Source of the DNA: a virus
DNA: 32,978 nt
IMG/VR virus record: IMGVR_UViG_3300042557_000720
Location: 1 to 32,978 of that record
Strand: one strand, 5' to 3'
In this document: positions 1 to 32,978 of the stretch, piece after piece
How positions within the stretch are numbered: position 1 is the first letter of the stretch
How the letters are laid out: each line of letters opens with the position of its first letter
The notes under the pieces: model-generated
What the model was told of the DNA's origin: nothing
Databases searched by the model: none
The model's input: only the letters and a program-made list of their open reading frames with translations
Position numbers and translations under genes: made by a program

Positions 1-8
1 TAACCCCC

Positions 9-27
9 GGGGGCTTTGCCCCCTTTT
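9..27 (+). terminator. Rho-independent terminator, copy 1
   Basis: The arms GGGGGC and GCCCCC enclose a TTT loop and are followed by TTTT, a compact intrinsic terminator for rightward transcription. The gene it would end lies beyond the left edge. Near-identical hairpins recur at 282-301 and 576-595. The preceding CCCCC can also pair with GGGGG, giving a competing palindrome. Confidence 0.75.
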
Positions 28-82
28 AAAAATATTTTTAAAAAAAAATTAGTAAAAAAGTTTTTTTTATTAAAAATTAGTT

Positions 83-90
83 TATCTTTG
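83..90 (+). promoter_or_regulatory. Bacteroidota-type -7 promoter element
   Basis: TATCTTTG fits the Bacteroidota -7 consensus TAnnTTTG and lies 20 bases before the ATG at 111, just after terminator copy 1. The same octamer within TTTATCTTTGT occurs on the other strand at 29666-29673. The -33 region here is a T-run rather than a clear TTTG, so the upstream element is weak. Confidence 0.5.
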
Positions 91-110
91 TGTAACAAAA
101 CAAAAAAGTC

Positions 111-263
111 ATGACAACTTCAAAACAAACTTTAGAAAATCGCATCAAAGAAATAAACAAAGAAATTTGCAGAGTAGATGTAAACCAGATAAAAAGTTTG
201 CTTAAAGAAAAGGCCATGATTGAAAAAAAATTAGGATATACTCTTGACCCGCTTTGGAGATAA
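111..263 (+). CDS. Small helical hypothetical protein (50 aa)
   Basis: I do not recognise this protein. It is a short ORF of 50 codons, Lys/Glu-rich and probably all helical (TLENRIKEINKEI, then LLKEKAMIEKKLG), which suggests a small coiled-coil or nucleic-acid-associated peptide. Support for it being real comes from context: it starts 20 bases after a TAnnTTTG promoter element, sits between two terminator hairpins (9-27 and 282-301), and fills the space between them. It would be the first gene of a short rightward unit. No signal peptide or membrane segment is seen. Confidence 0.55.
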   Translation: MTTSKQTLENRIKEINKEICRVDVNQIKSLLKEKAMIEKKLGYTLDPLWR

Positions 264-270
264 TAAATTA

Positions 271-329
271 AATTAACCCCCGGGGGCCTTGCCCCCTTTT
301 TAAAATCAACAGCCATGAACAGAAAACAA
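271..329 (+). repeat. Terminator-plus-start cassette, copy A
   Basis: This 59-base unit matches 565-623 at 57 of 59 positions. It contains the intrinsic terminator, an AAAATCAACAGCC leader and the first five codons (MNRKQ) of the following gene. The two differences lie in the C-run and in the hairpin loop, so the stem is preserved. Confidence 0.9.
282..301 (+). terminator. Rho-independent terminator, copy 2
   Basis: GGGGGC, a CTT loop and GCCCCC are followed by TTTTT. It lies 18 bases after the stop of the 50-aa gene and only 13 bases before the next ATG at 315, so that gene needs read-through or an unseen promoter. Confidence 0.75.
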
Positions 330-563
330 CAAAGCAGTAATGATATTAACCACATATTTGAGCGTGGTGATATTATTTCAAGTTCATCAAAAAAAGATGT
401 GCGTCTTATATTAAATGCAAAAAATAGAGAATATTATTTTATGCATTTAAAATCACAATCTGTAAAAGATATTTTTGGCAATATATTTAATATTGAAAAA
501 GGTCACGAAGCCAGCCAGCCAGCTGATATTGTAGAAAAACATTTTTATTTAGTTGAACTTTAA
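315..563 (+). CDS. Hypothetical protein (82 aa)
   Basis: The family is not recognised. The 82-residue product is soluble and polar, with no signal peptide or membrane span. Residues 20-50 look like a small alpha/beta segment (ISSSSKKDVRLILNAKNREYYF). The ATG at 315 is favoured because it lies at the end of the duplicated 59-base cassette, which also provides the start of the next gene at 609; both proteins begin MNRKQ. It is bracketed by terminator copies 2 and 3, which suggests that each small gene of this cluster is a separately punctuated module. Confidence 0.6.
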   Translation: MNRKQQSSNDINHIFERGDIISSSSKKDVRLILNAKNREYYFMHLKSQSVKDIFGNIFNIEKGHEASQPADIVEKHFYLVEL

Positions 564-564
564 C

Positions 565-623
565 AATTAACCCACGGGGGCTTTGCCCCCTTTTTAAAAT
601 CAACAGCCATGAACAGAAAACAA
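565..623 (+). repeat. Terminator-plus-start cassette, copy B
   Basis: Second copy of the 59-base cassette seen at 271-329 (57 of 59 identical). It begins two bases after the stop of the 82-aa gene and ends inside the fifth codon of the 31-aa gene. Confidence 0.9.
576..595 (+). terminator. Rho-independent terminator, copy 3
   Basis: GGGGGC, a TTT loop and GCCCCC are followed by TTTTT. It sits 12 bases after the stop at 563 and 13 bases before the ATG at 609. The upstream run is CCCAC instead of CCCCC, so the alternative CCCCCGGGGG palindrome is weakened in this copy. Confidence 0.75.
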
Positions 624-704
624 TCAGATGATTTGACTCCAATGCAATCGCACATTTTTATTGCGATAATTGTAATCCTTTTATTAATCGGGCATAATTT
701 TTAA
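609..704 (+). CDS. Single-span membrane peptide (31 aa)
   Basis: A 31-codon ORF begins inside the duplicated cassette with MNRKQ. Residues 15-30 (HIFIAIIVILLLIG) form one strongly hydrophobic helix, so a small single-span inner-membrane peptide is likely, with a short polar N-terminus. It ends two bases before the nuclease gene at 707. Small phage membrane peptides of this kind can affect host envelope functions or superinfection, but nothing in this sequence says which. The duplicated start region may have placed an existing translation signal in front of a new coding segment. Confidence 0.5.
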   Translation: MNRKQSDDLTPMQSHIFIAIIVILLLIGHNF

Positions 705-706
705 TT

Positions 707-958
707 ATGGAATCCAAAATACAAGCAAACATTAAAGCCCGTTTTGAGCGGGCGGGGTGGATAGTAGTAAAGCTAATCCAAACCAACTGCAACGGCATCC
801 CGGATCTCATGTGCCTGAAGAATGGGCAAACGGTATTTGTCGAGGTCAAGCAGCTGGGAAGGGAGCCAACCGACCTGCAAAGGTTCAGACATACCCAGCT
901 CATTCAAAGCGGATTTCAGGTCTTTACATTAACAAGCGAAAAAGATTTAATAATTTAA
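707..958 (+). CDS. VRR-NUC domain nuclease (83 aa)
   Basis: A single-domain VRR-NUC protein of the PD-(D/E)XK nuclease superfamily. The family signature runs through the middle: GIPDL (residues 30-34) supplies the catalytic Asp, VFVEVKQ (43-49) supplies the ExK pair, and a conserved Gln/His region (LQRFRHTQ) follows. About 80 aa is the usual size for stand-alone phage members. Family members cut DNA, and some act on branched DNA or accompany SNF2-type helicases in phage replication and recombination modules. An SF2 helicase does occur at the right edge of this window. The ATG at 707 follows the previous stop by two bases. The exact substrate cannot be inferred. Confidence 0.85.
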   Translation: MESKIQANIKARFERAGWIVVKLIQTNCNGIPDLMCLKNGQTVFVEVKQLGREPTDLQRFRHTQLIQSGFQVFTLTSEKDLII

Positions 959-962
959 ACAG

Positions 963-1127
963 ATGGTTATGCTTCCAATTATTTTAATTATGTCAATCGT
1001 TATCGTCTTGCTGCTTACAATAGTAGCGTGCGAAACGTATGCAATGAGCTATCCGAATGACAAGTTTTCCAAATGGTGGAGGGCTAATATTATGGAATTT
1101 AAAAATGATGATTATGATAGATATTAA
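963..1127 (+). CDS. Small membrane protein (54 aa)
   Basis: A 54-codon ORF starts four bases after the nuclease stop. Residues 2-23 form a hydrophobic helix (MLPIILIMSIVIVLLLTIV) followed by an A-C pair and a polar, acidic tail ending NDDYDRY. It could be a bitopic inner-membrane protein. A lipoprotein signal is less likely because the region before Cys26 lacks a proper lipobox turn. The 3' end overlaps the next gene. It is one of three tiny membrane proteins in this early cluster. Family and role are unknown. Confidence 0.5.
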   Translation: MVMLPIILIMSIVIVLLLTIVACETYAMSYPNDKFSKWWRANIMEFKNDDYDRY

Positions 1128-1359
1128 AACAAAAACCTTTAACGGTATCGAACTAACAAGAATGGAATTTGAAGTATTAAGCTACTTCATTAAAAATCCC
1201 AATGTAGTTTTAACAAGGGAGAAAATAGTTGCAAATATTTGGGGCAAAGAAAAGACAAATTTAAGGGTTTTTGATGTGCAGCTTTGCAGCCTTAGAAAAA
1301 AAATACCTAATTTATCAATCAAAAACAGGAGCGGATTTGGATTCATTTACAACCCATGA
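1105..1359 (+). CDS. PhoB/OmpR-type winged-helix DNA-binding protein
   Basis: The product is a free-standing effector domain of the OmpR/PhoB type without a receiver domain. The pattern is clear: an N-terminal strand pair with NGIELT, then MEFEVLSYFIKNP (helix 1), LTREKIVANIW (helix 2), RVFDVQLCSLRKKI (recognition helix) and a C-terminal wing hairpin (RSGFGFIYN). About 84 aa is what one such domain needs. I prefer one of the clustered ATGs at 1105-1114 over an upstream ATG at 1057, because the extra residues do not resemble the family and would lie inside the membrane gene. It probably controls phage or host transcription. Its stop overlaps the next start (ATGA). Confidence 0.7.
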   Translation: MMIMIDIKTKTFNGIELTRMEFEVLSYFIKNPNVVLTREKIVANIWGKEKTNLRVFDVQLCSLRKKIPNLSIKNRSGFGFIYNP

Positions 1360-1493
1360 TTTATTTAGGTTTCATATTCTTTTGCTTTTTAGCGTGCCTT
1401 TCCTATATGTGGGGGAAGCATATAGAGTGGATGGATAAAAAGCACCCTGAACATAAAGATTTTTTAAACGATAAAAACAAAAACAAACAATGA
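1356..1493 (+). CDS. Small membrane protein (45 aa)
   Basis: A 45-codon ORF is joined to both neighbours by ATGA overlaps (1356-1359 and 1490-1493), strong evidence that it is translated as part of the operon. Residues 2-18 (IYLGFIFFCFLACLSYM) form a single hydrophobic helix, followed by a hydrophilic, His/Lys-rich tail (KHPEHKDFLNDKNKNKQ). It is likely an inner-membrane peptide with a cytoplasmic or periplasmic charged tail. The family is not recognised. Confidence 0.55.
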   Translation: MIYLGFIFFCFLACLSYMWGKHIEWMDKKHPEHKDFLNDKNKNKQ

Positions 1494-1939
1494 CTATTCA
1501 GCAGGCTGTAAAAGCGATTGAATCACACCTTGATGCGTATATTGATGAAGTACCTGAAAAGCTACTAAAAAAGATTCACGATATTATTTTAAGCGCAAAA
1601 AGGGTAGTGGAAAAAGAAATTATCTTTCAGGATTATAAAAACGAAAAGCCCGACCTGCAAAAGGAATGGGAGTCGATATGCGAAAAGCATGGCATCGACC
1701 CAATTAAATCAAAGAAAGGTCGGCAATTGGAGAAGGTAATTGCCAAAACGCATTTCATACGGCATATATTTTTATCGTACAAATATGTAATGGTTGCGGA
1801 CTTAGCGAGGTTTTTAAACCTCGGGCATACGACTATTATTTACGCAAGGGATAAAAGCAAAATCCCCTGCATTTACCCGCCGTTTGGTAGAAAAGGTAAG
1901 CGGCAATTTACAGAGGCGCATAGTATTAAATATATTTAA
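1490..1939 (+). CDS. DnaA domain IV-like DNA-binding protein
   Basis: The C-terminal half (about residues 79-124) resembles the DNA-binding domain IV of DnaA: a basic helix (KKGRQLEKVIAK), a helix bearing VADLARFLNLG, then GHTTIIYARDK, close to the DnaA signature helix (usually DHTTV followed by an A..K region). There is no AAA+ ATPase domain, so it cannot be an initiator by itself. The N-terminal 75 residues look helical and unrelated. It may bind DnaA-box-like sites in the phage or host origin, or compete with host DnaA. It is linked to the preceding gene by an ATGA overlap. The assignment rests on a short motif and is moderate. Confidence 0.5.
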   Translation: MTIQQAVKAIESHLDAYIDEVPEKLLKKIHDIILSAKRVVEKEIIFQDYKNEKPDLQKEWESICEKHGIDPIKSKKGRQLEKVIAKTHFIRHIFLSYKYVMVADLARFLNLGHTTIIYARDKSKIPCIYPPFGRKGKRQFTEAHSIKYI

Positions 1940-1943
1940 TCAA

Positions 1944-2180
1944 ATGACTAAAGAAGAATACATACAAAAAATAAATAAAAATCCGCAGTCTATTATTTAT
2001 GATTATTACAAGGCTAAAAATAAACGCCTCCCAATGTTATCTTATAATGAGTTCATGACATTTGCTCAATTAGGACTTGATATGAATAGGGCTTTTAATA
2101 TTGCTAAAAAATATTACGAAGATATTTTTAACGTAGTTTATTTATTTGATTCAAAAAATAATCTTATAGCAATAATTTAG
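1944..2180 (+). CDS. Hypothetical protein (78 aa)
   Basis: Not recognised. It is a 78-residue, Lys/Tyr/Asn-rich soluble protein, probably mostly helical (TKEEYIQKINKNPQSIIYDYYKAK) with a hydrophobic C-terminal strand pair (VVYLFDSKNNLIAII). The ATG at 1944 is chosen because it follows the previous stop by four bases; an upstream in-frame start would lie inside the DnaA-like gene. It is the last gene of the rightward cluster, and its TAG overlaps the TAA of the converging gene at 2177. Confidence 0.55.
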   Translation: MTKEEYIQKINKNPQSIIYDYYKAKNKRLPMLSYNEFMTFAQLGLDMNRAFNIAKKYYEDIFNVVYLFDSKNNLIAII

Positions 2181-2380
2181 TCCTTTATTATTTTCTGTAT
2201 CTTTTTTAGGGCTATATTTATCGTATTGTAGGCGTTTTTCTTTGCTTTTATGTGGTCTTCCTGTTCTTCATCATAGGTATTTGTTGATGCTTCCTCAAGT
2301 GTTGTAATAACAGTTAGTGCCGTTTCTATTACTATGCAAAGATCGTAGTTATCATTCACGGATGCTATTTCAGTAATCAT
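2177..2380 (-). CDS. Small acidic helical protein (67 aa)
   Basis: Not recognised. The 67-aa product is helical and Thr/Asp/Glu-rich, with a hydrophobic heptad-like stretch (LCIVIETALTVITTLEEA) and a basic C-terminus (IALKKIQKIIKD). No signal peptide is seen. Its start overlaps the stop of the metallophosphoesterase gene (ATGA), so it is translated from the same leftward message. It is the last gene of that message, and its stop overlaps that of the converging rightward gene. Confidence 0.5.
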   Translation of the reverse strand: MITEIASVNDNYDLCIVIETALTVITTLEEASTNTYDEEQEDHIKAKKNAYNTINIALKKIQKIIKD

Positions 2381-3372
2381 AATATTTTACCTTGATGAAT
2401 GCGATAATTACGAACGTGAAAGTCTTTGCCATTATCTGATAATTCAATGAATGCAAAGCCATGCGACCATTTATTTATCGGCAAATATGCAGGGTTCAAT
2501 TCACAAAGGCATCCTAAACTCCACGTTGTAATGATATCACCGTTCATATTGCTTTCAGTGTGTTCTGAAACGCTATGATTGTGACCCTGCATTGCGCTTA
2601 CCTTTCCTCTTAAAAACAATCCCCTTGCGACGTTTACAGGACTGAAAATAGACTGCCCGAATTCGTGCCCGTGAACGATATTTAAGTCATTCGCCTTTAT
2701 TATGCGTTTGTCGCCTATTAAATCAATACCCCTATCATGTAACCCTAAAAGATGCTTCAATTCGAACTGATGCACCCCTAATAGCTCAGGCGCTTTCTGC
2801 ATTAAATAGTGCTCATACCGTTCCTCATGATTGCCTATCTTGTAGTAAATTTTCGCATTAAAATTGCTAAGTATATCCAAAAACTCCCGTGCCGCTTGCA
2901 ACTCATGAGCAACTGACCTTTTACGGGGGTCTTTCATGAAACGGCTCAACCCATAAAAATCTATAAAATCACCGTTTAGTAATATCGCATCGGGTTTTTC
3001 AATAGCGATTTTATCAAAGGTGGCAGACAAAGCAGTAATAGAATGGTAAGGAATGTGCACATCGGAAAGGACTACTATTTTTTTGGCTTTAATAATAAAA
3101 GGCTCATAAATCGTTTCCTCTGATTCTGGTAGTTTCCAAGGATTGCGTGTGCGTTCTTCACTCATAAATAGGCTTTTATCTTTTACCTTTTTTATATTTA
3201 TTTTGCCCTTTTTCCCTTCGTTATATCTTAGGCAACCCCTTGCATCGTCAACCGTTTTGTATAATTCATTATTATCATTATATAATATCCGTGCAAGTGT
3301 AAGTGTTGGCATTTCCATGCCATATTTGAGCCTGTATTCCCTTGCAATATTTAATCTAATTGACTGGCTCAT
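2377..3372 (-). CDS. Calcineurin-like metallophosphoesterase
   Basis: A metallophosphoesterase with every core motif visible: SDVHIP (Asp104, His106), NGDFID (Asp135), GNHEE (Asn181, His182), VHGHE (His234, His236) and GHNH (264-266), which together coordinate two metal ions. The catalytic domain covers residues 97-310. The N-terminal 95 residues are basic and helical, with a possible helix-turn-helix near 20-50, and could contact nucleic acid. Substrates in the family range from phosphoproteins to nucleotides and nucleic-acid ends, so the substrate here is open. It lies after the lysis genes at the tail of the late operon, suggesting a late or accessory role rather than replication. Confidence 0.85.
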   Translation of the reverse strand: MSQSIRLNIAREYRLKYGMEMPTLTLARILYNDNNELYKTVDDARGCLRYNEGKKGKINIKKVKDKSLFMSEERTRNPWKLPESEETIYEPFIIKAKKIVVLSDVHIPYHSITALSATFDKIAIEKPDAILLNGDFIDFYGLSRFMKDPRKRSVAHELQAAREFLDILSNFNAKIYYKIGNHEERYEHYLMQKAPELLGVHQFELKHLLGLHDRGIDLIGDKRIIKANDLNIVHGHEFGQSIFSPVNVARGLFLRGKVSAMQGHNHSVSEHTESNMNGDIITTWSLGCLCELNPAYLPINKWSHGFAFIELSDNGKDFHVRNYRIHQGKIL

Positions 3373-3380
3373 AGTAAAAA

Positions 3381-3992
3381 TTAAGCTGAAAGAAGATTGA
3401 TAAAAGTCTTAAATTTAGCTTGTCTATCAGCGAGTCCGTTAATGCCTCCGTTTATTCGCTTTGTTAATAAAGTAACTGATTCTGGAGTTTTATTATCGCA
3501 AAGTTGCCAAAGTTTATTTTTATCAAAAAACCATAAAGCAGAATCGAGCGGGTATTTTGTAGCTACTAAATCAGGATTTGCAATGCAATCTTCTTCAATG
3601 TAATCGCTAAAATTACGGTAATTATTTTTACCTGTTAGTTGGATATATCCTCTACCACGAAATCTAAACCCGTCGCCTGTTAATTCATTACCATTGCCCA
3701 TCCTATTAGCATAAACCAAATTAGCTATCTTTTCGGGCTGCATAGCATATTGGTCTGCTATTTGTTGAGTCGGGAAAAACCTGCTAAAAGTTCGCATCAA
3801 CCCTTGTGATGAATATCTAAGGTTTTCCCTTACTGCAATAAAGTTATTGCTTTCATGTGCTATCTGAGCCATGAAATGAGCAAGCCTAATTGAAGAAGTA
3901 ATATTTGTAATGTTTTTGCTATTTATCAAAAATTGGTAAGGTGCAACTGGTATTTTATTATCCAGTTTTTTTGTAAATAAAAAATTATTCAT
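3381..3992 (-). CDS. GH19 chitinase-like endolysin
   Basis: A glycoside hydrolase family 19 (lysozyme-like fold) endolysin of 203 aa, a typical size for single-domain phage enzymes. Key parts are AQIAHESNNF with the likely catalytic Glu47, ENLRYS with a second acidic residue (Glu56), and GDGFRFRGRGYIQLTGKNNY-type substrate-cleft sequence around 106-125. No N-terminal signal peptide or anchor is seen, so release to the periplasm should depend on the holin candidates upstream. It follows the spanin gene with a 4-base ATGA overlap. It would cleave peptidoglycan glycan strands at the end of infection. Confidence 0.85.
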   Translation of the reverse strand: MNNFLFTKKLDNKIPVAPYQFLINSKNITNITSSIRLAHFMAQIAHESNNFIAVRENLRYSSQGLMRTFSRFFPTQQIADQYAMQPEKIANLVYANRMGNGNELTGDGFRFRGRGYIQLTGKNNYRNFSDYIEEDCIANPDLVATKYPLDSALWFFDKNKLWQLCDNKTPESVTLLTKRINGGINGLADRQAKFKTFINLLSA

Positions 3993-4498
3993 AACTTATA
4001 AAAACTACGCCCAATAATAATAGCCAAAAGCAATAAGACTATCCACATCCAGCCTATTTGCCTTTTGTAACCTTTAAGCCTAACCTCTAAATTATCCGCT
4101 TTTATTTGGCTCTCCATAGCGGTTTTGGTTAGCGTTTGGATGGAATCCCTTAGAACTTGCACCTGCGCCGTATTCTCAACGGTGCGGGTTATTACCTTCG
4201 TTTCAGTCTTTGCCGGGATGGTTTTTATTATTTCGTTTATTTTGACTTTTGTAATGGTATCGCAACCGATTGATAAAACGCTGTCGAGCTGTTTCCATAA
4301 TAGAAATAACTCATTTTCATAATTTTTGAGTGCAGCGGAATCCATTACAATAATACTATCAATGCTTTCCTTTACGGGATACCTTTCAGCGCACTCCTTA
4401 GCCGCCGCCTCCGGTAGCTTATTCATCAACCTGTCGAGCTTTTTAGGGGTAGCGCATGATGCGAAAAGGCACAATATCAATATGTATTTATTCAGCAT
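3989..4498 (-). CDS. Unimolecular spanin (u-spanin) candidate
   Basis: The 169-aa product starts with a lipoprotein signal peptide (MLNKYILILCLFASC, lipobox LFAS/C with Cys15) and ends with a transmembrane helix (about residues 147-165, WMWIVLLLLAIIIG). The periplasmic middle is Glu/Lys/Thr-rich and predicted extended or coiled-coil (90-145). This layout, outer-membrane lipid anchor plus C-terminal inner-membrane span, is the hallmark of a u-spanin such as T1 gp11, which fuses inner and outer membranes at lysis. The start at 4498 is chosen over an upstream ATG because it begins directly with the signal peptide. It lies between holin-like and endolysin genes, as expected for a spanin. Confidence 0.7.
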   Translation of the reverse strand: MLNKYILILCLFASCATPKKLDRLMNKLPEAAAKECAERYPVKESIDSIIVMDSAALKNYENELFLLWKQLDSVLSIGCDTITKVKINEIIKTIPAKTETKVITRTVENTAQVQVLRDSIQTLTKTAMESQIKADNLEVRLKGYKRQIGWMWIVLLLLAIIIGRSFYKL

Positions 4499-4724
4499 CA
4501 CTACCTTTTTTATCCCCTTTTGTAGCTCCGAAATAAAAGCCCACCACACCTGCAAGCGCACCGCCGAAAATGAAGCCGCCCGCCGTTAATACAAGGTCAT
4601 GATTTTGCTCCGGTATGGGTCGCACCTGCAATAAATACAATAAAAGAAAACTACCTATTACGATAATAATTGCGAGGATATTGCGGATATCCGTTTTAGT
4701 TATCCTTTTTAACCATTCTGGCAT
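4488..4724 (-). CDS. Holin-like membrane protein
   Basis: The product (78 aa from ATG 4724) has two hydrophobic helices, about residues 15-34 (ILAIIIVIGSFLLLYLL) and 46-66 (LTAGGFIFGGALAGVVGFYFG), a short polar loop between them, and a charged tail (ATKGDKKGSDAE). The glycine-rich second helix followed by a Lys/Asp tail is typical of small phage holins. It directly precedes the spanin and endolysin genes and overlaps the spanin start by 11 bases. An in-frame upstream start would lengthen it inside the neighbouring gene. It may form the inner-membrane lesion that releases the endolysin. Confidence 0.6.
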   Translation of the reverse strand: MPEWLKRITKTDIRNILAIIIVIGSFLLLYLLQVRPIPEQNHDLVLTAGGFIFGGALAGVVGFYFGATKGDKKGSDAE

Positions 4725-4890
4725 ATACTTTGTTTTTAAATTCTTTAATATTTTTAATTGCTCCAGGGAGGTTTTTAATAGTTGCAATTACGTTGTAACC
4801 AATTGCAATATAAATTAGCATATCGTGTTTTGTAACCATTGCAAACAAACCCAAAACCCACACGCTCAAAAATTCAAATTTTGCATTCAT
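4696..4890 (-). CDS. Small membrane protein of lysis cassette (64 aa)
   Basis: A 64-residue protein with hydrophobic segments at about residues 6-20 (EFLSVWVLGLFAMV) and 23-40 (DMLIYIAIGYNVIATI), then a basic amphipathic tail (IKNIKEFKNKVYARMVKKDN). It could be a second holin, an antiholin or a regulator of the adjacent holin-like protein; its 3' end overlaps that gene by about 29 bases. The family is not recognised. The charged tail should remain in the cytoplasm. Confidence 0.5.
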   Translation of the reverse strand: MNAKFEFLSVWVLGLFAMVTKHDMLIYIAIGYNVIATIKNLPGAIKNIKEFKNKVYARMVKKDN

Positions 4891-4892
4891 TT

Positions 4893-5375
4893 TTATAATT
4901 CTTCAATTTTAGGAAACCAACCATTCTCTTCCATTTGTTGTCTTGTATAAATAGTAACCCCGCCCGGTACTATATACCTAAATTCGAAACTTTGCTGCGA
5001 TTCAATGAATCCGGATAAAGCATCTTTTTCAGCTTGCGATAATTCAGGAAACAAAGCAATAAGATTAGTCAGATTGTTTTCAGGATGCACGATAATATTG
5101 TAATCCAATTCTACCTCCAAAGCCGTATTAACAAATTCTGTATAAGTCGGGTCTTGAGTAGGATGCTTAACCCATCCAAAAAGATAGGTTGTTACATCAT
5201 TCTGGTTACGGATTGCAGGGGGTCTGCTTATTGCCCATAGTTCATAAGAGATAGCTTCTGCTCTCTGTTCGCTTGTTAGTGCTGCTTGTGGTAAAACTTT
5301 AATGTAATTTTGTGCGCTCATGGATAATGAGAAAATAATAATTAATAAAGTAAATATGTATTTAATAGATCCCAT
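4893..5375 (-). CDS. Exported tail-associated protein, unknown
   Basis: A 160-aa protein with a convincing Sec signal peptide: a basic start (MGSIKY), a hydrophobic core (IFTLLIIIFSLSM) and SAQ with probable cleavage before Gln22. The mature part is soluble, with a helical N-terminal section (LTSEQRAEAISYELWAIS) and a C-terminal section ending in RQQMEENGWFPKIEEL. I do not recognise the family. Its start overlaps the end of the lectin-like tail protein gene by 14 bases. A fibre chaperone, a tip protein or a periplasmic factor are all possible. Confidence 0.55.
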   Translation of the reverse strand: MGSIKYIFTLLIIIFSLSMSAQNYIKVLPQAALTSEQRAEAISYELWAISRPPAIRNQNDVTTYLFGWVKHPTQDPTYTEFVNTALEVELDYNIIVHPENNLTNLIALFPELSQAEKDALSGFIESQQSFEFRYIVPGGVTIYTRQQMEENGWFPKIEEL

Positions 5376-6294
5376 AATAAGAATTTATGTTTGTTTCTAT
5401 TCCGGTGCGGCTGGAAGAATTATCAGATGCGTAAATTATATTTTCTGAAATATAACCACCATAATAACCAGCTGTTGAAGTTCTTGTTATAGCCCCTATT
5501 GTAAATGTATTTAAAGTCAAAGTGCCGACATTTACATCTTCATCATTTAATCTATTTGTGCCATTAGTAAATATATCTAATATAGTCCCTGTAGTTATTA
5601 TAGTAAATATATAACTTGTATTTGCTGTATATGTATTTGAAGAACTATTTAATGGCTTTTGAACATTTGCATCATCTCGTATATTAAATGTAAATCTCGC
5701 AGAGCTATTTAATTGAGTAAAAAGAAATGGCGTTGCATTTGTAGTCCTTCCAAAACATGAAATATTCCCAACTGTATTTGTATTTGTTTTATTTATTACA
5801 GCATAATTGCTAACTGGTTTATCAGCTCCTGTAAAATCATTGCTAACATTATCAGCCCTTAAATTATCATTACTACCATCAAAAAATATAGACGGCTCAC
5901 CTGCAATTCTTTCTACCGTACCTGCATTTATTATTCTCGGCTGATTCGCTGCCGTTGTTTGTGTTGCATTTCTTGCATTTGTAGATTGATCGTACCACGT
6001 AGTAACAAAGCCACTATTCGCCCCGACAAAAGTCTTAAGGGATGCAGTATCTAAATCATTACCCACAAATCCAATATCCTGCTCCGTATTATCATTCGAC
6101 CGCCTTACCCTTATTGCGCTGCCTGTATATGCTGTTCTAAGTTTACGTAAAGAATAAGCAGCCGCCGCACCTGAATATTGATCTAATAAAAGATTAGCAG
6201 ATGCAAACGGCACATAATTAGCGTGCGCCTTTATAATCATTTGCGCATCTGCACCTAATCCACAAAAAAGTAATATTACAAAAGTAAATCTCAT
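5362..6294 (-). CDS. LamG/arabinofuranosidase-like tail tip protein with signal peptide
   Basis: A 310-aa receptor-binding-type protein. Residues 1-18 look like a Sec signal peptide (RFTFVILLFCGLGADA, cleavage before Gln18). The mature N-terminus (about 35-125) matches a pattern recurring in Bacteroidota phage tail proteins, AYSLRKLRTAYTGSAIRVRR then EQDIGF and TTWYDQS, related to the concanavalin-like arabinofuranosidase-B catalytic fold. The rest is Thr/Asn/Ser-rich beta sandwich, with FFDGSNDNL typical of LamG-like folds. It probably binds or degrades surface glycan. It is joined by ATGA overlap to the fibre gene upstream. A signal peptide on a virion protein is unexpected. Confidence 0.7.
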   Translation of the reverse strand: MRFTFVILLFCGLGADAQMIIKAHANYVPFASANLLLDQYSGAAAAYSLRKLRTAYTGSAIRVRRSNDNTEQDIGFVGNDLDTASLKTFVGANSGFVTTWYDQSTNARNATQTTAANQPRIINAGTVERIAGEPSIFFDGSNDNLRADNVSNDFTGADKPVSNYAVINKTNTNTVGNISCFGRTTNATPFLFTQLNSSARFTFNIRDDANVQKPLNSSSNTYTANTSYIFTIITTGTILDIFTNGTNRLNDEDVNVGTLTLNTFTIGAITRTSTAGYYGGYISENIIYASDNSSSRTGIETNINSYYGIY

Positions 6295-7901
6295 ATTCTC
6301 TTTTTATACCCTAATAAGGTCAAAGTAAAATAAGTTGGCTTTGTTGCCACCGCTGATGTCCTAACAAATACCCATACATTTGGCGGAATCTTATTATCGG
6401 TGAATGATGTTACATTTGTCGCACCTATCGTACCTATTACTGATGTGCCGCCACTCACCAAAATAGTTGCACCCGCTGTAATATTTAAACTATCGTTCCA
6501 ATATACTTCTGTTGTAATACTTGGCGAAGTACCTAACACCCCTGCCCTCATTTGAGTAATTATCAAAGTATCGCTCCCTGCATTGTAAAAGCTACCATAA
6601 ACCGCCGATGTGCTGAATGCAGCCGTATCGCCTGCCGCCCCGCTACCCGCACCAAAGACCGCCAAAGGAACGGTGTCAAATTGCAGGATACTTTCAACGG
6701 TCTTATTTTCCCAATACCCCAGCGAAGAATTGTATCTTATAATATCATTATTTGCTTCATTTGTAATTCGTACATTATGCAATTCATCTAATTCTACTCC
6801 GTTTTGAGGCTTTACATAAATTAAACCATTACCAGCATTTGCACGCTCCACGACGCCCACAAAAACGCTATGTTTTGGTGCCTGTGGCTTATTCTTTGTA
6901 AACCCACCCGCCACGCTATCGAGCCATAATATATCGCCCGGATTATATGCACTTAAATTAATCCCGCTAACCTGCCCCTGTGTTGTAATCCATCCCGCCT
7001 GACCCGCTGCAATATTCGCCCTAACTATTCCTAAAGTCTTAGAGCTAAATGTGTCGCTTGTATTCTTTGCTAACTTTACTGATGCCCTATCGCCACTTGC
7101 CCCAAAAATATAAACTACCTGACCCTTTGTAATTGTAACTGCTTCGGCATTTGTTACGTACGCTTTTACTACGGTTGCAGTGTCGTAATTTCCTATCGGT
7201 TGATAGGTAGCCGCCGCCACACTTGAGCGAAGGTAAGGGCTTAGCATTGCCGCCGTATCGGTATATTTTACACGCTCATTAATCCGATTGCTTAATGAAG
7301 TTGTATCGCTTGAGATGGTGCCTAAGTCAATTACTCCATTGTTTGCCGTATTGTAAGTAGTTCCGTTTACTTTTACACGTTGAGTTAATGTGCCTGATGA
7401 ATCGGGTAAATATATAAGTCTGCCATCTGTCGTATAAGGCGCTGAAATATTAGCGGAAATATTATTTTCTGAATTTCCAATATCTAAATAATTTTTAGCA
7501 TAAATTCCACCGTCTTCAAATAATGCGGATGATAGTATTCCATTAACGGTATCTTCCCAAACACGTAATATACCTGAACCATAAATATTAATATTATCCG
7601 TTGTAATTTTCCCGGCTTGTGTAACTTGCTGCAAAGTTGGAATTGCGCCGCCGTCGCCAACTTTTCGCCATTGGCTGCCAGTCCAAATATACATCGAGCT
7701 GTCTGCAAGGTTGTAACGAATGCCACCAGTATCCCTCCCCGTTGTGGCTGTAACTTTCGGGATATTTAAATTAGTATTAAACTTCCCCCCGCTCCATTGA
7801 TACCAGTTGTTAAATATAGTGTAAAGCTTCCCATCAACGGTTTGCCCTTTGCCTGTAAAGGATAGCAAAACCAATAATACACTAAATATAAATTTGCACA
7901 T
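6291..7901 (-). CDS. Tail fibre protein with signal peptide
   Basis: A 536-aa fibre-like protein starting at ATG 7901. Residues 1-19 form a signal peptide (CKFIFSVLLVLLSFTGKG, probable cleavage before Gln20). The centre (about 250-370) carries a domain common in phage fibres (ITKGQVVYIFGASGDR, GDILWLDSVAGG, VGVVERANAGNGLIYVKPQNG, ELDELHNV). Thr/Ser/Asn-rich beta repeats surround it. Nine matches to the Bacteroidota O-glycosylation sequon D-(S/T)-(A/I/L/M/T/V) occur, at Asp 117, 199, 215, 240, 328, 409, 425, 444 and 470. An earlier in-frame ATG (7925) would add eight residues before the signal peptide. Host attachment is the likely role. Confidence 0.75.
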   Translation of the reverse strand: MCKFIFSVLLVLLSFTGKGQTVDGKLYTIFNNWYQWSGGKFNTNLNIPKVTATTGRDTGGIRYNLADSSMYIWTGSQWRKVGDGGAIPTLQQVTQAGKITTDNINIYGSGILRVWEDTVNGILSSALFEDGGIYAKNYLDIGNSENNISANISAPYTTDGRLIYLPDSSGTLTQRVKVNGTTYNTANNGVIDLGTISSDTTSLSNRINERVKYTDTAAMLSPYLRSSVAAATYQPIGNYDTATVVKAYVTNAEAVTITKGQVVYIFGASGDRASVKLAKNTSDTFSSKTLGIVRANIAAGQAGWITTQGQVSGINLSAYNPGDILWLDSVAGGFTKNKPQAPKHSVFVGVVERANAGNGLIYVKPQNGVELDELHNVRITNEANNDIIRYNSSLGYWENKTVESILQFDTVPLAVFGAGSGAAGDTAAFSTSAVYGSFYNAGSDTLIITQMRAGVLGTSPSITTEVYWNDSLNITAGATILVSGGTSVIGTIGATNVTSFTDNKIPPNVWVFVRTSAVATKPTYFTLTLLGYKKRI

Positions 7902-8583
7902 TCTCTCCGTCATTAACGCCGCCATGGATTGTAATTGTTTTAGTTCCTGAATTAAATGAAATATAACGCCTATCGCTCCTTACTTGATATGTCAAAATTA
8001 ACCCATCTATAAATACCAAAGGCGGGACAACAAGGCTATTATTTGTAAAGTCGGTATCGTCTTGCTCCATCGGCTCGCCAGCACCAACTATGAAATCAAT
8101 TATTTTACTCATTCGACTTGGGTTTATAAATATCGTATCGTTCTCAGGTAGCTCATAGTTACTCGGTAAATCGCAAACATCATAAAGAAATGGCACTTCT
8201 AAATCAATACTGAACGTAACGCCCGCCACAATGTCCTCAAATTTATCCTCAAAAAATTCAAAGGTTGTAGATCGGGTAAACCGCCACGGCTGTTTCTCCC
8301 ATCCTATTTGCCCTAACAAATCATTCGCCACCTGCTCCATGTCGCTTTGCACCTCCAGCTCCGTTGTATGAAGCACAATATCCGCAACCGTTACAAGCAC
8401 CGTGTGAGTCTTTATTTTACCCTCCGTTGTGCTATTACCCATTGTCATGAACACCGCCGGGTAGGTAACATCCTTCACCTCGTTATGCAGGAAGTAGTCA
8501 GCATTTACGACCTTTGCCGTCCTTACCTGCCGGTGGTCGGTTGCTATCTTTTTTAGTTGTATTGCTATTTGGTTTCTGGTCAT
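7882..8583 (-). CDS. Tail terminator/head-tail joining protein candidate
   Basis: A 233-aa protein placed two genes after the portal. The N-terminal half (MTRNQIAIQLKKIATDHRQV... then DVTYPAVFMTMG, VTVADIVL, and a helix with SDMEQVANDLLGQIG) has the order of helix, strands and helix seen in tail terminator proteins that cap the tail tube. The C-terminal 80 residues are beta-rich (FIDGLILTYQVRSDRRYISF) and may be an added Ig-like or fibre-attachment domain. The assignment is by position and fold impression, not by a diagnostic motif. It overlaps the fibre gene by 20 bases. Confidence 0.45.
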   Translation of the reverse strand: MTRNQIAIQLKKIATDHRQVRTAKVVNADYFLHNEVKDVTYPAVFMTMGNSTTEGKIKTHTVLVTVADIVLHTTELEVQSDMEQVANDLLGQIGWEKQPWRFTRSTTFEFFEDKFEDIVAGVTFSIDLEVPFLYDVCDLPSNYELPENDTIFINPSRMSKIIDFIVGAGEPMEQDDTDFTNNSLVVPPLVFIDGLILTYQVRSDRRYISFNSGTKTITIHGGVNDGENVQIYI

Positions 8584-8624
8584 GCTTTGCGAAATAATCT
8601 TTTAATTTTTTAATAGTCTTTTTA

Positions 8625-9197
8625 CTATACATTTTTAAACGGTTTTTGGCAATCTTCGCAATTCTTAAATTCATCATAAGGCATCCCCAAATAAATACCG
8701 GGAAAGTATGCGTCACGTTTTGGAACTACCGTATCGGCACGGCTTCCCGGATTGATATATAAAGGAAACTTTGCGTTATTGCTTTCCTCAACTAAATACT
8801 TTACAAGCCTTTGACCGTAATATTCCGCACGGCTTTTAAACTTATTTTTTAAGTCAATAAGTTCGCTCATGCTTACATTTTCGCTGCCTTCATTCGTCTT
8901 TTTAAGTACGCCCTTATTCCAGTATTGATGGGTAAGTGTATCGGTAAGTTCCGCCACCACGTAATAAATAAGGCAGTCCCTCACATAGCTTTTTAGCAGG
9001 GCAATTTCGTCGACTGTTAGATTATTGCCTTCGATACCAACCTGCAAGCGTTCGTAAAGTCCTGAGCCTAATAAGGGCAAAATATACATATCCTGACAAA
9101 CCTTTATTTCGGGCACAATCATTTTGCTATCAATATTGGAATGGATTTGCGTCCGCTCATAAATATTTTCAGGGCTTATGAATAAAGTATCTCTCAT
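8625..9197 (-). CDS. Head-tail connector (head completion) protein candidate
   Basis: A 190-aa, mostly helical protein encoded right after the portal gene. The region from DSKMIVPEIKVCQDMYILPLLG to LLKSYVRDCLIYYVVAELTD resembles head-tail connector proteins of the HK97 gp6 type and a helical family common next to portal genes in Bacteroidota phages. The C-terminus ends in a CxxC pair (CEDCQKPF), unusual for a connector; it might bind metal. It lies three bases from the portal stop. No signal peptide. The role is inferred largely from position. Confidence 0.5.
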   Translation of the reverse strand: MRDTLFISPENIYERTQIHSNIDSKMIVPEIKVCQDMYILPLLGSGLYERLQVGIEGNNLTVDEIALLKSYVRDCLIYYVVAELTDTLTHQYWNKGVLKKTNEGSENVSMSELIDLKNKFKSRAEYYGQRLVKYLVEESNNAKFPLYINPGSRADTVVPKRDAYFPGIYLGMPYDEFKNCEDCQKPFKNV

Positions 9198-9200
9198 TTT

Positions 9201-11153
9201 TTATTTTTTACGAATAACGAAATTTTGCACCCAGCGATGACGGCATGATGGGGAGTGTTGCCCATCCGGCTTAGTCCACCAACCGCCACGCCTATCCCAT
9301 ACGCTGTAACCTAATCTCATGCTCATTGTTTCAATATCGGCACGTGAAAAGAATTTTTTTAACCCCAAAAGTCTACGGCAAAAATCACGGTTGCGGCTGT
9401 CTTCGGGACCTTCATAACTATACATTATCTTTTGCTCATAGGTGCGGGGCTTTTTATTGGTAAGCTCGCTCAAAGGCTCTGGCATAGTGCGCTCAATGAT
9501 TTCATCAACGCCTATCTTTTTAACGGCTGCAACTATCAACCCACCTTCTGCAAGGCTCTTAATAATATCCGCAACTTCATCAACAGGCATTTTCAAAGCC
9601 TTTGCAATCACTTCCGGAGTAATCCTTTTATCCTTTTTTATAAGGTCTAAAATATTAACCTCCTTTTGTGTAAGCTCTTCCTGAAAATTGAAACGGGGGC
9701 GGGATGCAATTACATTAAAATTATCTTTGCTCTCTCCATGCGCCGCAAATTCAGCTAACAAAAGTTCATCATTATCCTGAGCGTTAAACTCCATATCGTT
9801 ATCAATAGATAGCATCACATTAATTTCATCATCGGATAAACCTAATGAAGATTTAAGCAATAACTTAGCCTGCTCTTTATTGATACGACCTTTTTCAAAA
9901 TTGCGGATAATACGATTAACGCCCTGCCATTGCCTTCCGGTAAGATTTTTCAGATTCTCATTAACAGTTGCGGACGGTTGCGCTGCTACCGGCTGCCCAG
10001 CGGGTTGCACGGCTTCCGGATACTTTGTCAAATCAATACCCAGCTTTTCCAGTATCCACGCCTTCGGAGCAAATTCTTTTATCGTATTTTCACTAAATTC
10101 AAAGGCAATCGGTTCAATCGGAGCAATCACCATTTCGCCCTGCATCCCAAACAAATCGCTAATCTCAGTAAACAAGGCTTCGAGCGCCCTCTGTTTGTCA
10201 TTGATATAAGTATTTTTAAAGATTTCATAAGCATCCCGCATTTCAGTACGCCCGCCTAATTGCCCTTCGCTTTTAATACCAAACAAAATTGGGCTTGTAA
10301 TTTGATGCCCGACAAATATCTGCTGCTCCGTTGTCTTATTCAGAATATCGAAATGCTTGTCAAGGTCGGTATTGGATAAATCTAAAACGGTCGGCGCTTT
10401 TGCAGGGTCATCACTAAACGACAAAACAATACCGCCCGCATTTTCGCTTCCTGTAAATTTCTTTTTGAATTTAGTCTCAACAACTTGCTGCTCTTCGGGC
10501 GAAGGTTTGCCCTCATTGAAGTTAATCAACTTGCTGCTAAACATACCATTTTTGATAGTGCTTAAATGGTACTTAGAAAGTTCTATATCAATTTCAATCC
10601 AGTTGAGTGCGCCAATATAACCCGGATAGGAATAAGACTCTAATCCCGGTCTATATTCCTTATAAAATAATATCTGCTTACCCTCTTTCACCGCAGGGTT
10701 GTAAGCCGCCACAACCTCCGGCTGCACCCTTACCGATTGCGTCCAATCTTTAATGTAATATTGCGTATTGTCCTTATTTGTACGCACTTTGTGGTAAGGA
10801 ATATGATAAACTGCGCCAACATTGCCCAGAGCGTTATAATGAAGCTCAAGATACACACCACCAAAAATTTCAATATCCGTTGAAACCTTTTTGAGTAAAT
10901 CATTTATCGTTTCATTCTTATTAGGCACCAACTCCTGCTGGCTATTGTCTTTATACGATATGCCATTGCCAATTATGTAATTAACCTTACCCAAAACAAT
11001 CCCGTTGTGCTTACTGCTTTTGTTCAATTTCTCCAAAAGCATATTAGGGTAAAGATTATCTTCACCAAATTGCACATACCCTTTGCCGGGAAGCTCAACC
11101 ATTTCAGGCAGCTTTACATCTGCGAATTTTATGAAACTTATATTAGGATGCAT
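9201..11153 (-). CDS. Portal protein with fused C-terminal modules
   Basis: A 650-aa portal protein. Residues 15-370 are the portal core of Bacteroidota siphophages: GYVQFGEDNLYPNML, NGIVLGKVNYIIGNGI, and FVGHQITSPILFGI around 280-293 in the stem/crown region. Residues 400-455 form a linker (TGRQWQGVNRIIRNFEKG). Two modules are added. Residues 494-550 (LTQKEVNILDLIKKDKRITP, then VIAKALKMPVDEVADIIKSL and GLIVAAV) read as a winged helix-turn-helix. Residues 575-650 carry Cys/His features (NRDFCRR, GGWW, SPSCRHRW), a pattern I associate with minor head proteins. The gene lies far from terminase, after the capsid genes. Confidence 0.85.
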   Translation of the reverse strand: MHPNISFIKFADVKLPEMVELPGKGYVQFGEDNLYPNMLLEKLNKSSKHNGIVLGKVNYIIGNGISYKDNSQQELVPNKNETINDLLKKVSTDIEIFGGVYLELHYNALGNVGAVYHIPYHKVRTNKDNTQYYIKDWTQSVRVQPEVVAAYNPAVKEGKQILFYKEYRPGLESYSYPGYIGALNWIEIDIELSKYHLSTIKNGMFSSKLINFNEGKPSPEEQQVVETKFKKKFTGSENAGGIVLSFSDDPAKAPTVLDLSNTDLDKHFDILNKTTEQQIFVGHQITSPILFGIKSEGQLGGRTEMRDAYEIFKNTYINDKQRALEALFTEISDLFGMQGEMVIAPIEPIAFEFSENTIKEFAPKAWILEKLGIDLTKYPEAVQPAGQPVAAQPSATVNENLKNLTGRQWQGVNRIIRNFEKGRINKEQAKLLLKSSLGLSDDEINVMLSIDNDMEFNAQDNDELLLAEFAAHGESKDNFNVIASRPRFNFQEELTQKEVNILDLIKKDKRITPEVIAKALKMPVDEVADIIKSLAEGGLIVAAVKKIGVDEIIERTMPEPLSELTNKKPRTYEQKIMYSYEGPEDSRNRDFCRRLLGLKKFFSRADIETMSMRLGYSVWDRRGGWWTKPDGQHSPSCRHRWVQNFVIRKK

Positions 11154-11526
11154 CGTACATTTTAAATTTAACGTCTTGTGAATATTGCGTGTAACTTATG
11201 TTTGTATTGTCATCTAAAAACATCAATCCGCTTTCTAATAACCCTAATCCCGCCGGGTTTACATTCGTGGAGCTTGTTTGCTCATAAATATCGTAACGCC
11301 ACCACCCTTCTTTGTAATTCCCGAAATGAGTATTTACCGGAATGGTAAATTCATTCCACCTTTCTTTATTCGTCGATACATCAAGTAAATAACCTTTGAT
11401 AAAAGTAACAATATCATTCGTTCCCCTGTTCGTAAAAACAAATAAATAATAAGGGCTTTCAATAGTCTGCTTTTCTTTGAGAGTGCAGATAATTGTCGCC
11501 GTAGTTCCTTTTACAAATTTAAACAT
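11143..11526 (-). CDS. Small beta-rich structural protein, unknown
   Basis: A 127-aa, beta-rich soluble protein between the tail tube and portal genes. It begins FKFVKGTTATIICTLKEK and contains YYLFVFTNRGTND and GWWRYDIYEQTSS, reminiscent of Ig-like or head-decoration proteins, but I cannot name a family. Its stop overlaps the portal start by 11 bases. Its start follows a terminator (11551-11582) and the ATCGGTAT motif, so it may begin a new transcript that includes the portal gene. Confidence 0.55.
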   Translation of the reverse strand: MFKFVKGTTATIICTLKEKQTIESPYYLFVFTNRGTNDIVTFIKGYLLDVSTNKERWNEFTIPVNTHFGNYKEGWWRYDIYEQTSSTNVNPAGLGLLESGLMFLDDNTNISYTQYSQDVKFKMYDAS

Positions 11527-11533
11527 ATCTATT

Positions 11534-11545
11534 TATAAATACCGA
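11534..11545 (-). promoter_or_regulatory. Post-terminator motif, site A
   Basis: On the minus strand, TATCGGTATTTATAAATAG lies between the terminator at 11551-11582 and the ATG at 11526. The core ATCGGTAT is shared with 13747-13770 and with about 26445-26452, and a related CAGGTATTTATTAAA lies before 21679. It could be a phage-specific promoter element; inference only. Confidence 0.35.
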
Positions 11546-11550
11546 TAAAC

Positions 11551-11582
11551 AAAAACCCCGCCCAAAAGAATAAGGGCAGGGC
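11551..11582 (-). terminator. Terminator after major tail protein gene
   Basis: Read leftward, CCCTGCCC, a loop TTATTCTTTT and GGGCGGGG are followed by TTTTTG. It lies about 30 bases after the stop of the gene at 11614-12132. Its layout resembles the terminator at 21701-21731, which also has a TTATTCTT loop. Confidence 0.8.
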
Positions 11583-11613
11583 ACACAATTAAACCAAACA
11601 AACAAAACTTAAA

Positions 11614-12132
11614 CTATCCAGCAGTCTGCAAAGCATTTGCAACAGAGCTATTAACCTCAACCATTGGTTCGGGTTCACTACCTGCAAAAGTCAAATCGAA
11701 TCCGCTACGGTCTCCGAATGCAGTTCCAGTGCCCATAGTTCCGGTTGTCAAGTCAATACCGTTTTGCCTTCCAACTAACCAATATTTTCCATTGTTATCT
11801 TTAGCAACGGCAATAAGAGTGTTTTGAGCTAACAATTTGATTTCATTGCGGACTGCAACAACCAATTTATTAACGACAACTTTAACCTCTGAAGCGTAAA
11901 ATACCGTTCCGTTTTGTACGTTTCCGGTCAAAGTTTCAGTAAGTGAACCAGTTTCTTTTGGTAATTCATATTTCCAAAATCTTTTTCCGGCTGCTTTTGT
12001 AATTCCTGTTACAACCCCGCTGGCGTCAACAATAGAAGTTACATTACCTTTCTCGATAAAATAAACCTCTACTATACCGCCCGAAGAGTCTTTACAATCT
12101 AATGTATAACCTGATGTAAGTGCGCAAGGCAT
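11614..12132 (-). CDS. Major tail tube protein candidate
   Basis: The 172-aa product has a pattern I know from structural proteins of Bacteroidota phages: MPCALTSGYTLDCKDSSGGI at the start, KRFWKYELPKETGSLTETLTG (50-72), NGTVFYASEV, then AVRNEIKLLAQNTLIAVAKDNNGKYWLVG and a Gly/Thr-rich GTGTAFGDRSGFDLTF. Size and beta-rich nature fit a tail tube subunit. It has its own terminators before (12156-12179) and after (11551-11582), as expected for a very abundant virion protein. Head decoration is the main alternative. It sits next to the major capsid gene rather than beside the tape measure. Confidence 0.65.
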   Translation of the reverse strand: MPCALTSGYTLDCKDSSGGIVEVYFIEKGNVTSIVDASGVVTGITKAAGKRFWKYELPKETGSLTETLTGNVQNGTVFYASEVKVVVNKLVVAVRNEIKLLAQNTLIAVAKDNNGKYWLVGRQNGIDLTTGTMGTGTAFGDRSGFDLTFAGSEPEPMVEVNSSVANALQTAG

Positions 12133-12153
12133 TGTTAAAAATTTTTATAAGTG

Positions 12154-12179
12154 AAAAGGGAGGTTGTTACGCCTCCCTT
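12154..12179 (-). terminator. Terminator after major capsid gene
   Basis: Read leftward, AAGGGAGG, a loop CGTAACAA and CCTCCCTT form an 8-bp stem, followed by TT and a mixed tract. It lies five bases after the capsid stop codon. The T-tract is short, so partial read-through into the tail gene is likely, which would set the relative amounts of the two proteins. Confidence 0.65.
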
Positions 12180-12184
12180 ATAAA

Positions 12185-13165
12185 TTAGGCTTCGAACTTC
12201 ACAATTTCATCAACAAAGGCGAACTGAACACCAATCTTCATGCGAGCGGTGAATTTGATGTTTTCATCATCTTCGCTCCAGCGAATCCAGAATTTATTTT
12301 CTTCGTCAAGTAAGTCAGTACCTAAGAAGATATTGCTCATTCTGAAAGCGTAGATACAAGCATCAGCATCAGCGCTATCTAAACCGTGTACAGGGATTAC
12401 TTTGTAGTTAGTACCCGGTACGGTGAACACCGCAGCGTTATCATCCCATTTTGCGTCAGGAGCATAGTGGAACAAATTTTGGTCTACATATGCCTGAATC
12501 AAATATGAGAATGTAGTCCATCCGCAGAAGATGCGAACATCATCTTTACCTTGTACTTTAGCGGGTAACGCTTTAATAACCGCTAAGACAGCGTTCTTTG
12601 CGATTGCAGCACTATTGATAGTAGTTGCAGGAGTACCGTAGAATCCGGTTGTATTTGCATTTGCAACTGAACCACCAGCGGCAGTGATTAAGGTTTTGAT
12701 ACCATCAAACTTATTCAAAAGTCCGTTAGTGCCTGCGCTTCCTGTTGCGTTAGCAGTCCACAAAGCAACCTCAAGAGCTTCTGCAATTTTCTTTGCTTTT
12801 TGGTCTGAGTAGTCAGCAGCGAAAGCAGCAGTAGTGTATTCTCCCCCCGCCTTTAAAGATTCTTGGAGGTAGTAGGGTTCTAAGTCCTTATCGCAAAGGA
12901 TTTCATTTACTTTCACTTTACCAACGGTCAAAGTACGTTGAGTAAAGGTAGTAGTTCCAGAAGCATTAAATCCGCAAGCGCTATCATCCTGAAAAAACAC
13001 ATCGGTATCCATACGACCGATTGCTTCAGAAGATTTAACACCTACGCGAACATTACCCATTTTCAGGATTTCTTGCTGTGTTCTGGCTTCGAAAACTGAG
13101 TTCTTAACCAGCAAGTCTACGTTTTGCTTAGTATATGCGGCTAAGCCCGTTACATTGTATGCCAT
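12185..13165 (-). CDS. Major capsid protein
   Basis: The 326-aa product is the major capsid protein, probably of HK97 fold. It is preceded by the scaffold gene and two genes upstream lies the prohead protease. Recognisable features are an N-terminal helix (YTKQNVDLLVKNSVFEARTQQEIL), an extended loop, a spine-helix region with YSDQKAKKIAEALEVALW (about 118-136), DVRIFCGWTTFSYLIQAYVDQN, and a C-terminal beta section with FWIRWSEDDENIKFTARMKIGVQFAFVDEIV. It lacks an obvious cleavable N-terminal delta domain, consistent with a separate scaffold. It is followed by its own terminator. Confidence 0.8.
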   Translation of the reverse strand: MAYNVTGLAAYTKQNVDLLVKNSVFEARTQQEILKMGNVRVGVKSSEAIGRMDTDVFFQDDSACGFNASGTTTFTQRTLTVGKVKVNEILCDKDLEPYYLQESLKAGGEYTTAAFAADYSDQKAKKIAEALEVALWTANATGSAGTNGLLNKFDGIKTLITAAGGSVANANTTGFYGTPATTINSAAIAKNAVLAVIKALPAKVQGKDDVRIFCGWTTFSYLIQAYVDQNLFHYAPDAKWDDNAAVFTVPGTNYKVIPVHGLDSADADACIYAFRMSNIFLGTDLLDEENKFWIRWSEDDENIKFTARMKIGVQFAFVDEIVKFEA

Positions 13166-13171
13166 TTTTAC

Positions 13172-13747
13172 TTATTGTTTAAAAAGGTTAATAATACTAT
13201 TTAATTTTTCTTCTTTGTTTTCAATCTGCTTACCAAATTTGAAACCGCTTTTTACAGGCTCGCTGGGTTCAGTTGTAGGCTCTTTTACAAGCTTCTCAAC
13301 TAACTCAAACAGCCCTTTAATAGCTTCTTCGGATTTAGCGAAAGCAGCTTTTAAATTCACGTTTTCAGTTTCTAATGCTGAAAATTTAGCATCGTAAGCG
13401 GCAAATTTTTCATCGTACTTTTTGCCCATATCCTCAGCTTCGGCAGGTGCTTCGGCTTCGGGAGCGGCAGCGGGTTTGATTTCGCTAATTACACCACCCT
13501 CACCGAGTACGATTATCGTACCGTCTGCAAGCTCATGCTCACCAGCGGGAGCGGGTGCAGTAGTTTCCTTTTCAACAGAAACCACACCTCCAACCTCTAA
13601 TTTGTCGATGTAAACTTCCGTTCCATCTTTCAGCATATATCCGCTAAATTCTTTCTTTTCGGGAGCAGGCTCAACCGCAGGGGCAGCAGGCATTTGCTCT
13701 TCAAATACCAGCGCTTTAACTTTTTGTAATAATTCGATCGGATTCAT
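13172..13747 (-). CDS. Scaffolding protein candidate
   Basis: The 191-aa product begins with ATG 13747, has low-complexity Ala/Pro/Glu stretches (about 18-30, 65-75, 92-108), and then a coiled-coil (YDEKFAAYDAKFSALETENVNLKAAFAKSEEAIKGL, about 110-147). A basic tail (KFGKQIENKEEKLNSIINLFKQ) is the type of C-terminus that scaffolds use to contact capsid protein. Two short repeats (YMLKDGTEVYIDKLEVGGVV and HELADGTIIVLGEGGVI) resemble beta modules found in such proteins of related phages. It ends six bases before the capsid start. A farther upstream ATG (13801) would run into the preceding terminator, so it was not chosen. Confidence 0.7.
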   Translation of the reverse strand: MNPIELLQKVKALVFEEQMPAAPAVEPAPEKKEFSGYMLKDGTEVYIDKLEVGGVVSVEKETTAPAPAGEHELADGTIIVLGEGGVISEIKPAAAPEAEAPAEAEDMGKKYDEKFAAYDAKFSALETENVNLKAAFAKSEEAIKGLFELVEKLVKEPTTEPSEPVKSGFKFGKQIENKEEKLNSIINLFKQ

Positions 13748-13766
13748 ATCCAATATATACCGATAC
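13748..13766 (-). promoter_or_regulatory. Post-terminator motif, site C
   Basis: The minus-strand sequence ACGGTATCGGTATATATTGG lies just before the scaffold ATG and downstream of the terminator at 13802-13827. It contains a tandem CGGTAT and the ATCGGTAT core seen at two other leftward intergenic sites. It may be a start site for the scaffold and capsid transcript. Confidence 0.35.
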
Positions 13767-13801
13767 CGTAAAAAATAGGACTTTTCCCAATGAAAAAGCA
13801 T

Positions 13802-13827
13802 AAAAAAACCCCCGTAAAAACGGAGGT
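13802..13827 (-). terminator. Terminator after glycosyltransferase gene
   Basis: Read leftward, CCTCCG, a loop TTTTTA and CGGGGG (one T-G wobble) are followed by TTTTTTT. It lies about 20 bases beyond the stop of the gene at 13848-14843 and separates it from the scaffold-capsid pair. Confidence 0.8.
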
Positions 13828-13847
13828 CGGTATTGCAACAAACAAAC

Positions 13848-14843
13848 TCAATTTATTAGGCGATTGAACAAATCAAACCTTTTTTGATTGATTGCCTCAA
13901 AGTTATAATTTTTAGCGCAATATTCAAAAAGCATTTTGCCTTTTTCTTTCCTCAAATCTTCGTCTTCAACAAGGGTACGGATATTCTCATTCCAGTTTTC
14001 ATAATAGACAATATCTTCGGGAAATCCCAAATAAGGATTGACCTTTGAAACAATGACCGGGATGCCTTTGCCCGCCGCTTCAAGTATCTTCAAATTACTT
14101 TTGTAGCCATTAAACTGCGTTTTGCGGAGTGGGATTAACTTAATATCGCTTTCTAAATACATTTGGTAGTATTCGAACACCGGAAGCCCCCGATACGCCA
14201 TGTTTGGCAGCAAAGCATCCGCCGTAAAGTGCGCCGCCATCCTTTTCCAATAATATTCCTCTGTTGGATTGCTATCTGAATAGCCGCCCAAAACCATTTT
14301 GATTTTATCCTTTAAATCACTATTCAAAACCTTTTTCATTACAGGCTTTAGTATCTTCAAATCGTTTTCATGCGATATGCCGCCCGCCCAAAATAGCCTA
14401 ACCGCCTCCGATGGGTTGCGCTCATTGGTAAATTGGTTTTCACCGTACGGAATAGCATTCGGTAAAATTTCCACGTTTTTGTTATGGTAATAAACCTTTT
14501 CCGCTAACCGCTCATGAGTACAGGTAACTAAATCCGCTTCCTTTAAATGCCTTACTATTTTTACATCAACATTATGCTTGTTATAAGTATCAAAATCCAA
14601 ATGGTAATTATCCAAAATCCAAAAGTCATCAACATCAACTACCAATTTAAAACCGTGCTTTTTGCGGAGCTCAAAAATATCATCCTTTGCCCAAATCCTG
14701 TTTATGTTTACAATGTCGTAATCAAACTCTTCCGGTATGGTATCGGTAATTCGTGCCTTTTCCTTTTTCATCATTGATACCGGAAGCATCAAACGATGGT
14801 AACCGCAACCGCTGAAGGATTGCGTTAATACTAAAATTTTCAT
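13848..14843 (-). CDS. GT-B fold glycosyltransferase (GT4-like)
   Basis: A 331-aa glycosyltransferase of the GT-B fold. It starts with MKILVLTQSFSGCGYHR, has a first Rossmann-like half (VVDVDDFWILD; ADLVTCTHERLAEKV; VEILPNAIPY) and a second half with RLFWAGGISHENDLKIL, a KMVLGG strand and the donor-site segment YKSNLKILEAAGKGIPVIVS with the usual Glu. No membrane segment is seen, so it is cytoplasmic. It is inserted between the prohead protease and scaffold genes, which suggests that it modifies a virion protein, or a host glycan, late in infection. Donor and acceptor are unknown. Confidence 0.8.
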   Translation of the reverse strand: MKILVLTQSFSGCGYHRLMLPVSMMKKEKARITDTIPEEFDYDIVNINRIWAKDDIFELRKKHGFKLVVDVDDFWILDNYHLDFDTYNKHNVDVKIVRHLKEADLVTCTHERLAEKVYYHNKNVEILPNAIPYGENQFTNERNPSEAVRLFWAGGISHENDLKILKPVMKKVLNSDLKDKIKMVLGGYSDSNPTEEYYWKRMAAHFTADALLPNMAYRGLPVFEYYQMYLESDIKLIPLRKTQFNGYKSNLKILEAAGKGIPVIVSKVNPYLGFPEDIVYYENWNENIRTLVEDEDLRKEKGKMLFEYCAKNYNFEAINQKRFDLFNRLIN

Positions 14844-14862
14844 TTGTTTGGTTTAATTGTGA

Positions 14863-15783
14863 TTAAATATTTTGCAGTAAATTTTTTAATTCTTCGATTA
14901 CTAATTTTGCCGCCGCTTCCTCTGACATTTTCATCGACATTTTAACGGGAAGCATATCGAACATACCCTCCACGCTAAATCCTTTGAACGTGCCGTCTTT
15001 CACCTTTGCCCACGCATCATCTGAATTAACCTTCGCACCTAAAAACCACGTCCCATCCGGGAGGTCTTCGAATTGTTTCATTTTCGGAATGCCTTTGCTT
15101 TCATCTGCTATCCACGATTGAAAGAAAACCATATCCACGGGTTTGTTAGGATTGTGCATCTCATTGCCGTTATTCTGGAAGCCCTTTTTAAAAAACTTTT
15201 CAGCAATGATGCGAATCGTTCCCTTTGTGAAAAACACCTCGTATTCCGTTCCATCTTCATCACGTCTAAAAATCCTTTTATCCGGTATCATTGCGGGACC
15301 TACCACAATGCGCTCCTCTTCATTGATAACTGCAAAGGCTTGCATCTTTTCCCTATCTATTTGCTCCAGTTTCCTTTGTGCCCATTCAATACCCGCATCA
15401 CCGCCCCACGCTAACCACATAAGCCGCCCACAACCGTCGCCCAACTCTTTATCTGAATTTTGCCTATGCCTCTCAAATGCCGCCATTCGTGCGATAGTAT
15501 CGCGGCTTATGGCTTCGCCTTTTGCTAATTGGTTCGCCCTTTGTTTACCGACCGCCGTTCCGCAATCGCCCCATCCGTTCTCTTCAGCCCATCTTAAAGC
15601 TATCTTAGCGTTATCGCTTGCAGCCTTTGGGTAATCCGTATAACTCTCAAATTCCTGTTCTTTGAACGCATAGAATCCAACCCCTATGGCAGGCACGTCC
15701 ACTAATGCAACGGCATCGACTTCCTGAACGCTATCTACGTTCTCCGAAATATCTAACTTGTAAACCGGTAATTCTTTACTCAT
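14863..15783 (-). CDS. Prohead protease, XkdF-like, with inserted domain
   Basis: A 306-aa capsid maturation protease of the XkdF/S78 type. The catalytic part (about 150-280) shows ERIVVGPAMIPDKRI, VFFTKGTIRIIAEKFF, NEMHN with His210, VFFQSWIADES, GTWFLGAKVNSDD and KGFSVEG with Ser270. Interrupting the N-terminal strand is a distinct block (48-146): YPKAASDNAKIALRWAEENG, KQRANQLAKGEAISRDTIAR, GCGRLMWLAWGGDAGIEWAQ. I have seen this block elsewhere in phage head proteins, but its function is unknown. The protein ends in a Met/Glu-rich helix that could itself be scaffold-like. Confidence 0.8.
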   Translation of the reverse strand: MSKELPVYKLDISENVDSVQEVDAVALVDVPAIGVGFYAFKEQEFESYTDYPKAASDNAKIALRWAEENGWGDCGTAVGKQRANQLAKGEAISRDTIARMAAFERHRQNSDKELGDGCGRLMWLAWGGDAGIEWAQRKLEQIDREKMQAFAVINEEERIVVGPAMIPDKRIFRRDEDGTEYEVFFTKGTIRIIAEKFFKKGFQNNGNEMHNPNKPVDMVFFQSWIADESKGIPKMKQFEDLPDGTWFLGAKVNSDDAWAKVKDGTFKGFSVEGMFDMLPVKMSMKMSEEAAAKLVIEELKNLLQNI

Positions 15784-15794
15784 AATTTTATTTT

Positions 15795-17588
15795 TTATCC
15801 AATAGATGCGTTCCTATCTATATACGCATTTCGCTGGTCATTGTTCTGAATGTCGCTATTCAATACGTAAGCCCTTGTCGCCTGATTGCCCATCTGATTC
15901 ACCGCCGCCGTATTCACCGCCGTTGCTGTAACCTGTGGGGTAAGTTGCGGAGCGAGGGGAGCGGTAGTATTAATGCCACCACCGCCACCACCTGATGGGT
16001 TAGGCACGGAAGCACCGCCGCCGCTTTTAAATTTGGCTATCGTAGTTGCTACTATTGTTGCGATTGATGCGGCGGCTCTTATTTTTGTAATTAACGATAA
16101 TTTCGCGCCAAGCGCAGCGCCCGAACCCGGAACTATTGCGTTCATGGGGTGAGATGCGCCATATAACATATTTGCAGATATTTCCCTTTGCGCATCTACA
16201 ATTATTTTGCCAATAGCTAAAGCTTTATCAATAGCAAAAAATATATTTGCTATTTTTTCATTGCCCTGAGCTAAAGTAGCCAAAGCATTAAGACCAGCAG
16301 ACGCCGCCTCAAATTTAGCATCTTGCAAGGCTATTTCGGCATCTACTTGAGCTTTATTAAAATCAGAAGTTACATTTTTTATCCGTGCAAATTCGGAAAG
16401 TTTATTATTTATATCCGCTTCCTGTCTTGCTTTATCTTTTGCTAATTTTTCTTCTTGTAATTTTTTTACTCTTTCAGCTTCCTCTGTTTCAAATTTTACA
16501 CGAATAGCAGTTAAATCCCTTTGATATTGCGTTTCTAAATCTAAAAAATTTGTAACTCCTGCGGCAATTAATGTAGCTTTATTTTTTTTAAATTCATCTA
16601 ACAAAGTAGCTTCTTGCCTTTGCCTTTCAGTTAATCCCTTTAATTCTACTTCCCTTAATACTTTGTCGGCTGCTTCCCTTAATTGCCTTTCCTTTTCCTG
16701 CTGCTCCTGTAATTTACGCAACCTTTCCGCTGCCGCCCTTTTTTGCTCTTCAAGTTTTTTCTTATTAGCCTCCTGTTCTTTTTTAAGTTCCTCTTGTCTT
16801 AATTTTTCACGTTCATCTGCTTGATCTTTTATTTCCTTTTGTTCGCCAGCTCTGAAATTCTTAGTAAATGCAACACCATTTTTCAAAGCCTCAAAAGCAC
16901 CTTTGAAATCGCCTTGCACCGCTTTTACTATTGCACTAATCGGAGCGGCTAAAAACTGCAATAAAGCATTACCAACGCCCATCGCTATTTGCTTAAGCCT
17001 ATCCATCAAATCACCCGCCCCTTTCAATGCCGGGAACAATTCGCCTAATTTATTTTTAACGGCGTCGAAATTAGTAACTAAAAATGCAACAGCGGATGTA
17101 ATTAAGCCAATCCCTGTTGCCATCATTGCACCCCTCAAAGTAGTGAACGCCGCCACCACCTGCGCCTTAATAGTACCTGCCAAAAGTTTAAAAGAATCTA
17201 TCGAGCCTGCAATACCGCTTAAACCCTGCTGCAAAGCCATTGCGGATTGAACCTTCAAAAGCAATTGTTCAACCTCTTTATTTTTATCAGCAAATAATCC
17301 CATCGCACCCTGCAAAGCGGAAAAACCTGCAACCGCCCCCTGAACCGCACCGCCCAATGCTACAAACTTTTTATCTGGGTTGAATGTATCTGCAAGCGCC
17401 TTCGCATCCCCAATAGCATCTTTTAATTTAGCTACCCTTTGAGCCGCTTGAGTAGCTTCCTTTGAACTGCTGCCAAATTTCTCATTCATCGCAACAAGCT
17501 CATTCGTTGCAGCCCTCAACTGCTGCTTCATATTACCTACCGAAGAAACATCGACATCAATCTTTAAACCTACTTCCTGCTTAGCCAT
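15795..17588 (-). CDS. Tail tape measure protein
   Basis: The 597-aa product shows the usual tape measure architecture: an N-terminal beta/helix segment (VGLKIDVDVSSVGNMKQQLRA), long Ala-rich helices, hydrophobic stretches (about 85-110 and 140-172, TTLRGAMMATGIGLITSAVAFLV), a highly charged coiled-coil (about 250-410, rich in E, K, R, Q), and a Gly-rich C-terminus. By the usual rule of about 0.15 nm per residue the tail would be around 90 nm. It overlaps the preceding tail gene by eight bases. Unlike in lambda-like phages, it comes after the distal tail genes and before the protease and capsid genes. Confidence 0.85.
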   Translation of the reverse strand: MAKQEVGLKIDVDVSSVGNMKQQLRAATNELVAMNEKFGSSSKEATQAAQRVAKLKDAIGDAKALADTFNPDKKFVALGGAVQGAVAGFSALQGAMGLFADKNKEVEQLLLKVQSAMALQQGLSGIAGSIDSFKLLAGTIKAQVVAAFTTLRGAMMATGIGLITSAVAFLVTNFDAVKNKLGELFPALKGAGDLMDRLKQIAMGVGNALLQFLAAPISAIVKAVQGDFKGAFEALKNGVAFTKNFRAGEQKEIKDQADEREKLRQEELKKEQEANKKKLEEQKRAAAERLRKLQEQQEKERQLREAADKVLREVELKGLTERQRQEATLLDEFKKNKATLIAAGVTNFLDLETQYQRDLTAIRVKFETEEAERVKKLQEEKLAKDKARQEADINNKLSEFARIKNVTSDFNKAQVDAEIALQDAKFEAASAGLNALATLAQGNEKIANIFFAIDKALAIGKIIVDAQREISANMLYGASHPMNAIVPGSGAALGAKLSLITKIRAAASIATIVATTIAKFKSGGGASVPNPSGGGGGGINTTAPLAPQLTPQVTATAVNTAAVNQMGNQATRAYVLNSDIQNNDQRNAYIDRNASIG

Positions 17589-19914
17589 TATTTATAACTT
17601 TTAATAGTTCAACTTTTGTCAATTCGTTACTCGACGCATCGTAATCAATGATTTTATTAATCCGCCACAACACCCCATCAATAAATACCGGTTTGCTGAA
17701 ATCAAGTTTCGCAATATCCAACTCCGTTAAATAAACATGGCAAGTAAGTATCTTACTATCTTTGTCCGCTATCTCTCCAATAAACGGACTCCAATAAGTG
17801 TTGAAAAGATTATTACCCGGGTATGTATTGGGTTCGCAATAAATCTCTTCCGCTGCCCCGAAGTTAATATCTATCGTCGGATTTGTAGGGTCGTCAAAGT
17901 GCCCGGCATAACCGTAAACGGTTAGGGCGCTGCTTATATTTACAGGGTCTTGTTTTAAGTCCGCTCCGTTATTGGTTATATACCAGCTATCAACGCCCGT
18001 AATCTTTTTAACCATTAGGATTCTGATATTGCTATCCATCTGCTCCTCTTGGTCTACTTCATTACCCTGCGACTTTTTGTAAATAGCGGAAACGACTTTA
18101 TCCTCACCTGCATACTTTACAAGCACCGTAGGCGAAAAGCCGACCTCCGTAGTCTGTTTGTCTTTTGCAAACTGGAAAAAGGTATCCTGTAAATTTGAGC
18201 CATAAGGTAGGTTGTATTTCTTTTTATAACCCTCATTATAAAAATCATTGTCATCTTTGTATTTATACTCAAAGAACCTACCGTTCAACATCCCCATCGG
18301 CTTAATTTGCCAAGGTTTGTCCCTTGCAACCTTGTAAGTCCAATCAATAGGACTCGACAAATCATAGTAATCCTTGTAAGGCTCAATAATCAAATGCTTT
18401 TCCTTTAATTTATCTTCGGTAACGTAAAGGTTAAACATCTTTAAAATCCATGTGAAGAAATCCTTTTGGAGAATGTTGCGGGGGATAGAATCAGTAATAA
18501 TAATATCATCGTTTAATTCTGTCGGGGCTTGTACCGGACTAACCGATCTTATGGTTAGCTCTATATTTGTATAATAAACGGTAACATACCAATGTTTTAA
18601 ATTTAGCCTAATGGTATCTCCATTTTTTATACTAATTGTTTTTGTAATATTAAAATTTACGTTAGAATATTTTTGATTTGGATAATTATATCTTATTGTA
18701 GTAATAGAATTCTCAACTGAATTTTTTTCTAAACTAAATTGATATATTGCATTATTAGTTTGTGATAAATCGAATTCTGCTAATGCAGATATTTTAAAAT
18801 TAATTATAATATCTGTATCGCTTCCGTTGTAAGTAAAATCAGGGTCTCCAGTTCCTGTGAAATTGTCAATTAAATTTATTATTTGAAAAATATGATTAAA
18901 TGTGTTTGGTAAAATCTGATTGCTCGTAACGGTAAAATCATTCGGACTTGCAACATCAAGTAATTCATTGACTGTTTTTTCAAGTCGTTTCGTATTATTA
19001 GGTATTACCAACCTCTTAAAAAACTCACTATTGATAAATTCGCTTTCGTAAGTATATCCGCTGGGCGCAAACATTTTGTCGATATACTCTTTCACAAATA
19101 ACGCCGGGCGAAAAGTCCTGTAATCGTAATTCAACTTTGCCGCAGAATATCTACCGTAATCTATCAGAGGGTAATAATATCCCTTGCCTCCAACCGCTTC
19201 GCCCGATGGGTATTCTATTGTGAAATCCTCCGATAAATCATTATTTAAATTTTTATTTACTGAAATAATATTAGTGCCGCCAGTTGTATAAGTAAAAGAT
19301 TCTACTAAATAAGTATCATTATTAGTACCTGCATTGGTAATGATTATTTCGTCACCTACCTTTAAATTCAAATTATAAGTGCCATAAATAAATATATTAT
19401 CGCCGGTAGTAAAAAAAGCACCTGAAACATCTTTTTTTACCCTCCCATCCCAACTCCCCGTTATTGCACCGACCGTATATTGATGATTATACTCACTGAA
19501 ATTCAAATCCTGCAACTTCCCATCCCCTATCGCTGAAATAAAGCCGCCTAATTCGCCAAACAAGTTCCCTTCATATTCTATATGCCCTTTGTCCTGCATT
19601 ATCCCTGTGAGCCTAAAAACGCCCTTTAAAAGCAAAAGCCCGTTTGCCCTCAACTCCGCTTTTGTAGTTTGGGCGGGGTTGAAATTAGAAAAGACATTAG
19701 CAGCACCGGGCGCATAAAGGTTATTACTCCCCAACTCACCCACAAAACCAAACAGCTTATTGTTATTTGCCGTACCCGGTAGCACTATCGTTTTGCTGAA
19801 TGAAGTCTCCCGGCTGCCGTACTTATTAACATCGTCAATCGCATAACTCAACTGCATCCCTAAGTCCTGCCGTATGTCAGCCAACTGCCCCTCTAAAAAA
19901 AGTTCGTAAATCAT
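17581..19914 (-). CDS. Large tail tip/baseplate protein
   Basis: A 777-aa structural protein. The N-terminus (MIYELFLEGQLADIRQDLG, SYAIDDVNKYGSRETSFSKT, IVLPGTANNNKLFG) is a pattern repeatedly seen in tail proteins of Bacteroidota siphophages and prophages; it reads like the first domain of a distal-tail or tail-associated hub protein. The middle is Asn/Thr/Ile-rich beta sheet. The C-terminal region (LQKDFFTWILKMFNLYVTE, KHLIIEPYKDYYDL) resembles hub or tail-tube-like folds, with YVTEDKLKEKHLIIEP typical of such modules. It is connected by a short overlap to the genes on both sides. No peptidase motif was recognised. Confidence 0.65.
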   Translation of the reverse strand: MIYELFLEGQLADIRQDLGMQLSYAIDDVNKYGSRETSFSKTIVLPGTANNNKLFGFVGELGSNNLYAPGAANVFSNFNPAQTTKAELRANGLLLLKGVFRLTGIMQDKGHIEYEGNLFGELGGFISAIGDGKLQDLNFSEYNHQYTVGAITGSWDGRVKKDVSGAFFTTGDNIFIYGTYNLNLKVGDEIIITNAGTNNDTYLVESFTYTTGGTNIISVNKNLNNDLSEDFTIEYPSGEAVGGKGYYYPLIDYGRYSAAKLNYDYRTFRPALFVKEYIDKMFAPSGYTYESEFINSEFFKRLVIPNNTKRLEKTVNELLDVASPNDFTVTSNQILPNTFNHIFQIINLIDNFTGTGDPDFTYNGSDTDIIINFKISALAEFDLSQTNNAIYQFSLEKNSVENSITTIRYNYPNQKYSNVNFNITKTISIKNGDTIRLNLKHWYVTVYYTNIELTIRSVSPVQAPTELNDDIIITDSIPRNILQKDFFTWILKMFNLYVTEDKLKEKHLIIEPYKDYYDLSSPIDWTYKVARDKPWQIKPMGMLNGRFFEYKYKDDNDFYNEGYKKKYNLPYGSNLQDTFFQFAKDKQTTEVGFSPTVLVKYAGEDKVVSAIYKKSQGNEVDQEEQMDSNIRILMVKKITGVDSWYITNNGADLKQDPVNISSALTVYGYAGHFDDPTNPTIDINFGAAEEIYCEPNTYPGNNLFNTYWSPFIGEIADKDSKILTCHVYLTELDIAKLDFSKPVFIDGVLWRINKIIDYDASSNELTKVELLKVINNG

Positions 19915-21026
19915 CGGTATTGGGTATTTTGTTTGTAAACATCGATATTAACCTCCAGCGTTTCGGTCTTATTCTGCAAGCTGTTTTTTATTTCATAATT
20001 GCTATCGGTTATTTGCACGGGATGGAACAAAGCATTTGTTTTATCCCACAAATAAACAAGCGGCGAAACAATTAACTCAAATAGCCATTTGTACTCTTCG
20101 CTCCCCAAAATATCCGTTGTCAATTTCATCTTAGTAGTAAAATCCACGCCGTATGTTTTCATGCCCTCATATTTTACCTTTCCCGTTTTATCAACCATGT
20201 TAAACCCGCTCAGCTGCCATTCGCTCCGCTCAAACTTCTTCTTTTGATTATCGGTTAAAATATTGCCATTCACGAAAGTAAAGCTATCCCACGCCCCATA
20301 AGCATTTAGAAAAATCAAAGTGTAAGGCGTGTATTTTGAGCACTTAGATTTTATTTGCTTAGTTGCAAGTACCGACCCCGTCGTTTCTATTGATACCGTC
20401 GCATCGGCAGCCATGCCATTAAGACTGAAATAATGGAAAGCATCCGCTGCTGTAATCGTTCGTGTTGAGCCCAAAACTTTAATAAGCAAACTTTGCCCCG
20501 CCGTTATCCTTTTGCCGTTTATGCTTAGCACTACCGGCTCACCATTGTAGTAATAACTTTCATCTGGTCTGTTACTTAAAAACACCGTGCCGCTGCTTAG
20601 TGCCGCTCCTGCCTTATGCATCGGGTGGCGGTTGTAGGTATTGTAAACCCGGTAAGTACCTGACGCCATATTTTCAGTTGTAGTAACCCCGCAAATCTCC
20701 CCAAACCTTACATCGTATTCCGTAAACCAATAATCCGCGCCACCGTTCAATACTCCAAACGTGCCGCTGTAAGCCGTCGCCGTATCCACATCGCCAATAT
20801 TATCAACCGCTACGCCCGCCCTCACAATATTACCCACATTCAACACGCCGTAATCATCCGAGCCGTACGGGCTATTCGTTATCCGGGTCTGCAAGGTCGC
20901 ACCCTTGTAAATATCGTAAAGGTATTTAAACCCGATAACATTCTTATTCGTGCTATCCACAACGTGCCATACCTCTTCATTTGCGGAGGTGAACCCGGAC
21001 GGTGCGCTCTTAATAGTGATTGCCAT
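19911..21026 (-). CDS. Distal tail structural protein
   Basis: A 371-aa, beta-rich protein encoded before the 777-aa tail protein with a 4-base ATGA overlap. It begins AITIKSAPSGFTSANEEVWHVVDS, followed by a strand-rich region with IGFKYLYDIYKG and a C-terminal half containing NQKKKFERSEWQLSGFNMVDKTGKVKYEG and KLTTDILGSEEYKWLFELIVSPLVYLWD. I recognise the general pattern from Bacteroidota phage tail modules, where it may correspond to a Dit-like or baseplate protein. The precise role is uncertain. Confidence 0.55.
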   Translation of the reverse strand: MAITIKSAPSGFTSANEEVWHVVDSTNKNVIGFKYLYDIYKGATLQTRITNSPYGSDDYGVLNVGNIVRAGVAVDNIGDVDTATAYSGTFGVLNGGADYWFTEYDVRFGEICGVTTTENMASGTYRVYNTYNRHPMHKAGAALSSGTVFLSNRPDESYYYNGEPVVLSINGKRITAGQSLLIKVLGSTRTITAADAFHYFSLNGMAADATVSIETTGSVLATKQIKSKCSKYTPYTLIFLNAYGAWDSFTFVNGNILTDNQKKKFERSEWQLSGFNMVDKTGKVKYEGMKTYGVDFTTKMKLTTDILGSEEYKWLFELIVSPLVYLWDKTNALFHPVQITDSNYEIKNSLQNKTETLEVNIDVYKQNTQYR

Positions 21027-21679
21027 TATTTTTTCGTTTTAATCTCTTTAACCATATTCTCCAAATTAACCCTAATATCAATACCCAACGCCTGCGACAT
21101 CTTTACATCGAAGTCTTTAAAGGTTTCGTTAATCGAATCAGTCCAAAAACCTGTTCTCCTTAATCCCTTCTTTTTTATCGACCGGGCTATAATCTTTGCC
21201 AGTCGCACATCTTCAGGCTGCCTGTTTTCCCTACCAACCGCACCGTACTTTTGCACATCCGCTGCCCTCGACTTTATGCCATTGCGGGCTATCCACTTTC
21301 GGATTGCCGCTACATGGCTTTGCGAAGGGTTGGCGTATCTGAATTTATAAGGCGAAGTAGTGTTAATATTATTTCGCCCTACGCCCCTAACCCCGCTATC
21401 CACAAACTTGTAATAATCATTTACGAAAACGCTTATGATAATCCCATTTGCCGTTTCAGTCGTTTCAAATCTTATCGAACTTGCAAGCCCGCCGGTATCT
21501 ACTTTATCCAATCTATTCAATTCGTCCGCTACCTGTTTTTCAAATGCCGCCACGTAATCCGCTACCAATTGCAAAGCCAGCGGCATATCTTCTTTCGGAA
21601 CGAACACGCCCTTTGACATACCAGTTCCGGTGAATACTCTCCCCCCTAATTTCGCTTGTGCTTGTGCTATTGTCGGCAT
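21026..21679 (-). CDS. HK97 gp10-like tail completion protein
   Basis: A 217-aa protein with the features of HK97 gp10-like neck/tail completion proteins: a helix-rich N-terminus (LQLVADYVAAFEKQVADELNRL), VDTGGLASSIRFE (about 60-72), then a strand pair with FVNDYYKFVDSGVRGV (family pattern Y...v..GT), and QSHVAAIRKWIARNG. A basic C-terminal region (KKKGLRRTGFWTDSINETF) follows. It is expected at the head-tail junction or tail top. Its gene begins just after a terminator (21701-21731) and a motif related to the post-terminator element. Confidence 0.65.
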   Translation of the reverse strand: MPTIAQAQAKLGGRVFTGTGMSKGVFVPKEDMPLALQLVADYVAAFEKQVADELNRLDKVDTGGLASSIRFETTETANGIIISVFVNDYYKFVDSGVRGVGRNNINTTSPYKFRYANPSQSHVAAIRKWIARNGIKSRAADVQKYGAVGRENRQPEDVRLAKIIARSIKKKGLRRTGFWTDSINETFKDFDVKMSQALGIDIRVNLENMVKEIKTKK

Positions 21680-21700
21680 ACTTTAATAAATACCTGAAAA

Positions 21701-21731
21701 AGAAAACCCCTGCCTAAGAATAAGCCGGGGG
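21701..21731 (-). terminator. Terminator after tail chaperone genes
   Basis: Read leftward, CCCCCGGCTTATTCTTAGGCAGGGG forms an imperfect stem, followed by TTTTCTTTTT. It lies 25 bases after the stop of the frameshifted chaperone and resembles the terminator at 11551-11582. It should limit chaperone transcription relative to the following tail genes, or the reverse. Confidence 0.65.
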
Positions 21732-21755
21732 ATTGCTTGCCATGAAACATCAACA

Positions 21756-22052
21756 TCATTTATAATTTCTTTTAATCTCTTCCATCATCTTCCGCTCATT
21801 CTTTTGCTTTTCTTTTATGTAAACCAAATCGCTCAAATATTGTAAAATGTTCATATCATAAGCAGCATCCAAACTAATTCGCTCCAATTCCGCTACCTGC
21901 TCGGTACTGTAAATCCATCCGTAATTAGCTGCAAAGCTGTTTGAACCTCCGCTACCTTGTCCGCTGTCGTTATCTTCCTCAATTCCTTTGTCAAATAAGG
22001 CTGCAAACCTTTTATCAATTCCACGTATAATTGACAAAAAAAAAGCGTGCAA
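21756..22052 (-). CDS. Second frame of tail assembly chaperone (-1 frameshift extension)
   Basis: This open frame lies -1 to the chaperone gene and overlaps its last 160 bases. Its only early start is a weak TTG at 22052; the first ATG is deep inside. Translation is therefore best explained by -1 frameshifting at the T9 run, entering this frame at 22037 and adding 93 residues. The downstream part has protein-like character: a flexible linker (DNDSGQGSGGSNSF), then NYGWIYSTEQVAELERI and a helix (AYDMNILQYLSDLVYIKEK), typical of the T-domain of G/GT-like tail chaperones that touches the tape measure. The fused product would be about 254 aa from ATG 22519. Confidence 0.7.
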   Translation of the reverse strand: MHAFFLSIIRGIDKRFAALFDKGIEEDNDSGQGSGGSNSFAANYGWIYSTEQVAELERISLDAAYDMNILQYLSDLVYIKEKQKNERKMMEEIKRNYK

Positions 22053-22519
22053 TTGTAAACCTCCACAAACTTCGCCTGTTTCAAATCATTTGCGTAATGG
22101 CTATGTAATTTCGCATCGTACTTTTCCTCAACCCATCCCCGCCACGTTTTGCGCATAGGGATAACACATGAAGCCATAAGGATGTGAAGGTTGTCGATAA
22201 AATCCTCTTTCAAAAAGTGCTTCGCCTCGATATACCGTGCGGCGGGTATTTCATGAATCTTATGAACAAACTTGTAACGCTTATTTCCGATATTGATATA
22301 CTTCTTCGCCGTTTTATCAAAGTCCAATGCCTCCAAAAATTTATATTCCTTTTCCTTTTCAATCAGTTTGCTAAATTGCCAGCTGTCTATTTCATCAATG
22401 GCATAACCTTCGCAAACCGATATGATTTCAGTAAGGATATCCAGATTCGTTTTATCTGTTTGCTTTAATATTCCGTAGAGCCTCTGATATTGCCCCACCG
22501 TTAAATCATTCCATGTCAT
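21893..22519 (-). CDS. Tail assembly chaperone, short form (gpG-like)
   Basis: The 208-aa product starts at ATG 22519, which overlaps the TerL stop as ATGA; an upstream ATG at 22567 lies inside TerL and was not chosen. The N-terminus (MTWNDLTVGQYQRLYGILK) matches helical tail-assembly proteins of related phages. The rest is helical and charged (KFLEALDFDKTAKKYI; DLKQAKFVEVYNCTLFF). It is the shorter of two products, as in the lambda G/GT arrangement where the short form is made in excess and the frameshifted form carries the T domain. The codons CTT TTT TTT TGT at 22045-22034 hold the slip site. Confidence 0.7.
   Translation of the reverse strand: MTWNDLTVGQYQRLYGILKQTDKTNLDILTEIISVCEGYAIDEIDSWQFSKLIEKEKEYKFLEALDFDKTAKKYINIGNKRYKFVHKIHEIPAARYIEAKHFLKEDFIDNLHILMASCVIPMRKTWRGWVEEKYDAKLHSHYANDLKQAKFVEVYNCTLFFCQLYVELIKGLQPYLTKELRKITTADKVAEVQTALQLITDGFTVPSR
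22036..22044 (-). other. T9 slippery site for -1 ribosomal frameshifting
   Basis: Nine consecutive T on the minus strand are read C-TT TTT TTT T-GT in the chaperone frame, which contains the canonical heptamer T TTT TTT. A slip of -1 gives TTG TCA next and joins the long second frame. A 6-bp A/T-rich inverted repeat (TCAATT at 22034-22029, AATTGA at 22020-22015) follows immediately; it is weak and close, so its role as stimulator is uncertain. Confidence 0.65.
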
Positions 22520-23679
22520 ATAAAAACATATTTTACATCGTGCTTCCTTTCCATAAATTGCGCCCATGCAAGCGCCAAAGCATTCACGCAGTCATCGTGC
22601 ATCCCGGTCGGAGCATTGAACCTAACCCCCGTTCGTGTGTACTCATACTCAAAGCTTTCCAGTTCCTTTGTAATAACCCCTTCCGGGAAGCCGACCTTAC
22701 GTTGATGTATTGCCGATTGCAGCCCCTCCATAAGTTGCTGCTTTGAGCTTGCTGAATATTTAAACCCGAACACATTAGGTCTTTGCCTTTGCAGGTCTTC
22801 AACAATCGGGTCGCCAACGCCCGTACTATCCACTTTAATCGGCGCCTTCGGTAGTTGCGTTACTATCTGCTTCGTTATATTCCAATCCTTTTGAAAGCGC
22901 TCTAAATAGCTTACCTGCCCAAATCTGTCTAATCCAATAATCACCGTCCAGTCAAACGACTTCGCCAAATCCACGCCAAAGCAAACAGGCGGCTCACTAC
23001 TCATTGGCATCGTACATTGCTTAATGAATTGGAAGCCGAAGGGGTTGGCTACGTTATCATTAAACTCCGCTAAATATTCCTGCTTAAAAGCTAATGCAGG
23101 CAAATCTTTTTCAGCGGACCATATTTCCGCAACATCAATAAAAGGATTCGTGCTTGTCGGCATCTGCCAGCTTGCCCACCCCTCTTCCCCCGTTTGCCCA
23201 CGCATCCAGAGCTTATAAAAATCGTTTTTCCCTTTTGGCGTACTCATAAACCACGCCCCGCCCTTCAGGTCGGTAAGCGTCGGGCGTATCGATTGAGTCC
23301 ACGCATCCCAAAGGTCTTTTACAAACGCCGCTTCATCAACAATCGCTACCTTATACTTTCTCGACCTACCAGCGTTAGGATTATCCAAACTCCAAAACTC
23401 AATAATCCCGCCCGTAACTAATTCAATAAACTGCTGATCATGTTTTCGCTTTATTACCTGTTCTAATGCGTTATAGCACTCTTTGAACGTTCCCTCCAAT
23501 AATTTATACGTCGGGGCAAAATACCCTACAGGATAGCCCTCTAATGCCCCCTCAACCAAAAGATTAACGCTCAACTTCGACTTGCCCCACCGCCGACCGC
23601 AATCGAGCACGTTAAAGCGCTTAGCCTCCTGCCTTATTTTCTTCTGATTCGTGTGAAGCTCCGGAAGTCGCACTAACAT
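22516..23679 (-). CDS. terL: Terminase large subunit
   Basis: The 387-aa product is the DNA-packaging motor. ATPase motifs: a Walker A variant CGRRWGKS (27-34), Walker B VAIVDEAAF with Asp115/Glu116, and the coupling motif MSTPKGKN (145-152). Nuclease residues: Asp237 in GVDLAKSFDW, Asp284 in VDSTGVGDP and Asp362/Asp363 in MHDDCVNAL. It is shorter than many TerL proteins (450-600 aa) but has both complete domains. It follows terS with a 59-base overlap. The packaging strategy (cos or headful) cannot be read from the sequence. The next gene begins at its stop codon. Confidence 0.95.
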   Translation of the reverse strand: MLVRLPELHTNQKKIRQEAKRFNVLDCGRRWGKSKLSVNLLVEGALEGYPVGYFAPTYKLLEGTFKECYNALEQVIKRKHDQQFIELVTGGIIEFWSLDNPNAGRSRKYKVAIVDEAAFVKDLWDAWTQSIRPTLTDLKGGAWFMSTPKGKNDFYKLWMRGQTGEEGWASWQMPTSTNPFIDVAEIWSAEKDLPALAFKQEYLAEFNDNVANPFGFQFIKQCTMPMSSEPPVCFGVDLAKSFDWTVIIGLDRFGQVSYLERFQKDWNITKQIVTQLPKAPIKVDSTGVGDPIVEDLQRQRPNVFGFKYSASSKQQLMEGLQSAIHQRKVGFPEGVITKELESFEYEYTRTGVRFNAPTGMHDDCVNALALAWAQFMERKHDVKYVFI

Positions 23680-24055
23680 ATTCGACGGTTATTTTGTTAT
23701 TGTTTTTGGTTTCAAGTTTTTCGATAATCCTTTGTTTCAACTTGTTGTATTCCTGAATCGCCCTAACCTTTGAACTTAAATCCGCATTTTGAGTAATGGC
23801 AAAAAGCAATTGTTTATCAACAAAATTATCATTCAGCCCGGCGGCATCCAGCTCCTCATTGATACGTGAAAGAATGTTTGAATTTGTTAACAATTTACTT
23901 GCAGCTACCTTTGCATTATTGTAATCTTTTTGGTTCGTCAAATCCAAACCATAAGCGGCGGCATAGCTTTCCACACCGCTCCCGAAAAAATCCTTACTCA
24001 CATAATTTTTACAAAAAAGCAACTGCTTTTCATTTAGTTCCCTTTCCATTATCAA
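23621..24055 (-). CDS. terS: Terminase small subunit
   Basis: The 144-aa product matches small terminase subunits: an N-terminal DNA-binding helical domain (LNEKQLLFCKNYVSKDFFGS, then ESYAAAYGLD and NNAKVAASKLLTNSNILSRINEELD), followed by an oligomerisation helix region (KQLLFAITQNADLSSKVRAIQEYNKLKQRI) and a flexible acidic C-terminus. Two close ATGs (24055 and 24049) are possible starts. It directly precedes TerL and overlaps it by 59 bases, so the two are probably translationally coupled. It would select phage DNA for packaging. Confidence 0.85.
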   Translation of the reverse strand: MIMERELNEKQLLFCKNYVSKDFFGSGVESYAAAYGLDLTNQKDYNNAKVAASKLLTNSNILSRINEELDAAGLNDNFVDKQLLFAITQNADLSSKVRAIQEYNKLKQRIIEKLETKNNNKITVEYVSATSGASHESEENKAGG

Positions 24056-24221
24056 ATACTGTTTTTGCTTCTTTACTAAATATATTCCTCAACTTTTCTT
24101 CTTTCCAATACGAATTGCAAACGGCGTATCGTTGCTCAGGATCGTACTGCTGCATTTCACTATCCCCCATGCATCGTTGTAAATAATCGTCTTTCGTTTC
24201 GTTTTTATTCGGTAGTGGCAT
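24030..24221 (-). CDS. Small conserved phage protein next to terminase (63 aa)
   Basis: The 63-aa product begins MPLPNKNETKDDYLQRCMGD and continues with QRYAVCNSYWKEE. This motif (MPLP, polar linker, RCM, then RxAVCxxxW) is one I have seen in many phage genomes, as a small separate protein or at the end of head-module proteins; its function is not known to me. Two Cys, at about residues 17 and 35, might bind metal. It overlaps terS by 26 bases and abuts the gene upstream at 24221. A role in packaging or head assembly is inferred only from position. Confidence 0.65.
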   Translation of the reverse strand: MPLPNKNETKDDYLQRCMGDSEMQQYDPEQRYAVCNSYWKEEKLRNIFSKEAKTVFDNGKGTK

Positions 24222-24427
24222 TATAATCCAAATTTAATGATTAATCTACGAATGGCATCATAATAGCAGGCTTTGCACCACCTATTAGGAAGCCAGTTAA
24301 TATCAATCTCTTCTTTATAAATACGCTCAACCTCGTTTTTACATTCCATTGACAAATCCCTTAGAAATCCTGAACGGACGGTCATCCACTCATGCTCATA
24401 TTTTACAAAAGTTTGTTTATTGCTCAT
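24221..24427 (-). CDS. Hypothetical protein with CxxC (68 aa)
   Basis: A 68-aa soluble protein. The C-terminal part WLPNRWCKACYYDAIRRLI has a CxxC pair, and an additional Cys lies in DLSMECKNEVERIY, so a small metal-binding or redox site is possible. The family is unknown. It starts with an ATGA overlap on the glycosyltransferase-like gene and ends at the start of the 63-aa gene, which places it in the same message as the terminase genes. Confidence 0.5.
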   Translation of the reverse strand: MSNKQTFVKYEHEWMTVRSGFLRDLSMECKNEVERIYKEEIDINWLPNRWCKACYYDAIRRLIIKFGL

Positions 24428-25113
24428 ACATTTACAACTTTTTCACGTTCTACAAATAGGGTTGAGCAGGTATGATTCGGAGCCTGAACAAGCCTGAAAT
24501 TGATTCCTAAACCTTGTGCAATAGTTGCAAGGCACGAATAACCCCCCGTGAACATAGCGGAATTTTTTATCAGATACGCCGCCGTTAAAAAGTCGCAATC
24601 GTGAAATTTCGCCCAAGTTTTGAATTTATCCTGAAACATATCGTACTCATGCTGATAACCTAAAAAATAGCAATTAGGAGCTAAAGTCATTAAATAATTA
24701 ACCTCCTCTTTCCAATCAAAATTAGGGTCATCGTAATTAGTAGTTCTATTGATTATCGTGTAAGGCTCTTCAATCAAAGAATCAGATTCCGGTAAGGTTA
24801 TCCACGGTTCTTTAAATGATTTGTCAAAAGGCTTCCTAAACGCCGTAAAATATGCTTCAATCAAATTTGAATGATAACCTGCATGCTGCCTGAATAAATC
24901 TAAATTAACGGCATCTTCCGGCGGTGTAATGCCAACATAAACCTCACCGATATAATCCTGAATCCTTAAAAGTTTTGCGATAGACTCTGCACGTTGTGGA
25001 TGGTAGTTGGATAGGTACATATTGCCGCCGCCCATATATTTCACAAAAGGTAGGGCAAAGATAATATCCCCGGTCGCCCCTGAATGTTTAAAGTTTATTT
25101 CTTTGTTCCCCAT
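24424..25113 (-). CDS. GT9 (heptosyltransferase)-like glycosyltransferase
   Basis: The 229-aa product from ATG 25113 resembles GT-B family 9 enzymes such as ADP-heptose transferases. Its N-terminus (INFKHSGATGDIIFALPFVK) has the Gly/Asp loop of that family, and the second domain contains YTIINRTTNY, NCYFLGYQHEYD and FTGGYSCLATIAQGLG, the usual donor-binding region with a Ser/Ala-Gly pattern. It is shorter than bacterial heptosyltransferases (about 330 aa), so the acceptor domain is reduced. An upstream ATG (25209) lies in the neighbouring membrane-protein gene. Acceptor and donor are unknown. It is the second glycosyltransferase in this leftward block. Confidence 0.65.
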   Translation of the reverse strand: MGNKEINFKHSGATGDIIFALPFVKYMGGGNMYLSNYHPQRAESIAKLLRIQDYIGEVYVGITPPEDAVNLDLFRQHAGYHSNLIEAYFTAFRKPFDKSFKEPWITLPESDSLIEEPYTIINRTTNYDDPNFDWKEEVNYLMTLAPNCYFLGYQHEYDMFQDKFKTWAKFHDCDFLTAAYLIKNSAMFTGGYSCLATIAQGLGINFRLVQAPNHTCSTLFVEREKVVNV

Positions 25114-25322
25114 ACTGATAAAATTGAAGCGGCAAAGCCTGTAAATAATACTTTGACAAAGATAGGAGGCACAACCCACAAAAGCAAAGCCACCCAAAAG
25201 GATAAACAAAGATTGCAGTTGAAAGGTTTACGATATAGCACCCGCCACCGCTCAGGAATGCGAAGCACATCAATAAAGTGAAAAGCAAACAGGGCAGCCG
25301 TAATAGGAATGATTAAAATCAT
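25095..25322 (-). CDS. DUF1360-like small membrane protein (75 aa)
   Basis: A 75-aa membrane protein. Hydrophobic segments at about residues 2-17 and 34-66 surround a motif FNCNLCLSFWVALLLW, which matches the CxxC-SFW pattern of DUF1360-type proteins common in phages and Gram-positive genomes. The two Cys may bind metal or be structural. Function is unknown. It overlaps the sigma-like gene by four bases (ATGA) and the glycosyltransferase-like gene by 19 bases. Confidence 0.6.
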   Translation of the reverse strand: MILIIPITAALFAFHFIDVLRIPERWRVLYRKPFNCNLCLSFWVALLLWVVPPIFVKVLFTGFAASILSVWGTKK

Positions 25323-26032
25323 ACAATTCTTTTTAGTTTAATTGGTTTAATTTCTTTTATAAAAGTGTCAATCGAATTGGAAGGTACTTTTGTTCCGGTT
25401 ACCCGGTAGTTGATATACTCCCATGCCTCTTCCAGAATGTCATTGATATTGTCCGGGCAAACGGATTCATTTATGTCGAAAACAATATCCATACTTGCAA
25501 TAACGTAATTGCCTATCGCTTTACCGTTTATGGCATCCTTTACCTTTGTCCTTGCTGCTTTCATAATCTTTTGCACCTGCTTAAAAGGCATCTTGACATC
25601 TTCGCTTATTTTGGTCATGCTGCCCTTGTCTAAATACAGAGAAACCATAGCCCGCTCCACCCAGTGCAAATCAGCTTCAAGACTTGCCTCAACTCTATTC
25701 AGCATAACGTCTTTTTCCCTGTTGTATTCCTCTTCCTCAATTTCAATGTTATTACTAAATTCAGTAGTAATGGTTCTGTAAGTCCTAAAAAACTTCCCTT
25801 TCTGAAATATCATCTTTTGCACTACGCCGGTCGCAAAGTACATAAGCTGTCTATTTCCACTCAGTTCAATGATTTTGGCTTCAGGTTGATTGCAAAGTAC
25901 TAAAAATAATTCAGACTTCAAATCTTCATTACCCGCCCCGGCATCGAACTTGCAAAGCATATCCGCTAACTCCCTGCTTTTAAACAGGTCAGTCAATATT
26001 TGGTTTTTGGTAGATGCAACCGAAGGATTCAT
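25319..26032 (-). CDS. Sigma-70-like transcription factor
   Basis: A 237-aa protein with a two-domain layout like ECF sigma factors. Residues 22-90 resemble region 2: acidic GNEDLKSELFLVLCN, then YFATGVVQKMIFQKGKFFRTYR with aromatic and basic residues of the kind that melt and bind -10 DNA. Residues 118-168 resemble region 4: WVERAMVSLYLDKGSMTKISEDVKM and FKQVQKIMKAARTKVKDAI, a helix-turn-helix. It has an extra C-terminal 65 residues. It is placed in the early part of the leftward block, before the terminase and virion genes, so it may direct late transcription. Recognition is by pattern only. Confidence 0.6.
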   Translation of the reverse strand: MNPSVASTKNQILTDLFKSRELADMLCKFDAGAGNEDLKSELFLVLCNQPEAKIIELSGNRQLMYFATGVVQKMIFQKGKFFRTYRTITTEFSNNIEIEEEEYNREKDVMLNRVEASLEADLHWVERAMVSLYLDKGSMTKISEDVKMPFKQVQKIMKAARTKVKDAINGKAIGNYVIASMDIVFDINESVCPDNINDILEEAWEYINYRVTGTKVPSNSIDTFIKEIKPIKLKRIV

Positions 26033-26222
26033 CGAACTCGATATTTTTATGGTTTAAATATAAAACATTTTCTTCGCCTTTTGCAACATTAAAAACCTGA
26101 TCCCTTACAACCGGGTTACTGCAATACCCAAGATTGGTTTTGTAATGTACGCCCTCAACAAGGCTTTTTGTCCTCTCCGCTGCCATAATCCAAAAAACGC
26201 AATTTCTGCATTGTTTTTCCAT
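25989..26222 (-). CDS. Small Cys-rich protein (77 aa)
   Basis: A 77-aa protein with Cys at the N-terminus (QCRNCVFW), in GYCSNPVV and in FGCIYQK, giving a CxxC...C...C pattern suited to binding Zn or an Fe-S cluster. The family is not recognised, though small Cys4 proteins with CxxCxxW and GxC motifs are common in phages. It is the first gene after the AT-rich gap (26223-26499) and overlaps the sigma-like gene by 44 bases, so it is probably co-translated and may influence transcription. Confidence 0.55.
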   Translation of the reverse strand: MEKQCRNCVFWIMAAERTKSLVEGVHYKTNLGYCSNPVVRDQVFNVAKGEENVLYLNHKNIEFDESFGCIYQKPNID

Positions 26223-26499
26223 AAAGTGACCATTTTTGGGCTTTTTCCCGGTTTCCCGCTTTTTTTTGCCTACTTATATATATAATATATACACCCCTAT
26301 TATTATATATATTTTTATTTATTTATTTTTATAAGTAAAAATAAGTAGGAAAGTAGGAAATAAGATATAACACCATTGATTATCAATGCTTTTGGTATTC
26401 CCACTTGATTTTGGAAATTGAAGTTTTGAAGTCGGAAGGTCGGAAATACCGATTTTTCCAGCCTTCAATTTTTGCCCTATTTTTCCCACTTCCCACATA
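26223..26499. other. AT-rich intergenic region with inverted and tandem repeats
   Basis: No convincing gene is seen in this 277-base gap. It holds a strongly AT-rich block (26271-26340) flanked by the 9-bp inverted repeat CCTACTTAT (26269-26277) and ATAAGTAGG (26341-26349), a tandem AGTAGGAA (26344-26359), a tandem TCGGAAGG (26432-26446), and an imperfect hairpin (26426-26468, TTGAAG to CTTCAA) that includes minus-strand ATCGGTATTT. It lies downstream of the PrimPol-helicase gene and upstream of the sigma-like/terminase operon. It may be a replication origin, a leader of the late operon, or both. Confidence 0.5.
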
Positions 26500-28980
26500 C
26501 TAAAAGTAATTTTCCGTAAAGTTTTGGTTATCATTTGGAACGGCTTTCTGCTGCTCTGGCCACGAAATAAATCGGTAAAAACGCCCTGAATCATTGCCCC
26601 TTTTGTAACCTTGGTCAAATTCAACCGACCTAACTTGAGCCCATTTCTTAATCCATTTTGTTAAAATATTTTGATTAATTTTGTTATTATTGCAAACTTT
26701 TTGAATATGCTCCAAAACCTTTTGTTTGGATTCGGTTATGTAAAAATCGGGATTATCTGAATAGGATTTGAACTGGGTCATATTTACGGCATTGGTAACT
26801 AATTTACCTGCAATCATTACCCGATCGTTTTTAAGTGCTTCCGGTGCAAATAAGAAAAAGTTACTTTGAAGCTGATCATCCATCCATTCAACGAAGGCTT
26901 TGTCTGTATCGTTAATAAGATTTCGGTCTATTGAATTAGAAGTCCGTACCGTAATTTTTCCACGGTCTGCAAGCATTAAATATTTTTGAGCGCAGGCAAT
27001 CATAAAGTTGTCAAATCTTGACCATTCACCGGAATCCCAGTCAATAAAAAAAGCCCTGCCAAATTCATCAATAGGTTTGTAATTTGAAGTAAATCGCTTC
27101 ACAACAGGGAACTCAAATTTTCTATCGTATGTACTTTCATCCATCTCACCAACAGCGTAATTTGAGGTTATAATAATCTTAGGTGAGGTTTCATAAGGGA
27201 TAATTATTTTAGCCTTATTCTTTGCGTTTATTTCAATGCCTTCCGTTATTTGACTGAATAGCTTTGTGAACCTAAAAGACTTTTCAACATCATCAATAAA
27301 GATTAGGTTGGTATCCATTTGAACGGATTGCCATAAAAAAGTATCGCTAAAATTCATAGTCTTTCCGTTTATATAACTGGTCTTTCTAAATTCCTTTATA
27401 AATTTAACCAGTACCCCCTTACCGGACCGCCCCTGACTTTCCCCTTCGGATTCAGCGGATACGTCCTCCATTATTACAGTGGACTTTGAAATAAGCGGGT
27501 CTTTGTAACGGCTTAGGTTGTAGCCTATTATTTGATTAAGCTGCTCAACATCATTACCGCCCAAAATGTTTATAAACCTTTCCGCATCGCATCCGTTATA
27601 ATTAGTCGGCTCATATCTTCTTTTAATAATATTATCTTCCCAAACCAAACCGTTTATTTCATTATAGAGGATTTGTTCACATGATTCATTGGTAACCTTT
27701 ACGGCGCAATTAGTAAAGAAAAACCATGTTTCATTTTTGGTATCACGAACAAATTCACGGGTTAGGTTTGTTAAAAGCCCCTGCATTAACCCGCCACTTT
27801 CCTTAAATATTACCGGCACTTTCTCAATCATGTCATCAAGTATATCCGGCTCAACTTCATTCAGGAAGGCTTTTATAAGGTCGGCGGTTTCTGCTATTCG
27901 TACTTTATTGTGGATAACCTGAACCAGTTGATTATCATAAAAATAATAACCGATTGATTCGAGCCATGCCGCCAGTTCAGTATATTTTATTTTTATCCGC
28001 TTATGTTCTTTTTTCCAAAACTGACCTTCATCGGTTATGTTAATCCCTATGCCCTCTGAGGCTAATTGCTTTGAGGCATTGTGAATATTACCATCATGAT
28101 AAAAGTGAGCGTAAATACCGAACGGCGTGTAACCTTTGCCGGCATCCAATTCGCTACCTGTTGAGAATAAATAAAGTACGTTACTATCTTTAAAAATGCT
28201 TCCAGAGTGGCGAGAGGTTGCATCTGGTCGCTTTACTACTACCCGATCATTCAGCTCCATTACTACCTTCCAATTCCTTTCCGTTAATTCATCCAAAATA
28301 TAACGCCAATTCTTTTGAGTGTTAAAAACTTTCCATGGGCTATCTTCACGTACAATATCCTTTTTCTTTACTTCATATACCGGAGTTTGGTCGTATGATT
28401 TCATTACTGCCATTAACCAGCCCCGCTCTTCCATATCCAGTTTAGGAAGCTCGCAGGGATTGCCTTGTATATAAAAATACCCGGCGGAGGGTGCGGTTTT
28501 GATGTATTGTTTATTTGTTTCATCAATGCGCTCGATAACGGTTAGCGGGTGGGGGGAGGCTTCCACACGTGCCAGCACTGGGTCACCGCCAACCTTTTCT
28601 GCAAAGTATTCTATGTGAGCGCCGCCGGTCGGGGTGGTGCATATTACCAACTTTTGATAGAGCTCCGGCCATCCCTGTTCGATAGTGTTTAGAATCTTTT
28701 TAGTTATGCCTTTGCAGTTCTTTTCATCTATATCAATTACCTCCATGCCACGTTGTAGCATAATACCAATGTCGCAATCCCTATCAAAATAATATTCTAC
28801 ATTTTGCAGATTGATGGGATGCTTTACTATGTCGTTAATCTTTTTGATATTGGAGGTAGGGCGTTTCTCTCCTTTGTCGAGCGGGATAACATGATGCCCT
28901 ACGCCGATAAGCTCCTTCGCCGCAACGTAGGAGGCTTTGTCTATAATTTCCCCTTGTTCAAGGTATTCGTAAATATTCAT
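26500..28980 (-). CDS. PrimPol-SF3 helicase replication protein
   Basis: An 826-aa fusion of primase-polymerase and helicase. The N-terminal archaeo-eukaryotic primase domain (about 20-180) has HHVIPLDKGEKRP, the catalytic acidic pair VIDIDEKN (Asp83, Asp85) and GGAHIEYF with His122. Residues 250-310 (LYLFSTGSELDAG; FGIYAHFYHDGNI) resemble the linker found in phage primases. The C-terminal SF3 helicase (about 490-640) has Walker A GRSGKG (Lys521), Walker B NLIFIDD (Asp563/564) and motif C PKIIITSNY (600-608), then a DRKFEFPV arginine-finger region. It should unwind and prime phage DNA, and is the first large gene of the leftward block. Confidence 0.9.
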   Translation of the reverse strand: MNIYEYLEQGEIIDKASYVAAKELIGVGHHVIPLDKGEKRPTSNIKKINDIVKHPINLQNVEYYFDRDCDIGIMLQRGMEVIDIDEKNCKGITKKILNTIEQGWPELYQKLVICTTPTGGAHIEYFAEKVGGDPVLARVEASPHPLTVIERIDETNKQYIKTAPSAGYFYIQGNPCELPKLDMEERGWLMAVMKSYDQTPVYEVKKKDIVREDSPWKVFNTQKNWRYILDELTERNWKVVMELNDRVVVKRPDATSRHSGSIFKDSNVLYLFSTGSELDAGKGYTPFGIYAHFYHDGNIHNASKQLASEGIGINITDEGQFWKKEHKRIKIKYTELAAWLESIGYYFYDNQLVQVIHNKVRIAETADLIKAFLNEVEPDILDDMIEKVPVIFKESGGLMQGLLTNLTREFVRDTKNETWFFFTNCAVKVTNESCEQILYNEINGLVWEDNIIKRRYEPTNYNGCDAERFINILGGNDVEQLNQIIGYNLSRYKDPLISKSTVIMEDVSAESEGESQGRSGKGVLVKFIKEFRKTSYINGKTMNFSDTFLWQSVQMDTNLIFIDDVEKSFRFTKLFSQITEGIEINAKNKAKIIIPYETSPKIIITSNYAVGEMDESTYDRKFEFPVVKRFTSNYKPIDEFGRAFFIDWDSGEWSRFDNFMIACAQKYLMLADRGKITVRTSNSIDRNLINDTDKAFVEWMDDQLQSNFFLFAPEALKNDRVMIAGKLVTNAVNMTQFKSYSDNPDFYITESKQKVLEHIQKVCNNNKINQNILTKWIKKWAQVRSVEFDQGYKRGNDSGRFYRFISWPEQQKAVPNDNQNFTENYF

Positions 28981-29291
28981 ATTAATGGTTCGATTTTATT
29001 GCCTGAAATTTTATACATTACATTTTTGGATAGTTTTATATCCTTGTTAAATTCATTTTTTATTATCGCATATCTTGAAAATAATTTTCTACTTTCAATA
29101 ATAATATTTGTGTTATTGCATTTAAAGGATACGGTGACTTCATGATCAAAAAATAAATTGTATTCATCGTCTGAATAAAATTTACCAATTATGTATTCCT
29201 CTTTTTTGCGGTCAAAATTATTGCAATAAAGATAACCGCCATTCATTTTTACTTTATAACATAATACGTGCGGGTTTAATATTGTACTCAT
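28977..29291 (-). CDS. Hypothetical protein (104 aa)
   Basis: Not recognised. A 104-aa Asn/Lys/Tyr-rich soluble protein, predicted beta-rich in the middle (YLYCNNFDRKKEEYIIGKFY; EVTVSFKCNNTNIIIES). No signal peptide or membrane span. It is tied to the genes on both sides by ATGA overlaps, which supports translation. Its AT-rich codon usage is stronger than that of the structural genes, suggesting a more recent acquisition or an early small protein. Confidence 0.5.
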   Translation of the reverse strand: MSTILNPHVLCYKVKMNGGYLYCNNFDRKKEEYIIGKFYSDDEYNLFFDHEVTVSFKCNNTNIIIESRKLFSRYAIIKNEFNKDIKLSKNVMYKISGNKIEPLI

Positions 29292-29512
29292 AATAAATTT
29301 TTTAATTCAATTAATCTATTTACAAACGGAGTTTTAATATTAGTTTTTTGATAAATTTTTATGTAGCTCAAATGTGATTCAACAAACTTTCTGCAATCAT
29401 TTACAAATGTGCATTGGTTTAGCTGTATTGATTTTGGAAGATTATTTAAATCAAAAAACAATTCGCCAGTATCTAAGTCTATTATAAAATCATTTTCTTT
29501 TATCAAATTCAT
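29288..29512 (-). CDS. Hypothetical protein (74 aa)
   Basis: Not recognised. A 74-aa soluble protein with an acidic N-terminal strand pair (ENDFIIDLDTGELFFDL), a central Cys-containing region (NQCTFVNDCRKFVESHL) and a helical C-terminus (FVNRLIELKNLL). It overlaps both neighbours by ATGA units. It is encoded between the probable leftward promoter and the PrimPol-helicase gene. Confidence 0.5.
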   Translation of the reverse strand: MNLIKENDFIIDLDTGELFFDLNNLPKSIQLNQCTFVNDCRKFVESHLSYIKIYQKTNIKTPFVNRLIELKNLL

Positions 29513-29649
29513 AACGAGTATTTTTTAACAATTGGAGTTATCTCCTTAATAAATTTGCCATGATTTTTTTCTTTAATAAAGAATAAAACTTTTAGTTTCT
29601 TTTCTCCTTCCGGAAGGGGCTGCCGCCCACGTGGTTTCTTTTTGTCCAT
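29509..29649 (-). CDS. Small basic protein, possible DNA-binding (46 aa)
   Basis: A 46-codon ORF directly behind the leftward promoter. It is very basic and starts MDKKKPRGRQPLPEGEKKLK, followed by VLFFIKEKNHGKFIKEITPIV. The GRxPLPEGEKK motif followed by a strand-like segment recalls small proteins of Bacteroidota phages and plasmids related to ribbon-helix-helix regulators, though the usual helix pair is not complete here. An ATGA overlap links it to the next gene. If it is a DNA binder it could autoregulate this divergent promoter region. Confidence 0.55.
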   Translation of the reverse strand: MDKKKPRGRQPLPEGEKKLKVLFFIKEKNHGKFIKEITPIVKKYSL

Positions 29650-29665
29650 AAATATTTATTTTTTA

Positions 29666-29673
29666 CAAAGATA
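29666..29673 (-). promoter_or_regulatory. Leftward Bacteroidota-type -7 element
   Basis: On the minus strand TATCTTTG matches TAnnTTTG and lies 16 bases before ATG 29649. It shares TTTATCTTTGT with the promoter at 83-90. The -33 region is a T-rich run without a clear TTTG. It probably drives the leftward small-gene and PrimPol-helicase operon. Confidence 0.55.
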
Positions 29674-29681
29674 AAAAAATA

Positions 29682-29713
29682 TTTGGTTATTAAAAATATT
29701 CTTTTTAATATTG
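29682..29713 (+). promoter_or_regulatory. Rightward Bacteroidota-type promoter
   Basis: TTTG at 29682-29685 and TAATATTG at 29706-29713 are separated by 20 bases, fitting the Bacteroidota -33/-7 arrangement with one mismatch in TAnnTTTG. The nuclease ATG follows at 29742. Together with the leftward element it makes a compact divergent promoter pair. Confidence 0.6.
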
Positions 29714-29741
29714 CATTATTATTTAATCAAACGAGCTTATT

Positions 29742-30470
29742 ATGTATCAAATCAACAACAAACAATTAACCTTCCTCGACTCGAGATTCTACTCGATAGA
29801 AGGCGGCGGGTTCGTTCCGTCGGTAACAACAATCTTGGAGGCGTACCCAAAGGGCGCTGCCTATTTCAACTGGTTAAAAGAAAACGGCAAAGATGCCGAC
29901 GAAATTAGAGATGAAGCCGGGCGGCGTGGGTCGGTCGTTCACAAACTTACTGAGGATTATGATTCCGGTAAGGAGGTTCAACTGGTGAACGCTAACGGCG
30001 GCATTGACTACAAGCTGAATGAGTGGGCAATGTTCGAGAGGTATGTCGAGTTTCGCAGACGGTTTCAATTTGTAACCGACTGCATCGAGTTAAATATTAT
30101 CAGCAAAGAATTAGGCTATGCAGGCACGATTGACCGGGTTATTAAAATGGAGGGTGAAACTATTTTATTAGATATTAAAACCTCTAACGCAATTTACCCA
30201 TCGTATTGGCTGCAGCTTGCAGCGTACCGCAGCCTTTTAATGAATGAGAATGGTGCAAGGGTCGATAAAGTTGCAATCCTTTGGCTAAACGCTAAAACCC
30301 GCACGGAGGGTAAAAAAGGCGACATTCAGGGTATCGGTTGGCAGTTAATAACGAAGGACGATACCGCAAAGGAACTGGAGTTATTTAACGCCACGCATCA
30401 GTTATGGCAGGCGGAGAATGCAACGAGCAAACCCAAATCATTAACCTATCAAATTAGTCACAAATTATGA
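29742..30470 (+). CDS. RecB/Cas4-like PD-(D/E)XK exonuclease
   Basis: A 242-aa nuclease of the RecB/Cas4-like PD-(D/E)XK group. The motif order is complete: RRGSVVH with His67, GYAGTIDRVI with Asp131, ILLDIKTS with Asp144 and Lys146, and LQLAAYRSL with Gln158 and Tyr162. The N-terminal region (GFVPSVTTILEAYP) is typical of phage members. No Cys cluster for an Fe-S site is obvious, unlike true Cas4. It is the first gene of the rightward replication/recombination block and would resect dsDNA ends, possibly together with the SSB further on. No separate recombinase was seen in the window. Confidence 0.85.
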   Translation: MYQINNKQLTFLDSRFYSIEGGGFVPSVTTILEAYPKGAAYFNWLKENGKDADEIRDEAGRRGSVVHKLTEDYDSGKEVQLVNANGGIDYKLNEWAMFERYVEFRRRFQFVTDCIELNIISKELGYAGTIDRVIKMEGETILLDIKTSNAIYPSYWLQLAAYRSLLMNENGARVDKVAILWLNAKTRTEGKKGDIQGIGWQLITKDDTAKELELFNATHQLWQAENATSKPKSLTYQISHKL

Positions 30471-30700
30471 GCACTTTAGAATTAACCCACGTTATCGAGT
30501 TTGATGATAAATCCGAAGAGGTTGTGTTTTATGCGGATGTACATTATGAGGATAATCTTAATCATAACGATATGCATCAAGGATACCCGGTTATTGATGG
30601 GGATATTTATTGGGATTATCATCTTTATACTGATGCGGAAAACAATGAGATTCGCAAAGAAGTAGCACGCTTACAAATTGATAAAAAAATATTAAACTAA
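30467..30700 (+). CDS. Small acidic protein (77 aa)
   Basis: Not recognised. A very acidic 77-aa protein (VIEFDDKSEEVVFYADVHYEDN; DGDIYWDYHLYTDAENNEI) with His/Tyr residues and a helical end. The strong negative charge could mimic DNA or bind a basic partner, but that is only a thought. It starts inside the end of the nuclease gene (ATGA), so the two are translationally coupled. Confidence 0.5.
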   Translation: MSTLELTHVIEFDDKSEEVVFYADVHYEDNLNHNDMHQGYPVIDGDIYWDYHLYTDAENNEIRKEVARLQIDKKILN

Positions 30701-30705
30701 ACATT

Positions 30706-30927
30706 ATGGAAAATTTATGGGAACGGCTCAAACCCGAGCTAAAAGCAGTTTTAATTGAAAAGTATAAGGATTTACCTAATATGTTTAACGAATTAAAGGA
30801 AATTTTAGAAAACGAAAAATATTATACTCGTGTTCCGTATTGGGCATATTCAGACCTTCGTTTTTTTACTAAAGAAGCTTTTGGGGAACTTGATATATTT
30901 TTCAATAATTATTTTTTACCGCAATAA
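30706..30927 (+). CDS. Hypothetical protein (73 aa)
   Basis: Not recognised. A 73-aa helical protein (LWERLKPELKAVLIEKYKD; MFNELKEILENEKYY) with an aromatic C-terminal half (VPYWAYSDLRFFTKEAFGEL, IFFNNYFLPQ). No signal peptide. It is five bases from the previous gene. A 39-base gap with two overlapping inverted repeats separates it from the SSB gene. Confidence 0.5.
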   Translation: MENLWERLKPELKAVLIEKYKDLPNMFNELKEILENEKYYTRVPYWAYSDLRFFTKEAFGELDIFFNNYFLPQ

Positions 30928-30966
30928 ACTTTTAACCGCACCGGGCTACGGTTACCCGGCTTAATT

Positions 30967-31512
30967 ATGGGCTTATCCAATAAGACAGGTAGTATTACCT
31001 ACATTAACATGAAACAGGGCAAATTCGCCCGCAAAAGCGCTGACAATGACATCGAGTTATTTGATGCGGTTGAGGGGTTAATTACCAGTATCGAGTTTCA
31101 AGATGATGAGTACAATGGCACCAAGTTCCGCAAGCTGAAACTTGTTTTGGAAGAGGAAGGGCAAAAGTATCTTGTTCAGGTTCGCACCGATTCCGGTTAC
31201 TACCGGGGGCTTACTAATGCCATTGCGAACGCTGACATTAAGCAGCCTGTTAAACTGATTGCATCGAGTAAGGTCGGCGATAACGGCAAACCGCAAACGA
31301 CTATCTTTGTTAATCAAAACGGCAAAGCGCTGAAATGGAAATGGTCAAAGGACAACCCGGGCGAATTACCTGAGTTGGAAAAGGTAAAGGTAAAGGGTCA
31401 AATGGTTTATGATAATAGTAAGCAATTAGAGTTCTTTGAAAGGTTTTGGAATGCCTTACTAACTAAGCCCGCCGCCGCTTTAGTAACCATTGATGAAGAC
31501 GTTCCATTCTAA
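30967..31512 (+). CDS. Single-stranded DNA-binding protein
   Basis: A 181-aa protein with the character of a phage SSB. The first 115 residues are strand-rich, consistent with an OB-fold (ELFDAVEGLITSIEFQDDEY, KLKLVLEEEGQKYLVQVRTD, QPVKLIASSKVGDNGKPQTT). The last residues, IDEDVPF, match the acidic, Phe-terminated tail that SSB proteins use to recruit replication partners (DDDIPF in E. coli). It is placed among replication and recombination genes. A canonical SSB N-terminus is absent, so it is a divergent, phage-type SSB. Confidence 0.75.
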   Translation: MGLSNKTGSITYINMKQGKFARKSADNDIELFDAVEGLITSIEFQDDEYNGTKFRKLKLVLEEEGQKYLVQVRTDSGYYRGLTNAIANADIKQPVKLIASSKVGDNGKPQTTIFVNQNGKALKWKWSKDNPGELPELEKVKVKGQMVYDNSKQLEFFERFWNALLTKPAAALVTIDEDVPF

Positions 31513-31523
31513 ACCCAAAAATC

Positions 31524-31598
31524 ATTCCCCCCTGTTAATATTTATTTAAAAGGTTATTGATGAATAAATGTTAAAGTGGGCAGGGGGGATATTTTTTT
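31524..31598 (+). other. Long imperfect hairpin between SSB and methyltransferase genes
   Basis: CCCCCCTG (31527-31534) pairs with CAGGGGGG (31581-31588), and TTAATATTTATT (31535-31546) pairs with AATAAATGTTAA (31563-31574), with an unpaired GTGGG-containing bulge at 31575-31580 and a 16-base loop. ATTTTTTTAA follows. It can act as a rightward terminator or processing/attenuation structure. The methyltransferase ATG comes 18 bases after the G-rich arm. Confidence 0.65.
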
Positions 31599-31606
31599 AA
31601 TTACTT

Positions 31607-32269
31607 ATGCTCAATCCTGAATCAATAGTTTACAACGCCGACTGCATGGATATTATGAAAGGGTATCCTGATAAATATTTTGATTTGGCAGTGGTCGATC
31701 CGCCGTATGGGATAGATGCTGATATAAAAAACAACGGAAAAAATAGTGATAGGCACGAAAAAACTGCTTTGGCTAAAATCAATACCTATAAAAAAACTAA
31801 TTGGGATAATGAAACGCCAAACAAAGATTATTTTAATGAACTAAAAAGAGTATCTAAAAAACAAATTATTTGGGGTGCAAACTTTTTTGGATTGATTGGA
31901 GGTATGCTTTACTGGCACAAAAACGTAACAATGCCAACTTACAGCACTGGAGAACTTGCTTGGTTAAGTTGGTTGCAAAAAATAGACTTTGTAAATATTA
32001 CTTGGCACGGAATGTTACAGCAAAATATGAAAAACAAAGAAATAAGAATACACCCAACGCAAAAGCCCATCGCCCTTTACGATTGGATTTTCAAAAACTA
32101 CGCTAAGCCAACGGATAAAATACTGGATACACACTTAGGCAGCGGATCGAGCCGTATAGCGGCTTACAAATCGGGTTTATCATTTGTAGGTATAGAATTA
32201 GATAGAGATTATTTTGAGGCTCAGGAAAAGCGCTTTAATACATTTAAAAGCCAATTAAGATTATTTTAA
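31607..32269 (+). CDS. DNA methyltransferase (N6-adenine/N4-cytosine type)
   Basis: A 220-aa amino-methyltransferase. Motif IV DPPYGI (residues 31-36) comes near the N-terminus, after VYNADCMDIM, and the SAM-binding motif I comes late (ILDTHLGSGSSRIA about 163-176, then FVGIELDRDY), so the order is IV then I, as in the beta class. HPTQKPIALYDW before motif I is also typical. No restriction enzyme is adjacent, so it is an orphan methyltransferase that could protect phage DNA from host restriction or mark it for regulation. The target base within the amino group class and the target sequence are unknown. Confidence 0.85.
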   Translation: MLNPESIVYNADCMDIMKGYPDKYFDLAVVDPPYGIDADIKNNGKNSDRHEKTALAKINTYKKTNWDNETPNKDYFNELKRVSKKQIIWGANFFGLIGGMLYWHKNVTMPTYSTGELAWLSWLQKIDFVNITWHGMLQQNMKNKEIRIHPTQKPIALYDWIFKNYAKPTDKILDTHLGSGSSRIAAYKSGLSFVGIELDRDYFEAQEKRFNTFKSQLRLF

Positions 32270-32978
32270 TGCAACCCCGCCCCTACCAAATAGACATCAG
32301 CAACCGAGCCGCAAACATTATACGCAAACACGGATTAGTTTACTTAGCGATGCAGGTTCGCACGGGTAAGACCGTCACGGCGTTATTAACCGCTGAAAAG
32401 GTGGGGGCGGAGGTTATTCTATTCCTGACTAAGAAAAAAGTAATTAGCGGCATATTGGATGACCATAAGCAGTTAGGATTGAAGGCGGATATTATCGTAA
32501 CAAACTATGAGAATATCCACCACGTAAAGCAGCCTTTTGATATTGTGATTTGCGACGAAGCGCACGGGTTGGGGCAATATCCGAAGCCAGCGCAAAGGGT
32601 TAAAAAGCTGAAAGAACTATGCAAGGGCAAACCGATTATCTATTTGAGCGGCACGCCAACGCCTGAAAGCTACTCCCAGATATTTCACCAGTTTTATATT
32701 AGCTCATTCAGTCCGTTCAAAGATTATATTAACTTCTACAAATGGGCAAAGGATTATGTGGATATACGATTAAAGTATTTCAAAGGTTTAAAAGTAAACG
32801 ATTACTCAAACGCAAACCAAACAAAAATCAAACAAATGACAGATCATTTAATTATCCCTTTCACCCAGCAGGAGGCGGGGTTTAGGGCGCAGGTTGATGA
32901 AATAACGATTGGCATAAAGATGCAAGGGGCAACCTATTACTTAGCGGATAAATTGAAACGGGAGCGGATTTATACCGG
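32269..32978 (+). CDS. SF2 DEAH-type helicase, truncated by window edge
   Basis: The ORF opens with ATG 32269, overlapping the methyltransferase stop as TAATG, and runs off the right edge (236 full codons seen). Motifs of superfamily 2 are in order: QVRTGKT (Walker A variant common in phage SNF2-like proteins), VTNYENIH (motif Ia/b region), VICDEAHG (Walker B, DEAH) and LSGTPTPES (motif III). Only the first RecA domain and part of the linker are in the window. It resembles SNF2-like phage helicases that often accompany VRR-NUC nucleases; a VRR-NUC gene is at 707-958. Confidence 0.85.
   Translation, partial: MQPRPYQIDISNRAANIIRKHGLVYLAMQVRTGKTVTALLTAEKVGAEVILFLTKKKVISGILDDHKQLGLKADIIVTNYENIHHVKQPFDIVICDEAHGLGQYPKPAQRVKKLKELCKGKPIIYLSGTPTPESYSQIFHQFYISSFSPFKDYINFYKWAKDYVDIRLKYFKGLKVNDYSNANQTKIKQMTDHLIIPFTQQEAGFRAQVDEITIGIKMQGATYYLADKLKRERIYT

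Follow-up and report, generated by a model that had tools for sequence, protein, structure and literature searches.

Introduction

Virions of filamentous phages are assembled in the membrane without lysis, and those of tailed phages in the cytoplasm. Filamentous coat proteins of the M13 pIII type are synthesised as Sec preproteins and carry a signal sequence (PMC8310372), a property that the proteins studied here would share as virion proteins. Fibre-like proteins with signal peptides are also encoded by phages Ingeline and Nekkels, whose lyases resemble the proteins described below and, as checked here, have Gln at position +1; in the passages that mention these signal peptides, in a single clause, the conflict with virion assembly that is our subject is not discussed (PMC8776804). 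Genes whose products carry signal peptides that expose Gln are likewise known from the Porphyromonas gingivalis phages (Nixviridae), where their function is unknown and where, unlike here, they are not described as fibre proteins but read as outer-membrane modifiers (PMC10367356). Gln directly after the cut defines the Bacteroidota-specific Q-rule, which is tied to the pyroglutamate formed afterwards (PMC5837995; PMC10653852). In the open-access literature we found no paper on the assembly paradox posed by exported virion proteins of tailed phages.

Here we analyse a virus record of 32,978 bases (IMGVR_UViG_3300042557_000720), taken over its whole length and called the window below, which derives from a freshwater phage.

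Genomic Setting and Host Group

The late operon of the window runs on the minus strand in the order terminase, tape-measure candidate, protease, capsid-region genes, portal, connector, fibre block, small membrane proteins, lipoprotein, and GH19 endolysin (table 1). Portal and connector genes upstream and endolysin and spanin-like genes downstream flank the three genes fib, lec, and g53, which gives them the position of a fibre or adhesin block. Homology to fibre or virion proteins was found for fib, through its residues 251–400, and for lec, through phrog_10356 and phage homologues, which occur in Synechococcus and actinobacterial phages; searches with g53 gave no informative match to fibre or virion proteins. 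The AlphaFold2 models of fib and g53 were unusable (pLDDT 36 and 44, respectively), and scanning the window for Rfam families and tRNAs gave no matches.

Table 1. Positions of the fibre block, its signal peptides, and neighbouring late genes in the window
Feature	Position	Strand	Basis or remark
Terminase	22516-23679	(-)	
Tape-measure candidate	15795-17588		weak match
Portal	9201-11153	(-)	
Fibre block fib-lec-g53	7913-4893	(-)	
fib, tail-fibre-like protein	6291..7913	(-)	residues 251-400 match other phages' tail-fibre proteins at 31-41% identity; 60 homologous loci
fib signal peptide MCKFIFSVLLVLLSFTGKG, predicted cut before Gln (without the preceding MTER)	7845..7901	(-)	Q20 first invariant column (22-sequence alignment)
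lec, lectin-like tip protein	5362..6294	(-)	PF09206, N-terminal part, E=1.3e-6; phrog_10356 virion structural protein, E=4.7e-28
lec signal peptide MRFTFVILLFCGLGADA, predicted cut before Gln	6244..6294	(-)	A15, A17, Q18 invariant in 23 homologues
g53, small protein of unknown fold ending the fibre block	4893..5375	(-)	24-sequence alignment, 73% mean column identity
g53 signal peptide MGSIKYIFTLLIIIFSLSMSA, predicted cut before Gln, optional module	5313..5375	(-)	10/24 homologues have it
Short repeat, second copy TACATTAAA	5298..5306	(-)	first copy TCTATTAAA at 5361-5369; signal-peptide indel between
Holin-like small membrane protein	4488..4724	(-)	inferred from hydrophobic sequence and place beside spanin-like and endolysin genes
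Spanin-like lipoprotein MLNKYILILCLFAS/C, lysis cassette adjoining the fibre block	3989..4498	(-)	lipobox in 29/29 family members; weak phrog_1804 Rz-like spanin match, E=0.016
GH19-type endolysin, lysis cassette	3381..3992	(-)	phrog_181 endolysin, E=1.4e-59; PF00182

The gene order is unusual, with portal and connector coming last among the structural genes (9201–23679), directly before the fibres. At its C-terminus the portal-like protein is extended by a region that matches a winged helix (PF13412, E=5.9e-5) and closes with a conserved motif (...RRGGWWTKPDG...CRHRW), and it is possibly a fusion of portal and head-morphogenesis proteins. A glycosyltransferase gene (13848–14843; phrog_7162, E=1.7e-66) lies within the head gene cluster, and the head genes of phi18:1 and phi12:1 likewise include a glycosyltransferase.

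The window phage probably infects Bacteroidota. Shine–Dalgarno-like sites were found at none of its 34 genes, which is similar to the Bacteroidota phages phi10:1 (3/64) and P12024S (1/39) and unlike the Nitrincola (6/11) and Synechococcus (7/12) phages, and among named phages Nonlabens phage P12024S has the nearest portal. Two contig scans, one with fib and one with a portal alignment, gave no match to a host genome or prophage. Because homologous domains in phages from outside the Bacteroidota (those of Synechococcus, Gordonia, Pseudomonas, and Nitrincola) come without a signal peptide, the export tag goes with the host group.

Signal Peptides of the Fibre Block

The N-termini of the three proteins read MCKFIFSVLLVLLSFTGKG/QTVD in fib, MRFTFVILLFCGLGADA/QMII in lec, and MGSIKYIFTLLIIIFSLSMSA/QNYI in g53 at the predicted cut, and all combine the features of Q-rule substrates: n-region, hydrophobic core, small residues at −3 and −1, and Gln at +1. 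The original prediction, that three consecutive genes carry host-style Q-rule signal peptides cut before Gln, is borne out at all three N-termini, and the feature is kept in homologues. For fib it had assumed a start at 7901, of which the signal peptide stands and the start does not: the start is ambiguous between ATG 7925, 7913, and 7901, the signal peptide holds with any of them, and ATG 7913 (MTERMCKFIF...) is the likely one because homologues (MKAKIYRYIFSS...) line up there. The only effect of this choice, relative to 7901, is an n-region extended by MTER.

We scored signal peptides by a home-made mechanical rule, which asks for an n-region that is not net negative, an uncharged hydrophobic core of nine residues, a small residue at −1, and Gln at +1. 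A stricter version with a net positive n-region, used for the window only, is passed by 3 of its 47 called genes, which are exactly the neighbours fib, lec, and g53. Among 652 distinct genes from the window and 73 related loci (a count that includes nonindependent kin genes, the metagenomic relatives being fragments and many of them mutually close), 80 pass, 79 of them in fib (43), lec (25), or g53 (11), while the eightieth encodes a transmembrane protein. Spurious open reading frames pass in 7/261 cases, six of the seven being contig-end fragments of fib or lec, so that 1/255 remains, and shuffled versions of the same N-termini pass in 1.1%. On the strength of this family-restricted count we rejected a chance origin of the signal peptides. 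As related genes are not independent, the main strength of the evidence lies in the presence of the feature in three separate families, and in fib, where signal peptide and Gln are kept before two unrelated N-terminal domains (QTVDG... vs. QNRFPSVDS...).

The signal peptide is present in 43/43 distinct fib genes counted, and along the full length of fib the invariant positions begin with Gln at +1 (22 sequences). In lec homologues, which share 38–76% identity with the window protein, Ala at −3, Ala at −1, and Gln at +1 are invariant, and dN/dS is 0.76 over codons 2–17 but 0.08 over the 10 codons past the cut. As judged from these substitution rates, the pattern is that expected where a cleavable signal peptide precedes a mature N-terminus under tight constraint, unlike that of a conserved docking helix.

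We also considered other roles for an export tag. A lipobox Cys at +1 is absent from fib, lec, and g53, all of which have Gln there, and only the 3989–4498 protein has a lipobox. Type IX secretion was rejected, since no T9SS C-terminal domain was matched in these proteins with Pfam or NCBIfam, and so was export for disulfide formation, as the mature chains hold 0–2 Cys.

Gain and Loss within the Fibre Block

Homologues without the hydrophobic segment, which the original prediction had named as evidence against it, were found for g53 and not for fib or lec proper. Of 24 close g53 homologues, 14 start straight at M-x-[YF]IKVxPQ, without signal peptide or other visible change, so that export of g53 is not needed in all phages and is dispensable in some. 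The two forms share the same junction with lec (e.g., MAYIK-YILTLLIIILSLSMSAQNYIK-VLPQ vs. MAYIK-VLPQ), and a codon comparison of genes with and without the signal peptide shows that they differ by an in-frame block of 63 nt between short repeats ending in ATTAAR. The g53 tree implies about five switches of the signal peptide (3–6 in bootstraps), with few well-supported branches. Read-through fusion of lec to a g53 devoid of signal peptide was rejected, as the g53 frame is almost always closed by stops a short way ahead of its start.

In L066, a phage closely related to that of the window (96% portal identity), fib retains its signal peptide, and four genes that lack signal peptides stand in the place of lec and g53. 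This tip cassette, in the place of 4893–7925 of the window, encodes MTIAKIRYG (63 aa), MAQNTKPVF (133), the lectin-like MFKGFNN (236), and KFKTYEEAWQ (151); between the two phages, the entire adhesin cassette has been swapped behind a constant fib N-terminus. The constant element of the block is the exported fib.

Signal-Peptide-Bearing Fibre Proteins of Cultured Phages

Cultured phages of Cellulophaga have similar blocks, in which three to five successive genes for fibres or lyases precede the lysis region and almost all encode Q-rule signal peptides; unlike the window phage, they are marine, have cultured hosts, and have been subjected to virion proteomics. In phi10:1, the lysis region is preceded by a run of five genes (gp91–95) that encode Q-rule signal peptides, and gp91–94 are recorded as structural from experimental MS/MS. 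The same status is recorded for all of phi19:1 gp101–103, with Q-rule signal peptides, and gp104, with Lys at +1, and for phi18:3 gp85–87, all Q-rule. Over these three phages, 11 of the 12 proteins bearing signal peptides are thus recorded in virions by MS/MS, a status taken from database record annotations; the measurements are described as made on purified viral particles (PMC11946311). The same blocks are found in phi13:2, phi19:3, Nekkels, and Ingeline, whose records have no MS notes of their own. Since searches with fib, lec, and g53 gave no match to phi10:1, phi19:1, or phi18:3, the fibre families that bear the trait are unrelated. A predicted processed N-terminus among these Cellulophaga phage proteins is, for example, pyroGlu-TVEGTVGSDGSLIPYNV... 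By analogy, the cultured phages argue for proteins that are exported and end up in virions rather than for misread anchors.

Fibres of phi13:2, phi18:3, and Nekkels_1 share, at ~88–93% and in front of other bodies, the 42 N-terminal residues of phi10:1 gp94, made up of the signal peptide and a further 23; by sequence, the signal peptide and the stretch that follows appear to move as a unit. Signal-peptide-free fibres are found in phi18:1, phi12:1, phi38:1, 11b, B40-8, and P12024S, and on the basis of these six isolates we rejected the idea that every Bacteroidota phage has the trait; phages of this group need not export their fibres.

Three further observations concern individual isolates. The Lys at +1 in the MS/MS virion protein gp104 of phi19:1 (L100:31814-33154) suggests that this protein can associate with virions without pyroglutamate. 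In phi19:3, one block contains a signal-peptide-bearing fibre in two copies, gp89 and gp94 (L104:5702-6613 and 9001-9915), which suggests duplication or cassette gain. Flavobacterium phage FCL-2 has a 147-aa open reading frame, annotated as hypothetical, whose product has a Q-rule signal peptide and begins like a fibre (QVGIATTTPTETLDVNGTARVRNL; L110:45363-45806).

Discussion

That exporting a tail-fibre block is odd, as had been remarked at the outset, is upheld by these data. We propose, with a probability of roughly 60%, that the adhesins are exported by Sec, cut, capped by pyroglutamate, kept outside the cytoplasm, and docked on tails at lysis. The products of fib, lec, and g53 would be tail adhesins or accessory fibre proteins with functional Sec signal peptides fitted to a Bacteroidota host. 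Late in infection they would cross the inner membrane via Sec, signal peptidase I would cut before Gln, and host glutaminyl cyclase would convert the new N-terminal Gln into pyroglutamate, while heads and tail cores, whose genes lack signal peptides, would be built in the cytoplasm. The adhesins would be stored outside the cytoplasm until holin, endolysin, and spanin open the cell, and would then dock on tails, probably via the conserved stretch just past the cut. Export and virion membership are what we infer with good support, and when and where docking occurs is conjecture; for the window phage itself, export, cyclisation, and virion membership of its own proteins would follow by analogy. 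The evidence that counts against this mechanism is the 14/24 g53 genes without signal peptide, the replaced lec and g53 of L066, and the six Bacteroidota phages with signal-peptide-free fibres; MS detection, too, could come in part from co-purifying soluble exported proteins.

Signal peptides first of all mean export, and the exported proteins may act mainly at the surface or in the surroundings of the infected cell, by superinfection masking or by degrading or binding polysaccharides, their presence in virions being a secondary matter of sticky soluble proteins. Several of them are lectin- or pectate-lyase-like, and the Q-rule genes of the P. gingivalis phages have been interpreted as modifying the host surface (PMC10367356). 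We nevertheless regard this explanation as unlikely: the genes have a fibre position between structural and lysis genes, proteins so placed in three isolates are MS/MS virion records, and neither a T9SS C-terminal domain nor a lipobox is there to place the proteins on the cell surface. Sec export followed by docking at lysis is preferred because it is the simplest account that uses both the signal peptide and virion membership. Among the options raised originally, maturation in the periplasm and joining of the virion at lysis is the one that fits best, given the cultured-phage counterparts in MS-analysed virions, and coating of the host surface to block superinfection, another of them, keeps a lower probability.

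The usual assembly of tailed-phage virion proteins in the cytoplasm would be retained if the N-terminus were an uncut structural element, a tail anchor or membrane tether, on proteins that stay cytoplasmic, and the MS/MS records, which give virion presence and not processing, agree with this. A docking element should however be the conserved part, and here it is the variable one: the lec signal-peptide codons drift (0.76 against 0.08) around invariant A−3, A−1, and Q+1, the first invariant fib residue is Gln+1, and g53 exists in forms that have the segment and forms that do not. The suggestion, also made originally, of structural anchors mimicking signal peptides is for these reasons disfavoured, and we consider it improbable. 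That both g53 and the tip cassette occur in a signal-peptide-bearing and a signal-peptide-free form among phages that are otherwise alike, as though either compartment could be tolerated, could point instead to a dual fate, one part of the protein being exported late as free adhesin or lyase and another evading Sec, folding in the cytoplasm, and entering virions with its signal peptide on. With the constant fib signal peptide (43/43) and no sign of a retained pool, such a division is very improbable, a shade below even the uncut anchor.

A broader generalisation, which we hold tentatively and at a little under even odds, is that several unrelated lineages of Bacteroidota tailed phages build their virions in two compartments, with cytoplasmic heads and tail cores and a pack of Sec-exported, cut, pyroglutamate-capped adhesins attached at lysis, and that the signal peptide plus a docking stretch of ~20 residues is the unit by which adhesins are exchanged between phages. 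Textbook tailed-phage assembly is cytoplasmic; if the proposed export is true for many Bacteroidota phages, fibre attachment becomes an event of lysis, free exported adhesins may act before it, and two host enzymes, glutaminyl cyclase and signal peptidase, count among the host factors of these phages. Failed expression of such fibres in the wrong compartment would then find an explanation as well.
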